From positions 1 to 64,000 of the forward strand of contig JAHJHI010000034.1 in NCBI GenBank assembly GCA_018824085.1: DNA of 64,000 bases, in the 5' to 3' direction. The position numbers and the translations under genes were made by a program. Each line of letters opens with the position of its first letter. Position 1 is the stretch's first letter. Source of the DNA: Gammaproteobacteria bacterium. GTDB taxonomy: Bacteria > Pseudomonadota > Gammaproteobacteria > Burkholderiales > Rhodocyclaceae. This document shows positions 1 to 64,000 of this stretch, piece after piece. The notes under the pieces were generated by a model, which was not told where the DNA came from, ran no database searches, and was given only the letters and a program-made list of their open reading frames with translations.

Positions 1-37
1 GTGCGGCTAACATCCGCTCATTGCGACGGAGGCGGAC

Positions 38-241
38 ATGCACACGACAGTCATCACGGTATGCGGTCTGGAGGGCGAGGACTGCATTCCGGACATCACC
101 AACATCATTCACGACCTGCCGGGCATCGACTCGGTGGAGGTGGCGCCCGAGACCGGCGCCGTCAGCGTCGAACACAGCCCGCTGGTCGGCGAGGTCGACA
201 TCCGGCAGGCACTCGAAAACGCGGGTTACGAAGTCCGCTAG
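38..241 (+). CDS. Small HMA-like (heavy-metal-associated fold) protein
   Basis: This 67-residue protein has the length and layout of a CopZ/HMA metal-binding domain: a first strand (ITVCGL), a helix ending DLPGIDSVEV and the closing ENAGYEV that HMA domains usually carry. The metal loop is altered. Aligned to GMTCxxC, the segment reads GLEGEDC, so the first cysteine is glycine (residue 13) and only Cys16 remains, with another Cys at 9. Classic two-cysteine Cu(I) binding is therefore doubtful. A CGGAGG ribosome site lies 5 bases before the ATG. Nothing can be said about its upstream neighbours because the window begins here. Family call is fair; function is unknown. Confidence 0.6.
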   Translation: MHTTVITVCGLEGEDCIPDITNIIHDLPGIDSVEVAPETGAVSVEHSPLVGEVDIRQALENAGYEVR

Positions 242-338
242 GCGCGCCGGGTCGGAGGGCAGGGCGGGCAAGTGCCCGTCCCGGTCCGTATCGATGCGGC
301 AGTGCACGATTGACAGCCGGAAACTCTGCGCCTAGATT

Positions 339-352
339 AAAACGAACGTTTG
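339..352. promoter_or_regulatory. PsrA-type operator
   Basis: The sequence AAAAC-GAAC-GTTTG differs at one base from the CAAAC-N4-GTTTG type of inverted repeat known for PsrA, the fatty-acid-sensing TetR repressor of Pseudomonas. It lies 25 bases before the ATG of a PsrA-like gene, a position suited to autorepression. The match is seen directly; binding is inferred. Confidence 0.55.
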
Positions 353-376
353 AACAAAACCGGAGCTCCTTCCCGC

Positions 377-1042
377 ATGGATGTCCGCCGCAACCACTAT
401 CCGGCAAATGAAACGCGCTCCCGCATTCTTGATGCGGCGCAGGCGCTGTTCGCCGTGAACGGATTCGAAGCGACGTCCACGCGCGCGATCACGACGACGG
501 CAGGCGTCAATCTGGCGGCTGTCAATTATCACTTCGGCTCCAAGGACGAGCTGGTGCAGGCGGTGCTGGCGCGTCACCTGCGACCGCTGAACGCGCAGCG
601 CGTCATGGCGCTCGACGCCGCAGAGGTGCTGGCGGGCGGCGCGCCGGTCAAGGCGCATTTCATCGTCGAGGCCTTCTTTCGCGGTTCACTCGAACTGGCG
701 GCGGCCAGCGATCAGGGCCGCGAATTCATGCGCCTGCTGGGGCGCACCTTCACCGAACCTTCGCCGGTGGTGCGCGAGTTTCTGGCGAACGAATATGCGG
801 AAGTGATCGGGCGTTACCGTACGGCGTTCTGCCGCGCGCTGCCGGCGGTGCCGGTGGAGGAAATCCTGTGGCGCCTGCACTTCATGCTGGGTGCCATGTC
901 GTACGCGGTGTCGGGGACGGATTCGCTGCAGGTGTTGACCGGTGTCGAAGTGGATGAGCCGGACGCGATGCAGCGCATGGCGCCACGCCTGATGAGCTTT
1001 CTGCTGGGCGGCCTGCGGGCGCCCCTGCCGGATGGCGATTGA
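377..1042 (+). CDS. psrA: PsrA-like TetR-family transcriptional regulator
   Basis: TetR repressor of 221 residues. The N-terminal helix-turn-helix covers about residues 10-60 and holds the segment AGVNLAAVNYHFGSKDELV, very close to the PsrA family that controls beta-oxidation in response to long-chain acyl ligands. The C-terminal part is the all-helical ligand and dimer domain. The ATG at 377 is chosen over an upstream in-frame TTG at 350 because GGAG lies 11 bases before it and the TTG would fall inside the operator-like repeat at 339-352. It is followed on the same strand by fadE and the rest of the fatty-acid locus, which it probably represses. PsrA is the best guess; another acyl-CoA-responsive TetR protein is possible. 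Confidence 0.8.
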   Translation: MDVRRNHYPANETRSRILDAAQALFAVNGFEATSTRAITTTAGVNLAAVNYHFGSKDELVQAVLARHLRPLNAQRVMALDAAEVLAGGAPVKAHFIVEAFFRGSLELAAASDQGREFMRLLGRTFTEPSPVVREFLANEYAEVIGRYRTAFCRALPAVPVEEILWRLHFMLGAMSYAVSGTDSLQVLTGVEVDEPDAMQRMAPRLMSFLLGGLRAPLPDGD

Positions 1043-1043
1043 A

Positions 1044-1057
1044 GGGGCATATGCCCC
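1044..1057. repeat. 14-bp perfect palindrome between psrA and fadE
   Basis: GGGGCATATGCCCC begins two bases after the regulator stop codon. As RNA it could form a 5-bp stem with an ATAT loop; as DNA it could be an operator. There is no T-tract, so a terminator is unlikely. Function unknown. Confidence 0.4.
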
Positions 1058-1131
1058 GGAATATGGAACTAGACTGTGAGCGAGGCGCAGACGCCCGCAT
1101 TGCAGCGGCATGACAGGACAAGGAGACTCAC

Positions 1132-3612
1132 ATGACGTGGATGCTGATTCTGCTGTTGCCGATCGGATTTCTGGTGCTGGCCTACGTGCGCGCACCGCTG
1201 TGGTTCTGCACCGCCGCGCTGGCCGCGTGGCTGGCCGGTGCCAGCGTGCATTACGGCTGGCCTGTCGCCGCCGATGTCGTGCTTGCGCTGCTGTTCGGCG
1301 TGCCGGCGCTGCTGCTGAATCTGCCGGTGCTCAGGCGCAGCGTGCTGTCCCGCCCGCTGCTCGCGCTCTATCGCGGCATATTGCCGCCGATGTCGGAAAC
1401 CGAGCGTGTCGCGCTCGAAGCGGGCACCGTGTGGTGGGAGGGCGAACTGTTTCGCGGCCACCCGGACTGGAAAATGCTGAATGACTATCCGCAGCCGCAG
1501 CTCAGCGCGGAGGAGCAGGCCTTCCTCGACGACGAGGTGGAGCAGCTGTGCCGGCTGTCGGACGACTGGCGCATATCGCACGAACTGAAGGACCTGCCGC
1601 CCGAGGCCTGGCAGTACATCAAGGACAAGGGCTTCCTCGGCCTCATCATCCCGAAGAAGTACGGCGGCAAGCAGTTCTCGGCGTGGGCGCATTCGCAGAT
1701 CGTCACCAAGCTGTCGACGCGCTGTTCGGCGTCCGCCGTGACGGTGATGGTGCCCAACTCCCTCGGCCCGGCGGAGCTGCTGCTGCACTACGGCACCGAG
1801 GAGCAGAAAGCCCACTACCTGCCGCGCCTGGCGCAGGGGCTGGAAATTCCGTGCTTCGCGCTGACCAGCCCGCAAGCCGGCTCGGACGCCGCGTCCATCC
1901 CGGACTTCGGCGTCGTCTGCCGTGGCGAGCACGAGGGGCGCGAGGTGCTCGGCATGCGCGTGACCTGGGACAAGCGCTACATCACGCTCGGTCCGGTCGC
2001 GACACTGCTCGGCCTCGCGTTCCGCCTGTACGACCCGGATCACCTGCTGGGAGACACCGAAGACATCGGCATCACGTGCGCACTGATTCCGACCGCTCAT
2101 CCCGGCGTGCAGATCGGGCGCCGCCACTTCCCGCTGAACGCGGCTTTCCAGAACGGCCCGAACTGGGGACGGGACGTGTTCATGCCGCTGGAGTGGATCA
2201 TCGGCGGCCCGGCGATGGCGGGGCAAGGCTGGCGCATGCTGATGGAGTGCCTCGCGGCCGGCCGCTCGATCTCGCTGCCCGCGTCCAACACCGGCATGGC
2301 CAAGCTGACCGCGCGTGCGGTCGGCGGCTATGCCCGTGTGCGCAGCCAGTTCAAGACCGCGATCGGCCGCTTCGAGGGCATCCAGGAGCCGCTGGCCCGC
2401 ATCGGCGGGCATCTTTACATGATGGACGCCGCGCGCCGCATGACGGCGGGCGCGATCGACCAGGGCGAGAAGCCGTCGGTGGTGTCGGCCATCGTGAAGT
2501 ACCACATCACGGAACGTGCGCGCCAGGTGGTCAATGACGGCATGGACATCCTCGGAGGCAAGGGCATCTGCCTCGGCCCGTCGAACTTCCTCGGCCGTGC
2601 CTACCAGCAGATTCCGATCGGCATCACCGTCGAGGGCGCGAACATCCTGACGCGCAGCCTCATCATCTTCGGTCAGGGCGCCATTCGCTGCCACCCCTAC
2701 GTGCTGCGCGAAATGCGTGCGGCGCTGGCGCCGGACACGCCGCAGGCGCTGCGCGACTTCGACGACGCGCTGTCCGGTCACATCGGCTACACCATCAGCA
2801 ACGCCGTGCGCGCGCTGGTGACCGGCATCACCGGGTCGCACTGGGTGGGCGTGCAGGCCGACGTCGCACCCGAGACGCGCCGCTATTACCAGCAGCTCAC
2901 GCGCTTCTCGACGGCGTTCGCCTTCCTCGCCGACGCGGCGATGCTGACCATGGGCGGTGACCTCAAGCGCAAGGAAAAGCTGTCGGCGCGCCTCGGCGAC
3001 ATCCTGTCGCTGATGTATCTGTGTTCCGCCACGCTGCGGCGCTATGAGGCCGAAGGTCGGCAGGCGGCCGACGCGCCGCTGATGCACTGGGCGATGTGGG
3101 ACGCGATGTTCCATGCGCAGACCGCGTTCGAAGGCGTCATGTCGAACTTCCCGAACCGCGCGGTCGGCATGCTGCTGCGCCGCCTGATCTTCCCGCTCGG
3201 GCGGCCCTACGTCGTGGCGCCGGACACGCTCGGCGCTGCTGTCGCGGATCTGCTGATCGCGCCGTCGGAGACGCGTGACCGGCTGACGGCCGGCATGTAT
3301 GTGCCCTCGGACGAGCACGACGCCGTCGGCGCGATCGAACATGCGCTCGTCGCCACGGTCGCGGCGGAATCGATCGAGGCGCGCGTGCGCGCCGCACAGA
3401 AGCGTGGCGACATCACCGTGCGCGGAGCGGGCGCGATGCAGGCCGCACTCGACGCCGGCATCATCGATGCCACCGAATTCGCGCAGCTGTCGCGCCGCGA
3501 CATCCTGCGCGACCGCGTGGTGAAGGTCGATGACTTCCCGCAGGACTTCGGCGCCGACGTGGTGCCCGCGACGCCTGCCGAAGCGCGCAACGTCACCGTG
3601 CTGGCCGCATAA
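1132..3612 (+). CDS. fadE: Acyl-CoA dehydrogenase FadE
   Basis: FAD-dependent acyl-CoA dehydrogenase of 826 residues that performs the first step of fatty acid beta-oxidation, forming trans-2-enoyl-CoA and passing electrons to ETF. The length matches the long FadE class (about 815 residues). Residues 1-70 are strongly hydrophobic with two or more membrane segments, as in FadE. The dehydrogenase core starts near residue 125 (WRISHELKDLPPEAW) and contains the family motifs FALTSPQAGSDA near 243 and EGANILTRSLIIFGQG near 503. A long C-terminal helical extension (DUF1974-like) follows. AAGGAG lies 6 bases before the ATG. The thiolase gene starts 3 bases after the stop, so the two are almost certainly co-transcribed. 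Confidence 0.93.
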   Translation: MTWMLILLLPIGFLVLAYVRAPLWFCTAALAAWLAGASVHYGWPVAADVVLALLFGVPALLLNLPVLRRSVLSRPLLALYRGILPPMSETERVALEAGTVWWEGELFRGHPDWKMLNDYPQPQLSAEEQAFLDDEVEQLCRLSDDWRISHELKDLPPEAWQYIKDKGFLGLIIPKKYGGKQFSAWAHSQIVTKLSTRCSASAVTVMVPNSLGPAELLLHYGTEEQKAHYLPRLAQGLEIPCFALTSPQAGSDAASIPDFGVVCRGEHEGREVLGMRVTWDKRYITLGPVATLLGLAFRLYDPDHLLGDTEDIGITCALIPTAHPGVQIGRRHFPLNAAFQNGPNWGRDVFMPLEWIIGGPAMAGQGWRMLMECLAAGRSISLPASNTGMAKLTARAVGGYARVRSQFKTAIGRFEGIQEPLARIGGHLYMMDAARRMTAGAIDQGEKPSVVSAIVKYHITERARQVVNDGMDILGGKGICLGPSNFLGRAYQQIPIGITVEGANILTRSLIIFGQGAIRCHPYVLREMRAALAPDTPQALRDFDDALSGHIGYTISNAVRALVTGITGSHWVGVQADVAPETRRYYQQLTRFSTAFAFLADAAMLTMGGDLKRKEKLSARLGDILSLMYLCSATLRRYEAEGRQAADAPLMHWAMWDAMFHAQTAFEGVMSNFPNRAVGMLLRRLIFPLGRPYVVAPDTLGAAVADLLIAPSETRDRLTAGMYVPSDEHDAVGAIEHALVATVAAESIEARVRAAQKRGDITVRGAGAMQAALDAGIIDATEFAQLSRRDILRDRVVKVDDFPQDFGADVVPATPAEARNVTVLAA

Positions 3613-3615
3613 GAC

Positions 3616-4911
3616 ATGCCGGTGCCGACGACACTGCCCGACGTGTATGTGGTGGATGGCGCGCGCACGCCCTTCCTGAAGTCGCGCAATGCGCCCGGCC
3701 CGTTCGCTGCCGCGGATCTCGCGGTGGCCGCAGGCAATGCGCTGCTGTCGCGCCAGCCCTTCCGCGCCGACCAGCTGGATGAAGTCATCCTCGGCTGCGC
3801 GGCTGCGTCGGCGGATGAAGCCAATATAGGCCGCATCGCGGCGCTGCGCATGGGCTGCGGTGACCGCGTGCCGGGCTGGACGGTGATGCGCAACTGCGCC
3901 AGCGGCATGCAGGCGCTCGACTCCGCCATGGCCAACATCCGGCTCGGTCGCGCCGACCTCGTGCTGGCCGGCGGCACGGACGCGCTGTCGCGCGCCCACC
4001 TGCTGTTTTCCGACGCGATGGTGCGCTGGCTGTCGCAGTGGTACGCCGCGAAGTCGGTCGGCGCGCGGGCCCGGCTGCTGACCCGTTTCCGCCCGGCGAT
4101 GCTGGCGCCGGTCATCGGCCTCATCAAGGGGCTGACCGATCCGGTGATCGGCCTGAACATGGGACAGACGGCCGAGAACCTCGCAACGCGCTTCGGCATC
4201 AGCCGCACGCAGATGGATTTTTACGCGATGCGTTCGCATCAGCGTGCGGCCGCCGGCGTGGACGGCGGTCACTGCACGGAGATCGTGCCGCTGACCGGCG
4301 GCGACGGGCGGCTGTACACCGCAGACGACGGCATCCGGCTCGACTCGTCGGTGCCGCGTCTGGCCAAGCTGCGCCCGGTGTTCGACCGGCGCCACGGCAA
4401 CATCACGGCCGGCAACAGCTCGCAGGTGACGGACGGCGCGAGCTGGCTGCTGCTCGCGTCGAAACGCGCGGTCGAGCAGCACGGGCTGGTACCGCTCGGG
4501 CGCATCGTCGACAGCCAGTGGGCCGCGCTCGATCCGGCGCAGATGGGGCTCGGGCCGGTGCACGCCGCGACGCCGCTGCTGCAGCGCCACGGCCTTGGCC
4601 TCGATGATCTCGACGCATGGGAGATCAACGAAGCGTTCGCGGCCCAGGTGATCGCCTGCATCGAGGCGTGGAAGAGCGACGACTACTGTCGCGACGAACT
4701 CGGCCTTGCCGGCGCGCTCGGCACGCTGGACGAGAGCCGGCTCAATGTCGATGGCGGCGCCATCGCACTCGGCCACCCGGTCGGCGCCAGCGGTGCGCGC
4801 ATCGTGCTGCATCTGTTGCAGGTGCTGCGCAGGCGCGGTGGCGGACGCGGCATCGCGGCCATCTGCATCGGTGGCGGTCAGGGCGGAGCGATGCTGGTGG
4901 AGACCGCATGA
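3616..4911 (+). CDS. Acetyl-CoA acyltransferase (thiolase, FadI-like)
   Basis: Thiolase of 431 residues that cleaves 3-ketoacyl-CoA with CoA to give acetyl-CoA and a shortened acyl-CoA. The nucleophile Cys94 lies in MRNCASGMQA. The catalytic His is in GHPVGASGAR near residue 387, and the second Cys in CIGGGQGG near 417. Its length and an inserted loop at about residues 125-180 resemble FadI (436 residues) more than the 390-residue FadA. It sits 3 bases after fadE and overlaps the next gene by 4 bases (ATGA), as expected for a thiolase/hydratase-dehydrogenase complex. Substrate chain length cannot be read from the sequence. Confidence 0.88.
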   Translation: MPVPTTLPDVYVVDGARTPFLKSRNAPGPFAAADLAVAAGNALLSRQPFRADQLDEVILGCAAASADEANIGRIAALRMGCGDRVPGWTVMRNCASGMQALDSAMANIRLGRADLVLAGGTDALSRAHLLFSDAMVRWLSQWYAAKSVGARARLLTRFRPAMLAPVIGLIKGLTDPVIGLNMGQTAENLATRFGISRTQMDFYAMRSHQRAAAGVDGGHCTEIVPLTGGDGRLYTADDGIRLDSSVPRLAKLRPVFDRRHGNITAGNSSQVTDGASWLLLASKRAVEQHGLVPLGRIVDSQWAALDPAQMGLGPVHAATPLLQRHGLGLDDLDAWEINEAFAAQVIACIEAWKSDDYCRDELGLAGALGTLDESRLNVDGGAIALGHPVGASGARIVLHLLQVLRRRGGGRGIAAICIGGGQGGAMLVETA

Positions 4912-6854
4912 CGACATCCCTGCGGCACTGGCGGCTGGCGCGCGACGCCGACGGCCTGGCCTGGCTCACCTTCGATCGAGCCGACGAGCGCGTGAACACG
5001 CTGTCGGCCGACGCCATGCGCGAACTCGGTGCCGTGCTGGACGCGCTCGACGCCGAGCCACCGCGCGGGCTGGTCATCGAGTCCGGCAAGTCGGGCGGCT
5101 TCATCGCAGGTGCCGACATCGCCGAGTTTGGCCGGGTCAGCGGCGCGGACGGTGCGCGCCTGCTGGTTGCGCGTGGCTGGGACCTGTTCAACCGGCTGGC
5201 CGCCGTGCCCTGGCCGACCTGCGCGCTGGTGCGCGGCTTCTGCGTTGGCGGCGGCACCGAACTGGCGCTGGCCTGCCGCTTCATCGTCGCTGTCGACGAG
5301 CCCGGCACGCGCTTTTCCCTGCCCGAAGTGATGCTGGGCATCGTGCCCGGCTGGGGCGGCATGCTGCGTCTGCCGGCCCGCATCGGTGCGCCGGCCGCGC
5401 TCGACATGATGCTGACCGGGCGGGCGCTGGACGTGCGCCGGGCGCGCAAGCTCGGCCTGGTCGACGACGTTGCACCGGCGCGCCTGATGCGCGAGCACGC
5501 GCGTGCCCGGGTGCTGTCGGATGCGCCGCGTCGCGCGCTGCCTTTCATGCAGCGTCTGACGCTCGGCCCGCTGCGTGGCACCGTCGCCAAAAAGGCGATG
5601 CAGGGCGTCGCGAAACGAGTCAGCCGCGAGCACTATCCGGCGCCTTTCGCCATCATCGAAATCTGGCGCGATTTCGCCGGCAACGCGCTCGCGGTGCCGG
5701 ACGCCAATCCGGCGTCGATGGCGGCGCTGGTGCGCCATCCGACGACCGCCAGCCTGCAGCGCGTCTATCACCTGCGCGAGCGCCTGCGCGGCTTCGGCAA
5801 GCCGGAAGGCCTGGCGCCTCCACCGGTGCGGCGCGTGCATGTGATCGGCGCCGGTGTCATGGGGGGCGACATCGCCGCCTGGTGCGCGCTGCGCGGTCTG
5901 CACGTCACGCTTCAGGACAACGGGGTCGAGCGCATCGCGCCGGCCATGGCACGCGCGGCGCAGGCCTTCACGCGCAAGTTCCGCGGGGATCGCGTGGCCG
6001 TGCGCAACGCGCTCGACCGTCTGGTGCCTGACCCGCTCGGCGCCGGCGTGGCGGGTGCAGACGTCATCATTGAAGCCATCCACGAGGACCTGGACGCCAA
6101 GCAGCATTTGCTGCGCGATGTCGAAAAGCGCGCGAAGCCGGATGCGCTGCTGGCGAGCAACACCTCCAGCCTGCGCATCGAGGACATCGCGCGCGGCCTG
6201 CACGAGCCGCGCCGCCTCGTCGGCATTCATTTCTTCAATCCGGTGGCGCGCATGCCGCTGGTCGAAGTGGTGCGCGGCGTGGACAGCGCCGACGCCGCGG
6301 TACGGCGCGCCGCCGCATTCGTGGCATCGCTCGACAAGCTGCCGCTGCCGGTGGCCAGCAGCCCGGGGTTTCTGGTGAATGCCGTGCTCGGCCCCTACAT
6401 GCTCGAAGCAATGAAGTGCGTCGACGAGGGGCTCTCGCCGGATGTCGTCGATCGCGCGGCGCTCGACTTCGGCATGGCGATGGGACCGATCGAGCTGGCC
6501 GATACGGTCGGGCTGGACATCGCGATGGCGGCCGGCGCACGGCTGACCGGCGCTGCAGCGGCGCCCGCCTGCCTGAGCCGGCGCGTGGAGGCCGGGCAGC
6601 TCGGTCGCAAGAGCGGCCGCGGATTCTATGAGTGGCGCAAGGGAAAGCCGGTGCGCGGCGCACCGCAGCAGGTGCCCGCCGGCCTGGCCGACCGGCTGAT
6701 CGCGCCACTGATATCGGCGACCCGCCGCTGCGTCGAACAGGGTGTGGTGGCCGACGCGGACCTGGCCGATGCCGGCCTGATTTTCGGGGCCGGTTTTGCG
6801 CCCTGCCGCGGCGGCCCCTTGCACTATGATGGGCAGCCTCCGAAGCACGATTGA
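4908..6854 (+). CDS. Enoyl-CoA hydratase / 3-hydroxyacyl-CoA dehydrogenase, FadJ-like
   Basis: Two-domain enzyme of 648 residues catalysing hydration of enoyl-CoA and NAD-dependent oxidation of 3-hydroxyacyl-CoA. The N-terminal crotonase domain shows GGFIAGADI (oxyanion hole) and the two acids Glu118 (GGGTELALACRF) and Glu140 (SLPEVMLGIVPGWGG). The dehydrogenase domain begins at the Rossmann motif VIGAGVMGG (about 312-320) and carries HFFNPVARMPLVE with the catalytic His. It is shorter than FadB/FadJ (714-729) because the second C-terminal dehydrogenase repeat is reduced. The ATG overlaps the thiolase TGA, so translation is coupled. It is probably the alpha subunit of a complex with that thiolase. 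Confidence 0.88.
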   Translation: MTTSLRHWRLARDADGLAWLTFDRADERVNTLSADAMRELGAVLDALDAEPPRGLVIESGKSGGFIAGADIAEFGRVSGADGARLLVARGWDLFNRLAAVPWPTCALVRGFCVGGGTELALACRFIVAVDEPGTRFSLPEVMLGIVPGWGGMLRLPARIGAPAALDMMLTGRALDVRRARKLGLVDDVAPARLMREHARARVLSDAPRRALPFMQRLTLGPLRGTVAKKAMQGVAKRVSREHYPAPFAIIEIWRDFAGNALAVPDANPASMAALVRHPTTASLQRVYHLRERLRGFGKPEGLAPPPVRRVHVIGAGVMGGDIAAWCALRGLHVTLQDNGVERIAPAMARAAQAFTRKFRGDRVAVRNALDRLVPDPLGAGVAGADVIIEAIHEDLDAKQHLLRDVEKRAKPDALLASNTSSLRIEDIARGLHEPRRLVGIHFFNPVARMPLVEVVRGVDSADAAVRRAAAFVASLDKLPLPVASSPGFLVNAVLGPYMLEAMKCVDEGLSPDVVDRAALDFGMAMGPIELADTVGLDIAMAAGARLTGAAAAPACLSRRVEAGQLGRKSGRGFYEWRKGKPVRGAPQQVPAGLADRLIAPLISATRRCVEQGVVADADLADAGLIFGAGFAPCRGGPLHYDGQPPKHD

Positions 6855-6898
6855 CGACGAAGATTGACCACCGGATTGACGAGAGCCAAGCACGAATC

Positions 6899-7300
6899 AT
6901 GACGACCGATACACACGATACGACCCTTCCCGACGAACAACCCGCGCTGCGCCTGCTGCCGATGCCGCGCGACCTGAATGCTGCCGGCGACATTTTCGGC
7001 GGCTGGGTGATGTCCCAGGTCGACGTTGCCGGCTCCATCGCGGCAATGCGGCGCACCCGCTGCCGGGTGGTAACCGTCGCCGTCAATTCATTCGTCTTCC
7101 TGCAACCGATCACGACGCAATATCTCGTGTCCTTCTACGCACGGGTGTCCAGGGTCGGCAACTCGTCGATCACCGTCGATGTCGAGGTGTATGCGGAAAC
7201 CGGCTATGAAAGCGTGCGCGTGCTGAAGGTGGCGGAGGCGGCGTTAACCTATGTGGCCGTGTCGGAAGACGGGGCGAAGCGGCGTATTGCTCCGGAGTGA
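6899..7300 (+). CDS. Acyl-CoA thioesterase, YciA-type hotdog fold
   Basis: Hotdog-fold thioesterase of 133 residues that hydrolyses acyl-CoA to free fatty acid and CoA. The motif LNAAGDIFGGWVMSQVDVAG at residues 27-46 is the YciA/BACH signature and contains the catalytic Asp region. The start at 6899 gives the usual YciA length; an in-frame TTG at 6851 would add 16 residues and lies against the preceding stop, so a longer form cannot be excluded. In a beta-oxidation cluster it may relieve CoA trapping when acyl-CoA accumulates. Confidence 0.85.
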   Translation: MTTDTHDTTLPDEQPALRLLPMPRDLNAAGDIFGGWVMSQVDVAGSIAAMRRTRCRVVTVAVNSFVFLQPITTQYLVSFYARVSRVGNSSITVDVEVYAETGYESVRVLKVAEAALTYVAVSEDGAKRRIAPE

Positions 7301-7357
7301 GCGGAGCGGGATCATGCAGGATTGATGCGTCGGTCATGACGTGTCGATGACGAAGCG

Positions 7358-7367
7358 GTATCGATAC
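7358..7367. repeat. 10-bp palindrome before the fadL-like gene
   Basis: GTATCGATAC is a perfect palindrome 17 bases before the ATG of the outer membrane transporter gene. It overlaps the 5' leader, so it may be an operator. No PsrA-type CAAAC-N4-GTTTG site was seen in this spacer. Confidence 0.25.
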
Positions 7368-7384
7368 AGACTGGAGGAGATGTC

Positions 7385-8692
7385 ATGAACGGAATATCTG
7401 AACGCCGTACGCACGGTGTTGCATTCAAGGTGCTCGCGGCGCTTGTCGGCGCCATGGGCACGACTGCGGCAAACGCCGCCGCCTTCCAGTTGCTGGAAGG
7501 CAATGCGAGCGGCCTGGGCAATGCCTACGCCGGTTCCGCGGCCGTGGCCGAGGACGCCAGCACGGTGTTCTTCAACCCGGCCGGCATGACGCTGCTGCCG
7601 GGACGCAACGTGGCGTTTTCCGTGGATCTGGTGCGGCCGCAGGCGGAGTTTTCCAACGGCGGCACGACCGGACCCGGCGGCGCGCCGGGGGTGGGTGGCA
7701 ACGGCGGCGATGCCGGCGACTGGGCTGCCGTCCCGGCTGGCTACATGACATGGCAGGTCACGGACCGGGTGACGCTCGGTCTGGGCCTTGGCGCGCCTTT
7801 CGGCCTGAAGACCGAGTACCCGAAGAGCTGGGTCGGGCGCTTTCATGCGGCGAAGTCCGAGATCAAGACGATCAATATCAATCCGGCGATCGCGTTCAAG
7901 GTCAACGAAAGCTGGTCGCTGGGTTTCGGCGTGAATTTCCAGCGCATCGATGCGGACCTGACGAAGGTGGCGACTGCGGGCGGTGGTTCGGAACTGCTTG
8001 GACGCATTGAAGGCGACGACACGGCATGGGGATGGAACATAGGCGCGATGTATCAGTTGTCGCCATCGACCCGACTCGGTCTGGCGTATCGGTCGAAGAT
8101 GGATTACGAGCTCGAAGGCACGTCCAGGTTCTCGGCCTTGAATGCGGCAGGCAGCGCTGTGCTGGCCGGAGTCACCGCCGCGCGCGGCGGTGACGTGACG
8201 GCGGATGTCGAACTGCCCGACACCGCCACCTTCAGCATCCATCAGAAGCTCTCGGATCGCTGGACCATGCTCGGCGACGTCAGCTGGACCGGCTGGTCGT
8301 CGCTGCAGGAACTTCGTATCAATCGCACGGACGGAGTCAATGTCACGACAGAGGAGCTGCGCTGGCGTGACACCTGGCGCGTCGCGTTCGGCGGTACGTA
8401 TGCGTACACCGACGCCGTCAATCTGAAATTCGGTGTCGCGTGGGACCAGACGCCGGTGCGTGACGCGACGCGCCTGCCGCGCGTGCCCGATGAAGATCGT
8501 ATCTGGCTGACGCTGGGCGTGCAGTGGAAGCCGAGCGCGGATTCGGCGGTGGATGTCGGTTACGCGCACATCTTCGTGAAGGACGCGAAGGTTAACAATG
8601 GCGGTGCGACGCCCCTTGCCACGGGCACGCTGGTCGGCGAATACGAGAACGCCGTCGACATTCTCGGCGTGCAGTACTCGACACGTTTCTGA
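7385..8692 (+). CDS. Outer membrane fatty-acid transporter, FadL/OmpP1/TodX family
   Basis: Beta-barrel protein of 435 residues for uptake of long-chain fatty acids or other hydrophobic compounds across the outer membrane. A signal peptide ends near TAANA (about residue 31). The mature N-terminus AAFQLLEGNASGLGNAYAGS, followed by the NPAGM motif at about 61-65, is the FadL hatch region. Alternating strands follow and the chain ends in an aromatic residue (STRF), the signal for outer membrane insertion. GGAGG lies about 7 bases before the ATG. Placement between two sets of beta-oxidation enzymes supports fatty acids as the substrate; aromatic hydrocarbons are handled by relatives. Confidence 0.88.
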   Translation: MNGISERRTHGVAFKVLAALVGAMGTTAANAAAFQLLEGNASGLGNAYAGSAAVAEDASTVFFNPAGMTLLPGRNVAFSVDLVRPQAEFSNGGTTGPGGAPGVGGNGGDAGDWAAVPAGYMTWQVTDRVTLGLGLGAPFGLKTEYPKSWVGRFHAAKSEIKTININPAIAFKVNESWSLGFGVNFQRIDADLTKVATAGGGSELLGRIEGDDTAWGWNIGAMYQLSPSTRLGLAYRSKMDYELEGTSRFSALNAAGSAVLAGVTAARGGDVTADVELPDTATFSIHQKLSDRWTMLGDVSWTGWSSLQELRINRTDGVNVTTEELRWRDTWRVAFGGTYAYTDAVNLKFGVAWDQTPVRDATRLPRVPDEDRIWLTLGVQWKPSADSAVDVGYAHIFVKDAKVNNGGATPLATGTLVGEYENAVDILGVQYSTRF

Positions 8693-8700
8693 GCCTCACC

Positions 8701-8729
8701 CGGTCCGGTCGCCACGTGTGACCGGACCG
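8701..8729 (+). repeat. 10-bp inverted repeat / RNA hairpin before the second oxidation set
   Basis: CGGTCCGGTC and GACCGGACCG form a perfect 10-bp stem with a 9-base loop, 8 bases after the fadL-like stop. The ribosome site of the next gene (GGGAG, 8739-8743) lies just beyond it. There is no U-tract. It may be a partial terminator, an mRNA-stability element or an operator. Confidence 0.5.
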
Positions 8730-8751
8730 CCTCACTCCGGGAGTCCGCATC

Positions 8752-11142
8752 GTGACATCCTCCAGATTCCGCGTGCGCCGCGTGGCCGTTCTCGGCGCCG
8801 GCGTCATGGGTGCGCAGATCGCCGCGCACTGTGCCAATGCCAACGTTCCGGTCGTGCTGTTCGACCTCGCCGCGCAGGACGGTGATGCGGATGCCATCGT
8901 GAAGCGTGCGCTGGCCGGGCTGAAGAAGCTCGAACCCGCGCCGCTTGCCACGGCGGACCGCGTGGCCCACATTGAAGTCGCCAACTACGGGCGCGACCTT
9001 GCCCGCCTGGGCGACTGCGATCTGGTGATCGAGGCGATCGCCGAGCGCATGGACTGGAAGCACGCGCTGTACGCAAAGGTCGCGCCGCACGTGCGGGCCG
9101 ACGCGATCTTCGCGACCAATACTTCCGGCCTGTCGATCAACGCGCTGGCCGACGGCTGCCCCGAAGGCCTGCGCAGCCGCTTCTGCGGCGTGCATTTCTT
9201 CAATCCGCCGCGCTACATGACGCTGGTCGAGCTGATTCCCGCGCGCGGGACCGACGCCGGCCTGCTCGACGCGCTGGAAACCTTCCTGACGACGACGCTC
9301 GGCAAGAACGTGGTGCGCGCGCTCGACACGCCGAACTTCGTCGCAAACCGCGTCGGCGTGTTCTCGATGCTGGCGGCGATGCATCACACCGAGCGGCTCG
9401 GCCTTGGCTTCGACGAAGTGGATGCGCTGACCGGGCCGCTGATCGGCCGGCCGAAGTCGGCCACCTATCGCACGGCGGACGTGGTCGGTCTCGACACGCT
9501 GCTGCACGTCGTCGCGACGATGACCGACAACCTCGCCGGCGACCCCTGGCACCGCTACTACACGGCCCCCGGCTGGCTGGCGGCGCTGGTCGGGCGCGGC
9601 GCGCTGGGCCAGAAGACGCGGGCAGGCGTGTATCGCAAGGACGGGCGGCAGATCAAGGTGCTGGACCTCGCCGCACAGGACTACCGCGACGCGGCGGGTG
9701 CCGTGGCGCCCGAGGTCGCGGCCATGCTGGCCGAGCGCGACCCGGCGCTGAAGCTGGCGGCGCTGCGCGGGTCGGAGCACCCGCAGGCGCAGTTCCTGTG
9801 GTCGCTGTTCCGCGACGTGTTCCATTACGTGGCGGTGCATCTGGCCGATATCGCGCACAACGCGCGGGATGTCGATTTCGCGATGCGCTGGGGCTTCGGC
9901 TGGCGTGCCGGGCCGTTCGAAAGCTGGCAGGAGGCGGGTTGGGCGCTGGTCGCCGGATGGCTGCGCGACGACATCGCAGCCGGGCGGACGATGGCGGATG
10001 CACCGCTGCCGGCCTGGGTGTCCGAACGCCCGGCGGCGCACGAGGCCGGCGGTTCGTGGTCGGCGTCGGTGGCTGCGTTGCAGGCGCGCCGGGCGCTGCC
10101 GGCGCGCGCGCGCCAGCTGTTTCCGGAACTCGTCCTCGGCGAGCGCGCGCGCGCCAGCCACTCGATCTGGGAAGGCGAGGAAGTCCGCCTGTGGACGCTG
10201 GACGACGCGGACGGCGAACGGGTGCCGGTGCTGTCGTTCAAGAGCCGCATGTCGGCCATCGGGCCGGCCGTGCTCGACGGCGTGCGCGAGGCAATTTCCC
10301 GCGCCGAACGCGACTTCGACGGCCTGGTGATCTGGCAGCCGGGCGGGCCGTTCTCGGTCGGCGCCAATCTGAAACAGATTCGTCCGGTACTCGAAGCCGG
10401 CAACTTCAAGGCGCTGGATGGCGTCATCAACGACTTCCAGCAGGCGTCGATGGCCATCAAGTACGCGCAGGTGCCGGTGGTCACCGCGGTGCAGAACATG
10501 GCGCTCGGTGGCGGCTGCGAATTCGTCATGCATTCGCCGCGCGCGGTGGTGGCGCTGGAAAGCTATATCGGGCTGGTTGAAGCGGGCGTCGGCCTGATTC
10601 CGGCCGGTGGCGGCTGCAAGGAATTCGCGATCCGGGCGGCGCGCGCGGCGCAGGCGTCGGCCACGAAGGATCCGATGAATTTCCTGCAGGGCGTGTTCCA
10701 GACGATCGCGATGGCAAACGTGTCCATAAGCGCGCGCCACGCGATCGAGCTTGGGTTGCTGAAGACGGACGACGTCGTCGTGATGCACGCAGACGAGTTG
10801 CTGTACGTGGCGCGCCGCAACGCGGTGGCGATGGCGGACAGCGCGTGGCGCCCGGCGCTGCAGGCGGCGGACATCGAGGTGGCGGGCCGCAGCGGCATCG
10901 CCACGCTGGACATGATGCTGGTGAACATGCGCGAGGGCGGCATGATTTCGGCGCACGACTATCGTGTGGCGCATGCTGCGGCGGTGGCACTGTGCGGCGG
11001 CGAGGTCGAAACCGGCGCGCGCGTGAGCGAGCAGTGGCTGCTGGAAGTCGAGCGCGCGCTGTTCGTCGATCTGCTGAAGACGCCGCAGACGCAGGCGCGC
11101 ATCGCGCACATGATGGAAACCGGCAAGCCGCTGCGCAACTGA
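8752..11142 (+). CDS. 3-hydroxyacyl-CoA dehydrogenase / enoyl-CoA hydratase, dehydrogenase-first (FadN/FadB-type)
   Basis: Large beta-oxidation enzyme of 796 residues with the domains in reverse order to the gene at 4908. The Rossmann motif VLGAGVMG is at residues 13-20, the dehydrogenase motif HFFNPPRYMTLVE near 147, a second dehydrogenase domain at about 330-430, and a crotonase domain from about 480. The crotonase part keeps the oxyanion-hole region GGPFSVGANL and ALGGGCEF with its acidic residue. This arrangement and length match FadN-like proteins. The GTG start is supported by GGGAG 8 bases upstream. The thiolase gene follows after 10 bases, with its ribosome site overlapping this stop codon. 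Confidence 0.9.
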   Translation: MTSSRFRVRRVAVLGAGVMGAQIAAHCANANVPVVLFDLAAQDGDADAIVKRALAGLKKLEPAPLATADRVAHIEVANYGRDLARLGDCDLVIEAIAERMDWKHALYAKVAPHVRADAIFATNTSGLSINALADGCPEGLRSRFCGVHFFNPPRYMTLVELIPARGTDAGLLDALETFLTTTLGKNVVRALDTPNFVANRVGVFSMLAAMHHTERLGLGFDEVDALTGPLIGRPKSATYRTADVVGLDTLLHVVATMTDNLAGDPWHRYYTAPGWLAALVGRGALGQKTRAGVYRKDGRQIKVLDLAAQDYRDAAGAVAPEVAAMLAERDPALKLAALRGSEHPQAQFLWSLFRDVFHYVAVHLADIAHNARDVDFAMRWGFGWRAGPFESWQEAGWALVAGWLRDDIAAGRTMADAPLPAWVSERPAAHEAGGSWSASVAALQARRALPARARQLFPELVLGERARASHSIWEGEEVRLWTLDDADGERVPVLSFKSRMSAIGPAVLDGVREAISRAERDFDGLVIWQPGGPFSVGANLKQIRPVLEAGNFKALDGVINDFQQASMAIKYAQVPVVTAVQNMALGGGCEFVMHSPRAVVALESYIGLVEAGVGLIPAGGGCKEFAIRAARAAQASATKDPMNFLQGVFQTIAMANVSISARHAIELGLLKTDDVVVMHADELLYVARRNAVAMADSAWRPALQAADIEVAGRSGIATLDMMLVNMREGGMISAHDYRVAHAAAVALCGGEVETGARVSEQWLLEVERALFVDLLKTPQTQARIAHMMETGKPLRN

Positions 11143-11152
11143 GGAGAGGGCG

Positions 11153-12352
11153 ATGAACGGACAGATACGCGAGGTCTACATCGTGAGCGCGAAGCGCACC
11201 GCGGTGGCGAAGAAGGGCGGCGCGATGCGTTTCGTGCGCCCGGACGACATGCTGGCCCACGTGTTGCGCGGCGTGCTGGACGACGTGCCGGCGTTTGACG
11301 AAAGCGGGATCGGCGATGTCGTCGTCGGTTGCGCGATGCCGGAAGGCGAACAGGGCATGAATGTCGCGCGCATCGGCCTGCTGCTGGCCGGATTGCCCGA
11401 CAGCGTGCCCGGCGTGACGGTGAACCGCTTCTGCGCGAGCGGCCTGAACGCCGTGGCGGATGCGGCGATGAAGATCATGACCGGACAGTGCGACATCGCG
11501 ATCGGCGCCGGTACGGAATCGATGACCGCGATGCCGACGATGATGGGCAACAAGGTGTCGGTCAATCCACGCGCCTTCGAGTCGCCGGACCACATTGCGA
11601 TCGCCTACGGCATGGGGCTGACGGCGGAGAAGGTTGCGCAACGCTATGCCGTGTCGCGCGAGGATCAGGATGCCTTCGCGCTCGCCTCTCACGAAAAGGC
11701 GCTGGCCGCGATGGCCGCCGGGCGCTTCCGTGACGAGGTGCTGCCCTATGCCGTGCGCAGCCATCTGCCGGATCTCGCAACGAACACCGTGCGCATCAGC
11801 GAGCGCGTGTTCGATACCGACGAGGGGCCGCGCCCGGATTCCAGCCTGGAAGGGCTGGCGAAGCTGCGCACGGTGTTCGCAGCGCGCGGCTCGGTCACCG
11901 CCGGCAACAGTTCCCAGATGTCGGACGGCGCGGCGGCGGTGCTGCTGATGTCTGAAGAGGCCGTGAAGCGCACCGGTGCCACGCCGATCGCGCGCTTTCG
12001 CAGCTTCGCGGTGGCGGGCGTGCCGCCGGAAATCATGGGCATCGGTCCGGTCGAGGCCATTCCGCGCGCGCTCGGGCTGGCCGGCATGGCGCAGGACGAC
12101 ATCGACTGGATTGAACTGAACGAGGCGTTCGCCGCGCAGGCGCTGGCCGTCATGCGAACGCTGCACCTCGACCCTGCGAAGGTGAATCCGCTGGGCGGCG
12201 CCATCGCGCTTGGCCATCCGCTGGGGGCGACCGGCGCCATCCGCACGGCTACCGTCATTGCCGCGATGCAGCGCGGCGAGGCGCGAACCGGCATGGTGAC
12301 GATGTGCATCGGCACCGGCATGGGTGCGGCCGGCATTTTCGAGAAGGTCTGA
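11153..12352 (+). CDS. Acetyl-CoA acyltransferase (thiolase, FadA-like)
   Basis: Thiolase of 399 residues, the usual length for FadA. The nucleophile Cys94 is in NRFCASGLNA; the His is in GHPLGATGA near residue 355 and the second Cys in MCIGTGMGAAG near 385. It ends the spiral of the second hydratase/dehydrogenase set. A strong GAGGAGAGG ribosome site overlaps the stop of the upstream gene, so expression is coupled. It is distinct from the 431-residue thiolase at 3616, so the locus carries two complete cleavage systems. Confidence 0.9.
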   Translation: MNGQIREVYIVSAKRTAVAKKGGAMRFVRPDDMLAHVLRGVLDDVPAFDESGIGDVVVGCAMPEGEQGMNVARIGLLLAGLPDSVPGVTVNRFCASGLNAVADAAMKIMTGQCDIAIGAGTESMTAMPTMMGNKVSVNPRAFESPDHIAIAYGMGLTAEKVAQRYAVSREDQDAFALASHEKALAAMAAGRFRDEVLPYAVRSHLPDLATNTVRISERVFDTDEGPRPDSSLEGLAKLRTVFAARGSVTAGNSSQMSDGAAAVLLMSEEAVKRTGATPIARFRSFAVAGVPPEIMGIGPVEAIPRALGLAGMAQDDIDWIELNEAFAAQALAVMRTLHLDPAKVNPLGGAIALGHPLGATGAIRTATVIAAMQRGEARTGMVTMCIGTGMGAAGIFEKV

Positions 12353-12366
12353 CGTGAGGGTCTGAT

Positions 12367-13167
12367 GTGAGCGAAGCGCGAATTGTCTCCACGCTGAACG
12401 ACGCCGTGGCCGTCATCGAAATCGATCACCCGGCACGCCGCAATGCGTTCACCGTGGCCATGCTGCAGGCGTTGCGCGAGCAGGTCGAGGCACGGCTCGC
12501 GGACCCTGCGTGCCGCGTGCTCGTGTTGCGTGGCGCCGGTCAGCACTTCAGCGCCGGCGGCGACATCAACGAATTTCATCAGGCGATGCACCTGGATGCG
12601 CCGGCACGCCTGGTCACCTTCCGTGCGCTGATCGAGAACTGGATCAATCCGGTCATCCTTGCGCTGCGCCGCGCCCATCAGCCGGTGTTGTCGGTCGTGC
12701 AGGGTGCGTGCGCCGGCTACGGCCTGTCGCTCGCGCTGGCGTCGGACTTCGTGCTCGCGGCGGAAGATGCCGTGTTTTCCACGGCCTACACCGGCATCGC
12801 GCTGCCGTGTGACGGCGGTCAGTCCTTTTTCCTCGCGCGTGCGCTGGGCGAGCGGCGCGCGCGCGACTTGATGTGGTCGGCGCGCCGCGTCGACGCGCAC
12901 TCGGCGCTGGCGATGGGACTGATCGACGACGTGGTGCCCGTGGCCGGACTGGAGGACGCTGCGCGCTCGCTGTTCGCGCGGCTCGCCTGCGGGCCGCGCC
13001 ACGCGCTGGCCGAGATCAAGCGCCTGCTCGAAGGCGAGGACAGCGTGCTTGCCGCGCGCCTCGAAGCCGAAGCCGTCGCTTTCGCGCGCTGTGCCGCGAC
13101 CGGGGACTTTGTCGAAGGGGTGAATGCCTTCATCGAGCGGCGGCAACCGGTGTTCCAGGGCCGCTGA
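12367..13167 (+). CDS. Enoyl-CoA hydratase/isomerase family protein
   Basis: Monofunctional crotonase of 266 residues. HFSAGGDINEF (about 59-69) gives the oxyanion hole, and GACAGYGLSLALASDFVLA the second one. At the usual catalytic acid positions it has Gly/Ser and Ala rather than two glutamates, as in isomerases and PaaG-like members. Double-bond isomerisation of unsaturated fatty acids is therefore as likely as hydration. The GTG start lies 14 bases after the thiolase stop. It is the last gene of the fatty-acid locus and meets the next gene tail to tail. Confidence 0.82.
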   Translation: MSEARIVSTLNDAVAVIEIDHPARRNAFTVAMLQALREQVEARLADPACRVLVLRGAGQHFSAGGDINEFHQAMHLDAPARLVTFRALIENWINPVILALRRAHQPVLSVVQGACAGYGLSLALASDFVLAAEDAVFSTAYTGIALPCDGGQSFFLARALGERRARDLMWSARRVDAHSALAMGLIDDVVPVAGLEDAARSLFARLACGPRHALAEIKRLLEGEDSVLAARLEAEAVAFARCAATGDFVEGVNAFIERRQPVFQGR

Positions 13168-13191
13168 CGCCGGCGAGACAGAGCGCTGCGC

Positions 13192-13629
13192 TCAGTCGCT
13201 GAACACGATGTCGCGCTTCATCGGTGCAAGTCGCTGCAGCAGGTCGTTCTTTTCGCGCGTGCCGACATGGCGGTCGAGCGCCGTGCGCAGCATGGCGACC
13301 AGCGCATCGAATTCGGCCTCGGTGATCCGTGCGTCGGCATGGGTTTTCTTCATGTCCTCGCCCTCGTACTCGCACTGCCCTCCCGCGACGACGCAGACAT
13401 ACATCGTGATGCTGTGATTCAGGTGCTTGAGCCGGATGCCGTCGAACGAACGGCGCGTGCGTGGATCCGTCGTCGCCTCGGCGACGAGGTCCTTCACGAT
13501 GGCGGTGATGCCCGCTTCGCCGCCCAGGCGCCGATACAGCGTGTCGGTGCCGGCGGCGGGCGGGTGCGCGCACGCGCCGACGGTGCCGGCGAACAGCAGG
13601 GACAGCAGGAGGTGGTGCGGCGGTTTCAT
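13192..13629 (-). CDS. Truncated hemoglobin (group I-like) with lipoprotein-type signal
   Basis: The protein has 145 residues. From residue 31 it follows the group I truncated globin pattern: LYRRLGGEAGITAIVKDL, then LNHSITMYVCVVAGG, YEGEDMKKTH and the end ITEAEFDALV. His97 in MKKTH is the expected proximal heme ligand. Unlike ordinary cytosolic truncated hemoglobins it begins with a hydrophobic signal and a lipobox-like VGAC (Cys20), suggesting a periplasmic lipoprotein. Oxygen or NO handling is the family role; partners are not visible. The ATG at 13629 is used because an upstream in-frame start would place basic residues before the signal. It is transcribed divergently from the DUF3034 gene. 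Confidence 0.8.
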   Translation of the reverse strand: MKPPHHLLLSLLFAGTVGACAHPPAAGTDTLYRRLGGEAGITAIVKDLVAEATTDPRTRRSFDGIRLKHLNHSITMYVCVVAGGQCEYEGEDMKKTHADARITEAEFDALVAMLRTALDRHVGTREKNDLLQRLAPMKRDIVFSD

Positions 13630-13651
13630 GGTGCACGCGCGTGAGGACATG

Positions 13652-13666
13652 GCCCGTATATCGGGC
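13652..13666. promoter_or_regulatory. Inverted repeat in divergent promoter region
   Basis: GCCCG-TATAT-CGGGC lies 22 bases before the truncated hemoglobin ATG, in the spacer shared with the DUF3034 gene. It could be an operator or a small hairpin; no regulator is suggested by the sequence. Confidence 0.25.
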
Positions 13667-13743
13667 TAAAACTCTGCACCCTTGAGCCGATAAGCCCTTC
13701 AGTGCCTCAATGACTGCTGTGCCTCGCACCTGACCCCACGCCC

Positions 13744-14649
13744 ATGAAACCGATAGCCCGAGTGATTCCGCTGCTGTTGCTCGGCAGCCTGATGCCGGCG
13801 CTGCACGCGGCACCGGCCGCCGCGCAAACGCCGTCGCCCGGCGGGCTGCGTGTCGGCGACCGGCTCGTCGCGACCGGCGGCGTCACGCAGATCGAAGGTG
13901 CGGCGGGCGGCGGCCTCAACCCGTGGGCGCTGATCGCCGGCTACGGCACGCGCGAACAGATCGGCGGCTCGGCCTTTCACACCCGCATACGCACCCGTGG
14001 CGGCTATGAACTGGAATCGACCGGCCTTGCCGTCGGCTTCCGGAACCGGGTCGAACTGTCCGCGGCGACGCAGCGCTTCGATCTGTCCGATACGGTGCCC
14101 GGCAAGTCCATAGACGTCGACGTGATCGGCGCCAAGGTCCGGTTGTTCGGCGACGCCGTCTATGACCAGGACCGCTGGTGGCCTCAGGTGTCGCTCGGTC
14201 TGAGCTGGAAGCACAACCGCGATTCCGGTCTGGTGCCCACGCTGCTCGGCGCCCGGCGCAAATCCGACGTGGAGGGCTACGTCGCCGCGACCAAGGTGTA
14301 TCTCGGTCTGGTCGGCGGCTTCAACCTGCTGACGAATGTGACGGTGCAGGCGACGCGCGCGAACCAGTTCGGCATTCTGGGTTTCGGCGGCGACAAATCC
14401 GATTCGTACAAGTTGATGCCCGGCGCCTCGGTGGCGCTGCTGGTGCGCGACAACCTCGCCGTCGGCCTCGAGTATCGGGACAAGCCGGACAACCTGTCGG
14501 TGTTCCGCGAGGACGCCGCGACAGATGTTTTCGTGGCCTGGTTTCCGTACAAAAGCCTGTCGGTCACGGCGGCCAGCGTGGACCTGGGCACCATCGCCAA
14601 CAAGCGGCGCCAGCGCGGCTGGTACCTCTCCGGCCAGCTCGCGTTCTGA
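13744..14649 (+). CDS. DUF3034-family outer membrane protein
   Basis: The protein has 301 residues with a signal peptide (cleavage near HAAPAAAQ, about residues 22-28). The mature part begins LVATGGVTQIEGAAGGGL, a conserved opening I associate with the DUF3034 family. The rest consists of amphipathic beta strands and the chain ends in Phe (GQLAF), typical of a small outer membrane barrel. No enzyme motif is present and the function is unknown. No clear ribosome site precedes the ATG; the start is fixed by the signal peptide. The neighbours give no functional hint. Confidence 0.72.
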   Translation: MKPIARVIPLLLLGSLMPALHAAPAAAQTPSPGGLRVGDRLVATGGVTQIEGAAGGGLNPWALIAGYGTREQIGGSAFHTRIRTRGGYELESTGLAVGFRNRVELSAATQRFDLSDTVPGKSIDVDVIGAKVRLFGDAVYDQDRWWPQVSLGLSWKHNRDSGLVPTLLGARRKSDVEGYVAATKVYLGLVGGFNLLTNVTVQATRANQFGILGFGGDKSDSYKLMPGASVALLVRDNLAVGLEYRDKPDNLSVFREDAATDVFVAWFPYKSLSVTAASVDLGTIANKRRQRGWYLSGQLAF

Positions 14650-14818
14650 TGGGCGGCGACACGGCAGCCGTGCTCCGGGCGTGTCAGCCGCGATGCCTTA
14701 CAATTCTTGCACCTGCGCGCGCGGCAGCCTGTGGCCCGCGGCAGGGCAGTGCTGACACGTCCGTTCCGTCGCGCCTCCGTGGTGCGGATTCCCTGTTTCA
14801 GTCAGCTCCTGGTTCTCC

Positions 14819-15538
14819 ATGAACAACAGCGTAATGAACTCCATTGAAGCGGTCGTGCAAGGCGACGAAGCTCAGCCGCCTGCGAAGGAAGTGATGTTCA
14901 AGGACATCGGGCTGAAGGTCGGTGACCGGCTGATACTCGAGCCGCCGCCAAAGCTCGGTGAACAGCCCGGCGTCGTCAAGCTCATCGGCTACGTGAACGA
15001 CGTCAGCGTACTCGTGACGATGCCCGATACGCGCCCGTGGGCGGGGCCGCCGATCGAAGGCGACGACATGATGGTGCGCGCGTTTTCCGGTCGCAATGCC
15101 TTCGGCTTCTCCACCACGGTGGGCAAGCGGGCGGTCACGCCTTTCGAATACCTGCACCTGTCGTTTCCGCGTCGCATCTCGATGCGGCAGATCCGCAACG
15201 CGGAGCGCATTTCGACGGCTATCACCGCGCGCGTGCTCGATTGCGATGATCCGGTGCCCACCGTTGTCACCAATCTGAGCGCCACCGGGGCCGAAGTGAA
15301 ATACTGGGAGCCGGGCCGCGCGATCGGATCCAGCGTGTCGCTGGAACTGATACTGGACATCCACAAGGTACGCACCCGCATCGTCGTCAACGGCGTCATC
15401 CGCAATCTGCACGGCCTGCCTGAAAGCGGTGATTCCGCGTACGGTGTGGAGTTTCTCGACGTGAATGCGCAGACCGGCATCTTCCTGAAAAGCTTCGTGT
15501 ACCAGAGTCTGGTCGAACAGCCCCAGCGGCGCCTGTAG
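14819..15538 (+). CDS. PilZ-domain flagellar brake-like protein (YcgR family)
   Basis: The protein has 239 residues with two domains. Residues about 30-120 form a YcgR N-terminal domain (LKVGDRLILEPP opening). Residues about 122-235 form a PilZ domain with a basic RRISMRQIRNAER segment and the NLSATGAEV motif, the RxxxR and D/NxSxxG signature for cyclic-di-GMP. It probably links c-di-GMP to flagellar motor speed or surface behaviour. No flagellar gene is near. Other PilZ effectors remain possible. Confidence 0.8.
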   Translation: MNNSVMNSIEAVVQGDEAQPPAKEVMFKDIGLKVGDRLILEPPPKLGEQPGVVKLIGYVNDVSVLVTMPDTRPWAGPPIEGDDMMVRAFSGRNAFGFSTTVGKRAVTPFEYLHLSFPRRISMRQIRNAERISTAITARVLDCDDPVPTVVTNLSATGAEVKYWEPGRAIGSSVSLELILDIHKVRTRIVVNGVIRNLHGLPESGDSAYGVEFLDVNAQTGIFLKSFVYQSLVEQPQRRL

Positions 15539-15652
15539 GCACACGGCCGGCGGCGTCGATGCAACGGCCTGTCCGGCATGACACGAACCGCGCCGGTGGT
15601 TCACTGTCTGCCGTATACCTTCATACTGCTCGCCATACGAAAGCTGCCATCC

Positions 15653-15985
15653 ATGCAAAGGGAACGTTCATCCTTCAATGCGCGCACGGCGCGCATGACG
15701 CTGCAGCCAACCGGGTTTTTCGGAAAGCTGTTCGCGATCATCGCGGGCACCGTGCTGCTGGTGCTCGGCCTGATGTTTTCGGTCGTCATCATCGCCGTGG
15801 CCGTGGTGCTCGGCTTCATCATCTGGGGCTGGTTCTGGTGGAAGACGCGCGCGCTGCGCCAGCAGATGCGGGAGCAGATGCAGCAGGCGGCAGAAACAAT
15901 GCACGAAGCAGAACCATCCGGCCGGGTGATCGAGGGCGAAGTGATCCGCCGCGATGACGAGGGTGAGCCGTCCGGGCGCCCCTGA
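15653..15985 (+). CDS. Small membrane protein of unknown function
   Basis: The protein has 110 residues. Two closely spaced hydrophobic stretches (about residues 20-60, ending IIWGWFWW) form a membrane hairpin. A charged C-terminal tail (ALRQQMREQMQQAAE) follows and is probably helical. The ATG at 15653 is preferred; in-frame starts at 15578 and 15695 are possible because no strong ribosome site marks any of them. It lies 26 bases before the MscS-type channel gene and may be co-transcribed with it. No function assigned. Confidence 0.6.
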   Translation: MQRERSSFNARTARMTLQPTGFFGKLFAIIAGTVLLVLGLMFSVVIIAVAVVLGFIIWGWFWWKTRALRQQMREQMQQAAETMHEAEPSGRVIEGEVIRRDDEGEPSGRP

Positions 15986-16011
15986 CGCACACCCGCGCCA
16001 GATCCCGCCGC

Positions 16012-17160
16012 ATGGCGGACCCCACCGTTGATTTTCCCGACGTCACCATGATCGAATTTGTTCAAAACCTCGGCCTGCGCTTCCTGGCCGAGCCCTGGAT
16101 ACCGCGTGTATTCATCATCATCGCCGTCACCGCGACGCTCAACGTCGTGGCCGAATACCTGCTGCGCAACGCGGCGCGCATCACCAAGCGCACGCGCACC
16201 GTGTGGGACGACGCGCTGGTCAGCTGCGCGAGCCGGCCCATGCTCATGATCATCTGGCTGCTCGGCTTCGCGCTTGCCGCAAAGGTGCTGCAGACGCATA
16301 TCGACGAACCCTTCCTCGATTACGTGGAGCCGGTGCGCAACATCGGTGTCGTCGCCTGTCTCGCGTGGTTCCTGCTGCGATTCAGCGGCCGGGTCGGCGA
16401 GGACATCATCGCTGCGCGCATCGAGCGTGGCGAGGAGATCGACCGCACGACGGTCGACGCGCTGAGCAAACTGGCGCGCCTCATCGTCGTCGTGGCGGCC
16501 GTGCTGATCACGCTGCAGACGATGGGCGTGAGCATTGCCGGCGTGCTCACGCTGGGTGGCATCGGCGGCATCGCCGTGGGTTTCGCGGCGAAGGACCTGC
16601 TGGCCAACTTCTTCGGCGGCCTCACCATCTATCTGGACCGGCCGTTCAGCGTCGGCGAATGGATACGCTCGCCGGACAAGGCGCTCGAAGGCACGGTGGA
16701 GTACATCAGCTGGCGTCATACCCGCATTCGCGCCTTCAACAAGAATCCGATCTACGTGCCGAACGCGCTGTTCACGACCATCGTCGTCGAGAACCCGTCT
16801 CGCATGACCAACCGGCGCATCCGCGAGGTCATCGGCGTGCGCTATGACGATCTGGCCAAGGTGGCGCCCATCGTTGCCGACATCAAGGAGATGTTGAAGA
16901 CGCATCCGGACATCGACACCACGCAGACGCTGATCGTGAACTTCAACGCCTTCGCCGCGTCGTCGCTCGACATCCTCATCTACACCTTCACGCGCACCGT
17001 CGTATGGGTGACCTATCACGAGGTGAAGCAGGACGTGCTGCTGAAGATTGCCGCCATCATCGAAGCGCACGGGGCGCAGATCGCATTCCCGACGCAGACG
17101 CTGCACGTCGGTTTCGACGGTGCGCCGCCGGTGCTGCCGGAGGAACGCAGCGCGCCTTGA
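16012..17160 (+). CDS. MscS-family mechanosensitive ion channel
   Basis: The protein has 382 residues. Several N-terminal membrane helices precede the pore helix region, a Gly/Ala-rich stretch LGGIGGIAVGFAAKDLLANF at about 179-198 that is the TM3 signature of MscS. The cytoplasmic beta domain follows (GLTIYLDRPFSVGEWI, GTVEYISWRHTRIR) with the usual NPIYVPNALFT. It opens under membrane tension to release solutes during hypo-osmotic shock. The stop codon lies inside a perfect FNR box (17157-17170) belonging to the next transcription unit. Confidence 0.88.
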   Translation: MADPTVDFPDVTMIEFVQNLGLRFLAEPWIPRVFIIIAVTATLNVVAEYLLRNAARITKRTRTVWDDALVSCASRPMLMIIWLLGFALAAKVLQTHIDEPFLDYVEPVRNIGVVACLAWFLLRFSGRVGEDIIAARIERGEEIDRTTVDALSKLARLIVVVAAVLITLQTMGVSIAGVLTLGGIGGIAVGFAAKDLLANFFGGLTIYLDRPFSVGEWIRSPDKALEGTVEYISWRHTRIRAFNKNPIYVPNALFTTIVVENPSRMTNRRIREVIGVRYDDLAKVAPIVADIKEMLKTHPDIDTTQTLIVNFNAFAASSLDILIYTFTRTVVWVTYHEVKQDVLLKIAAIIEAHGAQIAFPTQTLHVGFDGAPPVLPEERSAP

Positions 17161-17170
17161 TGCGGATCAA
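17157..17170 (+). promoter_or_regulatory. FNR/ANR/DNR-type box upstream of nnrS
   Basis: TTGAT-GCGG-ATCAA is a perfect match to the FNR consensus TTGAT-N4-ATCAA, overlapping the stop codon of the channel gene. A class II site would put the start of transcription near 17205, with an AT-rich -10 region at about 17194-17200 (AATATAT), which fits. It predicts activation of the nnrS-nsrR operon at low oxygen or by NO through a Dnr/Nnr protein. Confidence 0.78.
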
Positions 17171-17182
17171 GGACCGGCAGAA

Positions 17183-17225
17183 GGTATCCGGAGAATATAT
17201 GTTCAACCGCATTCTCCCGGATACC
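17183..17225 (+). repeat. Long inverted repeat in nnrS leader
   Basis: GGTATCCGGAGAAT (17183-17196) pairs with ATTCTCCCGGATACC (17211-17225) with one bulged base and a 14-base loop. The left arm holds a GGAG ribosome site; the right arm ends 4 bases before the nnrS ATG. As RNA it would bury the leader ribosome site; as DNA it surrounds the predicted start of transcription. Confidence 0.6.
17193..17204. promoter_or_regulatory. Candidate operator GAATATATGTTC at the -10 region
   Basis: GAATATATGTTC is a near-palindrome (GAA-N6-TTC, 10 of 12 positions symmetric) over the predicted -10 of the nnrS promoter. Since an NsrR-type repressor is encoded in the same operon, this is a reasonable place for its site, but the match to known NsrR sites is weak. 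Confidence 0.3.
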
Positions 17226-17255
17226 CGCCATGGCCGTCCTGCTCTCGATCGATGA
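17199..17255 (+). CDS. Possible 18-residue leader peptide ahead of nnrS
   Basis: An ATG 5 bases after GGAG opens an 18-codon frame (MFNRILPDTRHGRPALDR) that ends at 17255, overlapping the first 26 bases of nnrS in another frame. nnrS itself has no evident ribosome site, so this short frame could drive its translation by coupling. If transcription starts at about 17205 as the FNR box predicts, this ATG would not be transcribed; then the frame is chance. Low confidence. Confidence 0.25.
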   Translation: MFNRILPDTRHGRPALDR

Positions 17256-18465
17256 ACCCGCTTCGCCGGCGCCGGTGGCGCCGCGTCTTGACGCCTTTCT
17301 TGAAATGGCATTCCGGCCGATCTATCTGGCCGGTGCGCTGTGGGCCGCAGTCGCCGTCGTGCTCTGGGTGTTCGCGCCGGGCTGGCTGAACGGCACGCTG
17401 GGCGGCGTGGCCTGGCACGCGCACGAAATGCTGTGGGGTTTCATAGCCACCGTCGCAGTCGGTTTCCTGATGACGGCCGGCGCCGCATGGACCGGCATCA
17501 ATCCGGTGCAGGGGCGCTCGCTCGCAGTGCTGTGCGTGCTCTGGATCATCGCGCGGGCGGGTTTCCTCATGACTGGCGACACCGCCTTCCTGTCTGCCGC
17601 GCTGGCCGAAGTGGCGTTCTTCGCGCTGGCTGCCGCGGCACTGGCGAGAGCGGTCGTCGTGTCGCGCAACGTGCGCAACTACGGCGTGCCCCTGCTGCTG
17701 CTCGCACTGGGCGCCACCGACGCACTGTTTCTGGCTGCCGCGCGCACCGGTGACTACGCTGTGCTGATGCGCCACTTCAATGCCGGTCTGTTGTGCATGG
17801 CGCTGCTGACATTGCTGGTGGCGCGCCGTGTGATTCCGTTCTTCGCGATGCGCGCAGTGCCCGGGCTGACGGTGCCGCAGCACCTGCGCAGCGGACAGGT
17901 GCAACTGGCCGTCAGTGCGCTCGCCGTCGTCGCATTGCTGGCCGACCAGCGCGCCGTGCAGGCCGCGGCGCTGGCGATTGCCGGAGCCATCGCGCTTGTG
18001 CAGTGGCTGTCGTGGAAGCCCTGGGCGGTGCTGCACAAACCCCTTCTGTGGGTGCTTTACGTCGGCTACGGCGTGCTCGGTGCCGGCCTGCTGCTGGCAG
18101 CGCTCGACGCGGCGGGGCTTGTCGCGCGCGCCGCCTTGCCGGTGCACGTCATCGCGATGGGCGGCTTCTCCGTACTTATCATCGGCATGATCACGCGCAC
18201 CGCGCTCGGTCACCTCGGCCGTCCGCTGGAAACCGATCGCAGCATGGTCTGTGCGTATGCGCTGGTCATTGCGGCCACGGTGCTGCGCCTTGGCGCACTG
18301 TATCCGTCGGCCGTGGCGCCGCATCTGCTGCACGGCGCGGCGGCTCTGTGGGCGGGCGCGTTTGCGCTCTATCTGTGGCGCTTCGTGCCGATGATGATCC
18401 GCCCGCGGGCCGACCGTCCGGTGCCGGCGGCGGCGCCGGTCGCCATCACGCGCCGGGGTGCCTGA
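17230..18465 (+). CDS. nnrS: NnrS-family heme- and copper-containing membrane protein
   Basis: Polytopic membrane protein of 411 residues with about 12 hydrophobic helices. The family opening FRPIYLAGALWAA starts near residue 27, followed by the conserved WHAHEMLWGF with histidines. Later helices include MTAGAAWTG, RHFNAGLLCMALLTLLVARRV and the pattern IGMITRTALGHLGRP. NnrS proteins protect cells from nitric oxide and are regulated with denitrification genes; their chemistry is unsettled. The perfect FNR box upstream and nsrR 3 bases downstream support an NO role. The start is uncertain: no ribosome site precedes this ATG, and another in-frame ATG lies at 17305. Confidence 0.85.
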   Translation: MAVLLSIDEPASPAPVAPRLDAFLEMAFRPIYLAGALWAAVAVVLWVFAPGWLNGTLGGVAWHAHEMLWGFIATVAVGFLMTAGAAWTGINPVQGRSLAVLCVLWIIARAGFLMTGDTAFLSAALAEVAFFALAAAALARAVVVSRNVRNYGVPLLLLALGATDALFLAAARTGDYAVLMRHFNAGLLCMALLTLLVARRVIPFFAMRAVPGLTVPQHLRSGQVQLAVSALAVVALLADQRAVQAAALAIAGAIALVQWLSWKPWAVLHKPLLWVLYVGYGVLGAGLLLAALDAAGLVARAALPVHVIAMGGFSVLIIGMITRTALGHLGRPLETDRSMVCAYALVIAATVLRLGALYPSAVAPHLLHGAAALWAGAFALYLWRFVPMMIRPRADRPVPAAAPVAITRRGA

Positions 18466-18468
18466 ACG

Positions 18469-18906
18469 ATGCGCCTGACCAGGATGACGGACTACGCCAT
18501 GCGCCTGCTGATGCATGTCGGCAGCCATCCCGGGCGCTTGTGCACCATTGCCGAGATTGCCGGCGCCCACGATATTTCGGAGGCACATCTGATGAAGGTG
18601 ACGAATCATCTGGCGCGCGCCGGCTGGCTGGAAACGGTGCGTGGCAAAGGAGGCGGCATGCGCCTTGCCGGTGCGCCGCAGACCATCGTGCTGGGCGAGG
18701 TGGTGCGCAGCGTCGAGCCGGATTTCCGCCTTGTCGAATGCTTCGATCCCGACAGTGCCTGCCGTTTCGACGGCCGCTGCGGACTGAACGCCATCCTCGA
18801 CGCGGCACTGCACGACTTCCTCGCCAGACTCGACGGCCACACGCTGGCCGACATCCTGCCGGCAGGCGCGAGCGGCGCAGGCGTGCCGATGAGGCGCGCA
18901 TCATGA
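18469..18906 (+). CDS. nsrR: Rrf2-family NO-sensing repressor NsrR
   Basis: Rrf2 regulator of 145 residues. An N-terminal winged helix (MRLTRMTDYAMRLLMHVG opening, recognition region AHLMKVTNHLARAGWLETVRG) is followed by three cysteines, Cys91, Cys98 and Cys104, in the spacing of the NsrR Fe-S cluster loop. The opening and cysteine pattern fit NsrR better than IscR. Reaction of NO with the cluster releases DNA and derepresses NO-defence genes. It lies 3 bases after nnrS and overlaps the next gene by 4 bases, so it is autoregulated if it controls this operon. Confidence 0.87.
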   Translation: MRLTRMTDYAMRLLMHVGSHPGRLCTIAEIAGAHDISEAHLMKVTNHLARAGWLETVRGKGGGMRLAGAPQTIVLGEVVRSVEPDFRLVECFDPDSACRFDGRCGLNAILDAALHDFLARLDGHTLADILPAGASGAGVPMRRAS

Positions 18907-19205
18907 TGCCGACCGAGGCACAACTGGTCGCGGCGCTGCATGCGGTGCCGGATCCGGAGCTGTTCGAAAGCATCGTCGATCTCGGCCTGATCAAATCGAT
19001 TGCGGTGTCGGAAGCGCGCGTCGATGTGGTACTCATTCCCACCAGCGCGACCTGCCCGATGGGCGAGCTGCTGATCGACGACGCGCGCAGCGCGCTGCGC
19101 AGCGTATGCCCGGCCGCTTGCGACATCCGGGTCAGGTTCGACTGGGACACCGAGTGGCATCCTTCACGCATGAGTCCTGCGCTGCAGCAGCAGTTCGGCT
19201 GGTAG
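18903..19205 (+). CDS. DUF59/MIP18-family Fe-S cluster assembly factor
   Basis: The protein has 100 residues. It carries the family motif DPELFESIVDLGLI (about 17-30) and a conserved cysteine, Cys51, in TSATCPMGE, as in SufT, PaaD and MIP18. Such proteins help deliver Fe-S clusters to target enzymes. The start codon overlaps the nsrR stop. Placement beside an Fe-S NO sensor suggests a role in repairing or loading clusters damaged by NO. A role specific to the phenylacetate pathway (PaaD) is unlikely because no paa genes are near. Confidence 0.82.
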   Translation: MMPTEAQLVAALHAVPDPELFESIVDLGLIKSIAVSEARVDVVLIPTSATCPMGELLIDDARSALRSVCPAACDIRVRFDWDTEWHPSRMSPALQQQFGW

Positions 19206-19231
19206 CGCCCGTCAGTCACGAAAGGAAGACG

Positions 19232-19636
19232 ATGCAGATATCGAGTTTTGACGACCTTCTCGGCGCCGCGCGCCTGCAGCCCGAACCGCAGCGCCTGCTG
19301 TTCGTGTTTGCCGTGTCGGAACTGCCGGATGGCAGCTCCGACGCCGAACGAGCGCGCTACGAGGCGGGCGAGGGCGGCGCGCTGACGCCGCAGGTATGCG
19401 CCGACAAGACGCCGGACGAGCTGACCGACTTCGCCGCGCTGCTGCGCGAGTCGCAACAGTTCGCGCCGCAGTGGGTCATCGTGTTTGTCGCCGCGCTGTC
19501 CGGACGCGCCGGCCTCGCCGCGTCGAGCGAGGACGCCGCGCCGGTGCTCGAACACATGGTCGATGCGGTCAGGAACGGCCGGCTGGACGGCCTGATTCCG
19601 TTCGACCGCAGCGGCCACGCGGTCGATCTGCGGTGA
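19232..19636 (+). CDS. Conserved hypothetical protein in NO operon
   Basis: The protein has 134 residues, is probably cytosolic and has no signal or membrane segment. It opens MQISSFDDLLGAARLQPEPQ, then has LLFVFAVSELP and the C-terminal DGLIPFDRSGHAVDL. I recall short proteins of this kind in nnrS neighbourhoods of betaproteobacteria, sometimes with misleading enzyme names; no catalytic motif is visible. AAAGGAAG lies 5 bases before the ATG, and its stop overlaps the next GTG. Function unknown. Confidence 0.7.
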   Translation: MQISSFDDLLGAARLQPEPQRLLFVFAVSELPDGSSDAERARYEAGEGGALTPQVCADKTPDELTDFAALLRESQQFAPQWVIVFVAALSGRAGLAASSEDAAPVLEHMVDAVRNGRLDGLIPFDRSGHAVDLR

Positions 19637-20745
19637 ATGCACGGCGCACGCAGCTGTGGCGCGCGCTGGTCGGCGCGTGCGGGCTGCTTGCTGTACTGAA
19701 TCTTCTTGCCGGTGTCAGCGGAGGCTTGGCGCGACTCGGCCTGCCTCTGCCCGGCGCAGCCCTCGCGATGCACGGTGCCGTCATGGTGTGCGCGTTCTTC
19801 GGCACGGTGATCGCCCTTGAACGTGCGGTCGCGCTGCGGCGCCTGCCGGGGCTCGTCGCGCCGCTGGCAGCCGGCATCGGCGGCCTGCTGGCCTGGGGGC
19901 TGCAGTCGCCGTACGCGGCACAGGGTGCCTGGCTGCTGGCTGGCTGCGCGCTGGTGGCGCTCTATGTCCACGCCGGGCGCAGCCGCGCCTGGTCATTGCA
20001 CCTGACGGTCGAACTGCTCGGTGCGCTGTGCTGGCTGGCCGGCACCGTCGTCTGGCTGGCCGGCGACCTGGGCGCCGCCGTGACCGGCTGGGTGGCCTTT
20101 CTCGTGCTGACCATCGCCGCCGAGCGGCGCGAGCTGATGCAGATGGTCCGCCTGCCGGCGCTCGCGCGCCGGCTCTTCGTCGTCGCGGTATCGATGGCAC
20201 TGCTGGCGGTGGCGCTCGCGTGCGCGCCTGCGGCCGGACTGCCGGCAGCCGTGCCGCTGTGGTCGGCCTGCGCGCTGCTTGCGCTGTGGTTGCTGCGCTG
20301 GGATGTCGCGCCGCGCCACTGGCGCGCCGGTGGTTGGCGCGGCCACACCGCGCAATGCCTGACGCTGGGTTATCTGTGGTTGTTCGCCGGCGCCGTGCTC
20401 GGCCTGTATGGCACGGTGGTGCCGGGTGCGCTGGTGGCGACCGGCCTGCACGCCGTGTTGCTCGGCTTCGTGTTCGCGATGGTGTTCGGTCATGCGCCCA
20501 TCATCCTGCCGGCGCTGCTGCGCCTGCGTCCGTCGTATTCACGCTGGGTGCGGCTGCCGTTGTGGCTGCTCGCGGCAAGCCTGCTGTTGCGCATCGTCGC
20601 GACGGCGTATTCCCGTGCCGACTGGCTGGCGCTGTCGGGTGCCGGGCACGCGCTGGCCATCTTCGCGTTCGCGCTGCTGATGGTGCGGGCGGTTGCGGCG
20701 AGCGGGCACAATGACGGCAAGGAGGGCATGCCGGGTGCAGTCTGA
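19633..20745 (+). CDS. Polytopic membrane protein, possibly NnrS-related
   Basis: The protein has 370 residues with about 11-12 hydrophobic helices. Features reminiscent of NnrS are a His in a membrane helix (ALAMHGAVMVCAFFGTV) and a late FGHAPIILPALLRL segment with a buried His. These are candidate heme or metal ligands, but the resemblance is by eye only. The GTG start overlaps the stop of the preceding gene (GTGA). It is part of the coupled NO/FNR operon. Function unknown; NO detoxification or cytochrome-type electron transfer are guesses. Confidence 0.65.
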   Translation: MNARRTQLWRALVGACGLLAVLNLLAGVSGGLARLGLPLPGAALAMHGAVMVCAFFGTVIALERAVALRRLPGLVAPLAAGIGGLLAWGLQSPYAAQGAWLLAGCALVALYVHAGRSRAWSLHLTVELLGALCWLAGTVVWLAGDLGAAVTGWVAFLVLTIAAERRELMQMVRLPALARRLFVVAVSMALLAVALACAPAAGLPAAVPLWSACALLALWLLRWDVAPRHWRAGGWRGHTAQCLTLGYLWLFAGAVLGLYGTVVPGALVATGLHAVLLGFVFAMVFGHAPIILPALLRLRPSYSRWVRLPLWLLAASLLLRIVATAYSRADWLALSGAGHALAIFAFALLMVRAVAASGHNDGKEGMPGAV

Positions 20746-21430
20746 TCAACTGAATGCATGGCGAGGCGCCGAGCGCGCGCGCCTGCTGGCCTTGCGCGAG
20801 TCACAGCCGGCGCCGTTGCGGGCGGCGTGGAACGAACGCGTGACGGCCTTGCTGGAGCAGGGTTTTCCGGTGCTGCGCACGCTGACGACCGGTCTGTGCT
20901 GGCCGTACAAGTGCGAATTCGACGCGCGCTTCGCGATGCGCACATTGCGCGCGGCCGGTGCGCGCAGCGCGCTGCCGGCCGTCGTTGCCCGCGGCCAGCC
21001 GCTCGAGTTCCGGGAGTGGTGGCCGGGCGTGGCAATGACGCCGCGCGTGTTCAATCTGCCGGTGCCCGACGGTACCGAAGTGCTGCAGCCCGATGCGTTG
21101 CTGATTCCGCCGGTCGGGTTCGACGAGCGCGGCTACCGGCTTGGCTACGGCGGTGGCTTCTTCGACCGCACGCTCGCGGCGCGCGCGCCACAGCCGCTGA
21201 AGATTGCCGTCGGTTTCGAGGTGTCGCGCATGCCCACCATCCACCCGCAACCGTGGGACGTGCCGATGGATTTCGTGGTGACGGAGGCCGGCATCCATGC
21301 GGTCGAGGCCGACCGGTTGCGGCGGGTCGATGTGGCCGAATGCGTGCGTCTTTCCGACGCGCTGTTCGCGGCGCGCCAGGCCGGGCGGCCGATGACGGGC
21401 CGGCACGACGATTCGACGGAGGCGGGATGA
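20735..21430 (+). CDS. 5-formyltetrahydrofolate cyclo-ligase
   Basis: The protein has 231 residues and uses ATP to convert 5-formyl-THF to 5,10-methenyl-THF. The ligase signature LGYGGGFFDR lies near residues 136-145, with the conserved PPVGFDERGYR just before it. It is longer than the short MTHFS enzymes. The GTG start overlaps the end of the previous gene by 11 bases and has AAGGAGG about 9 bases before it; an ATG at 20728 is out of frame. Why a folate enzyme sits in this operon is unclear; it may only be carried along. Confidence 0.83.
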   Translation: MQSDQLNAWRGAERARLLALRESQPAPLRAAWNERVTALLEQGFPVLRTLTTGLCWPYKCEFDARFAMRTLRAAGARSALPAVVARGQPLEFREWWPGVAMTPRVFNLPVPDGTEVLQPDALLIPPVGFDERGYRLGYGGGFFDRTLAARAPQPLKIAVGFEVSRMPTIHPQPWDVPMDFVVTEAGIHAVEADRLRRVDVAECVRLSDALFAARQAGRPMTGRHDDSTEAG

Positions 21431-22875
21431 GCGACATGACGGGCATCGGGACGGGCGCGCTGCGAGACCTTCTGGCGGATTTGCTGACGGCGTTCGAGCA
21501 AGGACTGGTCGAGCGCCGGCCCGTTGTCCGGCTGTGCCTGCTGACCGCGCTGGCCGGCGAGCACACGCTGCTCATCGGCCCGCCCGGCACGGCCAAGAGT
21601 GAGCTGGCGCGGCGCCTGCACGCGCTGTTCCGCGACGCGCGCTACTTCGAGCGGCTGCTGACCCGCTTTTCGGTGCCGGAAGAGCTGTTCGGCCCGCTGT
21701 CGATACGCGCGCTGGAGCAGGACCGCTATGAACGCCACACCGACGGTTTCTTGCCGGACGCGACGATCGCCTTCATCGACGAGGTATTCAAGGCGAACAG
21801 CGCCATCCTGAACGCGCTGCTCACGCTGCTGAACGAACGCGAATTCGACAACGGTGCCGGGCGCCAGCGCTGCCCGCTGGTCAGTGTCATCGGTGCGACC
21901 AACGCCGTTCCGGAGGACGAGGTGGCCGACGCCTTCTTCGACCGCTTCCTCGTGCGCGTGCCGGTCGAGCCGGTCAGCGCCGAAGGGTTTCCGGCGTTGC
22001 TCGCGGCCGGTGACTTGCGCACCGGCCCTGCACCGGCGCACGCGACGCTGGGCGAAGACGAGCTGCAGGCACTGGCCGCCGCGGCGCGGGCGGTCACGCT
22101 TCCCGAACAGGTGCTCGGCGTGCTGGCCGGCCTGCGCGCACATCTGACGGACGAAGGCGTCTATGTGTCGGACCGCCGCTGGGTGAAGATGGCCTGGTTG
22201 TTGCGCGTGGCCGCAGCCAGTGAAGGCCGTGCCGCGGTCGGCCTGTGGGATCTGCTGTTGCTGCCGGCCTGCGTCGGCGCGGACGCGGCGAGCCAGACGG
22301 GCGTGGCCGACTGGCTGCACGCCCGTCTGGGCGTGCGCGAGGCGTTTGCGCCGGCCCGGCTGACACGCGTCGTGCAGGCGTTCCAGGCGCAACTGGAAGC
22401 GGAACAGAACGCCAGCGACCTCGATTACGACGACGCGGGCCGGCTGCGCTTTTCGCCCGACGCGGATGGCGCGATGAACGAGGACGTGGCCGAACGCTTC
22501 GGCGACGCCAAGGGCGGTGCCGGCGCGCTGCGCATGAGCTACAGCCGGCGCCGGCGTTACGGGCCGGCACACATCGGCGCACGCACCGCCCAGATCGACG
22601 ACGTGCTCGCGCGCATCGCCGCGTACGTCGACGAACTCACGGCCGAACGCGCGGCACTGGCACTGTGCCGCGCCGGCACGCTGTGGCTGGACGACGCCGC
22701 GCTCGCGCGCGCGGACGCCCATCTCGCCGCCACGGCCGACGTCATCGCCGAACTGGCAGAGCGCGCCCGCGATGCACGGCGCGGCTTTGAAAACCTGCCG
22801 CGCCTGCCGCAGCACATCGACGCGCCGCTGACCGGCGCGCTGCCGGAGCCGGTCTTGCACGAGCCGCTGGCGTGA
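21427..22875 (+). CDS. ravA: MoxR-family AAA+ ATPase RavA
   Basis: AAA+ ATPase of 482 residues (E. coli RavA has 498). Walker A GPPGTAKS is at 51-58, the RavA-like RFSVPEELFGPLSI at 80-93, Walker B with Asp118-Glu119 in TIAFIDEVFK, and sensor 1 GATNAVPEDE near 158. A long C-terminal region corresponds to the LARA and discontinuous domains, which distinguishes it from the shorter NorQ and CbbQ. RavA works with ViaA as a chaperone pair linked to Fe-S respiratory enzymes. The ATG overlaps the ligase stop, and viaA overlaps the end of this gene. Confidence 0.88.
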   Translation: MSDMTGIGTGALRDLLADLLTAFEQGLVERRPVVRLCLLTALAGEHTLLIGPPGTAKSELARRLHALFRDARYFERLLTRFSVPEELFGPLSIRALEQDRYERHTDGFLPDATIAFIDEVFKANSAILNALLTLLNEREFDNGAGRQRCPLVSVIGATNAVPEDEVADAFFDRFLVRVPVEPVSAEGFPALLAAGDLRTGPAPAHATLGEDELQALAAAARAVTLPEQVLGVLAGLRAHLTDEGVYVSDRRWVKMAWLLRVAAASEGRAAVGLWDLLLLPACVGADAASQTGVADWLHARLGVREAFAPARLTRVVQAFQAQLEAEQNASDLDYDDAGRLRFSPDADGAMNEDVAERFGDAKGGAGALRMSYSRRRRYGPAHIGARTAQIDDVLARIAAYVDELTAERAALALCRAGTLWLDDAALARADAHLAATADVIAELAERARDARRGFENLPRLPQHIDAPLTGALPEPVLHEPLA

Positions 22876-24482
22876 GCGCGCCGCGACAACCGGCGCCGTT
22901 GCTGTTCGAGTCACGCGAAGCGCGGCTCGGCGCGCTGGATGCGCTGCCGCGCACGCTGTGGCTGGGCGGACTCACGCACGCGCAGGGCAGGCTGGAGCCC
23001 CGGCTCGGCGCGCTGGTCGCGCTGCGCGACGCGCTGATCAAGGGGCGCGTGCCGCCAGCGCACGACTGGCAATGGCCGGCACCGGACATCGCGCACGCGC
23101 TGTGCGACAGCTTTGCCGAACTGGATCTCGCGGCCTGCTGCACCGGCCGCCAGGAGTTGACGGACGTCGTCGTGCAGAGCCTGTTGTTCCATCTCGATTT
23201 CATCGTCGACTATCGCGACCGCGGCGCCGACGACGCGCAGGCGACCGACATGGCGCTGCAGGCCTTCGCGGCGGACTGGCAGGACCGGCGCGGTCAGATG
23301 GACGAATTGCTGGACGTGTTCGGCAAGCTGCCGGACGACGGCAACGCGCGTTGGGATCTCATTCCCGGTTTGCTGCGCAGCGAAGGCTGGCGTGAGTTGC
23401 TGCGCATCCGGCGCGTGCTTGAACGGTTGCCGGAGCTCGCACAGTGCATCCGCCGCCTCGGTCGGGCGCGGCCGGCGGACGAGCCGGACGCCGCAAGTTC
23501 CGCTCCGCAGCCCGTCGAGCGCGAGGCGGTGGCGCGCAGCATGCAGCGACGCACTGTGCATGTGCCCGACATGCCGGGCGAGACACGCGGCATCCATCGC
23601 GCCGACCGCATCGCGCGCATGCTGCCGGCCGAAGCCATGCTGCTCGCGCATCCGGTGCTGCGGCTGGTGTGGCATGCACGGCGCGCCGAACGCACGCTGC
23701 TGTGCTACGAGGACGACGACCGCCTGCAGCAACAGCACCACGGTGACGCGCCCGTGCAGCTGCCGCGTCCGGATGCGCTGCATGAGCGGCGACTCGAGAT
23801 GGGGCCGCTGCTGGTGTGCGTCGATACCTCGGGTTCGATGCAGGGCAGCGCCGGACAGGTGGCCAAGGCGGTCGTGCTGGAGGCGGTGCGCAGCGCGCAT
23901 GCGCAGGGCCGCGCCTGCCACGTGTTCGCGTTCGGCGGGCCGGACGAGGTGATCGATGTCGAGATCGGCGTCAATGCCGCAGGCATCGGCGCGCTGGCGG
24001 GCTTTCTGGGGCAGGGCTTTCGCGGCGGCACCGACATCTGCGGCGTGCTGGAGTTGTCGCTTGCACGGCTGGAACAGGCGGCCTGGCGCAGCGCCGACCT
24101 GCTCATCGCATCGGACGGCGAATTCGGCGCCACACCGGCGCTGGTTGCCCGGCTGGACGGCGCCAAGGCTTCGCTCGGCCTGCGTGTGCAGGGCGTACTG
24201 ATCGGCGACCGCGAAACCATCGGCTTTCTCGAAGTGGCCGATGCCATCCATCCGGTGCGCGACTGGCGCCGCTATGGCGACGACGCGCACGGCGCCGGAG
24301 ACTCGCCGGTGCATACGCACCAGCTCACGGCGCTCTATTTCCCGGGTGCGTTGCGCACCCGGCAGAACATCGACGCAACCGTCAGCGGCGATGTTGCGTC
24401 GCGCGCGGTACGGGCCGGCCTGAGGCGTGGCGACCCCCTGCCCGATGCGCTGTGCAACCCCGAACGGAGTGACCCGACGTGA
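22872..24482 (+). CDS. viaA: VWA-domain protein ViaA, RavA partner
   Basis: The protein has 536 residues. An N-terminal helical domain (about 1-300) is followed by a von Willebrand A domain starting LLVCVDTSGSMQG, with the MIDAS residues Asp318, Ser320 and Ser322. The later metal-site residues appear in GFRGGTDICG and LIASDGEFG. ViaA stimulates the RavA ATPase and contacts target enzymes such as fumarate reductase or Nuo in E. coli. GTG overlaps the ravA stop (GTGA), so the pair is translationally coupled. It is about 50 residues longer than E. coli ViaA. NorD was considered, but the RavA partner argues against it. Confidence 0.86.
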   Translation: MSAPRQPAPLLFESREARLGALDALPRTLWLGGLTHAQGRLEPRLGALVALRDALIKGRVPPAHDWQWPAPDIAHALCDSFAELDLAACCTGRQELTDVVVQSLLFHLDFIVDYRDRGADDAQATDMALQAFAADWQDRRGQMDELLDVFGKLPDDGNARWDLIPGLLRSEGWRELLRIRRVLERLPELAQCIRRLGRARPADEPDAASSAPQPVEREAVARSMQRRTVHVPDMPGETRGIHRADRIARMLPAEAMLLAHPVLRLVWHARRAERTLLCYEDDDRLQQQHHGDAPVQLPRPDALHERRLEMGPLLVCVDTSGSMQGSAGQVAKAVVLEAVRSAHAQGRACHVFAFGGPDEVIDVEIGVNAAGIGALAGFLGQGFRGGTDICGVLELSLARLEQAAWRSADLLIASDGEFGATPALVARLDGAKASLGLRVQGVLIGDRETIGFLEVADAIHPVRDWRRYGDDAHGAGDSPVHTHQLTALYFPGALRTRQNIDATVSGDVASRAVRAGLRRGDPLPDALCNPERSDPT

Positions 24483-25348
24483 CCTTTGCCGCCGACTACC
24501 TGATGCAGATTGAATCCATCGCCGCGCGCACGACGCTGCCGCGCGTGCATGCACTGCATCTGCCGCCGGCGCGCCCGGTCGAGGACTGCCGGGACGGGCG
24601 CAGCGGACATGCGCGCGGGGAGTTCTGCGCACTCGAGCTGGAGGACGGATCGATCGGCCTGTCCTACGTCCTGCTGGACGACACGCTGGAGCGGCTGCGC
24701 GACAGCCCGGAGCGATCCGCGCTGCGTGGCCTTGACGCGCTGGCGCTCGCGCGGCGCTACGTGTCCGGCACCGGCGTCGAACGCACGCTCGGCTTCGTCT
24801 GCGCCAATGCCGTTACGCGCTGCCTGTTCGATCGCGCCGGTTTCCGGCCCGACGGCAGCGCTGACTCCATCGGCGGCATGGACCCGCAGCCGGGCGAGCG
24901 CATCGGCATGATCGGGCTGTTCGGCCCGCTGGTGGCGCGCATTGTCGAGGCCGGCGCGCGGCTCACCGTCGTCGAGCTGGACGAGCGTGCAGTCGGAGAG
25001 CATGACGGATGGCGCGTCACGACGGACGCGCGCGAGCTCGAAAGCTGCGCCAAGGTATTGTCCACCAGCACCTTGCTGCTCAATGACACGCTGGACCGCA
25101 TGCTCGGGCATTGCAGTGAATCGGCCTGGTTCGCCATGGTCGGGCCGAGCGCCGGCTGCCTGCCGGACGCGCTGTTCGCGCGCGGCGTCACCGTGCTCGG
25201 CGGCAGCTGGGTCGAAGATCGCGAGGCCTTCATCGACGGACTCACATCGGGTGACAAGGGCAAGCGCAAGGGCCGCAAGGCGACGCGCAAGTTTTCGCTG
25301 ACTGTGGCGGGCTATCCCGGCCTGCCGGCGCTGCTCGAACGCCTGTGA
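24479..25348 (+). CDS. DUF364 family protein (putative heavy-metal chelation domain)
   Basis: The protein has 289 residues with a two-part layout typical of DUF364: an N-terminal domain with GLSYVLLDD and LGFVCANAVTRCLF, and a Rossmann-like C-terminal domain from GERIGMIGLFGPLV through LSTSTLLLNDTLDRML and FAMVGPSAGCLPDALF. The family is associated with metal or metallophore handling, but no reaction is established. A Lys/Arg-rich patch (KGKRKGRKATRK) precedes the last strand. GTG overlaps the viaA stop, so it belongs to the same operon. A link between RavA-ViaA and metal centres is plausible from context only. Confidence 0.72.
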   Translation: MTFAADYLMQIESIAARTTLPRVHALHLPPARPVEDCRDGRSGHARGEFCALELEDGSIGLSYVLLDDTLERLRDSPERSALRGLDALALARRYVSGTGVERTLGFVCANAVTRCLFDRAGFRPDGSADSIGGMDPQPGERIGMIGLFGPLVARIVEAGARLTVVELDERAVGEHDGWRVTTDARELESCAKVLSTSTLLLNDTLDRMLGHCSESAWFAMVGPSAGCLPDALFARGVTVLGGSWVEDREAFIDGLTSGDKGKRKGRKATRKFSLTVAGYPGLPALLERL

Positions 25349-25755
25349 CAGCGTTGCGCACGCCGGCCGCCTGCGCTGTCATGCTCGTCGTCATTCCGCT
25401 GCTGACGACGGCCTGCTCCGACGGCGCGGCGCCGCCGGACGCTCCCGTCGCGCTCCCGGCGAAGACTGCGCCGGACGACCATCCTGCCGACCGCTGGCTC
25501 GGTACGTGGCGAGGACCGGAGGGCACGTCGCTGCGGCTGTCCGGTGGCGCCGGGCGATACGACATCACGGTGCAGGATCTGGATGGCCCGCGGGGGTTCC
25601 GGGGAGTGGAGGCGGACGGGGGCATCCGCTTCGAGCGGAACGGAAGGCAAGTCGTGATCCGTGCGAGCGATGGCGCCGGAACAGGCATGAAATGGCTGGG
25701 TGACAAGTCTGACTGTCTGACGCTGCAGCCCGGGGAGGGCTACTGCCGGGATTGA
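25345..25755 (+). CDS. Small lipoprotein, last gene of the NO/FNR operon
   Basis: The protein has 136 residues with a lipoprotein signal: hydrophobic VMLVVIPLL followed by lipobox LTTAC (Cys24). The mature part has a Pro/Asp-rich linker, then a compact domain starting WLGTWRGPEGTSLRLSGG that resembles lipocalin-like or META-type small beta folds and contains two cysteines near the end. GTG overlaps the stop of the DUF364 gene. It is convergent with the OmpA-like gene. No function assigned. Confidence 0.68.
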   Translation: MTALRTPAACAVMLVVIPLLTTACSDGAAPPDAPVALPAKTAPDDHPADRWLGTWRGPEGTSLRLSGGAGRYDITVQDLDGPRGFRGVEADGGIRFERNGRQVVIRASDGAGTGMKWLGDKSDCLTLQPGEGYCRD

Positions 25756-25797
25756 CGCGGGCCTGCGTCGCGCGTCGTCGCGGGACCGGTTTGTGGC

Positions 25798-25826
25798 GCG
25801 CCGGCCGGCCGGAGGCAGACCGGCGC
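25798..25826. terminator. Inverted repeat between convergent genes
   Basis: GCGCCGG (25798-25804) and CCGGCGC (25820-25826) could pair around a 15-base loop in the 77-base spacer between two converging genes. There is no T-tract on either side, so termination would have to be weak or Rho-assisted. Confidence 0.3.
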
Positions 25827-25832
25827 GAACCT

Positions 25833-26483
25833 TCATCGCTGCGGTTCGGCGACGAAGATTTCGACGCGGCGATTGCGGGAGCGGCCGCTTTCAGTGCCAT
25901 TGTCGGCGACCGGTTCGTGCGAACCGCGACCATCGATCGCGATGCGGTTCGGGCTCACGCCGCGGTCGGTGAGGTACTGGCGCGTGCCTGCCGCGCGGTT
26001 GACCGACAGCGGATTGTTGATCGCGTCGCTGCCGGTACTGTCCGTGTGGCCGATGATGCGCACTTCGGTGTTCGGGTTCGCGTTCAGCGTCTGCGCGAAG
26101 CGGTCGAGCACCGGACGGAAGTTGGATTTGATGTCGGCACGGCCGACGTCGAAGGAAATGTCGCTCGGAATGTCCAGCCGCAACTGGTTGTCCGGGGTCT
26201 GCACGACGCCTACGCCGGTGCCGGCGGTCGCCTGTTCCATTGCACGCTTCTGTTCTTCCATGCGTTGCGACCAGATGTAGGTGCCGATGCCGCCCACTGC
26301 TGCGCCGAGCAGCGCGCCGCCACGCGTCGCGCCGCCGCTGCCGCCGACCGAACTGCCGAGTGCCGCGCCGGCCGCTGCGCCGACACCGGTGCCGATCGCC
26401 GTGCGCTTCTGGGTGTCGGACATGTTGGCGCAACCGGTGAGCGCCAGCGTGCCTGCCGTGAGGAGTACGAGGGTTCTTTTCAT
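25833..26483 (-). CDS. OmpA-family lipoprotein (YiaD-like)
   Basis: The protein has 216 residues with lipobox LALTGC (Cys18). A glycine-rich segment (about 31-67, GTGVGAAAGAALGSSVGG and on) can form a membrane-inserting hairpin, as in YiaD and Pal-like proteins. The C-terminal OmpA peptidoglycan-binding domain (about 100-216) shows IIGHTDSTGSD, LSVNRA and SGRSRNRRVEI, with the Asp and Arg that bind diaminopimelate. It anchors the outer membrane to the wall. AAGGA lies about 10 bases before the ATG. Confidence 0.85.
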   Translation of the reverse strand: MKRTLVLLTAGTLALTGCANMSDTQKRTAIGTGVGAAAGAALGSSVGGSGGATRGGALLGAAVGGIGTYIWSQRMEEQKRAMEQATAGTGVGVVQTPDNQLRLDIPSDISFDVGRADIKSNFRPVLDRFAQTLNANPNTEVRIIGHTDSTGSDAINNPLSVNRAAGTRQYLTDRGVSPNRIAIDGRGSHEPVADNGTESGRSRNRRVEIFVAEPQR

Positions 26484-26955
26484 GGTCTTTTTTCCTTATG
26501 GATTGCAGTGCCGCGGGGCAGCCGGAATGACGGCTCCGCGAACACGGACTGGCGCCGCGCAAGGCCGGCATCCGTGGTGACATCTCAACGCACGACAAGG
26601 GCGATCTGCCGACCGCGATGACTCTCCGCCGCGCGCCGGCCGCAACAAAGGTCGCCGGATTGCCGGAGCCTGTTCATCGGACGAATGTCTGCTGCCCCGT
26701 GTGCGAGAGCGGGATTGCGATGTTCAACCGCACTTGCGTCAGACAGCGGAACCGGGCGATGCGTTCGCGCCACCGTTGCGCCGGTGTCGTGGCAAGGCTT
26801 GACGCGCATGTGTGGCCGGCAGGTGTCGGCATTTCTGACATCCGGCGCCGCAGCGGACGTGCTTCGGTATCCGGATCAAGGGCTTGCCGCGATGGCATTG
26901 ATGTTGCTCTGCCCCGCTCGATCACCCGATATCCGTTCATGACAGGAGCCGTAAC
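26484..26955. other. 472-base intergenic region between divergent OmpA-like and PEP-CTERM genes
   Basis: No convincing gene is present; short frames here have no family features or ribosome sites. The left edge holds the leader of the OmpA-like gene. The right end holds a sigma-54 promoter (26893-26908) for the PEP-CTERM gene. The middle probably holds activator sites: TGTCGGCATTTCTGACA (26824-26840) has near-symmetrical ends and is about 55-70 bases before the promoter, a usual distance for an enhancer, but this is only suggestive. Confidence 0.5.
26893..26908 (+). promoter_or_regulatory. Sigma-54 (-24/-12) promoter of the PEP-CTERM gene
   Basis: TGGCAT-TGATG-TTGCT matches the RpoN consensus TGGCAY-N5-TTGCW at every defined position, with exactly 10 bases between GG and GC. 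Transcription would start near 26919, giving a leader of about 37 bases before the ATG at 26956, which has AGGAG as its ribosome site. Many PEP-CTERM genes are controlled by the PrsK-PrsR two-component system acting with RpoN. Confidence 0.72.
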
Positions 26956-27765
26956 ATGAAAATCGTCCCGTTCGCCGTGTCGCTCGGGCTTGCCGCCGTC
27001 GCTGCAAACGCTCACGCCGCGGCGCCCGCACCCGTTGCAACCTGGGGTTTCAACAACACGCTGGCTGCGAACGAAGCCGGCGCGCCGGCGCTGACCGCGA
27101 TCGACCCGCTGGGTGCCAGCGGTTTTGTCATGGATACCGTGTTCGGGGAGTCGCGCTGGGTCTGGCGTTTCGACGGCAATCGCACGCCGAGCGAACAGGC
27201 CGGCCTGTCGGTCGATACGAGCGGCTTGCTGGATGGCGACAATGCGTATTCGGTCGACATCGTGTTCCAGTTCGAGAGCAACGATTCGACCTGGGAACAC
27301 GTGCTCGGCGTGTCCAACCGGCAAAGCGACAACGCGCTCTATGTCGAGCCGGGCAACCATCTGCAGGTGTGGCCGACCGGCGGCGGGCCGACGGCGTTCA
27401 CCTTCGGCGAGTATCACCGCGTGACGATGACCAATCGCGGCGACGGCACGGTGACGGCCTATATGGACGGCATATTCCAGTTCGACCTGACCACGACGTC
27501 AATGGATTTCAGCGCCTACGCGGCGGCCAACCCGTCGCGCCTGATCCACTTCTTCGCGGACAACCTGACGGGCGGGGGACAGAGCGAATTCGCCGACGGA
27601 CGTGTCGCGCTGATCCGCCTCTACGACATCGAACTGAGCGGCGGCGAGGTGGGTGAACTGCCGCCGCTGCCGGCCGTGCCGGAGCCCGGCTCGCTGGCCA
27701 TGATGCTGGCCGGCGGCGCGCTGGTGGCGGCGGTGTCGCGCCGTCGCCGCAAGCAGGCGGTCTGA
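26956..27765 (+). CDS. PEP-CTERM sorting-domain protein with LamG-like domain
   Basis: The protein has 269 residues with a signal peptide (cleavage near NAHAA, about residue 22). Residues about 25-230 look like a concanavalin/LamG jelly-roll domain (ATWGFNNTL opening, VTMTNRGDGTVTAYMDG, VALIRLYDIELS end). The C-terminus is a complete PEP-CTERM tag: VPEPGSLAMMLAGGALVAAV followed by a basic cluster RRRRK. Exosortase would process it for export to the surface or exopolysaccharide. No exosortase gene is in the window. It sits behind a sigma-54 promoter. Confidence 0.87.
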   Translation: MKIVPFAVSLGLAAVAANAHAAAPAPVATWGFNNTLAANEAGAPALTAIDPLGASGFVMDTVFGESRWVWRFDGNRTPSEQAGLSVDTSGLLDGDNAYSVDIVFQFESNDSTWEHVLGVSNRQSDNALYVEPGNHLQVWPTGGGPTAFTFGEYHRVTMTNRGDGTVTAYMDGIFQFDLTTTSMDFSAYAAANPSRLIHFFADNLTGGGQSEFADGRVALIRLYDIELSGGEVGELPPLPAVPEPGSLAMMLAGGALVAAVSRRRRKQAV

Positions 27766-27787
27766 GGCGCCGCTGGAGGAGGCCGGT

Positions 27788-28156
27788 CTACCAGTTGCCG
27801 ATCGACTTGATGTAGGCGACGAGTTCCCAGATTTCCTCCTGCGTGAATACCTCGCCCCAGGGCGGCATCGGTGTTGCGCCCTTTCCGCCGTCGCGGATCG
27901 TGTTGTAGACGTACTCGGCTTCCAGTCCTTCGCGCTCGATGAACAGCGCGGGCTGGTGGCCGTGGCAGTAGTCTGCGCACGTCGACTGGAAGCGGCCGAG
28001 TCCGGCCTTGATGCGAGCGGGGTCGGCCAGGTCGAACGGCGCCGCGCCGGCGCTGTCCTGCGCATCGGCCGCCGGTTCGGGGAGCACGGCGTTGAATGCC
28101 ATCGCCGACGCCATGCCGCCCATCAGGGCGGCGAACAGTGATGTCTTGATCTTCAT
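27788..28156 (-). CDS. Small c-type cytochrome with CxxxCH heme motif
   Basis: Periplasmic monoheme cytochrome c of 122 residues with a signal peptide (about 1-22). The heme site is CADYCH (Cys60, Cys64, His65): three residues separate the cysteines instead of two. I checked this in the nucleotide sequence, and it is followed by the usual glycine. The distal ligand is probably Met97 in PMPPWG, and the C-terminal helix EEIWELVAYIKSIG is typical of class I cytochromes. It lies 78 bases downstream of the PQQ dehydrogenase gene and is probably its electron acceptor. Confidence 0.82.
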   Translation of the reverse strand: MKIKTSLFAALMGGMASAMAFNAVLPEPAADAQDSAGAAPFDLADPARIKAGLGRFQSTCADYCHGHQPALFIEREGLEAEYVYNTIRDGGKGATPMPPWGEVFTQEEIWELVAYIKSIGNW

Positions 28157-28234
28157 GATTGTCCGTACGGGAATTCGGGTGGAACGCGGAAGCGGCGCGA
28201 CGGTTCAGGCCGCGCCGCTTCCGCTGCGTCAGCT

Positions 28235-30223
28235 TCAGTCGACCTGCACGGCGACCAGTTCGGCCGGCAGGCCGGCGCCACCGATCGGCACGATGACGTA
28301 CTGCCGCCCGCCTGCACGGTAGGTCATCAGCGCGCCGAACGCGGCCCCCGGCAGCTTCAGCTCGCCGAGCACGTCACCGGTGCGCACGTCGTGCGCATAC
28401 AGATAGGGCTCCTTCTCGTCGGCGGTGGCCTGGGTGACCAGCGCATTGCCGCGCGAGGACAGGCCGATGACGCTGTTCGTGCCTTCGGGGGCGAGGAAGA
28501 GCACGTCGTCGGTCAGCGCGATGAAGCTCTCGCGCGGCACGCCGACGCGCTCCAGCTTCAGGTCCTTGATCGCCGGGTGGTCGACCGGGCCCTTGCCCGC
28601 CGGTACGCGCCACAGGTGCTTGCCGGTATTCATGTCGATCGCGGTGACCGTGGAGAAGGGCGGCTTGAACAGCGGCAGCCCCTGCGGGCCGCCCACGCCG
28701 GCCCAGGTGCCGGTGTAGGCGTAGACGCCCTCGTTCTCCTTCTTCACCTTGATGCCGAACGGAATGGTGAAGGACGGCACGTACAGCACGTTGCGCTTCG
28801 GATTGAACGCAGCGCCCGCCCAGCTGGCGCCACCGAGCACGCCCGGTACCTGCAGCGTGCCCGCCTTGTTCAGCGTCGGCGGCGTGTAGAGCGGGCCGTA
28901 GTTGTATCGCGACAGGATCTTCTTCGCCTCGGCCTTCAGTTGCGGCGTCAGGTCGATCAGGTCGTCCTCGGTGACGCCCTGTTGCACGAAGGGTGCCGGT
29001 ACCGTCGGGAAGGGCTGGGTCGGCGACGACCGTTCGCCCGGCACGGTGGATTGCGGAACGGCGCGTTCCTCGATCGGCCACACCGGCTCGCCGGTACGAC
29101 GGTCGAACGTGAACACGAAGCCCTGCTTGGTCACCTGCGCGAGCGCCTTGATCTTCTTGCCGTTGACGGTGAGATCCATCAGGTTGGGGGCGGTCGGCAG
29201 GTCGTAGTCCCACAGGCCGTGGTGAACGATCTGCTGGTACCAGGCAATCTTGCCGCTCTTCGCGTCGAGTGCCACGACCGATTCGCCGAACAGGCCGTCA
29301 CCCTTGCGGTGGCCGCCGTAGAAGTCATTGGTCGGCGTGGAGAACGGCAGGTAGACCAGGCCGAGTTCTTCGTCGCAGCTCGGGCGCGCCCACATGTTGG
29401 CGCCGCCGGCGCTTTTCCACGAGTCTTCTTCCCAGGTTTCGTTGCCCTGCTGGCCCTTCTGCGGCGGTTGTTCGAAGTGCCACACGCGTTTGCCGGTGCG
29501 CACGTCGAAGGCCTGGATGTCACCCGGCGGATGGTATTTCATCGGCTGGCGGCCGATGGCGAACGAGTCGAGCACGGCCAGGCTGGGTACCACGGTGTTG
29601 CCGCAAACGATGGGCGGCGACGTGAGCGAGATCAGCGAACGGTCGACATGACGGCGCAGGCCCTTGGTCAGGTCGAGGCGACCCTTGTCGCCCCAGCTCT
29701 CGACCGGCTTTCCGGTGGTGGCGTCCAGCGCGATCAGGTAGCCGTCGCCGGTGCCGACGAGAATGCGCTTGTCCTTGCCCTCGGCCCAGTAGCTCAGGCC
29801 GCGGCTGATGAAGCCGAGATTGGGCGGCGTGCCTTCGATATAGGCTTTCGGGTCGTAGGACCACAAGGTCTTGCCGGTTGCGCCGTCGATCGCCGACACC
29901 GTGCTCATCGGCGAGCTGGAGTACAGGATGCCGTCGATCGCAAGCGGCGTTGACTGGTTGACCCAGGTGCGCAGTTCCGGGTTGTCGATCGGAATCCGGT
30001 TGTCCGGCATGGCCCAGCGCCAGGCCACTTTCATCGACTTCACGCTGGCCGCGGACACCTTGCCGCCGCCCAGATAGCGCGAGCCGGCCTTGTCGCCGTT
30101 GTACTCCGTCCAGTCACCGTTGCCGGCCGCAGCCGCCAGTGGTGCGGCACCGATCAGGATGGAAAGCCAGAGTGCTTTCCGTGTGGTGCGGGACGGTTTT
30201 CCCGCGGTTTCTGGCATCGCCAT
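28235..30223 (-). CDS. PQQ-dependent dehydrogenase (soluble quinoprotein)
   Basis: Periplasmic quinoprotein of 662 residues with a signal peptide (KALWLSILIGAAPLAAAA). Eight-bladed propeller features include DWTEYNGDKAGSRY at the start, VSAIDGATGKTLWSYDP, GGANMWARPSCDEE and HHGLWDYDLPTAPN with the catalytic-acid region. Motifs such as VPGERSSPTQPFP resemble the glucose/quinate dehydrogenase branch more than methanol dehydrogenase, and no adjacent Cys-Cys pair is seen. The ATG at 30223 is chosen because GGAGAGGGG lies just before it; an upstream ATG at 30238 lies at the edge of that site. Substrate is unknown (a sugar, alcohol or polyol). Electrons likely pass to the cytochrome at 27788. Confidence 0.88.
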   Translation of the reverse strand: MAMPETAGKPSRTTRKALWLSILIGAAPLAAAAGNGDWTEYNGDKAGSRYLGGGKVSAASVKSMKVAWRWAMPDNRIPIDNPELRTWVNQSTPLAIDGILYSSSPMSTVSAIDGATGKTLWSYDPKAYIEGTPPNLGFISRGLSYWAEGKDKRILVGTGDGYLIALDATTGKPVESWGDKGRLDLTKGLRRHVDRSLISLTSPPIVCGNTVVPSLAVLDSFAIGRQPMKYHPPGDIQAFDVRTGKRVWHFEQPPQKGQQGNETWEEDSWKSAGGANMWARPSCDEELGLVYLPFSTPTNDFYGGHRKGDGLFGESVVALDAKSGKIAWYQQIVHHGLWDYDLPTAPNLMDLTVNGKKIKALAQVTKQGFVFTFDRRTGEPVWPIEERAVPQSTVPGERSSPTQPFPTVPAPFVQQGVTEDDLIDLTPQLKAEAKKILSRYNYGPLYTPPTLNKAGTLQVPGVLGGASWAGAAFNPKRNVLYVPSFTIPFGIKVKKENEGVYAYTGTWAGVGGPQGLPLFKPPFSTVTAIDMNTGKHLWRVPAGKGPVDHPAIKDLKLERVGVPRESFIALTDDVLFLAPEGTNSVIGLSSRGNALVTQATADEKEPYLYAHDVRTGDVLGELKLPGAAFGALMTYRAGGRQYVIVPIGGAGLPAELVAVQVD

Positions 30224-30369
30224 GATTCCCCTCTCCATTTACTTGTCAGGATGCTCTGTTGGCGCGTGGCGACAGCCGCCAGCGCATGGCAGACCCTGCA
30301 AGATCGGTGCCGAGGGGTTTCCGGGAAATGCTCCCGGCATGTGACGGGAAAGGCGCCGGCAAGATACGG

Positions 30370-30411
30370 GTGTCTCGGCGGGCGGCGCCTGCGTCGAGAC
30401 GATTGTCTCGA
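30370..30411. promoter_or_regulatory. Shared GTGTCTCGGC / GTCGAGAC operator-like cluster, PQQ dehydrogenase side
   Basis: Upstream of the PQQ dehydrogenase are GTGTCTCGGC (30370-30379), GTCGAGAC (30393-30400) and GTCTCGA (30405-30411). The last two form the perfect inverted repeat TCGAGAC-GATT-GTCTCGA. The first two words recur in the same order upstream of the chemoreceptor gene (32904-32927). The elements lie about 150-190 bases before the start codon. Confidence 0.5.
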
Positions 30412-30454
30412 TGGTGCGCCGCTTCCGTCTCACTGCCGGCGGTGCCGGAAGGCA

Positions 30455-31159
30455 CTAGTCCCGGAAGGAACGCCAGCCGCTGATCATTGTGGAAACGATG
30501 CTCTGCCGGCTCATGATGTCCTCGCGCACGGCGGCGTAGACATGGACGATGACGAAGGTGATCAGCACCCACATGCCGAGCCGGTGCAGCGTGTGCACGA
30601 GCTGGCTGTCGCCGATGAAGGGCAGCACCCAGCCGAACACTGCGTCTGACCAGTGGCCGGCGCCCGCGCCTTCACTGTAGAGCGCGAAACCGCTGGCGAT
30701 CATGAACGCGCTGCCGAGCACGAACATGAAGAACATCATCGTCGCGGCGAGCGGATTGTGGCCGACGTATTTCTTCGGCTTGTCTTCCAGGAAGAAGTAC
30801 CAGCGCGCCTCGAACATCACCTCGCTCCACCAGGCGCCGCTGAGTAGCGGCGGACAGAAGATCTGGCGCGCGTGTTCGTTGCCGGCGAAGGCCCAGTAGA
30901 TGCGGCCGGCGAACGCGATGGCGAATACATAGCCGGCGGCGAAATGGGCGAAGCGCACATAGCCCATCAGATACATGCCGGGGTCCTCGCCCGGCAACTG
31001 CAGGAAAGGGGCGCCGATGAAGTAGCCGGTGGCCATCAGCGTCGTCATGGCCAGCACGGTGATCCAGTGCCAGATGCGCACCGGCGCCTCATAGACGTAG
31101 ACGGACGGCATGTTGCGGCCGTGGCGTTCGGCGATCTTCATCTGTTCGTGTGAAAGCAT
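30455..31159 (-). CDS. HyaC-type di-heme cytochrome b (Ni/Fe-hydrogenase b-type subunit family), orphan
   Basis: Membrane protein of 234 residues with four hydrophobic helices. Heme ligand candidates are His31 (RIWHW), His72 (RFAHFAAGYVFA), His189 or His192 (LVHTLHRLGMWV) and His206 (VHVYAAVRED), the pattern of the hydrogenase cytochrome b family HyaC/HupC. No hydrogenase structural or maturation genes are present. It is 36 bases downstream of the chemoreceptor gene on the same strand and upstream of the PQQ dehydrogenase unit. It probably links a periplasmic redox partner to quinone; which partner is unknown. Confidence 0.8.
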   Translation of the reverse strand: MLSHEQMKIAERHGRNMPSVYVYEAPVRIWHWITVLAMTTLMATGYFIGAPFLQLPGEDPGMYLMGYVRFAHFAAGYVFAIAFAGRIYWAFAGNEHARQIFCPPLLSGAWWSEVMFEARWYFFLEDKPKKYVGHNPLAATMMFFMFVLGSAFMIASGFALYSEGAGAGHWSDAVFGWVLPFIGDSQLVHTLHRLGMWVLITFVIVHVYAAVREDIMSRQSIVSTMISGWRSFRD

Positions 31160-31195
31160 GCGGGTTCCGATCGGGAAGGTGAATGGGCGCGCGGA

Positions 31196-32857
31196 TCAGG
31201 ATGCGGCAAGCATCTGCTCGGCCGTCACGCCGGCGCGCAGCGTGCCCCAGGTGCGTTCGCCGTGCCGGATCGGCAGCGCGATGTCGAAGTAGAGCGTGCC
31301 GTCGTCGGCGGCGTAGGGCTGCATGAGCAGCGGGCGTTCTGCGGCGGCGGCGCGCTGCGCGATGCCGGCGGGCGCCGGACAGGTGCCGAAGGCGTCGAGC
31401 ACGACGCCCTCGGCGTCCGTGACGAGTGCGTAGCGCAAGCCGGCCGGGTCATTGCGCAGGCTGGCGACGCTGCATGCCGGTCTTTGCCGCGCGCCGGTCC
31501 GGCTGGTGCCCGGCGTCAGGCCGTCTTCGTCTGCGTGAGAGAGGACGCAGTCGCCGAGGCTGGCGCTGCATGCGTCGCGATAGCGCGTGAGCACTGTCAC
31601 GACGGCCTCCAGCCGGTCCGACCCGACGCGGAAGGTGGACGCCAGGTCCTGGATGCGCTCGGTCGACCGGCTCACCTTGCCAAGATTGCGTTCGCCGTCG
31701 AGCATGAGGCGCGCAACCTCGTCGCAGCCTTCGTGAATGTCGCTCACCAGCGCGTGGATGCGTTCGTTGCTGTCGCCGAGGCTGCGGATCGCGTCGCCGG
31801 TCTGTGCGATCTGCCCGCCCATCGCCTCGTATTCCTCGACCATGTCGCCGAAGCGGCTCGACGCCTGGCGCACGGCGCCCGCCGTGTCGCGGATCTGGCT
31901 GTGCATGCCGCGCGTCTCGCTGCGCGTGCCGTCGACCAGATGGTTCATGCGCTCGATGTTCGCGCTGACCGCCAGCGTTGCCGACTTGACCTGTTCGGAC
32001 AGCGAGCGCACCTCGTCCGCGACCACGGCAAACCCGCGCCCGCTGTCGCCGGCGCGCGACGCCTCGATCGATGCGTTCAGCGCCAGCAGATTGGTCTGGT
32101 CGGAAATGCTGCTGATGATCTGCACCACCTGGCCGATCTCTCCCGACTGGCGCTCCAGCTGCTCGACCATGCTGTTGAAGGCGTCCAGGCGCGCTTCGAA
32201 AGCGTCCACGCCGGTGGCGGCCGACTGCAGTTCCTCGAGCGAGATGCGCGCGGACTGAAGGTGCCGCCGGGTGGCTTCGTCGAGGTCGTTGGCGTGGCTG
32301 CGTGCGCTGTCGACAGCGCTGCGCGAGGTGCCGCTGGCGGCGAACACCTGCTCCGCGAGCTGTCGCTGGCTCTGCGCCAGATGGGCGGTGTCGCGCAGCG
32401 AGCGCGTCAGGTGGGCGGTGTGGCAGGCCGCGCCCAGCGTGCCGCGGCGAACCCGGAACACCATGTCGCGCACGCGTCCGTCGCGTTCGGCGATGAGCCG
32501 GCTGATGGCCTTCACCGGCGAGCCTTCCGGCAACACGAACTCGCTCGACAGGTCATTCACGTCGCGTCCGGTGTCGGCCAGCGCGTCGGCCATCAGCGCG
32601 ATGGTGCGGTCCATCTGGCGGATGTAGAGCGCGTCGGCGCAGGCGATCAGGGCGCCCGCGGCGCAGGCCAGCAGCGTCGCCGCCCGCGGGTCTATCAGCC
32701 CGGACCACGCGAAGGCGCCGAAGATCGCGAAGAACAGCGCGCAGAAGCCGAATGTGCCGATGGACAGGCGGTTCGATCGATGCAGTTCGACCCGTGCAAC
32801 GGGGGGCGGTGCCTGCTCGGCAAGCCGGTCGGCCACGCGGGTGGCGGCATTCGTCAT
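31196..32857 (-). CDS. Methyl-accepting chemotaxis protein with C-terminal sensor-like domain
   Basis: The protein has 553 residues. Two membrane helices lie near residues 30-80 with almost no periplasmic loop, followed by a HAMP-like linker. The signalling hairpin runs about 140-410, with the tip [20 protein letters not shown] and [19 protein letters not shown]. Unusually, about 110 residues follow the signalling domain: a [19 protein letters not shown] segment and a small domain ending [17 protein letters not shown], like C-terminal sensory modules of some soluble receptors. The ATG at 32857 is used because AAAGGGA precedes it at good distance. Confidence 0.82.
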
Positions 32858-32903
32858 GGGCATCCCTTTCAGTGCGGTTGGAGAAGGGCGGCCGGACCGC
32901 AAA

Positions 32904-32927
32904 GTGTCTCGGCACCGGAGTCGAGAC
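32904..32927. promoter_or_regulatory. Shared GTGTCTCGGC / GTCGAGAC operator-like cluster, chemoreceptor side
   Basis: GTGTCTCGGC (32904-32913) and GTCGAGAC (32920-32927) lie 47-70 bases before the chemoreceptor ATG. GTCTCG and CGAGAC form an inverted repeat with a 10-base spacer. The same two words in the same order occur upstream of the PQQ dehydrogenase at 30370-30400, 2.5 kb away. Confidence 0.5.
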
Positions 32928-33099
32928 TGACTACGGCGCGGATTCGCCGGGCTTTAGTCGATCGGCATGTCACGGAGGGCGTTACAGATGGCCGTTCATG
33001 GCCGCGTGAACGGCGCAGCCACGCGCTTTGCGCGGCGCTGTCCGGCGTCGGTGTGCAGGAGGAGGTGGCGCCGTCGATCCGTGTCAGACGGACAGTGGT

Positions 33100-33116
33100 G
33101 CCCGCGCGGCGCGGGC
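33100..33116 (-). terminator. GC-rich hairpin after the NAGGN operon
   Basis: GCCCGCG-CGG-CGCGGGC forms a perfect 7-bp stem with a 3-base loop, 6 bases beyond the stop codon of the M42 peptidase gene. The position suits a terminator or 3' mRNA stabiliser; there is no T-tract. Confidence 0.4.
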
Positions 33117-33121
33117 GCCGC

Positions 33122-34261
33122 TCAGAGCGGGGTGTCGGGCGTGGTCTGCGCGTCGGCGCTCGGGAAGTCGTCCATCGGGCCGAGCGGCTTGCTGTCGCGC
33201 TGGAACAGCGGGTCGCTCATCATCTGAGCGGCAAGCAGGCGCGCCAGCGCGATGAGCGAGTCTTCGTGCGTGCGCTCCCAGCCATGCGAGGCGTCGCAGG
33301 CGAAGCACAGCAGTGCGGTGCGGATGTCGTTGCCGGCTTCGAGCGCCGAGGCGGCGTCGCTGCGGTAGAAGCGGAACACGTCGCGCGCGTGTTCGATGCC
33401 GTGTTCGCGGCACAGCGACAGCAGGTGGCGCGTGAGGTGCCAGTCGAACGGGCCTGCGCTGTCCATCATTGCGATGGTGACGCCGTAGTCGCTGGTGTTC
33501 TGGCCTTCGGCGTTGGTGCCGTTGTCGACCGAAATCATTTCTGCGACGTCGCCGCCGTGCAGGATGTGCGACGCGCCGACGCCGACCTCTTCGGAAATCG
33601 TGAACAGCAGCAGTACGTCCAGCGGCAGCAGCGCGCCGGTGCGCTTGATCGCTTCGGCGGCGGCCAGGAGCGATGCGACGCCCGCCTTGTCGTCCAGGTA
33701 ACGCGACGTGATGAAACCGTTCGGACCGAATTCGGTGCCCGGATCAACCGCGATCGTGTCGCCGACCCGCACGCCCAGCCGCATGAGGTCGCCGATGCTG
33801 CCGACGCGCTCGTCCAGCCGCACTTCCAGCTGCTTCCAGTCGACCGGCTGGGTGTCGATTTCCTTGTTGAAGGTATGGCCGGAGGCCTTGAGCGGCAGCA
33901 CGGTGCCGCGGAAGGTGCCGTTGTCACTGTAGATCGTGACGCGCGCGCCCTCGGCGAAGCGCGACGACCAGAAGCCGATCGGCACCAGTTCGAGACGGCC
34001 ATTGGGCTTGAGTGACTTCACCATGGCGCCGAGCGTGTCGAGATGGGCCGCGATGGCGCGCTTCGGGCTGTAGGCAGAGCCCGGCAGCACGGCCCGGATG
34101 GCGCCGCGCCGGCTCAGTGTGTAGTCGATGCCCAGGCTTTCGAGAATGTCGCACACGAGGTGCACCACGGCGTCGGTCATGCCCGACGGGCTGGGCGTGT
34201 CGAGCAGGCGCTTCAGCGTGGACAGCAGGAAGTCCTTGTTGATCAGGGGTACGGGTGGCAT
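33122..34261 (-). CDS. M42-family peptidase of the NAGGN osmoprotectant system
   Basis: Metallopeptidase-like protein of 379 residues. Family metal and catalytic residues are visible in AIAAHLDTLGAMV (His), SRYLDDKAGVAS (Asp), FTISEEVGVGAS (Glu-Glu) and MISVDNGT (Asp). M42 enzymes are dinuclear aminopeptidases; this subfamily travels with the N-acetylglutaminylglutamine amide genes, and its exact step is not settled. An upstream in-frame GTG at 34282, directly after the ngg stop, would add 7 residues; the ATG is chosen for alignment with the usual N-terminus. Last gene of the three-gene operon. Confidence 0.86.
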   Translation of the reverse strand: MPPVPLINKDFLLSTLKRLLDTPSPSGMTDAVVHLVCDILESLGIDYTLSRRGAIRAVLPGSAYSPKRAIAAHLDTLGAMVKSLKPNGRLELVPIGFWSSRFAEGARVTIYSDNGTFRGTVLPLKASGHTFNKEIDTQPVDWKQLEVRLDERVGSIGDLMRLGVRVGDTIAVDPGTEFGPNGFITSRYLDDKAGVASLLAAAEAIKRTGALLPLDVLLLFTISEEVGVGASHILHGGDVAEMISVDNGTNAEGQNTSDYGVTIAMMDSAGPFDWHLTRHLLSLCREHGIEHARDVFRFYRSDAASALEAGNDIRTALLCFACDASHGWERTHEDSLIALARLLAAQMMSDPLFQRDSKPLGPMDDFPSADAQTTPDTPL

Positions 34262-34282
34262 CAGCGTCTCGGTGGTCCGCAC

Positions 34283-36007
34283 TCAGGCGGGTGGCAGGCT
34301 GCGTGTCTGCGGGAACAGGAGGTCGACAAATCGTTCGACCGTTGGTTGCGGCTCGTGATTGGCCAGACCCGGTCGCTCGTTGGCTTCGATGACGGCGTAG
34401 GCGTCGCCGTCGACGGCGGGCACCATGAAGTCGAGGCCGACGACCGGGATGTCGAGCAGGCGTGACGCTTTTTCGGCGATGCTGCGCAGGACCGGATGCA
34501 GCTCCGCCGTGACGTCGTGGATGGTGCCGCCGGTGTGCAGATTGGCGGTCTTGCGCACCGCGAGCAGCGTTCCGGCAGGCAGCACGGAATCCATCGTGTG
34601 GCCGGCGCCAGCGACGCAGCGCTGCGTCTCGGCGTCCATCGGAATGCGGCTCTCGCCGTCGGTGGCCGCGGCGCGGCGCCGGCTGTGGCGCTCGATCAGC
34701 GTGCGCAGGTCGGACACGCCGTCGCCGACGACCTGTGCCGGACGGCGCGTCGCCGCAGCGACGACTTCATGGTCGATGACGACGATGCGCAGGTCCTGGC
34801 CGGCCACCATTTCCTCGACGATGACGTCGTCGCAGTAGCGCCGGGCGGCGTCGACGGCGCTGCGCACGGCGTCGACGCCGCTGACGTCGACGCTGATGCC
34901 CTTGCCCTGTTCGCCGCGCGCCGGCTTTACGACGACGCGCGGATGCTGCACGAGGAAGGCCTGCAGCGCGTCGTCATCGACCACGGTGATCTGCGCCGGC
35001 GTGCGCACGCCGCCGTCTTCGAGCACACGGCGGGTCACTCGCTTGTCGTCGCAGCGGCTCATGGCAATGGCCGACGTGAGTTCGGACAGCGACTCGCGGC
35101 AGGTGAGGGTGCGACCGCCGAAGCTCAGCTTGAAGTAGCCGAATTCCGCGTCCAGCACTTCGGCGTTGATGCCGCGCCGGCGCGCCTCGTTGACGATGAG
35201 CTGGGCGTAGATGTTGAGTCCGTCGTTGCTGTCCGGTCCCACGTAGAGCCTTTCGTTGATCGGGTTGCGGTTCTTCACGCAATAGACCGGAACGCGCTCG
35301 AAGCCGAGCTTCTCGTACAGACGGATGGCTTCGGTGTTGTCGTGCATCACCGACAGGTCCATGTAGTGCCGGCCCCGCTCGCGCATGCGCCGCGCGAGTT
35401 CGGCCACCAGCGCGATGCCGATGCCGTTGCGTACGCATTGCGGGTCAACCGCGAGCGACCAAAGGCTGGACCCGCCCTCGACGTCCTGGCAGGCGTGTAC
35501 GTGGTCGACGCCGGTCACGACGCCCAGGATCGCGCTGCCGTCGCTTTCGGCGGCGACAAGTATCTCCAGCCGCGGGTCGTTCGCGATGTGCTCGATGTAG
35601 CCGGCATAGACCGGCACCATGTTCCGGGTGCGCAGGATGCGGTTGATGTCCGCCTCGTCGGACGGGCACGCGGGGCGCACCGTCCATCCGTGCCGGATCG
35701 GCACGTCGAGGTGGGCGTTCTGCAGCGGCAGGCGGAAGGTGTGCGACGGGTCGAGGAAAAGCTGCAGCGGCGCGTGCGCGACGACGACGTGAGGGTCGCG
35801 CACATACATGGCGACGTCGCGCTGCAGCCGCGATTCGGCAGCCAGCGCGTGCGCCAGCGTGTCGGGGTCGACGAAGGTCTGGCCCATCAGCAGGCGGCCC
35901 CAGCCGCAGTCGATGACGGCCGGTCCGTCGCCGGATGTCGCCGGATGCCAGTGGCGCAGCGAAGCCATCTGGCGCGGGTCCATCGGATCATGCGAGGACG
36001 GTGTCAC
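34283..36007 (-). CDS. ngg: N-acetylglutaminylglutamine synthetase (GNAT plus ATP-grasp)
   Basis: Bifunctional enzyme of 574 residues. A GNAT acetyltransferase domain at about 95-245 carries the acetyl-CoA motif VRNGIGIALVAEL and the following YEKLGFERV. An ATP-grasp ligase domain at about 290-565 carries VVVKPARGEQGKGISVDV and the metal-binding end YAVIEANERPG. Together they acetylate glutamine and ligate a second glutamine to make the osmolyte precursor. The GTG start is well supported: AGGAGG directly follows the asnO stop codon, 7 bases upstream. An ATG 8 codons later is a weaker alternative. Confidence 0.9.
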   Translation of the reverse strand: MTPSSHDPMDPRQMASLRHWHPATSGDGPAVIDCGWGRLLMGQTFVDPDTLAHALAAESRLQRDVAMYVRDPHVVVAHAPLQLFLDPSHTFRLPLQNAHLDVPIRHGWTVRPACPSDEADINRILRTRNMVPVYAGYIEHIANDPRLEILVAAESDGSAILGVVTGVDHVHACQDVEGGSSLWSLAVDPQCVRNGIGIALVAELARRMRERGRHYMDLSVMHDNTEAIRLYEKLGFERVPVYCVKNRNPINERLYVGPDSNDGLNIYAQLIVNEARRRGINAEVLDAEFGYFKLSFGGRTLTCRESLSELTSAIAMSRCDDKRVTRRVLEDGGVRTPAQITVVDDDALQAFLVQHPRVVVKPARGEQGKGISVDVSGVDAVRSAVDAARRYCDDVIVEEMVAGQDLRIVVIDHEVVAAATRRPAQVVGDGVSDLRTLIERHSRRRAAATDGESRIPMDAETQRCVAGAGHTMDSVLPAGTLLAVRKTANLHTGGTIHDVTAELHPVLRSIAEKASRLLDIPVVGLDFMVPAVDGDAYAVIEANERPGLANHEPQPTVERFVDLLFPQTRSLPPA

Positions 36008-36020
36008 CCGGTGGCCTCCT

Positions 36021-37799
36021 TCAGAGTCCGTGGTTCTGCAACCACAGTTCGAGCAGCGCGACCTGCCAGAGCTTGGAGCCGCGCAGCGGCGTGATGTGGT
36101 CGGACGGTGCCGCGAGCAGGCGGTCCACCTCGCTGCGCCGGAACACACCGCGTTCGCGCGCGGCGCGGCTGCCCAGCGTGTCGCGGATCATGTCGAGCAC
36201 CGGTCCGTCGATGTACTTCAGGATGGGCACCGGGAAGTAGCCCTTGGGCCGGTCCACCACCTCGCGCGGCAGGATGCGGCGCGCGATGGACTTCAGTACG
36301 CCCTTGCCGTCGTCGCCCAGCTTGTCGAGCGCCGGCAGCCGGCCGGCCAGTTCGACCAGTTCATGGTCGAGGAAGGGAACGCGTGCCTCCAGACCCCAGG
36401 CCATCGTCATGCTGTCGACGCGCTTCACCGGGTCATCGACCAGCATGACCGTGGTGTCGATGTGCAGCGCCTTCTCGACCGGGGAGCTGTGTTCGAGCGC
36501 CGCGAAATGGCGTTCGAGGAAGGTCTGGCTGGCGTCGCCCGACAGCATGGATGGCTCCAGCGTCTGCGCCATCTCTTCCGGTGTGCGGTCGAAGAAGGCG
36601 GCGCGGTAGGCGGCCACCGCGTCGCCCGGCGGTGTCGCGGCGATCTTCGGATACCAGTGGTAACCGGCGAACACCTCGTCCGCGCCCTGGCCGCTCTGCA
36701 CGACCTTCGTGTGCTTCGCGACCTCGCGCGACAGCAGGTAGAAGGCGACGTTGTCGTAGCTCACCATCGGCTCGTTCATCGCCGCGATGGTGCCCGGCAG
36801 CGCGTCCATCAGCTGCGCGGTCGGGATGTGGATCTGGTGGTGATCGGTGGCGTAGCGCTGCGCCACCAGGTCGGAGTACTTGAACTCGTCACCGGCTTCG
36901 CCGCCCGCCGCGTCGAAGCCGATCGAGAATGTCTGCAGCCCTTTCTGGCCCATGTCGGCGAGCAGCGCGACGATGAGGCTGGAATCGACGCCGCCGGACA
37001 GCAGTACGCCGACCGGCACGTCGGCCACCATGCGCCGCTCGACCGCGCGGCGCAGCGCCTCCTCGACCATGGCTTCACGCTCGGCGGCCGGCAGCGCGGC
37101 GAGCGCCGGGTCTTCGGCCACCTCCAGCGTCCACCACGTGCGCGTCCTGCGCGTGCCGTCCGGTTCGATGCGCATGATGGTGGCCGGTGCCAGCTTCTGC
37201 ACGCCGCGCACGATGGTGTGCGGCGGCGGCACCACGGCGTGCCAGGACATGTAGTGGTTCAGTGCGTCCAGATCGAGGGCGGTGTCGATGCCGCCACCGG
37301 CCAGAATGGCCGGCAGCGTGGAGGCGAAGCGCAGCCCGCCGGCGATCGGCGCGACATACAGTGGCTTGATGCCGAAGCGGTCGCGCGCCAGCGTCAGGCG
37401 CCCGCTGTCGCGCTCGTAGGCGGCAAACGCGAACATGCCGTGGAAGCGTTCGACACAGGCTTCGCCCCAGGCGTGGAAGGCCTTGAGCACGACCTCGGTG
37501 TCGCCGGTGGAGGCAAAGCTGTAGCCGCGCGCTCGGAGCTCCTCGCGCAGCGCTTCGTAGTTGTAGATGCAGCCGTTGAACGCCAGCGTGATGCCCAGTC
37601 CGATGTCCACCATCGGTTGCTGCGCATGCTCGCTGAGATCGATGATCTTCAGCCGGCGGTGCGCGACGGCGTAGCGGCCCTGATGGAACATGCCCTGCGC
37701 GTCGGGGCCGCGAGGCGCGATGACCTCCGACATGCGGGACACGGCGGCGACGTCGGCCGCCTGCTGATCAAATCGGATTTCTCCTGCGAAACCGCACAT
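36021..37799 (-). CDS. asnO: Asparagine synthase-like amidotransferase of NAGGN synthesis
   Basis: The enzyme has 592 residues. The N-terminal class II glutaminase begins MCGFAGE, so Cys2 becomes the nucleophile after Met removal; this fixes the start, although the frame continues 43 codons upstream. The synthetase domain has the PP-loop SGGVDSS (268-274) and GQGADEVFAGY. In this operon it amidates the terminal carboxylate of N-acetylglutaminylglutamine rather than aspartate. First gene of asnO-ngg-peptidase, probably induced by osmotic stress. Ordinary AsnB was considered; the neighbours favour the NAGGN role. Confidence 0.9.
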   Translation of the reverse strand: MCGFAGEIRFDQQAADVAAVSRMSEVIAPRGPDAQGMFHQGRYAVAHRRLKIIDLSEHAQQPMVDIGLGITLAFNGCIYNYEALREELRARGYSFASTGDTEVVLKAFHAWGEACVERFHGMFAFAAYERDSGRLTLARDRFGIKPLYVAPIAGGLRFASTLPAILAGGGIDTALDLDALNHYMSWHAVVPPPHTIVRGVQKLAPATIMRIEPDGTRRTRTWWTLEVAEDPALAALPAAEREAMVEEALRRAVERRMVADVPVGVLLSGGVDSSLIVALLADMGQKGLQTFSIGFDAAGGEAGDEFKYSDLVAQRYATDHHQIHIPTAQLMDALPGTIAAMNEPMVSYDNVAFYLLSREVAKHTKVVQSGQGADEVFAGYHWYPKIAATPPGDAVAAYRAAFFDRTPEEMAQTLEPSMLSGDASQTFLERHFAALEHSSPVEKALHIDTTVMLVDDPVKRVDSMTMAWGLEARVPFLDHELVELAGRLPALDKLGDDGKGVLKSIARRILPREVVDRPKGYFPVPILKYIDGPVLDMIRDTLGSRAARERGVFRRSEVDRLLAAPSDHITPLRGSKLWQVALLELWLQNHGL

Positions 37800-37898
37800 G
37801 GGCGCTGGCTGCCTTTCCTGAAATTGGGAGGGGTCGATGCGCACTGCGACGTCATTGCCGACGGTGGCGGATCCGGAACGGCGATCGGGTGGCCCTTC

Positions 37899-37928
37899 AG
37901 TATCCGTGACCGAAGGCGCCGAAGTCAA
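37899..37928 (-). promoter_or_regulatory. Candidate sigma-70 promoter of the NAGGN operon
   Basis: On the minus strand TTGACT (37928-37923) and GATACT (37904-37899) are separated by 18 bases, upstream of asnO. Transcription would begin near 37892, giving a leader of about 93 bases. Only the hexamers support this. Confidence 0.35.
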
Positions 37929-38024
37929 ATGACGGTCGGCATGCCGGCGCGCGCTTCTGTGGCCGATAAGCGCGGAGTCAGCCCGATGCCTTCGGCGTAA
38001 GACAAGGGCGCGCGGGCGTCCTCG

Positions 38025-38432
38025 TCAATGCCGGTCGAAGCGCAGGTGCCGGAAGGCAGCGGGCGCGTGTGACACCACCGAAGAGCAGACCAGCAACAGC
38101 CAGAAAAGTGCTGCCGCGCGCTCCGGCATGGCCGCCATCGTGGCGACGACGACAAGCTTGAGCGGAATGAACAGGCCGGCCAGTTCGACCGCGTGGCGGG
38201 GTTTGGTCCAGAGCTCTATACCGTAGAGCGACAGGCCGGTACCGAACAGGAGTGCGATGGCCGCGATGCGGTGGCTGCCGTCGCTGCCGCCGTGCAGCAG
38301 CGCTGCGCCGACGAGCACGACGCCCACCAGATGCAGCGAGCGCAGCGCGACCAGCAACCAGCGCCGACCGGGAAAATCGCGACGGTGCCCCGGCGGGTGA
38401 GCGGGGGCGTCGAGGGTGGTATGGGCTGACAT
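38025..38432 (-). CDS. Small four-helix membrane protein, unknown function
   Basis: The protein has 135 residues. After a polar N-terminus, four hydrophobic helices follow (LHLVGVVLVGAALL, IAAIALLFGTGLSLYGIEL, LAGLFIPLKLVVVATMAAM, LFWLLLVCSSVVSH). Histidines and charged residues sit at helix ends, but no family motif is recognised. The ATG at 38432 is chosen over an in-frame start at 38492 because the extra 20 residues look non-coding. It lies 49 bases downstream of the MFS gene on the same strand and may be co-transcribed. Confidence 0.6.
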   Translation of the reverse strand: MSAHTTLDAPAHPPGHRRDFPGRRWLLVALRSLHLVGVVLVGAALLHGGSDGSHRIAAIALLFGTGLSLYGIELWTKPRHAVELAGLFIPLKLVVVATMAAMPERAAALFWLLLVCSSVVSHAPAAFRHLRFDRH

Positions 38433-38481
38433 CGGTGGAGTATCGCTCAAGCGGCGCCTGCCGTGAAACCCTGCGCACGGG

Positions 38482-39729
38482 TCAGCCGGCACCGCATCGG
38501 GCGGGCCTGCGCTGCGCGGGCAAGCGTGCAGCGAGTGCGGCGACAGACGTTGCCGTTGCCAGCGCGATCACGCCGCTCCAGCCCCAGCGGGCCAGTGCCA
38601 GGCTGCCGAGGGCGGCGCCCGAGGCCATGCCGACGAACATGCCGGTGAAGAGCAGCGCATTGAGCCGGCTGCGTGCACCCGGGTCGATGCCGTAGACGAT
38701 GGTCTGGTGGGCAACCAGCGCCGCCTGGATGCCGAAGTCGAAGCCGATCGCGCTGACGACGATCAATGCCAGCTGCGCCTGGGGCGGCAGCAGGAAGGAC
38801 AGGCCCATGACGGCGAACGACACGGCAGCCAGACCGGCGCCCAGGCGGGTCACCGGTTCCGGCCCGGAACGGTCGGCCAGGCGTCCGGCCAGCGGCGCGG
38901 CCAGCGCGCCGGCGGCACCGGCCAGACCGAAGGCGCCGGCGGCCGCGCTGCCCAGATGGAAGCTGCCGTGCAGCATGACGGCGAGCGTCGACCAGAAGGC
39001 ACTGAAGCCGGCCGACAGCAGCCCTTGCGACCATGCGGCGCGGCGCAGTGCGCCGTGCTGGCGCCACAGTGCGATCATCGAACCGAGCAGCGCGCGATAG
39101 CTCAACTGCGTCGTCGGGCTGAAGCGCGGCAGGCCGCGCCAGGCGGCGACGCCGATCAGTGCGATCGCGAGCGCCGCGCCGACGTACATCGAGCGCCAGC
39201 CGAAATGCTCGGCCACGAAGCCGCTGACCACGCGCGACAGCAGGATGCCCAGCAGCAGGCCGGTCATCACCGTGCCGACGATCTTGCCGCGCTGCGTGTC
39301 CGGCGCCAGGGTTGCCGCCGCCGGCACGATGTCCTGCGTCAGCGTCGCTGTCAGGCCGACGGCCAGACTGGCCCACAGCAGCGTGCCGATGCCGGGCGCG
39401 AAGCCGCTCAACAGCAATGCCAGCGTCAGCAGCGCCGCCTTGCCGAGGATGATCAGGCGCCGGTCATGACGGTCGCCCAGCGGTGCCAGCAGCAGGATGC
39501 CCAGCGCGTAGCCGAGCTGGGTCAGCGTTGGCACCAGACCGACCATGCGTCCGTCGGCACCGATGTCGGCACCGATGTCGGCGCCGAGCACGCCGAGCAT
39601 GGGCTGGCTGTAATAGAGCGACGCCACGCTCAGGCCGGCGCCGGTCGCGAGCAGCAGCAACAGCGTCGCCGGTACGCCGGTAGCCGGAATCGGTGCGGCG
39701 CCGGCATGGGTGGATTGCACGGATGACAT
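38482..39729 (-). CDS. MFS transporter (putative drug or metabolite efflux)
   Basis: Transporter of 415 residues with 12 predicted helices. The loop 2-3 motif appears as LLLAPLGDRHDRRLIILGK and the second half repeats it as PLAGRLADRSGPEP. The helix 4-5 region MTGLLLGILLSRVVSGFVAEHFGWR resembles the DHA efflux group and sugar/arabinose efflux-like proteins. Substrate unknown. It contains a short tandem repeat (GADIGADIGADG) in the first periplasmic loop. AAGGGG precedes the ATG. It is divergent from a LysR gene that probably controls it. Confidence 0.85.
   Translation of the reverse strand: MSSVQSTHAGAAPIPATGVPATLLLLLATGAGLSVASLYYSQPMLGVLGADIGADIGADGRMVGLVPTLTQLGYALGILLLAPLGDRHDRRLIILGKAALLTLALLLSGFAPGIGTLLWASLAVGLTATLTQDIVPAAATLAPDTQRGKIVGTVMTGLLLGILLSRVVSGFVAEHFGWRSMYVGAALAIALIGVAAWRGLPRFSPTTQLSYRALLGSMIALWRQHGALRRAAWSQGLLSAGFSAFWSTLAVMLHGSFHLGSAAAGAFGLAGAAGALAAPLAGRLADRSGPEPVTRLGAGLAAVSFAVMGLSFLLPPQAQLALIVVSAIGFDFGIQAALVAHQTIVYGIDPGARSRLNALLFTGMFVGMASGAALGSLALARWGWSGVIALATATSVAALAARLPAQRRPARCGAG
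39553..39588. repeat. In-frame 12-bp tandem repeat inside the MFS gene
   Basis: GTCGGCACCGAT occurs twice without change (39553-39576), followed by a degenerate third unit GTCGGCGCCGAG. It encodes repeated Ala-Asp-Ile-Gly in a loop. Being a multiple of three, copy-number change would not shift the frame. Confidence 0.7.
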
Positions 39730-39761
39730 GGTCAGGCCCCTTTTGTTATGCGATGGACGCA

Positions 39762-39778
39762 TTTTGTCGGGACCAAAA
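39762..39778. promoter_or_regulatory. LysR-type binding site between divergent MFS and LysR genes
   Basis: TTTTG-TCGGGAC-CAAAA is a perfect 5-bp inverted repeat containing the LysR core T-N11-A (TTG-N7-CAA). It lies 33 bases before the MFS ATG and 47 before the LysR ATG, a standard shared operator position. Confidence 0.55.
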
Positions 39779-39825
39779 ACGCGGTGGTAGTGCCGCCGGA
39801 CGCAGGTTTGATATACGCTTTGCGC

Positions 39826-40794
39826 ATGATAGATGCCTCCCACGCGGGTGCTGACCGGATCGAACTGATGCAGACTTTCGTGCGCATTGTCGAAACCGGC
39901 AGCCTGTCCGCCGCCGCCGCACAGCTGGAGACCACCCAGCCTACCGTGAGCCGGCGGCTGCAGGCACTGGAGCGCTCGCTCGGGGTGAAGCTGCTGCAGC
40001 GCTCGACGCATGCGATGAAGCTCACCGAGGATGGCGAGCGCTGCCTCGCGCATGCGCGCGAACTGGTCGGCAGCTGGCAGGCGATGGCGGCCGAACTGCG
40101 CGGCGCGCACGACGTGCCGCGCGGCGTGCTGCGCGTGCTGGTGCCACACGCGTTCGGACAGGACCAGCTGGTGGCGCCGCTGGCTGACTATCTGCGCAGC
40201 TATCCGGAGGTGTCGGTGGAGTGGCTGCTGCATGACAGACGGCCGGATTTCATCGCGGAAGGCATCGATTGCGCGATCCAGGTCGGCGCCGTCGAGGACC
40301 CGGCCGTGGTCGCCATCCGCCTCGCCGAGGTGCCGCGCATCGTCGTGGCGGCGCCGGAGCTGGCCGGTGACGAGGTACTTTCAGGCGACGTCGCGGCGCT
40401 GCACGCGCTGCCCTGGCTGGCGCTCAAAACCTTCTATCGGGACGAGGTGACGCTGTCACCGGTGGGCGGCGGCGACACGCACGCTTTCGCGATCCGGCCG
40501 CGACTGGCCACCGACAGTCTCTACGCGCTGCGCAAGGCGGCGCTGGCCGGTCTCGGGGCGGGCGTCCTGTCGGCGTGGATGGTGCGTGACGATCTGGATC
40601 AGGGGCGGCTGGTCCATCTGGTGCCGTCCTGGGAGGCCGCGCCGCTGCCCGTGTATCTGCTCTATCCGCATGCGCGCCACTACCCGGCGAAGCTGCGCCT
40701 GTTTGTCGAGTTGATGCGGGTCAGGATGCCGGCCATCGCCGGTGTGCGTCGGCCGGACATTCGCGCACCCCACGCCGTGCCGCCGCGCCGCTGA
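39826..40794 (+). CDS. LysR-family transcriptional regulator
   Basis: The protein has 322 residues. The N-terminal winged helix has MQTFVRIVETGSLSAAAAQL and TTQPTVSRRLQALERSLGVK (about 15-60); the rest is a periplasmic-binding-protein-like effector domain. It belongs to the group in which the helix opens MQTFVRIVETGS, often repressing an adjacent efflux gene. An upstream in-frame start at 39748 would run through the operator, so 39826 is preferred. It probably regulates the divergent MFS gene. Its effector is unknown. Confidence 0.86.
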   Translation: MIDASHAGADRIELMQTFVRIVETGSLSAAAAQLETTQPTVSRRLQALERSLGVKLLQRSTHAMKLTEDGERCLAHARELVGSWQAMAAELRGAHDVPRGVLRVLVPHAFGQDQLVAPLADYLRSYPEVSVEWLLHDRRPDFIAEGIDCAIQVGAVEDPAVVAIRLAEVPRIVVAAPELAGDEVLSGDVAALHALPWLALKTFYRDEVTLSPVGGGDTHAFAIRPRLATDSLYALRKAALAGLGAGVLSAWMVRDDLDQGRLVHLVPSWEAAPLPVYLLYPHARHYPAKLRLFVELMRVRMPAIAGVRRPDIRAPHAVPPRR

Positions 40795-40803
40795 ACACCG
40801 GCC

Positions 40804-41517
40804 TCACCAGGCGTCCATCGGGCTGATGCCGGCGCCCGGATCCAGCCAGGGGCCGGTGCCGCTGTGCGATGCGCTGGAGGCGGGTACGAAGGCGCCGGAG
40901 TGCATGTCGAACACATGCACCTCGCCGTCCTCGATGACGTAGTGCCAGCCGTGCAGCGCGAGCCGGCCGGCATCGACCCGGCTGCGCACCATCGGATACC
41001 CCATCAGCCGTTCGAGCTGCAGCACGACGGCGCGCTGTTCGGTGCGGCGCAGGATGTCGGGGCGGACTTCGCCCGCAGCCGACACGGCCGCCGGCAACGT
41101 TGCTTCGCGCCCGAGATCGAGCCATGCGTTCAGATTGGGCGCGTCGGCGGTGACGCCTTCGTAGAGCGCTCGCACGCCGCCGCAGTGGCTGTGGCCGCAG
41201 ACGACGATATGGGCGACCGCGAGGTTCAGCACCGCGTATTCGATCGCGGCGGCGGTGCCGTGAAAGCCGGCGAGCTGGTTGCCTGCGCGCCCGTTGCAGT
41301 CGCAGGGCGGCACGAAGGCGCCGACGTTGCGCACGATGAACAGCTCGCCCGGGCCGGTGCCGGTCAGCAGATAGGGCACGAGGCGAGAATCCGAACAGCC
41401 GATGAACAGGATGGTCGGATGCTGGCCCTCCCGCACGAGGTGCTGGAACTGCTCCTGCACGCCGGGAAAGGTGTGTTCGTGGAAGCGGCGCAGGCGGTCC
41501 AGCAGTTCGTCGGGCAT
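40804..41517 (-). CDS. Beta-class carbonic anhydrase
   Basis: The enzyme has 237 residues and interconverts CO2 and bicarbonate. Zinc ligands are Cys41, His109 and Cys112 (CSDSR, CGHSHCGG), with the Asp43-Arg45 dyad. The LVPYLLTGTGPGELFIVRN segment is typical. It ends the long unit nar-ubiUVT, 23 bases after ubiT. Bicarbonate supply or pH balance during nitrate respiration are possible roles, inferred from position only. It is convergent with the LysR gene, 9 bases away. Confidence 0.92.
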   Translation of the reverse strand: MPDELLDRLRRFHEHTFPGVQEQFQHLVREGQHPTILFIGCSDSRLVPYLLTGTGPGELFIVRNVGAFVPPCDCNGRAGNQLAGFHGTAAAIEYAVLNLAVAHIVVCGHSHCGGVRALYEGVTADAPNLNAWLDLGREATLPAAVSAAGEVRPDILRRTEQRAVVLQLERLMGYPMVRSRVDAGRLALHGWHYVIEDGEVHVFDMHSGAFVPASSASHSGTGPWLDPGAGISPMDAW

Positions 41518-41540
41518 GGCGGTGTGGTTTTCCCGTCCGT

Positions 41541-41990
41541 TCAGGCGCGGCGCAGCGGCCAGTGCAGCAGCGGGCCGATGGCGTCCAGCGTGTTCTTCAG
41601 CAACAGGCCGTATTCGGTGTCGCCTTCCATGACCAGCGCGCGTTCGAAGAACAGCCGGTCGGCGTCGTCGTCGCCGCGCAGCAGGCGCAGGTAGCTGGCC
41701 GCGTCGGCGGCGATGCGCAGCGTCGCCGGACCGGACGCCGGCGCGCTGCGGAAATGCCCGTCGCGCAGCGTGACGCGGCAGCGCAGGCCGAAATCGCGGA
41801 CTTCGATATCCACCGCGTGGCCGGCCAGCCGTGCTGCGGCGTCGGCCGGCAGGCGCGGGCGCAGGACGCGCTCGAGCGCGAGTGCGAGCAAGTGCGACGG
41901 CGGGTGTACCGGCAGGCGCGCGACGAGTTCGCGCAGCACGGGCGGCAACGGCGGCAGTACCCGATGTGACGGTGTGGCTGAGGGGGTCAT
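41541..41990 (-). CDS. ubiT: UbiT-like SCP2-domain protein, anaerobic ubiquinone synthesis
   Basis: The protein has 149 residues with an SCP2 lipid-binding fold (VDIEVRDFGLRCRVTLRDGHF, then PATLRIAADAASYLRLLRG and the late DTEYGLLLKNTLDAIG). UbiT accompanies UbiU and UbiV in the oxygen-independent ubiquinone pathway and is thought to bind isoprenoid intermediates. Its start overlaps the ubiV stop by 4 bases. The SCP2 fold alone would be ambiguous; the adjacent ubiU and ubiV decide it. Confidence 0.86.
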   Translation of the reverse strand: MTPSATPSHRVLPPLPPVLRELVARLPVHPPSHLLALALERVLRPRLPADAAARLAGHAVDIEVRDFGLRCRVTLRDGHFRSAPASGPATLRIAADAASYLRLLRGDDDADRLFFERALVMEGDTEYGLLLKNTLDAIGPLLHWPLRRA

Positions 41991-42916
41991 GCGGGAGGTC
42001 TTTCCAGTCCGGCGCGCCGGTGCGCGAAACCATTCACGAGCCCGCCCGGCAGGCTCAGCGCGGCCAGGGTTGCCGCGGCGTCGTGTGCGTCGGCGTCGCC
42101 GTTATAGACGCGCTCGAACAGGTCAATCACCGTGCCGAAATGATGCGCGCCCGGTGACAGCCGTGCCCGGCTCACGCCGGCACGGCGCAGCGCCGCCGCA
42201 TCGCCGATCAGGCAGTGCTGGGCGGCCGACTGCGTCTGGATGCCGTTCAGTGCGAGGAAGGGGGTGCCGTCACCGGTGTTCAGCTGCAGTCCGTCCGGAT
42301 GCTCGATGCAGCGGAAGGCGCATTCGTCCTTGTTCAGGTGGAGGTGGCGCGCGGTGAAGCAGCGCGCCGAGAAAGCCAGCGGCAGGCGACCGAAGGCGAA
42401 CACCTCGGTGGCGATGGGCGTGTCGGCCGCCGGTCCGCCCTGCACCGGCGCCTGTGGCGGATTGATCTGCGCCAGCGCGTCGAGCCCGAGCTCGACCGGC
42501 GCCACCCAGCGTACGGCGCCGAGCCGTGCGTGCTCGCGCAGTGCCGGCTCGCTGTAGATGTTGATGTGCGGGCCGAGCACGAAGGGCCGGCCGGCGAGTG
42601 CGCGCAGTGCCGAGGCGTCACCCGCCTCGACCCGGAACGCGTCCTGCTGTGCGAGGCGCCGCATGCCGCGCAGATCGGCGTCCGATTCGAGCAGCACCTG
42701 ACTGGCCAGCACGACTTCCTTGCCGCAGGCCGCCAGTTCGCGCGCCAGCGCCAGCCAGTCGTCGTGCCTCATTTCGTGGCGGCGTGCGCACACCACTTCG
42801 CCGAGCACCACGGTGTCGGCCGCCGAATCGGCCACGTCGGCATAGAAATCGAGCAGCGTGCGACGCGGCCAGTAGTAGAGAACCGGGCCGACGGTGAGGG
42901 AAATGCGTGTCGTCAT
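41987..42916 (-). CDS. ubiV: UbiV, U32-family Fe-S protein for O2-independent ubiquinone hydroxylation
   Basis: The protein has 309 residues, peptidase U32-like. The four cluster cysteines are Cys43 (VVCARRHEMR), Cys186, Cys199 and Cys203 (SARCFTARHLHLNKDECAFRC), matching the spacing of E. coli UbiV. With UbiU it hydroxylates the quinone ring without oxygen, using prephenate as the oxygen donor in E. coli. It is 25 bases downstream of ubiU and overlaps ubiT. Expression with narGHJI would supply ubiquinone during nitrate respiration. Confidence 0.93.
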   Translation of the reverse strand: MTTRISLTVGPVLYYWPRRTLLDFYADVADSAADTVVLGEVVCARRHEMRHDDWLALARELAACGKEVVLASQVLLESDADLRGMRRLAQQDAFRVEAGDASALRALAGRPFVLGPHINIYSEPALREHARLGAVRWVAPVELGLDALAQINPPQAPVQGGPAADTPIATEVFAFGRLPLAFSARCFTARHLHLNKDECAFRCIEHPDGLQLNTGDGTPFLALNGIQTQSAAQHCLIGDAAALRRAGVSRARLSPGAHHFGTVIDLFERVYNGDADAHDAAATLAALSLPGGLVNGFAHRRAGLERPPA

Positions 42917-42941
42917 GGCTTTCGGGCAAGCGGGGAAGGTG

Positions 42942-43982
42942 TCATCGCCAGGGGCGGTCGTAGGCGCCCAGCGTGTGCTGCTGGCCTTCCGACCAGCGGC
43001 CGAGCGTGGTCGTCCATTGAGGCTGCACGCTGAAGCGCGCGGGTTGCGCGGCGCAGGCGTCGATGGCGGCGCGCCATACGCGCGTCACCTGTTCGACATA
43101 GGCCGGGCTGCGCTGACGGCCCTCGATCTTGATCGCGGCGACGCCCATGGCCGTGAGCCGGGGCAGCAATGACAGCGTATTCAGGCTGGTCGGTTCCTCC
43201 AGCGCATAGTCGCGCGTGCCCTCGACGTCGAAGCGGCCCTTGCACAGCGTCGGATAGCCGCGCGCCTCGTCTGGCGCGTAGCGGTCGATCAGCACGCCGT
43301 TGAGCCGGGCGTCGACGCCGTCGGCGCCGTCCGTCCAGCGCACCGCGGACGGCGGAGAGCACACGCCGGCCGTGTTCGGCGACTGACCGGTGACGTAGGA
43401 CGACAACGCGCAGCGGCCCTCGACCATGACGCACAGGCTGCCGAAGCCGAACACTTCGATCTCGACGCTGCTGTGGCGGCACAGCTGTTCGACCTGCGCC
43501 AGCGTGAGCACGCGCGGCAGCACGGCGCGCCGGATGCCGTAGCGCTCGCGGTAGAACTCGATCGCCTCCCACGTGGTGGCGGAGGCCTGCACCGACAGGT
43601 GCAGACGCAGTTGCGGGTGATGGTCGCGCGCGTAGGCGAGCACGGCCGTGTCGGCGCAGATGAGCGCGTCGACGCCGAGCCCGGCAGCGGCATCCACGGC
43701 ACGCCACCAGCGCTGCGGCGCGTGCGCGTCGGCGAAGGTGTTGAGCGCCATCAGCACCTCGCGCCCCAGGGCGTGGGCGTGGGCGATGCCTTCGCGCGCC
43801 TGCGCGATGTCGAAATTCAGGCCGGCGAAGTTGCGTGCATTGGTGGCGTCCTTCAGGCCGATGTAGACGGCGTCGGCGCCGGCGTCGATGGCCAGCGTCA
43901 GCGCGCGCAGTGAACCGGCGGGGCAGACGAGCCGGGGAGGGCGCGGCGATGCGACGTGGCTGGCAGCAGGCGAAGATGTCAT
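42942..43982 (-). CDS. ubiU: UbiU, U32-family Fe-S protein for O2-independent ubiquinone hydroxylation
   Basis: The protein has 346 residues. It opens with the U32 start LVCPAGSLRALTLAIDAGAD and carries the cluster cysteines Cys184, Cys191, Cys208 and Cys247 (FGSLCVMVEGRCALSSY, NTAGVCSPP, YPTLCKGRF), the UbiU pattern. It is slightly longer than E. coli UbiU at the N-terminus. The ATG at 43982 lies 25 bases after the parvulin gene. Partner of UbiV. YegQ/RlhA-type U32 proteins were considered, but the ubiV-ubiT neighbours settle the call. Confidence 0.93.
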   Translation of the reverse strand: MTSSPAASHVASPRPPRLVCPAGSLRALTLAIDAGADAVYIGLKDATNARNFAGLNFDIAQAREGIAHAHALGREVLMALNTFADAHAPQRWWRAVDAAAGLGVDALICADTAVLAYARDHHPQLRLHLSVQASATTWEAIEFYRERYGIRRAVLPRVLTLAQVEQLCRHSSVEIEVFGFGSLCVMVEGRCALSSYVTGQSPNTAGVCSPPSAVRWTDGADGVDARLNGVLIDRYAPDEARGYPTLCKGRFDVEGTRDYALEEPTSLNTLSLLPRLTAMGVAAIKIEGRQRSPAYVEQVTRVWRAAIDACAAQPARFSVQPQWTTTLGRWSEGQQHTLGAYDRPWR

Positions 43983-44007
43983 GGTGCGGCCGGCAACCCG
44001 GAGGGGG

Positions 44008-44787
44008 TCATTGCACGAGCGGCGTGTCGGCCGCGTCCAGTTCGACCCCTTCGAGTTCTGCGGCGCCCGCGAGCAGCGCGAGGTACTGGCGCAGCGCGGT
44101 AACGAAGCTCTGCTGGCGCAGCGATGCGGCGACGGTGCCGCGGACGGATTCGAAGTCCTGCGCGACGCCGGCTTCGCGTGCGACGACGTCGACCACGTGC
44201 AGGCCGAAGCGGCTGTGCACCAGGCGCGGCAGCACGCCGACGTCCTGCTGGCCGAACAGAGCACGGGCGAATTCCGGTGCGCAGTCGCTGGCGGCGAGCC
44301 AGCCCAGGTCGCCACCCTGTGCGCCGCTGGGGCAGTTCGAAAACTGTCCCGCGGCATGGGCGAAGAGGTCTTCGCCGTCGGCGTGGCCGCGCACGTCGAG
44401 CAGGATGGTTTCCGCGCGCCGGCGCAGCGCGACGACGTCGACGCCGGGTGTCACGGCGAACAGGATGTGGCGCAGCTGCAGGCGCTCGCCTTCGGTGTAG
44501 GTCGCGCGATGCGCGGCGTAGTGGCGGCGGCAGGCGTCTTCCGACGGTTCGGGCACCTGTATCGCCTCGCTGACCAGCGCGTCGATCGCGGTGGCGGCGT
44601 CTTCGCTGATCAGTCCGTCGGGTGTCGCGCGGTCGTCCTGCGACAGCAGGCCGGCGCACTGCGCCGACTGGCGCAGCAGCTCGGTGCAGGCGCGGCTGCG
44701 CAAGGTTTCGTCGGTCAGCATCTCGTCCGGGCCGTTGATCGGCACGCCATTCACGCGTGCGACACGATGCAGGTTCTCGTTGAGCAT
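44008..44787 (-). CDS. Parvulin-type peptidyl-prolyl isomerase in the nar cluster
   Basis: The protein has 259 residues. The parvulin domain at about 118-220 contains LRHILFAVTPGVD, SNCPSGAQGGDLGWL and HSRFGLHVVDVV. The N-terminal 115 residues are helical, as in NifM and SurA. There is no clear signal peptide, so it probably acts in the cytoplasm. Such a gene often follows narI in betaproteobacteria and gammaproteobacteria and may assist nitrate reductase folding or maturation; no function is proven here. It lies 11 bases after narI. Confidence 0.83.
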   Translation of the reverse strand: MLNENLHRVARVNGVPINGPDEMLTDETLRSRACTELLRQSAQCAGLLSQDDRATPDGLISEDAATAIDALVSEAIQVPEPSEDACRRHYAAHRATYTEGERLQLRHILFAVTPGVDVVALRRRAETILLDVRGHADGEDLFAHAAGQFSNCPSGAQGGDLGWLAASDCAPEFARALFGQQDVGVLPRLVHSRFGLHVVDVVAREAGVAQDFESVRGTVAASLRQQSFVTALRQYLALLAGAAELEGVELDAADTPLVQ

Positions 44788-44798
44788 GACGGTGCTCC

Positions 44799-45536
44799 TC
44801 AGACGCCGGCGCCGGGCTGGCGTGGCTGGTTGTGTCCGGCCGGCAGGTTGAGCCGGCGTGCGCGAACCACCTGATAGGGGCGGAACAGATAGGCGACCGA
44901 CGCAAAGCCGCTCCACACATGCACCATGCGGGTGAAGGGGAACACCAGGAAGATCGTCATGCCGAGGAACATGTGGCTCTTGAACACCCAGCCTGCGCCG
45001 GCCAGCAGTTCCGGAGCGCCGCTGCGGAAGGTGACGATGCGCTGCGCCCATTCGGCGAGCAGCATCATCATGCTGCCGTCCAGATGCTGCGCCGACAGCG
45101 GAATGGTGGCCAGGCCGAGCAGCAGTTGCAGCCACAGCAGCAGCACGATGACGATGTCGCTGGTCTTGGACGTGGCGCGGATGCGCGGTTCGGTCAGGCG
45201 CCGGTGCAGCAGCAGCGAGAGGCCGACGAAGCCGAGCAGGCCGGCGACGCCGCCGGAGATCATCGCGATCAGCTGCTTCGTGCCGGCGCCGATGAAGGGC
45301 TCGTAGATGAAGTGCGGCGTCAGCATGCCGAAGAAGTGGCCGAAGAACAGGAACAGCACGCCGACGTGGAACAGGTTGCTGCCCAGGCGCAACTGGCCGC
45401 GGCGCAGCAGCTGGGAAGAGTCGCTTTTCCAGGTGTACTGGTCGCGGTCGAAGCGCAGCAGGCTGCCGAGGAAGAACACCGCCAGGCAGATGTAGGGGTA
45501 GTAGCCGAACAGCAGGTTGTCGAGCCATGAGGTCAT
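44799..45536 (-). CDS. narI: Respiratory nitrate reductase gamma subunit (cytochrome b)
   Basis: Membrane anchor of 245 residues with five helices that oxidises quinol and passes electrons through two b hemes to NarH. Conserved histidines appear in NLFHVGVLFLFFGHFFGM, and in the later helices FKSHMFLGMTIF and FTRMVHVW. Length and opening (MTSWLDNLLFGYYPYICLA) match NarI. The ATG overlaps the narJ stop by 4 bases. Confidence 0.95.
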   Translation of the reverse strand: MTSWLDNLLFGYYPYICLAVFFLGSLLRFDRDQYTWKSDSSQLLRRGQLRLGSNLFHVGVLFLFFGHFFGMLTPHFIYEPFIGAGTKQLIAMISGGVAGLLGFVGLSLLLHRRLTEPRIRATSKTSDIVIVLLLWLQLLLGLATIPLSAQHLDGSMMMLLAEWAQRIVTFRSGAPELLAGAGWVFKSHMFLGMTIFLVFPFTRMVHVWSGFASVAYLFRPYQVVRARRLNLPAGHNQPRQPGAGV

Positions 45537-46219
45537 GATTGCGCTCCTTCGGTGACGGGCGTCTTGCGGACAAGGTGAATGGGCTGTGCCGAACCGGGCG
45601 CCGCCTGCCCGTGCGTCGAGCAGCCGTCGAAGGCCAGCGGTTCGGCCCAGCTGTCGTCGAGCGCTTCGTCGGGCGCGAGCTTGACCGCGTGCGCCTTTTC
45701 GCCGGCCAGCTCGATCAGCGCGCCGATCACGCTGGCATAACGGCTTTCCCGCTTCTGCAGCGCCGTGAACAGCGCATTGAAGATGTGCGTCATTTCGCCG
45801 AGAAAGGCCCGCGCGGCCGGCGCCGGCTGGGTGGACGCGAATTCCAGCACGACCGGCAGGTAGTCCGGCATTTCGCCGGGCGCGAGGAACAGGCCGGCCT
45901 TTTCGTAGGATTGCGCGAGGTCGATCATCGCCGGACCGCGGTCGCGCGAGTCGCCGTGCACATGCTCGAACAGGTGCAGCGACGTGGAGCGGCCGCGGTC
46001 GAACAGTTCGACGTAGGCCGCTTCGGCGTCGAGTGCGTCGGTGCGGGTCAGTGTGTCGATCAGCGCGTCGATTTCGCTCAGGCGCGAGGCCGACAGCGCG
46101 TCCTCGTCACGCAGCGCGCTGCGGATGCCGGGCAGCATCCCGCGCAGCGCGGCATCCGGATAGCCGATGAGCAGCGCGGCCGCGCGCAGCGTGTGGGTCA
46201 TTTTTGGTGGGCTGAACAT
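45533..46219 (-). CDS. narJ: Nitrate reductase assembly chaperone NarJ
   Basis: All-helical chaperone of 228 residues (TorD/DmsD-like) that binds the NarG N-terminus and permits molybdenum-cofactor and Fe-S insertion. Family features are LIGYPDAALRGMLPG, YVELFDRGRSTSLHLFEHVHGDSRDRGPAM and LFLAPGEMPDYLPVVLEF. An in-frame ATG at 46201 gives a shorter form, but GGAGG lies about 9 bases before the first ATG. It overlaps narI. Confidence 0.95.
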   Translation of the reverse strand: MFSPPKMTHTLRAAALLIGYPDAALRGMLPGIRSALRDEDALSASRLSEIDALIDTLTRTDALDAEAAYVELFDRGRSTSLHLFEHVHGDSRDRGPAMIDLAQSYEKAGLFLAPGEMPDYLPVVLEFASTQPAPAARAFLGEMTHIFNALFTALQKRESRYASVIGALIELAGEKAHAVKLAPDEALDDSWAEPLAFDGCSTHGQAAPGSAQPIHLVRKTPVTEGAQS

Positions 46220-46307
46220 TCAGGTGGTCCTCCTGATGGCGGTCCGGAGGACACAGGTGCCGTCCTCCAGAAAATGGGTTGCGGCGCTTGCGGCAGCGCA
46301 CGCGCCG

Positions 46308-46324
46308 ACCGCCGGGCCGGCGGT
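46308..46324 (-). repeat. Inverted repeat in the narH-narJ spacer
   Basis: ACCGCCGG-G-CCGGCGGT is perfectly symmetric. As RNA it gives a 6-bp stem with a 5-base loop in the 150-base gap between narH and narJ, the largest gap inside the operon. It may stabilise narGH mRNA or lower narJI output. Confidence 0.4.
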
Positions 46325-46369
46325 GCAAAGCGGGCCCTGTGCGAACACAGCGAGCGTGGCGGCGAACAT

Positions 46370-47893
<1,524 letters not shown>

Positions 47894-47910
47894 GTCATCT
47901 CTCCTGACGG

Positions 47911-50900
47911 TCAGGCGTGTGCGGTGTCGGTTGCAGCGGCTTCGCCGTCGAGCCAGTCGACGCGCTTCATCTTGCGCACGACGACGAACTCGTCGCGGTT
48001 GGTGCCGATGGTTCCGTAGTAGTTGAAGCCGTAGCTGAACTGCGCGTAGCCGCCGATCATGTGCGTCGGCTTGAGCACGATGCGGGTGACCGAGTTGTGG
48101 ATGCCGCCACGCGCGCCGGTGATTTCCGAGCCCGGCGTGTTGATGATCTTTTCCTGTGCGTGGTACATCATCACCATGCCCGGGTTGATCCGCTGGCTCA
48201 CCACGGCGCGCGCCGCGATGGCGCCGTTCATGTTGAACAGCTCCACCCAGTCGTTGTCGACGATGCCGGCGCGTTTCGCGTCGTCCTCGCTCAGCCAGAT
48301 CACGGGGCCGCCGCGGTTGAGCGTGAGCATGATGAGGTTGTCGGTGTAGGTGGAGTGGATGCCCCACTTCTGGTGCGGCGTGATGAAGTTGAGCGCGATC
48401 TCCGGGTTGCCGTTCGGCCTGATGTTCTGGATGCCGGCCGTGGTCTTCAGGTCCACCGGCGGGCGGTAGCTGCTGAAGCCCTCGCCGAAGGCAATCATCC
48501 AGGGGTGGTCCATGTAGAACTGCTGGCGGCCGGTCAGCGTGCGCCATGGGATGAGCTCGTGCACATTGGTGTAGCCGGCGTTGTACGACACGGTTTCCGA
48601 CTCGATGCCGCTCCATGTCGGGCTGGAAATGATCTTGCGCGGTTGCGCCTGGATGTCGCGGAAGCGGATCTTCTCGTCCTCGCGATAGATGGCCAGGTGA
48701 GCGTGTTCGCGCCCGGTCTGCTTGCTCAGTGCCTTCCACGCCTTCACGGCGACCTGGCCGTTGGTTTCCGGCGCCAGCATCATCACCACTTCACAGGCGT
48801 CGATGTCGGTCTCGATCTTCGGCATTCCGCGGGTCACGCCCTCGGCGCTCACGATGCCGTTCAGTTCGCCCAGCTGGCGCACCTCGTCCTGGGTGTTCCA
48901 CGCGATGCCCTTGCCGCCGTTGCCGACCTTGTTCATCAGCGGGCCGAGCGCCGTGAAACGCTTGTAGACATTGGGGTAGTCGCGCTCGACCACCGTCATC
49001 TGCGGCGCCGTCTTGCCCGGGATCAGTTCGCATTCGCCGCGCTTCCAGTCGGCCACGCCGAACGGCTGCGCCAGTTCGGCCGGGCTGTCGTGCATCAGCG
49101 GCGTCAGCACCAGTTCGCGCTCGACGCCGAGATGGCCGACGCATACCTCGCTGAACTTCTTCGCGAAACCCTTGTAGATGTCCCAGTCGCTCCTCGATTG
49201 CCAGGCCGGATCAACGGCCGTCGACAGCGGGTGGATGAAGGGGTGCATGTCGCTGGTATTGAGGTCGTTCTTCTCGTACCAGGTGGCGGTCGGCAGCACG
49301 ATGTCGGAATAGAGACAGGTCGTGCTCATGCGGAAATCCAGCGTGACCAGCAGGTCGAGCTTTCCTTCCGGTGCCTTCTCATGCCATTTGACTTCTTCAG
49401 GCTTTGCCTCGTCGCGCCCGAGGTCCTTGCCCTGCACGCCGTTTGCCGTGCCCAGCAGGTGCTTCAGGAAATACTCGTGGCCCTTGCCGCTGGAGCCGAG
49501 GATGTTGGAGCGCCACACGAACATGTTGCGCGGCCAGTTCTGCGGCGCGTCGGGGTCTTCGCAGCTCAGCTGCAGCGTGCCGTCCTTCAGCGCGCCGACC
49601 GCGTAGTCCTTCGGGTCGACGCCCGCGGCGGCGGCGTCGCGGATCACCTGCAGCGGGTTGGTCTTGAGCTGCGGTGCGCTGGGCAGCCAGCCCATGCGTT
49701 CGGCGCGCACGTTGTAGTCGATCATGCTGCCGCCGAATTTCGCCTTGTCGGCGAGCGGGGACAGCACCTCCTCGACGCCGAGCTTCTCGTAGCGCCACTG
49801 GTCGGTGTGGGCGTAGAAGAAGCTGGTGGAGTTCTGCTGGCGCGGCGGACGGATCCAGTCGAGCGCGAAGGCCAGCGCGGTCCAGCCGGTCTGCGGACGC
49901 AGCTTCTCCTGGCCGACGTAGTGCGCCCAGCCGCCACCGCTCTTGCCGATGCAGCCGCACATCATCAGCATGTTGATGATGCCGCGGTAGTTCATGTCGC
50001 AGTGGTACCAGTGATTCATCGCGGCGCCGATGATGACCATGGACTTGCCGCGCGTGCGCTCTGCGTTGTCGGCGAACTGGCGCGCGACGGTAATGATCTG
50101 GTCGCGCGGCACGCCGGTGATCTTCTCCTGCCAGGCCGGTGTGTAGGGCGTGTCGTCGTCGTACGAAGCGGCCGTGCCGATGCCGTAGTTGGCGACCTGC
50201 AGATCGAATACCGTGGCGACCAGTGCTTCGCGCTTGTCGCCTTCCTTGCCGAGCGCGATGCGCTGCACCGGCACCGTGCGCAGCAGCACGTCGCCGCTGC
50301 CGCCCTGCGGGCTGTTCGGGAAGTGTTCGTGTTCGATGCCGCCGAAGTAGGGGAAGGCGACCTCGGCCTGTTCCTGCGTCGCGCTGTCGCCTTCGAGCAG
50401 CGACAGCTTGAGCGTCACGTCGGCGCCGTGGCGCGCCTCCTTCGCTTCGAGATTCCACTGTCCCGCGTCGGCGCGGCCGTCCGGGCCCCAGCGGAAACCG
50501 ATGGCGCCGTTGGGCAGCACCACCTTGCCGCTGGTGTCCATCGCCACCGTCTTCCAGTCGGGGTTGTTGGCCTGACCGAGCTTGCCGTTGAAGTCGCTGG
50601 CGCGTACGTAGCGGTCGGGCACCAGCGTCGTGCGGCCATCGGGCAGCACGTGCTCGCGCAGCAGCACGAGCATCGGCAGGTCGGTGTAGCGGCGCGCGTA
50701 GTCGTCGAAGTAGGACGAACGCCGGTCGAAGTAGAACTCCTTCAGGATGACGTGGCCCATGGCCATGGCGACCGCCGCGTCCGTGCCCTGTTTCGGATGC
50801 AGCCAGAGGTCGGCCAGCTTGCTGATCTCGGCGTAGTCCGGCGTGACGGCGACCGTCTTCGCGCCCTTGTAGCGCACCTCGGTGAAAAAATGGGCGTCCG

Positions 50901-51684
50901 GCGTGCGCGTCTGCGGCACGTTGGAGCCCCATGCGATGATGTAGGTCGAGTTGTACCAGTCGGCCGATTCCGGCACGTCCGTCTGTTCGCCCCAGACCTG
51001 CGGGCTGGACGGCGGGAGGTCGCAGTACCAGTCGTAGAAGCTCATGCACACGCCGCCGATGAGGCTCAGGTAGCGGCTGCCTGCGGCGTAGCTCACCATG
51101 GACATGGCGGGGATGGGCGAGAAGCCGATGACGCGGTCCGGCCCGTGCTGCTTGATGGTGTAGACGTTGGCGGCGGCGACGATTTCATTCACCTCGTCCC
51201 AGCTTGAACGCACGAAGCCGCCGAGGCCGCGCACCTGCTGGTAGTCGCGCCGCTTCGCGTCGTTCTCGACGATGGACGCCCACGCCTCGACCGGGCCATG
51301 GGCCAGCCGCGCCTCGCGCCAGCTCTTGAGCAGGCGGCCGCGCACCATCGGGTATTTCACGCGGTTCGCGCTGTACAGGTACCAGCTGTAGCTGGCACCG
51401 CGCGCACAGCCGCGCGGCTCATGGTTGGGCATGTCCCAGCGGGTGCGGGGGTAGTCGGTCTGCTGGGTTTCCCAGGTGACGATGCCGCCCTTGACGTAGA
51501 TTTTCCACGAGCAGGAACCGGTGCAGTTCACCCCGTGTGTCGAACGCACGATCTTGTCGTGCGCCCAGCGGTCGCGGTAGGCGTCTTCCCAGCTGCGGTC
51601 CTCGCCGGTGGCGATGCCGTGGTCGCCGGCGAACGCTTCGGTCGGATTGGAGAAGTGGGTCAGTCGATCTAGAAAGTGGCTCAT
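47911..51684 (-). CDS. narG: Respiratory nitrate reductase alpha subunit (Mo-bisMGD)
   Basis: Catalytic subunit of 1257 residues that reduces nitrate to nitrite on the cytoplasmic side. The FS0 cluster ligands are His50, Cys54, Cys58 and Cys93 (STHGVNCTGSCSW, PRGCARGASY). The molybdenum Asp is in the DWYCDLPP segment, and WGSNVPQTRTPDAHFF follows as in NarG. No Tat signal is needed or seen beyond the vestigial N-terminus. It lies 28 bases after narK2. Confidence 0.97.
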   Translation of the reverse strand: MSHFLDRLTHFSNPTEAFAGDHGIATGEDRSWEDAYRDRWAHDKIVRSTHGVNCTGSCSWKIYVKGGIVTWETQQTDYPRTRWDMPNHEPRGCARGASYSWYLYSANRVKYPMVRGRLLKSWREARLAHGPVEAWASIVENDAKRRDYQQVRGLGGFVRSSWDEVNEIVAAANVYTIKQHGPDRVIGFSPIPAMSMVSYAAGSRYLSLIGGVCMSFYDWYCDLPPSSPQVWGEQTDVPESADWYNSTYIIAWGSNVPQTRTPDAHFFTEVRYKGAKTVAVTPDYAEISKLADLWLHPKQGTDAAVAMAMGHVILKEFYFDRRSSYFDDYARRYTDLPMLVLLREHVLPDGRTTLVPDRYVRASDFNGKLGQANNPDWKTVAMDTSGKVVLPNGAIGFRWGPDGRADAGQWNLEAKEARHGADVTLKLSLLEGDSATQEQAEVAFPYFGGIEHEHFPNSPQGGSGDVLLRTVPVQRIALGKEGDKREALVATVFDLQVANYGIGTAASYDDDTPYTPAWQEKITGVPRDQIITVARQFADNAERTRGKSMVIIGAAMNHWYHCDMNYRGIINMLMMCGCIGKSGGGWAHYVGQEKLRPQTGWTALAFALDWIRPPRQQNSTSFFYAHTDQWRYEKLGVEEVLSPLADKAKFGGSMIDYNVRAERMGWLPSAPQLKTNPLQVIRDAAAAGVDPKDYAVGALKDGTLQLSCEDPDAPQNWPRNMFVWRSNILGSSGKGHEYFLKHLLGTANGVQGKDLGRDEAKPEEVKWHEKAPEGKLDLLVTLDFRMSTTCLYSDIVLPTATWYEKNDLNTSDMHPFIHPLSTAVDPAWQSRSDWDIYKGFAKKFSEVCVGHLGVERELVLTPLMHDSPAELAQPFGVADWKRGECELIPGKTAPQMTVVERDYPNVYKRFTALGPLMNKVGNGGKGIAWNTQDEVRQLGELNGIVSAEGVTRGMPKIETDIDACEVVMMLAPETNGQVAVKAWKALSKQTGREHAHLAIYREDEKIRFRDIQAQPRKIISSPTWSGIESETVSYNAGYTNVHELIPWRTLTGRQQFYMDHPWMIAFGEGFSSYRPPVDLKTTAGIQNIRPNGNPEIALNFITPHQKWGIHSTYTDNLIMLTLNRGGPVIWLSEDDAKRAGIVDNDWVELFNMNGAIAARAVVSQRINPGMVMMYHAQEKIINTPGSEITGARGGIHNSVTRIVLKPTHMIGGYAQFSYGFNYYGTIGTNRDEFVVVRKMKRVDWLDGEAAATDTAHA

Positions 51685-51712
51685 GTGTGCTCTCCGTTGT
51701 GAGGCAATCGGA

Positions 51713-53368
51713 TCAGGGGTTCTTCACGTAGGCGTTCTTGCGCAGGTAGAACCACCAGTTCAGGACGAGGCAGACGGCATAGAACGTGGCGAAGGCGTAC
51801 ATCGCGACCTGCGGCGTGCCGAGCTTGATCTGCTCGCCGATGACCACCGGGGCGATGAAGGCGCCATAGGCGGCGACGGCCGAGGTCCAGCCCAGTACGG
51901 GACCGGCCTGGGCGCGGTCGAAGATGACGCCGATGGTGCGGAAGGTCGATCCGTTGCCGATGCCGGACGCTGCGAACAGCACGACGAACAGCACCATGAA
52001 GGCTGTGAAGTACTGCTCCGGCGTGGCCGAACTGTAGGCCAGCAGCATCACGTAGCCGACCGCGACCGAGGCAAGCGCCATGACGGCCGAGATGATTTGC
52101 GTGACGATGGAGCCGCCGACCTTGTCCGAAATCCAGCCGCCGACCGGGCGCGTCAGCGCGCCCACGAAGGGGCCTATCCACGCGTATGCCAGCACTGCCG
52201 GTGCGTTCGGGTTGTGCTGCGTGTGCTGCATCACGCCGGCGGCATCAGGGATGTGGCTGACGCCGAAGATCACCTTCATGGCCAGCGGCAGCGCCATCGA
52301 GAAGCCGATGAAGGAGCCGAAGGTGACGATGTAGAGCAGGGTCAGCGACCACGTGTGCTTGTTGCCGAAGATGGCGAACTGCTTGGCGACGTTCTCTCGC
52401 ATCGGACCGAAGGCCGTGACCTTCAGCACCATCAGCGTGCTGACGATGATGAGCGGCATGGCGATCCACATGTTCAGCACGCCCAGGCCGCTCGGGCGGG
52501 GAAGGTAGAGGTAGAGGCCGATGCCGGCCGGCACGAAGGACAGCGTGTACAGCCAGATGATCTTGAGGAACGCGGGAATCGTGCCGCCGATGGCCGGCGA
52601 TACCGTCTTGAGGTTGTTCATGCCGAAGAAGCAGATGACCGACAGCGGCAGCAGGGACAGCAGCCAGGTGAAGCCCGCGTTCTGGATCCAGGTCGGCGTG
52701 CCGGCGGGAATCGCGCCGAAGATCCAGCCGCTTTCCTTGAGCAGCGTCATCGGTTCGCCGCCGTAGTGGCCGAAGATGCCGATGGTCATCACAAGCGGAA
52801 TGACGATCTGCATGGCTGTCACGCCGAAGTTGCCGAGGCCGGCGTTCAGCCCGAGCGCCGTGCCCTGCAGCCGGCGCGGAAAGAAGCCGCTGATGTTGGA
52901 CATGGAGCTGGCGAAGTTGCCGCCGCCCACGCCGGACCACAGCGCCATGAGCTGGAAGGACCACAGCGGCCACTCCGGATGCTGCAGCACGATGCCGGTC
53001 CCGATGGCCGGAGCCAGCAGCATCGAGGTCGTCAGGAAAATTGTGTTGCGCCCGCCCGCCAGCCGGATCAGGAAGGAGGCCGGAATGCGCATCGTGGCGC
53101 CGGCCAGTCCGGCGATGGCGGTGAGCGTGAACAGTTCGGCCTGGCTGAACGGATAGCCCAGATTCATCATCTGCACGGTGATGATGCCCCACATGCCCCA
53201 CACGGCGAAGCCGCACAGCAGCGCGGGGATCGATATCCACAGGTTGCGGTAGGCGACCTTGCGGCCCGTGGATTCCCAGAAGGCGTCGTCTTCCGGGCGC
53301 CAGTCGGTGATGTCGGCACCGCTGTCGGGTGCGGCCGGCGGCGTGCCGGCGTCGAGAGTCGAGTTCAT
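51713..53368 (-). CDS. narK2: Nitrate/nitrite transporter NarK2-type
   Basis: MFS transporter of 551 residues in the NNP family. It is the longer of two narK genes, with an N-terminal cytoplasmic extension (about 55 residues) and extra loop segments. NNP signatures include GGGNFASSMSNISGFFP and ASGIGNGSTFRTI, with the substrate-binding Arg near MRIPASFLIRLAGG. Type 2 proteins usually exchange nitrate for nitrite. It starts 26 bases after narK1. Confidence 0.92.
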   Translation of the reverse strand: MNSTLDAGTPPAAPDSGADITDWRPEDDAFWESTGRKVAYRNLWISIPALLCGFAVWGMWGIITVQMMNLGYPFSQAELFTLTAIAGLAGATMRIPASFLIRLAGGRNTIFLTTSMLLAPAIGTGIVLQHPEWPLWSFQLMALWSGVGGGNFASSMSNISGFFPRRLQGTALGLNAGLGNFGVTAMQIVIPLVMTIGIFGHYGGEPMTLLKESGWIFGAIPAGTPTWIQNAGFTWLLSLLPLSVICFFGMNNLKTVSPAIGGTIPAFLKIIWLYTLSFVPAGIGLYLYLPRPSGLGVLNMWIAMPLIIVSTLMVLKVTAFGPMRENVAKQFAIFGNKHTWSLTLLYIVTFGSFIGFSMALPLAMKVIFGVSHIPDAAGVMQHTQHNPNAPAVLAYAWIGPFVGALTRPVGGWISDKVGGSIVTQIISAVMALASVAVGYVMLLAYSSATPEQYFTAFMVLFVVLFAASGIGNGSTFRTIGVIFDRAQAGPVLGWTSAVAAYGAFIAPVVIGEQIKLGTPQVAMYAFATFYAVCLVLNWWFYLRKNAYVKNP

Positions 53369-53394
53369 GATCGTTCTCCGGTGGATGTGGGGGC

Positions 53395-54645
53395 TCAGGC
53401 CTGCGGCGTTGCGGACTGCGAACCCATGAGCCGGGTCTGACGGACTTCGGTGAAGTACATCCAGATGAGCGACACCCACACCACGCCGTACATCAGCATG
53501 AAGGCGCTGGAGCGGATGCCGGTGAGGTCGAGCAGGGCGCCGAACATGATGGGCAGCACGAACCCGCCCATGCCGCCGGCAAGGCCGACGATGCCGCTGA
53601 TGGTGCCGATGTTGCCGGGGTAGTCGTCGCTGATGTACTTGAACACGCTGGCCTTGCCGAAGGCCCAGGTGATGCCCAGCGTGAACATGAGCGCGGTGAA
53701 GGTGTAGACGTTCAGGCCGATGTCGAAGGTCTTCGGTCCGTCGATCGTGATGATGGTGAAGTGGGTCTGCGGATAGCTCAGCAGGAACAGGCAGATCCAG
53801 CTCACCCAGAGCACCCACCAGGTGACGCTGTGCGCGCCGTAGCGGTCGCTGAGCCAGCCGCCGATGGCGCGCAGCACGCCGCCAGGCAGGGAGAAACAGG
53901 CGGCGAGCAGCGCTGCTGCGCGGATGTCGAGGCCGAACTCGCCGACGTAGTACTGCACCATCCACAGGCTGAGCGCGACATAGCCCCCGAACACGATGCT
54001 GTAGTACTGGCAGTACTTCAGCACGCGCGGGTCCTTCAGCGACTTGAGCTGGTCGCTGAAGCGGACGCTGCTGGGCACGAGGTGGGCCGGGTCGCTGTGG
54101 CTGAACAGCCAGAATATGACGACGGTTCCAAGCATGATGGCCGCGTAGGCGTGCGGCACCATGGTCCAGCCGAAGGCCACCATAAGCGCCGGTGCGAGGA
54201 ACTTGTTGGCAGCGGCGCCGGCGTTGCCGGCGCCGAAGATGCCCATCGCGAAGCCTTGCTGTTCGCGCGGGAACCAGCGCGCCACATAGGGCGTGCCGAC
54301 GGAGAACGAACCGCCGGCCAGGCCGACGAACAGTCCGATGACGAGGAAGTGCCAGTAGGCGGTGGCGTAAGACATCATCCAGATGGCGGGCACGGTGGAC
54401 GCCATCAGTGCCGTCATGACGATGCGGCCGCCGTAGCGGTCGGTCCAGATGCCGAGCGGCACGCGCGACAGCGATCCGGTCAGCACCGGCATCGCGGTGA
54501 GCAGGCCGAACTGCGTGGCGTTGAGATCGAGTGCCTTCTTGATCGGAATGCCGATGACGGCGAACATCATCCACACCATGAAGCACACGGTGAACGACAG
54601 GGTGCTGACGATCAGCACCGATAGCGCCTGCCCCTTCCTGGTCAT
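53395..54645 (-). CDS. narK1: Nitrate transporter NarK1-type
   Basis: MFS transporter of 416 residues in the NNP family with 12 helices. The signature GLAGGSFSVGTPYVARWFP and the second GIVGLAGGMGGFVLP are present, and the helix 2 Arg is in LTGSLSRVPLGIW. Type 1 proteins are thought to be proton-nitrate symporters that start nitrate respiration. It is the first gene of the nar transcription unit and lies behind the FNR-type box at 54799-54812. Confidence 0.93.
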   Translation of the reverse strand: MTRKGQALSVLIVSTLSFTVCFMVWMMFAVIGIPIKKALDLNATQFGLLTAMPVLTGSLSRVPLGIWTDRYGGRIVMTALMASTVPAIWMMSYATAYWHFLVIGLFVGLAGGSFSVGTPYVARWFPREQQGFAMGIFGAGNAGAAANKFLAPALMVAFGWTMVPHAYAAIMLGTVVIFWLFSHSDPAHLVPSSVRFSDQLKSLKDPRVLKYCQYYSIVFGGYVALSLWMVQYYVGEFGLDIRAAALLAACFSLPGGVLRAIGGWLSDRYGAHSVTWWVLWVSWICLFLLSYPQTHFTIITIDGPKTFDIGLNVYTFTALMFTLGITWAFGKASVFKYISDDYPGNIGTISGIVGLAGGMGGFVLPIMFGALLDLTGIRSSAFMLMYGVVWVSLIWMYFTEVRQTRLMGSQSATPQA

Positions 54646-54703
54646 GTCGGAATCCTCCCTTTGAGACAGGACCGATCTTAGGGAGAGGGGGCGAATGACA
54701 ACA

Positions 54704-54724
54704 TCCTTCGGTGGTAGCGAAGGA
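54704..54724 (-). repeat. Hairpin in narK1 leader
   Basis: TCCTTCG and CGAAGGA form a perfect 7-bp stem around GTGGTAG, about 60-80 bases before narK1. If transcription starts near 54764 it lies in the mRNA leader. Confidence 0.4.
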
Positions 54725-54735
54725 GGCGTCCGGAA

Positions 54736-54775
54736 GAACTATGGTGGCGCGTCGGCCATAGTTCCGAAGAACTAT
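54736..54775. promoter_or_regulatory. Triple GAACTAT element in the narK1 promoter
   Basis: GAACTATGG (54736-54744) and CCATAGTTC (54756-54764) form a perfect 9-bp inverted repeat with an 11-base spacer. A third GAACTAT is at 54769-54775 in direct orientation. The group sits at and just downstream of the -10 expected from the FNR box. It may bind NarL or another regulator, but it does not match the E. coli NarL heptamer TACYYMT. Confidence 0.5.
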
Positions 54776-54798
54776 CCGGGCCTGTTTTTCATGCCGGA

Positions 54799-54812
54799 TT
54801 GACCTGCGTCAA
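54799..54812 (-). promoter_or_regulatory. FNR/ANR-type box upstream of narK1
   Basis: TTGAC-CTGC-GTCAA is a fully symmetric FNR-type site, one base per half from TTGAT-N4-ATCAA. A start of transcription 41.5 bases away would be near 54764; the minus strand has GATAGT at 54776-54771 as a plausible -10. This predicts anaerobic activation of the nar-ubi unit. Confidence 0.65.
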
Positions 54813-54892
54813 GGCGACGAGAGCGATCAGGGTGTTGCGATCCGAAGGCAGGTGGGCGGCCGCGGGTACGGTGGCAGGCCGTCACACGGCCG

Positions 54893-55600
54893 TCACATGA
54901 GGCCGCGTTCGACCGCGATGACGGCGACCTGTACGCGCGAGCTGACGCCGAGCTTGCGCAGGATGTGCTGGACATGGATTTTCACCGTCGTTTCGGCGAT
55001 GCCAAGATCGCGGGCGATGAGCTTGTTGCTGTCGCCGCGCGCGATGCCGCGCAGGATGTCCAGTTCGCGTGGCGACAGCACGCCGCCGGATGGTGCGCCG
55101 TTGTCGGCAGTCGGCACGCCGGTGGGGGCGGCAGGCGGGGTGGCGGCCGCCTGCCGGTAGACGGCGACCAGCTTGCCGGTCATTTCGTCGGCGACGACGC
55201 TTTCGCCGCGCATGGCGCGGTGGATCGCGCGGGTCAACGCCTCTCCTTCCATTGTCTTCAGCAGGTAGCCGCAGGCACCGGCACGCAATGCAGCCGCGAG
55301 ATCGGTTTCGTCCTCGCTGATGGTGAGCATCAACACGCGCGCTGCCGGGGCGGCGTCGCGAAGCGCCGGCAGCGCATCGACACCGGTGACGCCCGGCAGG
55401 TGGTTGTCGAGCAGGATGATGTCGGGCTGCAGCGCCTGCGCACGGCGCTGTGCCTCGCCGGCGTCGGCCGCGTCGCCGACGACCTGCAGGTGAGGGTCGC
55501 GTGACAGCAGGGCGGTCAGCCCGCGCCGGAACAGCGTGTGGTCGTCGACGAGCAGAATGCGCACCGGCGGCTTCACGGTTTCGACGGGCTGAAGGTTCAT
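54893..55600 (-). CDS. narL: Nitrate/nitrite response regulator NarL
   Basis: Response regulator of 235 residues. The receiver domain has ILLVDDHTLFRRGL and phosphoacceptor Asp65 (IILLDNHLPG), with the conserved Lys in YLLKTMEGE. The C-terminal LuxR-type helix-turn-helix runs LSPRELDILRGIARGDSNKLIARDL to KIHVQHILRKLGVSSR. A Pro/Ala linker joins them. It starts inside the end of narX (4-base overlap), so the pair is coupled. It is expected to control the narK1 promoter, which is 81 bases past its stop codon; the narK1 start codon itself is 248 bases away. Confidence 0.93.
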   Translation of the reverse strand: MNLQPVETVKPPVRILLVDDHTLFRRGLTALLSRDPHLQVVGDAADAGEAQRRAQALQPDIILLDNHLPGVTGVDALPALRDAAPAARVLMLTISEDETDLAAALRAGACGYLLKTMEGEALTRAIHRAMRGESVVADEMTGKLVAVYRQAAATPPAAPTGVPTADNGAPSGGVLSPRELDILRGIARGDSNKLIARDLGIAETTVKIHVQHILRKLGVSSRVQVAVIAVERGLM

Positions 55601-57516
55601 GGTGCGGCATGCTCCGTGAGGGTGGCGTCGCCAAAGGCGGCCGCCGAGTGCGGCAGCGTCAATACGACGGAGGTGCCGCGCTGCGGGGTGGAGAAGACTT
55701 CGATGTGCGCGCCGATGCGCTCGGCACGCTCGTTCATGATGCGCATGCCGACATGCGTCTCGTCAGCGCCATGTCCGTCGTGGTCAAAGCCGCTGCCGTC
55801 GTCGCGGACTTCGAAGCGCCATTGCGGCTGCTGCTGGACGTCCAGCCATACCTGGCCGGCACCCGCATGCTTGCGCACGTTCGACAGGGCCTCCTGCACG
55901 ATGTGCAGAACCTGTATCTGGACGTCCGGCGGCAGCGGGATGCCGTGCTCGTGCATCGTCAGCGTCGCGCGTACGCCGCTTTGCTGCTCGAACTTGCGCA
56001 AGGTGCCGAGCAGCGCCGGTTCGATGTCTTCGGCGTTGGCGCGGGTGCGGAAGTGCAGCAGCAGTTCGCGCACGTCTCCATAGCTTTCGCGCACGCCGGC
56101 GTCGAGCTCACCCAGTATGCGGTCGACCTGCGCGGCGTCGCCGTCCGACAGCGCGTCGCGCATCATCTGCACCTGCATCTTCATGAAGGCAAGCGACTGC
56201 GCGATGGAATCATGCAGCTCGCTCGCCAGGAAACTGCGTTCCTGGGACACGGCGGCTTCCTTCGCCAGCGCGTTCAGCCGGATGTTGTCCATGCCGCTGG
56301 CAAGGTGGGCGACGAGCGCCTCGATCAGCGAGTGTTCGGCTGTTGACAGCGTCACGCTCGCGTGAAAGAACAGGTCGAGCTCGCCCATGAGGCGTTCCTG
56401 CTGGCGGATCGGCACCGCCACCAGTGTTTCGAACCCGGCTTCGCTGCAGTACTGCAGGCCGCCCTCCGCCATCGAGCGGATGGGGATCACACGCGCGCCG
56501 GCGGGTGCGCCGGGCACGCCGCAGTGACACTCGTCCGACTTCACGCAGCGCTCGCCGTCCGTCATGTAGGCAGGCAGTCCTTCCGATGCGAGCATCAGGA
56601 AGCGCGCGCTGCTTTCGTCGGACCAGCGCAGCGCAACGCCGTCGGCGCGGGTGACGCGCATGATGTGCCGCGTGAAGCCGCGCGCCAGTTCGTCGAGCGA
56701 ACTGGCCGCGGACACCAGGGTCGTGATGTCGTACAGGGCGGCGAGGCGCCCGCCCTTTTCCTGCAGCTCGGCCGTCTTGTCGGCGACCCGGGCTTCCAGG
56801 TTGCGGTACATCATCTGCATCTGTCCCGCCATGTCATTGAAGCCATCGGCCAGCGTGCCGAACTCGTCGCTGGTGATGCGTTCGACCCGCGCGCCGAGAT
56901 CGCCTTGCTGGACACGTTCGATCGCCTGCTTGAGCTGGCCGACCGGCTCGATCACGAACAGGTAGCCGATATAGAGCAGTACGCAGGCGCCGAGCGCGGC
57001 CAGCGCCATCGTTGCGAACTGCAGCAGATGCAGCAGCGCCGTCCAGCGCGACATGTGCGCTTCGATGCCGGCGACCAGCGCGTCGACCCTTGCCGACAGC
57101 GTCGCCGTGTCGCCACGCAGGCCGTCCAGGCTGGCCGGTCTGCCCGGGTCGTCGTCCAGCCATTTGGCGCGATAGGTGTGCCAGGCGGTTTCGACCTGCC
57201 GGAAACTCTCGCGTATCCGGTTGTCCCAGGGCATGAACAACGGGCGTTCAGGGTCACCGGTGCGCAGCAGCGAAAGACTGTGCTCGAACTCGTGCAGCGC
57301 AGCGGGCAGGGCGGACGGCTCGCCGGTGGCGACCATGAGCGACAGCCGATAGCTCTGCATGCGCATGCGCCCCGCCTCGTTGACGGCGGCCGCCCCGCCG
57401 TCGAGCTGCCATGACACCCACAGCGTCAGGCTGATGGAAAGCAGTGCCAGCAGCGCGAATGGCGCGGCCGACATGGCGAGCTTGGCGCCGAGGTTCCAAT
57501 GGACACGTGGTGACAT
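55597..57516 (-). CDS. narX: Nitrate/nitrite sensor histidine kinase NarX
   Basis: The kinase has 639 residues. TM1 is about 12-34, the periplasmic ligand P-box NEAGRMRMQSYRL at 46-58 with the nitrate-binding Arg, TM2 about 165-190, then HAMP. The central GAF-like region has a four-cysteine cluster (Cys324, Cys330, Cys332, Cys357). The HPK7-type phosphorylation site His435 is in ASELHDSIAQSLAF, and the ATPase domain has EALSNVRKHAGA and DDGSGFD. Partner of the overlapping narL. Confidence 0.94.
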   Translation of the reverse strand: MSPRVHWNLGAKLAMSAAPFALLALLSISLTLWVSWQLDGGAAAVNEAGRMRMQSYRLSLMVATGEPSALPAALHEFEHSLSLLRTGDPERPLFMPWDNRIRESFRQVETAWHTYRAKWLDDDPGRPASLDGLRGDTATLSARVDALVAGIEAHMSRWTALLHLLQFATMALAALGACVLLYIGYLFVIEPVGQLKQAIERVQQGDLGARVERITSDEFGTLADGFNDMAGQMQMMYRNLEARVADKTAELQEKGGRLAALYDITTLVSAASSLDELARGFTRHIMRVTRADGVALRWSDESSARFLMLASEGLPAYMTDGERCVKSDECHCGVPGAPAGARVIPIRSMAEGGLQYCSEAGFETLVAVPIRQQERLMGELDLFFHASVTLSTAEHSLIEALVAHLASGMDNIRLNALAKEAAVSQERSFLASELHDSIAQSLAFMKMQVQMMRDALSDGDAAQVDRILGELDAGVRESYGDVRELLLHFRTRANAEDIEPALLGTLRKFEQQSGVRATLTMHEHGIPLPPDVQIQVLHIVQEALSNVRKHAGAGQVWLDVQQQPQWRFEVRDDGSGFDHDGHGADETHVGMRIMNERAERIGAHIEVFSTPQRGTSVVLTLPHSAAAFGDATLTEHAAP

Positions 57517-57551
57517 GCGTTGAGTGTAGCGGCTGTCCGTGCCGCAATCAT

Positions 57552-57569
57552 CCCCGCGAGCGCGCGGGG
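57552..57569. repeat. GC hairpin upstream of narX
   Basis: CCCCGCG-AGCG-CGCGGGG is a perfect 7-bp stem with a 4-base loop, 35 bases before narX in the spacer shared with the divergent kinase gene. There is no T-tract. Function unknown. Confidence 0.4.
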
Positions 57570-57628
57570 GCGACCGGACGAGAGGTCTGCCCGCGTCCTG
57601 CTAGCGCAATGTAATATCCGGCATGCGG

Positions 57629-57654
57629 CCGATGTCATTTTTCGATGACATCGG
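57629..57654. promoter_or_regulatory. 9-bp inverted repeat upstream of the multi-PAS kinase
   Basis: CCGATGTCA and TGACATCGG are perfect complements around TTTTTCGA, 93 bases before the kinase ATG. A TAATAT -10-like word lies just upstream at 57612-57617, so the repeat would sit at the start of the transcript. Operator or leader hairpin. Confidence 0.45.
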
Positions 57655-57747
57655 ATCAGTGCTCACGCAGCATGACACAGACGGAGCGGCCGGTGGCCAC
57701 TGGCGCCCGGGCCGCAGGTGGTCGGACATGAACGCAAAGGAGGCGCC

Positions 57748-60423
57748 ATGCCGGAAGGACGTTCATTACGCATGTTGGCTGCAGCACGCGGCAGAGTCGG
57801 CAACATCGGCCTGCTGGCCCTGTCAGGGCTGGCCGTTTGGGTGCCGCCGGCGATCTGGCTGGGCTCCGGCATGCCGGTTGCACAGTTCGTGTGGGCGATC
57901 TGGTGCGGCCTGTGTGCCCTGGCATTGTCGCGCGTGCTGGCACGGCGCGAAGCGCCCGATGACTCCCCGGTGAAAGCGGTGCCGGCGGCCGGCGGGGACG
58001 ACTTGCGCGAACAGGACGTGCTGCAGGGCATTCCTCTGGCCGCGTGCGTGTGTGCGCTGCCGGACGGTGAGATCGTCTTCGTGAATGGCGCAATGGCCGA
58101 ACTTGCGGGCGAACCTGCGCAGGCGCTGATCGGGCGCTCGCCGGCGGATTTCTGCATGCAGGACGAGCAGCGCGGGCTGTTTCCGGGGCTGCTGCAGGAC
58201 GCAGGCGGCTTCCAGAACGTCGAGGTGCCGGCGCGCCGGCTTGACGGCGACGTGCGGTGGTTGTCCGTGTCCGGGCGTGCGAGCGTCTTTTCCGGCCGCC
58301 CCGCCTTCGTGTTCGTGTGCCACGACATCACGCGCCACAAGCAGGCGCAGCGCTCGCTCGCCGCCAGTGAGGAGCGGTTCAGGGTGTTGCTGGGCGCACT
58401 GTCCGAAGCGGTCGTGCTGTATGACGCGGAAGGTCGCGTACTGACCCGCAACCGTGCGGCCGAAAGCTGTTCATGGCTCGCCGAGGCGCACGCCGGCCTC
58501 CCCGGCGGGCGTTACGGCGCAAGATTGTGTGACGAGCACGGCCGGGCGTTGCCGGCGGAGATGCATCCGGTGATCCGTGCGTTGGCCGAAGGCGTGCCGG
58601 CGCGGGACATCGTCATCGGGTCCGAGGATGCCGACGGGCGCATGCGCTGGCTGGAGGTCAATACGCAACCCCTGTTTCACACCGGTGCGCGCCGCGCGTA
58701 TGCGGTCGTCGCGTCGTATTCGGACCTGACGGCACGCATCCGGGCCGAACGGGCGCTGCGCGCAAGCGAACAGCGCTACGCGCTGGCGTTGCGCGGCATG
58801 AATGAAGGGCTGGCCGAGTGGATCACCGGCTCGGATTCGCTGTATGTGTCGCCGCGGCTGTCGCAGATACTGGGGTTTGAAGCGGGCGGGCGGCGCATGC
58901 GGGTGCGCGACTTCATTTCGATGGTGCATCCCGACGACAAGCCGTCCTGGATGGCGACCATCGTCGAACACCTGCGCGGCCGGTCCGATCATTTCCAGGT
59001 GGAACTGCGCATCCTGCACGCCGACGGTACTTTTCACTGGTTCATGCTGCGTGGCGTGGCGCAGCGCGACGCGAGCGGGCGCAGCAAGCGCCTGGTGGCG
59101 ACAATGGCCGACATTTCCGTGAGCAAGCGTCTGGAACGGGTCGATGCAGCCGAGCGAGAACTGCTTTCGCTGATCGCCACAGCAATGCCGTTGCGCAACG
59201 TGACGTCGCGGCTGGCCGAATTGGCGGAGGGGCTGCTGGACGCCGACGCCCGCGCGGCGGTGTTCGTCTTTAATGAGTCGGAGGGCGAACACCCCGACGT
59301 CGACGCGCCGAACATGTCATCCGCGTTCCGTTCCGGTGCCGCGGCATTCGCGATGCGGCCCGGCATTGGCGGCACCTTCGATACGCTGCACCGTTTGCAT
59401 CCGGTGCTGTGCGAGGACGTGATGGCGATCGATACGTTCGGGATCTATCGTGCTTTCCTGACGGCCGAGGGGCTGCGCGCAGTGTGGGCGCTGCCGCTGG
59501 CGGGGCAGGGTGGCACCGTGCTGGGTTCGCTCACGATCTACCATCCGCACGCCTGGCGGCCGGGACGAACCGAGGAAATGCTGATCGAACGCCTGGTCGA
59601 CATTGCGCAACTGGCGCTTGAGCGCGCGCGCGGCGAACGCCAGGTCAGGGAATTGAACGCTTCGCTGGAGCATCGCGTTGCCGAGCGCACGAAGATGCTG
59701 GAACAGGCCAACAATGAGCTGGAGGCTTTTTCCTATTCGGTGTCGCACGACCTGCGCAGCCCGCTGCGGGCGATCAACGGCTTTGCGCACCTGCTGGCGG
59801 AGCACGCCGAGGCGGCGCTCGACGCCGAAGGCCGTGACATGCTGGTGCGCATCCAGCGCGGCGCGACGCGCATGGGGCAGTTGATTGACGACATCCTGCA
59901 CTTCTCGCGCATGGCGCGTGTCGATCTGGCGCACAGCGAGGTCAATCTCGATGCGCTGGTGGCGTCGGTGGTGGCGGAACTGAGCGAACAGTATCCGGCG
60001 GCGCGGGTGAGCGTGTCGGACATCGGGCACGCCTGTGGCGACCTGGCGATGCTCAGGCAGGTGTTCGTGAACCTGATAGGCAATGCGCTGAAGTTCTCGG
60101 CCCATGCCGAGCAGGCGGAAGTGTCCGTTTTCGTCGACACGGAAGGCAAGCCGGCGATCTGCGTCCGCGACAACGGTGTCGGCTTCGATCTTGCCTACGC
60201 TGACAGGCTGTTCGGCGTATTCCAGCGGGGACACGGCAGTGACGCGTTTCCGGGAACCGGCGTCGGGCTGGCCATCGTCAAGCGCATCGTCGAGCGCCAT
60301 GGCGGGGCCATCAGCGTGCAGGCGGCGCCCGGGCAGGGCGCTACCTTCCGCTTCACACTGGGCCACTTCATGCCGTCGGACCGGGTGCCGTCACACACCC
60401 GTCTGCCGCGCACCGGTACCTGA
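57748..60423 (+). CDS. Multi-PAS/GAF sensor histidine kinase, orphan
   Basis: The kinase has 891 residues. Two N-terminal membrane helices (about 20-62) precede three PAS-like domains (about 95-205, 210-330, 335-455; the third has the PAC-like FHWFMLRGVAQRDASGR). A GAF-like domain (about 465-620), a coiled coil and HisKA with the phospho-His in FSYSVSHDLRSPLRAINGF (near 666) follow, then HATPase_c with NLIGNALKFS, DNGVGFD and GTGVGLAI. The HisKA type resembles phytochrome-like kinases. No response regulator is adjacent. The ATG at 57748 has AAAGGAGG just before it and is preferred over GTG at 57718. Confidence 0.88.
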   Translation: MPEGRSLRMLAAARGRVGNIGLLALSGLAVWVPPAIWLGSGMPVAQFVWAIWCGLCALALSRVLARREAPDDSPVKAVPAAGGDDLREQDVLQGIPLAACVCALPDGEIVFVNGAMAELAGEPAQALIGRSPADFCMQDEQRGLFPGLLQDAGGFQNVEVPARRLDGDVRWLSVSGRASVFSGRPAFVFVCHDITRHKQAQRSLAASEERFRVLLGALSEAVVLYDAEGRVLTRNRAAESCSWLAEAHAGLPGGRYGARLCDEHGRALPAEMHPVIRALAEGVPARDIVIGSEDADGRMRWLEVNTQPLFHTGARRAYAVVASYSDLTARIRAERALRASEQRYALALRGMNEGLAEWITGSDSLYVSPRLSQILGFEAGGRRMRVRDFISMVHPDDKPSWMATIVEHLRGRSDHFQVELRILHADGTFHWFMLRGVAQRDASGRSKRLVATMADISVSKRLERVDAAERELLSLIATAMPLRNVTSRLAELAEGLLDADARAAVFVFNESEGEHPDVDAPNMSSAFRSGAAAFAMRPGIGGTFDTLHRLHPVLCEDVMAIDTFGIYRAFLTAEGLRAVWALPLAGQGGTVLGSLTIYHPHAWRPGRTEEMLIERLVDIAQLALERARGERQVRELNASLEHRVAERTKMLEQANNELEAFSYSVSHDLRSPLRAINGFAHLLAEHAEAALDAEGRDMLVRIQRGATRMGQLIDDILHFSRMARVDLAHSEVNLDALVASVVAELSEQYPAARVSVSDIGHACGDLAMLRQVFVNLIGNALKFSAHAEQAEVSVFVDTEGKPAICVRDNGVGFDLAYADRLFGVFQRGHGSDAFPGTGVGLAIVKRIVERHGGAISVQAAPGQGATFRFTLGHFMPSDRVPSHTRLPRTGT

Positions 60424-60436
60424 TCAGTCGATCAGG
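60419..60436. terminator. Hairpin over the abutting stop codons of converging genes
   Basis: CCTGATC-AGTC-GATCAGG is a perfect 7-bp stem with a 4-base loop that contains both the kinase stop (60421-60423) and the purC stop (60424-60426). It could act as a bidirectional terminator, but there is no T-tract on either side. Confidence 0.45.
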
Positions 60437-61305
60437 CGGTGCATCGCCTCGCGGTACTTGTCGCCGGTGCGTTCGATGATGTCGACGGGCAGGCGGGGGC
60501 CCGGCGCCTGCTTGTTCCAGTCCAGCGTTTCCAGATAGTCACGCACGAACTGCTTGTCGAAGGACGGCGGGTTGCTGCCTTCCTGGTACTGGTCGGCTGG
60601 CCAGAAGCGGGACGAATCCGGCGTCAGCGCTTCGTCGATCAGGATCAGATTGCCGTCGCGGTCGAGGCCGAACTCGAACTTGGTGTCGGCGATGATGATG
60701 CCGCGACTGCGTGCGTGCTCGGCTGCCGCGCTGTAGAGCGCGATCGCGGTTTCCTGCACCTGTGCCGTGAGCGCGTCGCCGATCAGCGCCTGCGTCTGCG
60801 CGTGGCTGATGTTCTCGTCGTGGTCGCCGGCCGCCGCCTTGGTGGCCGGCGTGAAGATCGGCGTCGGCAGGCGGGACGCCATGCGCAGACCGTGCGGCAA
60901 CGCCACACCGCAGACCGCGCCGGTGCTCGAATAGTCGACCCAGCCGGATCCGATGAGATAGCCGCGCACCACCGCCTCGATCGGCAGCGGCTTGAGCCGG
61001 CGTACGACAATGGCACGGCCTTCCACCTGGTCGCGCTCGTCCGCCGTCACCACCGATTCCGGCGCGATGCCGGTCAGGTGGTTGGGCGACACGCCGGCGA
61101 GCTTGCCGAACCAGAAGTTGGACACCGCGGTGAGCACCTTGCCCTTGCCCGGTATCGGGTCGGGCAGGATGACGTCGAACGCGGACAGGCGGTCCGTCGT
61201 GACGATGAGCATCTTCTCGTCATCGATGGCGTAGATGTCACGCACCTTGCCGCGGGCAATGAGCGGCAGGCTCTTGATGCTGGATTCGAACAGTGCGTCG
61301 GCCAT
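60424..61305 (-). CDS. purC: Phosphoribosylaminoimidazole-succinocarboxamide (SAICAR) synthase
   Basis: The enzyme has 293 residues and ligates aspartate to CAIR with ATP in purine synthesis. Motifs include [52 protein letters not shown] and the aspartate/metal-site region [16 protein letters not shown]. It is of the longer eukaryote-like/betaproteobacterial type. It starts 8 bases after fba and is the last gene of pgk-pyk-fba-purC in this window. Confidence 0.96.
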
Positions 61306-61313
61306 GGCGGATG

Positions 61314-62378
61314 TCAGTTAACGGTCTGTGCGAGTTTGCCGCTGGCGTACAGGCGGGCCACGTCATCCAGCGGAATGGGCTTGATCTTGCCGGCCTGGCC
61401 TTCGCAGCCGAACTGCTGGTAACGCTGCTTGCAGATCGCCTTGGCGGCTTCGCGGGCCGGTTTCAGCCATTCGCGCGCGTCGAACTTTTCGGGATTCTCG
61501 AACAGGAACTTGCGCACCGCGCCGGTCATCGCAAGGCGGATGTCGGTATCGATATTGATCTTGCGCACGCCGAACTTGATCGCTTCCTGGATTTCCTCGA
61601 CCGGCACGCCGTAGGTTTCTTTCATGTTGCCGCCGTACTGGCGGATGATTTCCAGCAGATCCTGCGGCACCGACGACGAACCGTGCATCACCAGATGCGT
61701 ATTCGGAATGCGGGCGTGGATTTCCTTCACGCGCGAGATCGCGAGGATGTCGCCGGTGGGCTTGCGGGTGAACTTGTAGGCGCCGTGGCTGGTACCGATG
61801 GCGATGGCCAGTGCGTCCAGCTGCGTGGCCTTGACGAACTGGGCGGCTTCTTCCGGGTCGGTCAGCAGCGCGGAGTGGTCGAGCACGCCCTCCGCGCCGA
61901 TGCCGTCCTCTTCACCGGCCATGCCGGTTTCAAGTGAACCGAGGCAGCCGAGTTCGCCTTCCACCGTGACGCCGACCTTGTGCGCCATGTCGACGACGCG
62001 GCGCGTGACGTCGATGTTGTATTCGAAGGAGGCCGGCGTCTTGCCGTCCTCGCGCAGCGAGCCGTCCATCATGACCGAACCGAATCCGAGGTCGATCGCG
62101 CCCTGGCAGATGGCCGGCGTCTGTCCGTGATCCTGGTGCATGACCAGCGGGATGTGCGGATAGGCTTCCATCGCCGCCTGGATGAGGTGCTTGATGAAGC
62201 TCTCGCCGGCGTACTTGCGGGCGCCGGCGCTGGCCTGCAGGATGACCGGGGCGCCTACCTCGTCGGCGGCGGACATGACCGCCTGCACCTGTTCGAGGTT
62301 GTTCACGTTGAAGGCCGGCAGGCCGTAGCCGTTTTCGGCTGCGTGGTCGAGCAACTGGCGCATGGACACCATGGGCAT
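61314..62378 (-). CDS. fba: Fructose-bisphosphate aldolase, class II (CbbA-type)
   Basis: Zinc aldolase of 354 residues that cleaves fructose 1,6-bisphosphate to DHAP and glyceraldehyde 3-phosphate. Metal and active-site motifs are [58 protein letters not shown] and [10 protein letters not shown]. Length and motifs match the CbbA/Fba2 type of betaproteobacteria. AGGAG precedes the ATG. It lies 19 bases after pyk. Confidence 0.96.
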
Positions 62379-62397
62379 GGAAATTCTCCTGGCTGGA

Positions 62398-63846
62398 TCA
62401 GATAACGGTCGAGAGTTGACGATACTCCCCGACCTTGACGATTTTCAGTGTATTGGTACCGCCCGGAACGCCGATAGGCTCGCCGAAGGACAGCACGATG
62501 AGGTCGCCGACCTTCACGGCACCGCTGCGCAGCAGTTCTGCCTCGGCATCGACCAGCATGCGGTCACGGTCGGCGCCGTCGGCCAGATTGATCATCAGCG
62601 GCGTGACGCCGCGATACATCGAAAGCTTGTAGCGCGTGCGCACTTCCGGCGTCAGCGCATAGATCGGCACGCCGCTGTTCAGGCGTGACATCCACAGCGA
62701 GGTCGAACCGGACTGGGTCAGCGTGGCGATGGCCTTCACCTTGAGGTGGAAGGCCGAGAACAGCGCGGCCATCGCGATCGACTGGTCGATGCGGGTGAAA
62801 ACTCGCTGCAGGAACTCCTGGTCGAGCTTCACTTCGGCGGTCTTTTCCGCTTCGACGCAGATGCGGCTCATGGCTTCGACGGTTTCAACCGGATACTGGC
62901 CGGACGCCGTTTCCGCCGACAGCATGACCGCGTCGGTGCCGTCCAGTACCGCATTGGCGACGTCGGACACCTCGGCGCGGGTGGGCACCGGGCTGTTGAT
63001 CATCGACTCCATCATCTGCGTGGCAGTGATGACCAGCTTGTTCATTTCGCGCGACACCCGAATGATGCGCTTCTGCATTGCCGGTACCGCGGCGTCGCCC
63101 ACTTCGACCGCGAGGTCGCCGCGCGCCACCATGGCGCCATCGGACGCTTCGAGTATCTCTTCCAGCGCCGGAATGGCTTCGACCCGCTCGATCTTGGCGA
63201 TCAGGCGCGCGTCCGACCCGGCGGCGCGCAGCAGCTCACGCGCCTGGCGCATGTCGTCGCCGCACTTCGGAAAGCTCACCGCGACGTAGTCGACATTGAG
63301 CGACGCGGCGATCTTGATGTCTTCCATGTCCTTCGCCGTGAGCGCCGGCGCCGACAGGCCGCCGCCCTGGCGGTTGATGCCCTTGTTGTTGGACAGCTCG
63401 CCACCGTGGCGCACCGTGCAGTGGATCAGCGTGTCGGACACCGACTTCACGTCCATGACGATGCGGCCGTCGTCGAGCAGCAGCACGGCGCCCGGTTCGA
63501 CATCATTCACCAGTTCCGGGTAGTCCAGGCCGACCCGGTCGGCGTCGCCCATCTGGCACTCGATGTCGAACGTGAACTTCTGGCCCGCCTTGAGCAGCAC
63601 CTTGCTGCCGGCGAACTTGCCGACGCGGATCTTGGGGCCCTGCAGGTCTGCCATGACGCCGACCGTACGGCCCACCTTTGCCGTCACCGCATGCAGCAGT
63701 TCGACGCGCGCACGATGGTCGTCCGCCTTCCCGTGCGAGAAGTTGAGCCGGACCACATCGACGCCGGCCTCGACGAGCCGGGTCAGGGTGGCCAGATCGC
63801 TGGAGGCGGGGCCCAGCGTTGCGACGATTTTCGTAAAGCGGTGCAT
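62398..63846 (-). CDS. pyk: Pyruvate kinase
   Basis: The enzyme has 482 residues and transfers phosphate from phosphoenolpyruvate to ADP. Visible motifs are [35 protein letters not shown], the catalytic [14 protein letters not shown] and [11 protein letters not shown], and [15 protein letters not shown] full allosteric C-terminal domain is present and ends with [15 protein letters not shown]. Middle gene of the glycolytic cluster; 30 bases after pgk. Confidence 0.96.
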
Positions 63847-63876
63847 GAGGCGACGGTGTCCGTGTTGTTGTTGAGA

Positions 63877-64000
63877 TCAGTCGTTGGAGCGCTTCTGCAG
63901 GATGTCGACAGCGGGCAGGGTCTTGCCTTCGAGGAACTCGAGGAAGGCGCCGCCGCCGGTCGAGATGTAGCTCACCTGATTGGCGATTCCGTATTTTGCG
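63877..64000 (-). CDS. pgk: Phosphoglycerate kinase, C-terminal end only
   Basis: The last 40 codons of phosphoglycerate kinase; the rest lies outside the window. The C-terminal signature [20 protein letters not shown] is clear and the protein ends LQKRSND. The position upstream of pyk-fba-purC matches the usual betaproteobacterial order. It is incomplete only because the window ends. Confidence 0.92.

Follow-up and report, generated by a model that had tools for sequence, protein, structure and literature searches.

A ravA-viaA-DUF364 cassette, joined to a nitric-oxide gene block in Methyloversatilis, tracks the tungsten enzyme AOR

The operon at 17157..25755 of the DNA stretch analysed here (64,000 nucleotides, called the window) consists of two modules, a nitric-oxide (NO) block in its first half and a separate ravA-viaA-DUF364 cassette. 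Across the genomes compared, the cassette tracks the aldehyde oxidoreductase AOR more than it tracks NO genes, and therefore it probably helps to build or restart this tungsten enzyme. We regard the operon as an NO- and anoxia-response block coupled to an independent cassette, which is most likely an accessory machine of AOR (AorABC type), and we put the probability of this reading at slightly above one half. The sequence-only reading had taken the ten genes for a dedicated repair system acting on metal centres that NO has damaged. A link of the set to metal centres is likely. For the most part, the proposed repair system is a fusion specific to one lineage, and the finding that remains is a cassette linked to AOR.

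Downstream of a perfect FNR box, ten open frames follow each other on the same (+) strand, with junction gaps of +3, -4, +26, -4, -11, -4, -4, -4 and -4 nt in order, which confirms the earlier count of seven overlaps at nine junctions. The gene names were checked by profile matches in Pfam and NCBIfam. The first gene is nnrS (17230..18465; PF05940, 309 bits), followed by an NsrR-like Rrf2 regulator (18469..18906; PF02082, 114 bits), which lies above the NCBIfam cut-off for the Rrf2 superfamily but below the equivalog cut-offs of the NsrR model (108.9 bits, cut-off 182) and the RirA model (116.7 bits, cut-off 193). The DUF59 or FeS_assembly_P protein (18903..19205; PF01883, 55.7 bits) is followed by gene 4 (19232..19636), which encodes a 134-aa protein found in all six other loci that share the operon, and by gene 5 (19633..20745, GTG start), which encodes a polytopic membrane protein of 370 aa with invariant His residues. 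Next come a protein of the 5-formyltetrahydrofolate cyclo-ligase family (20735..21430, GTG start; TIGR02727, 121.8 bits, cut-off 84.9), a ravA-like gene for a MoxR AAA+ ATPase without LARA domain (21427..22875; profile and structure alignment), a viaA-like gene for a VWA protein with a MIDAS motif (22872..24482, GTG start; profile matches) and, as the third cassette gene, one for a DUF4213-DUF364 protein (24479..25348, GTG start; PF04016, 97.8 bits against a gathering score of 23; DUF4213, 28.4 bits). It turned out that nnrS, DUF59, the cyclo-ligase, DUF364 and the RavA- and ViaA-like proteins had been named well, as had the combination of NO-type genes in the first half with a MoxR/VWA pair, while NsrR, RavA and ViaA stay below their equivalog cut-offs. 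Genes 4, 5 and 10 had zero family matches in Pfam or NCBIfam. Gene 10 (25345..25755), a short putative lipoprotein, is a frame on the same strand, as had been claimed, and its membership of the operon is doubtful because its coding score is weak and tblastn at E 0.01 gave no match in any compared locus (L020 onward). By Pfam, norCB is absent among the ten genes. A narG gene sits in the same window.

To see where the two halves are joined, the ten proteins were compared by tblastn with 76 loci, and neighbourhoods were read in those genomes of a family sample that carry viaA. Outside the window, the NO block (nnrS-nsrR-DUF59-gene 4-membrane gene-cyclo-ligase) is joined to the cassette in no more than 6 of 74 distinct viaA loci, namely L032 (M. 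discipulorum), L124 to L127 (the window's genus) and L033 (AG20), so that the joined loci belong to Methyloversatilis or Methyloversatilis-type genomes plus one other betaproteobacterium. In L033 and L126 the membrane gene and gene 4 are swapped in order. In other loci, ravA-viaA, with or without DUF364, is flanked by AOR genes or by neighbours that vary. When the gene order was sought in other genomes, it was thus largely confined to close strains. A conserved NO-damage repair system, as first supposed, is not supported: apart from the window, the NO half and ravA-viaA share a stretch only in AG20 and in five other loci of Methyloversatilis type. The whole ten-gene order was accordingly rejected as a conserved system, since its halves are joined in seven loci only. 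In one genome of the window's genus (G360), ViaA, DUF364, the membrane protein and AOR are all absent, and no NarG match passes the cut-off.

The FNR-type box, TTGATGCGGATCAA (17157..17170, +), is centred about 66 nt before nnrS and overlaps the end of the upstream mscS-like gene. As the sequence-only reading had stated, it is perfect and precedes the ten genes; it is the sole perfect match in the window, where 0.02 are expected by shuffling. The 4.28 Mb genome contains four perfect boxes and no match to the backwards-read control pattern. Another of the four lies in the gap between a gene for a Crp/FNR-type regulator and one that resembles hemN, which makes the motif credible for this genome. 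By eye, a GAATAT-like -10 element lies at a distance from the box centre that fits a class II FNR promoter; a consensus scan found no sigma-70 site. Just 3' of the box lies an NsrR-operator-like 23-mer, AAGGTATCCGGAGAATATATGTT (17181..17203, +). In all seven operon-sharing loci the best match to such a 23-mer lies just downstream of the FNR-type box, with start-to-start distances of 19 nt in five loci, 24 nt in the window and 37 nt in L126. Scored against the NsrR consensus, the 23-mer matches at 18 of 22 positions in L033 and 16 of 22 in L127, while that of the window matches at 11 of 22 and, taken alone, is no better than chance (p 0.47). The FNR box ahead of nnrS is perfect in the window, L033 and L126, has two mismatches in L125 and L127, and has three in L032 and L124 (by eye). 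Upstream of free-standing ravA genes, an FNR-type box with at most one mismatch occurs in 7 of 58 stretches, against 0.05 expected by base shuffling, and none of the 58 has a perfect box.

Within the NO block, the membrane protein of gene 5 is found in 83 of 199 family genomes. We read 16 neighbourhoods of its gene, ten of them selected for a NirS or NarG close by and the other six for the high score of the hit. A gene call for it exists in 15 of the 16, and in 15 of 15 it follows DUF59, either immediately or after one small intervening gene (DUF2249 where tested). Besides, an nsrR-like gene is close to the membrane gene in 6 of the 15, three of these among the six unpicked neighbourhoods, and a hemerythrin gene lies 3' of the DUF59-membrane pair in some genomes; in several genomes the pair is accompanied by nsrR, DUF2249, hemerythrin, nir or nar genes. 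Because of this adjacency in 15 of 15 neighbourhoods, the membrane protein is a steady partner of DUF59, and it is at home in NO and denitrification neighbourhoods. We also considered it as a relative of NnrS and rejected this: the hhalign probability is 0.4%, and 19 members gave one weak NnrS match only (E 0.086).

The cassette is well conserved in itself. In the 46 viaA genomes of the family sample, ravA lies immediately 5' of viaA in 40, and DUF364 immediately 3' in 31, 25 of them with an identical 4-nt overlap; the remaining 3' sides are a contig edge (three) or a different gene (12), and DUF364 is missing from 3 of the 46 genomes. All three genes were called in 24 of 64 named DUF364 loci. 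For RavA, PF07728 and PF17868 are matched in 28 of 28 members, the Walker A and B residues are invariant, and no LARA domain was among the Pfam matches of the 28 at E 0.1. The window RavA scores 261.6 bits against the NCBIfam RavA equivalog, below the cut-off of 681, and the window ViaA scores 148.8 bits against its own, below 500. In the C-terminal VWA domain of ViaA, the MIDAS residues (DxSxS..T..D) D318, S320, S322 and T387 are invariant in 28 members and D415 is present in at least 90% of them, L041 having A there; ViaA gave no relative among solved structures. DUF364 shares its Rossmann-like domain with 3NPG (E 1.8e-16) and 3L5O (Dhaf4260, E 4.6e-12). The available text of PMC2954201 places DUF364 genes among tungstate, molybdate, vanadium and iron handling or metal transport, and describes a cleft that suits pterin- or flavin-like ligands. 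A connection of DUF364 with nitrogenase-like genes in L066 to L069 was considered and dropped, the neighbours being, by eye, membrane and GTPase-like proteins.

During the reading of neighbours, aor genes were noticed beside the cassette, and co-occurrence was tested afterwards. AOR was scored as PF01314 in a family sample of 199 genomes (46 with and 153 without ViaA), with no species tree used. AOR is present in 44 of 46 genomes with ViaA vs 46 of 153 without (odds ratio 51, p 1.7e-16). The controls gave much smaller values: 18 of 46 vs 39 of 153 for NarG over the cut-off (odds ratio 1.9, p 0.09), 37 of 46 vs 89 of 153 for NirS (odds ratio 3.0, p 0.008) and 22 of 46 vs 61 of 153 for the operon membrane protein (odds ratio 1.4, p 0.39). 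Nitrate reductase is therefore not clearly tied to ViaA and NirS is weakly tied, whereas AOR is strongly tied. Nitrate reductase had been considered as the client, narG being in the window, and was set aside for its weak association. Among the 126 genomes with NirS, AOR over 390 bits occurs in 34 of 37 with ViaA vs 30 of 89 without (p 8e-10). The link of ViaA with AOR holds when labels are shuffled within the 22 ViaA-holding genera (p 2e-4) and when genomes are collapsed by genus (p 5e-6).

Wider samples gave the same picture. In an order sample of 250 genomes, which includes the family's eight members common to the family sample, AOR is found in 8 of 9 genomes with ViaA vs 22 of 241 without (p 1.4e-7), where ViaA means E below 1e-60 and four weak VWA rows were dropped; keeping these rows gives 8 of 13 (p 1.5e-5). 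When the window's family is left out, the counts are 6 of 7 vs 19 of 235 (p 4e-6). In a class sample of 122 genomes they are 4 of 5 vs 15 of 117 (p 0.002), after four weak rows (E 5e-4 to 5e-5), one of them with AOR, were dropped, and two of the four genomes with both ViaA and AOR are common to earlier samples. For 49 genomes, taken from 50 of the 64 named DUF364 loci, PF01314 is present in 27 of 27 where the DUF364 locus also holds viaA (24 over 390 bits), and in 16 of 22 where it does not.

These results bear on the idea that all ten genes form a dedicated system repairing NO-damaged metal centres, such as those of Fe-S respiratory enzymes. The FNR-type box and NsrR-like operator upstream, the narG of the same window and the company that the DUF59-membrane pair keeps elsewhere (in 16 stretches, ten of them picked near NirS or NarG) all speak for it. 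However, ViaA is unassociated with the NO-linked membrane protein and little associated with NarG or NirS, and the two halves meet in so few loci that we consider this idea quite improbable.

For the gene neighbourhoods, 8 of 74 distinct viaA clusters (viaA loci after protein clustering) have AOR genes no more than 10 kb from the cassette, against 0.41 expected if 1.5 AOR copies are assumed per 4.2 Mb (p 1.4e-8). In L021, L034 and L040, aorABCD runs into ravA-viaA on the same strand; L034 and L040 are near-copies. The aor genes of L073 are divergent from the cassette and those of L020 and L037 convergent with it, and in L077 and L079 they lie no farther than 10 kb away. In an AorB tree of 24 sequences the presence of ViaA is scattered, with 8 changes vs a shuffled mean of 7.5, so a single clade does not explain the link. 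Most co-occurrence is without adjacency. In the window's own genome, for instance, the AOR genes are on a different contig (C13), and a search allowing one mismatch gave no FNR box in the 300 nt upstream of 23 aorA genes, so AOR and the cassette were not seen to share FNR control.

The cassette could alternatively serve tungsten or molybdenum supply, or another enzyme with one of these metals that merely co-occurs with AOR. The metal-transport context published for DUF364 (PMC2954201, available text) is in line with this, as are the 16 of 22 genomes with PF01314, often in several copies, in which the DUF364 locus is without ravA-viaA, an absence judged at that locus and not for every whole genome. 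Besides, DUF364 lies by eye near TorD-like and molybdopterin oxidoreductase genes in L049 and L050. Against it, the recurrent cassette neighbours that were recognised are aorABCD rather than transport genes, and NarG, a molybdenum enzyme, is not clearly associated with ViaA; we regard this explanation as rather unlikely.

A further possibility is that the cassette acts on respiratory complexes (Nuo, Frd) in the way of E. coli RavA-ViaA, which reportedly act on Nuo, and that the AOR link is an ecological by-product. Complexes of the Nuo and Frd type are expected in nearly all these genomes, but ViaA, found in only 46 of 199, goes with AOR also inside single genera. The alignment of the RavA core with residues 5-335 of E. 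coli RavA is in favour of such a role, and so is the action of the E. coli pair on Frd described in the available text of PMC10585395. On balance, we consider it quite improbable.

The AOR link also has its exceptions. AOR without ViaA occurs in 46 of the 199 family genomes, including Aromatoleum aromaticum EbN1 (G343), in which AOR is present and neither ViaA (at E 1e-20) nor DUF364 was found. Its native AOR is active and contains 1.46 of 2 W (PMC9295118, in the part available). The cassette is thus not required for an active AOR. For EbN1 this excludes a strict insertase role, so we consider it more likely that the role is accessory, conditional or restoring. The same partial text gives AOR made recombinantly in A. 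evansii as 3.6x more active with about the same W content, which fits help from the cassette and is confounded by aorDE, the tag and tungstate. In another genome (G379), viaA is cut to 207 aa, ravA was not found beside it, and AOR is retained. The opposite case, ViaA without AOR, is seen in G240 (98% complete), G292 (98%), G436 (89%) and G553 (100%).

Several known systems resemble the cassette in part. Like E. coli RavA-ViaA, it has ravA before viaA, a MoxR AAA+ core and lid matching RavA 5-335 and a VWA partner with MIDAS. Unlike that pair, it scores far below the equivalog cut-offs, adds DUF364, is linked to AOR and lacks LARA: the alignment of the window RavA with the E. coli RavA structure in the PDB ends at 333-335, and LARA comprises residues 336-433 (PMC10585395, partial text). 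NorQ-NorD, proposed to remodel NO reductase for insertion of iron (FeB) with the VWA MIDAS binding the target (PMC9976466 and PMC13036017, in the parts available), share the MoxR/VWA logic with a metalloenzyme partner, whereas the AAA protein of the window matches the RavA model, the partner proposed here is a tungsten enzyme and DUF364 is added. In the available text of PMC2997495, assembly of the [CuSMoO2] centre of the Mo-Cu CO dehydrogenase is proposed as the task of the MoxR-like CoxD, which on that text is the closest published precedent of a MoxR factor acting on a Mo or W enzyme. The window ViaA also matches the VWA_CoxE model (34.1 bits). CoxD and CbbQ-CbbO are comparable as MoxR-type factors dedicated to one enzyme, and AOR belongs to another enzyme family than CO dehydrogenase. 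By eye, no CO dehydrogenase or Rubisco genes were recognised among the neighbour clusters listed. Dhaf4260 and 3NPG have the same domain as the cassette DUF364, but no MoxR/VWA pair is linked to them in the available text of PMC2954201. The AorD and AorE proteins of the Aromatoleum aor operon, putative W-cofactor maturation factors (PMC6365974, partial text), concern the same enzyme as the role proposed for the cassette but are MoaD-like small proteins; aorD accompanies aorB in 19 of 20 AOR stretches read, with ViaA in the genome or not.

From these likenesses we infer how the cassette might act. By analogy, a RavA-like hexamer would drive ViaA, whose MIDAS face may dock on AOR and open or twist it, as proposed for NorQ-NorD. 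This could allow the W-bis-pterin/Fe-S site to be loaded, or to be restored where it is stuck or damaged, with DUF364 possibly binding or modifying tungsten or its pterin ligand. In Methyloversatilis, control of the cassette now appears to be of the FNR type and possibly also by NsrR, which would lead to its production under anoxia and NO. More tentatively, and with low confidence, the cassette may be pictured as a tungsten-enzyme activase, in which a MoxR/VWA motor and a W- or pterin-handling protein reload or restart AOR, and whose wiring to NO and oxygen sensing in Methyloversatilis would restore NO-damaged AOR.

Among the matches listed in the open-licence literature, none joined a MoxR factor, RavA or ViaA with AOR or with tungsten insertion. 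In conclusion, the genomic link of ViaA with AOR joins three questions, namely the client of a MoxR/VWA pair, the function of DUF364, and the delivery and retention of tungsten in AOR, an enzyme of biotechnological interest for which a strain of the expression-host species carries the cassette.

The 110-aa membrane protein encoded at 38025-38357 on the reverse strand of the window shares 63% identity with the small protein of 11 compared loci, which come from 9 distinct genomes. All of these loci (11 of 11) also carry viaA, in a sample that is biased towards viaA, and in the loci L034, L035, L040 and L071 the small gene lies directly 3' of DUF364. A small membrane protein of this type is possibly a fourth component of the ravA-viaA-DUF364 cassette.

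DUF364 also occurs apart from ravA-viaA: in the loci L066-L069 it is located immediately 3' of a conserved gene pair (about 458 and 460 aa), and ravA-viaA is absent beside it. Besides, a decayed cassette was identified at 8226-9796 of L166, a locus of genome G379, in which the DUF364 frame is open, viaA is shortened to 207 aa and no ravA was found; despite this decay, G379 retains AOR.

The nitrate respiration island of the window (41541-57474, reverse strand) contains narXL-type regulators, a narK pair, narGHJI, a peptidyl-prolyl-isomerase-like gene and ubiTUV-like genes, of which narG was named by its TIGR01580 match and the others by eye. Apart from the box at 17157-17170, the genome has three perfect FNR boxes, in the loci L001, L003 and L004, and the genes 3' of them are P-type ATPase-like, hemN-like (called by Pfam) and iscS-like, the first and last being called by eye.

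In the window's own genome, aorABCD (L177 on contig C13, neighbourhood 2343-12314) adjoins genes for a PQQ dehydrogenase, a cytochrome c and a solute-binding protein, which resemble a xoxF-G-J set, so that oxidisers of alcohols and of aldehydes are encoded next to each other.
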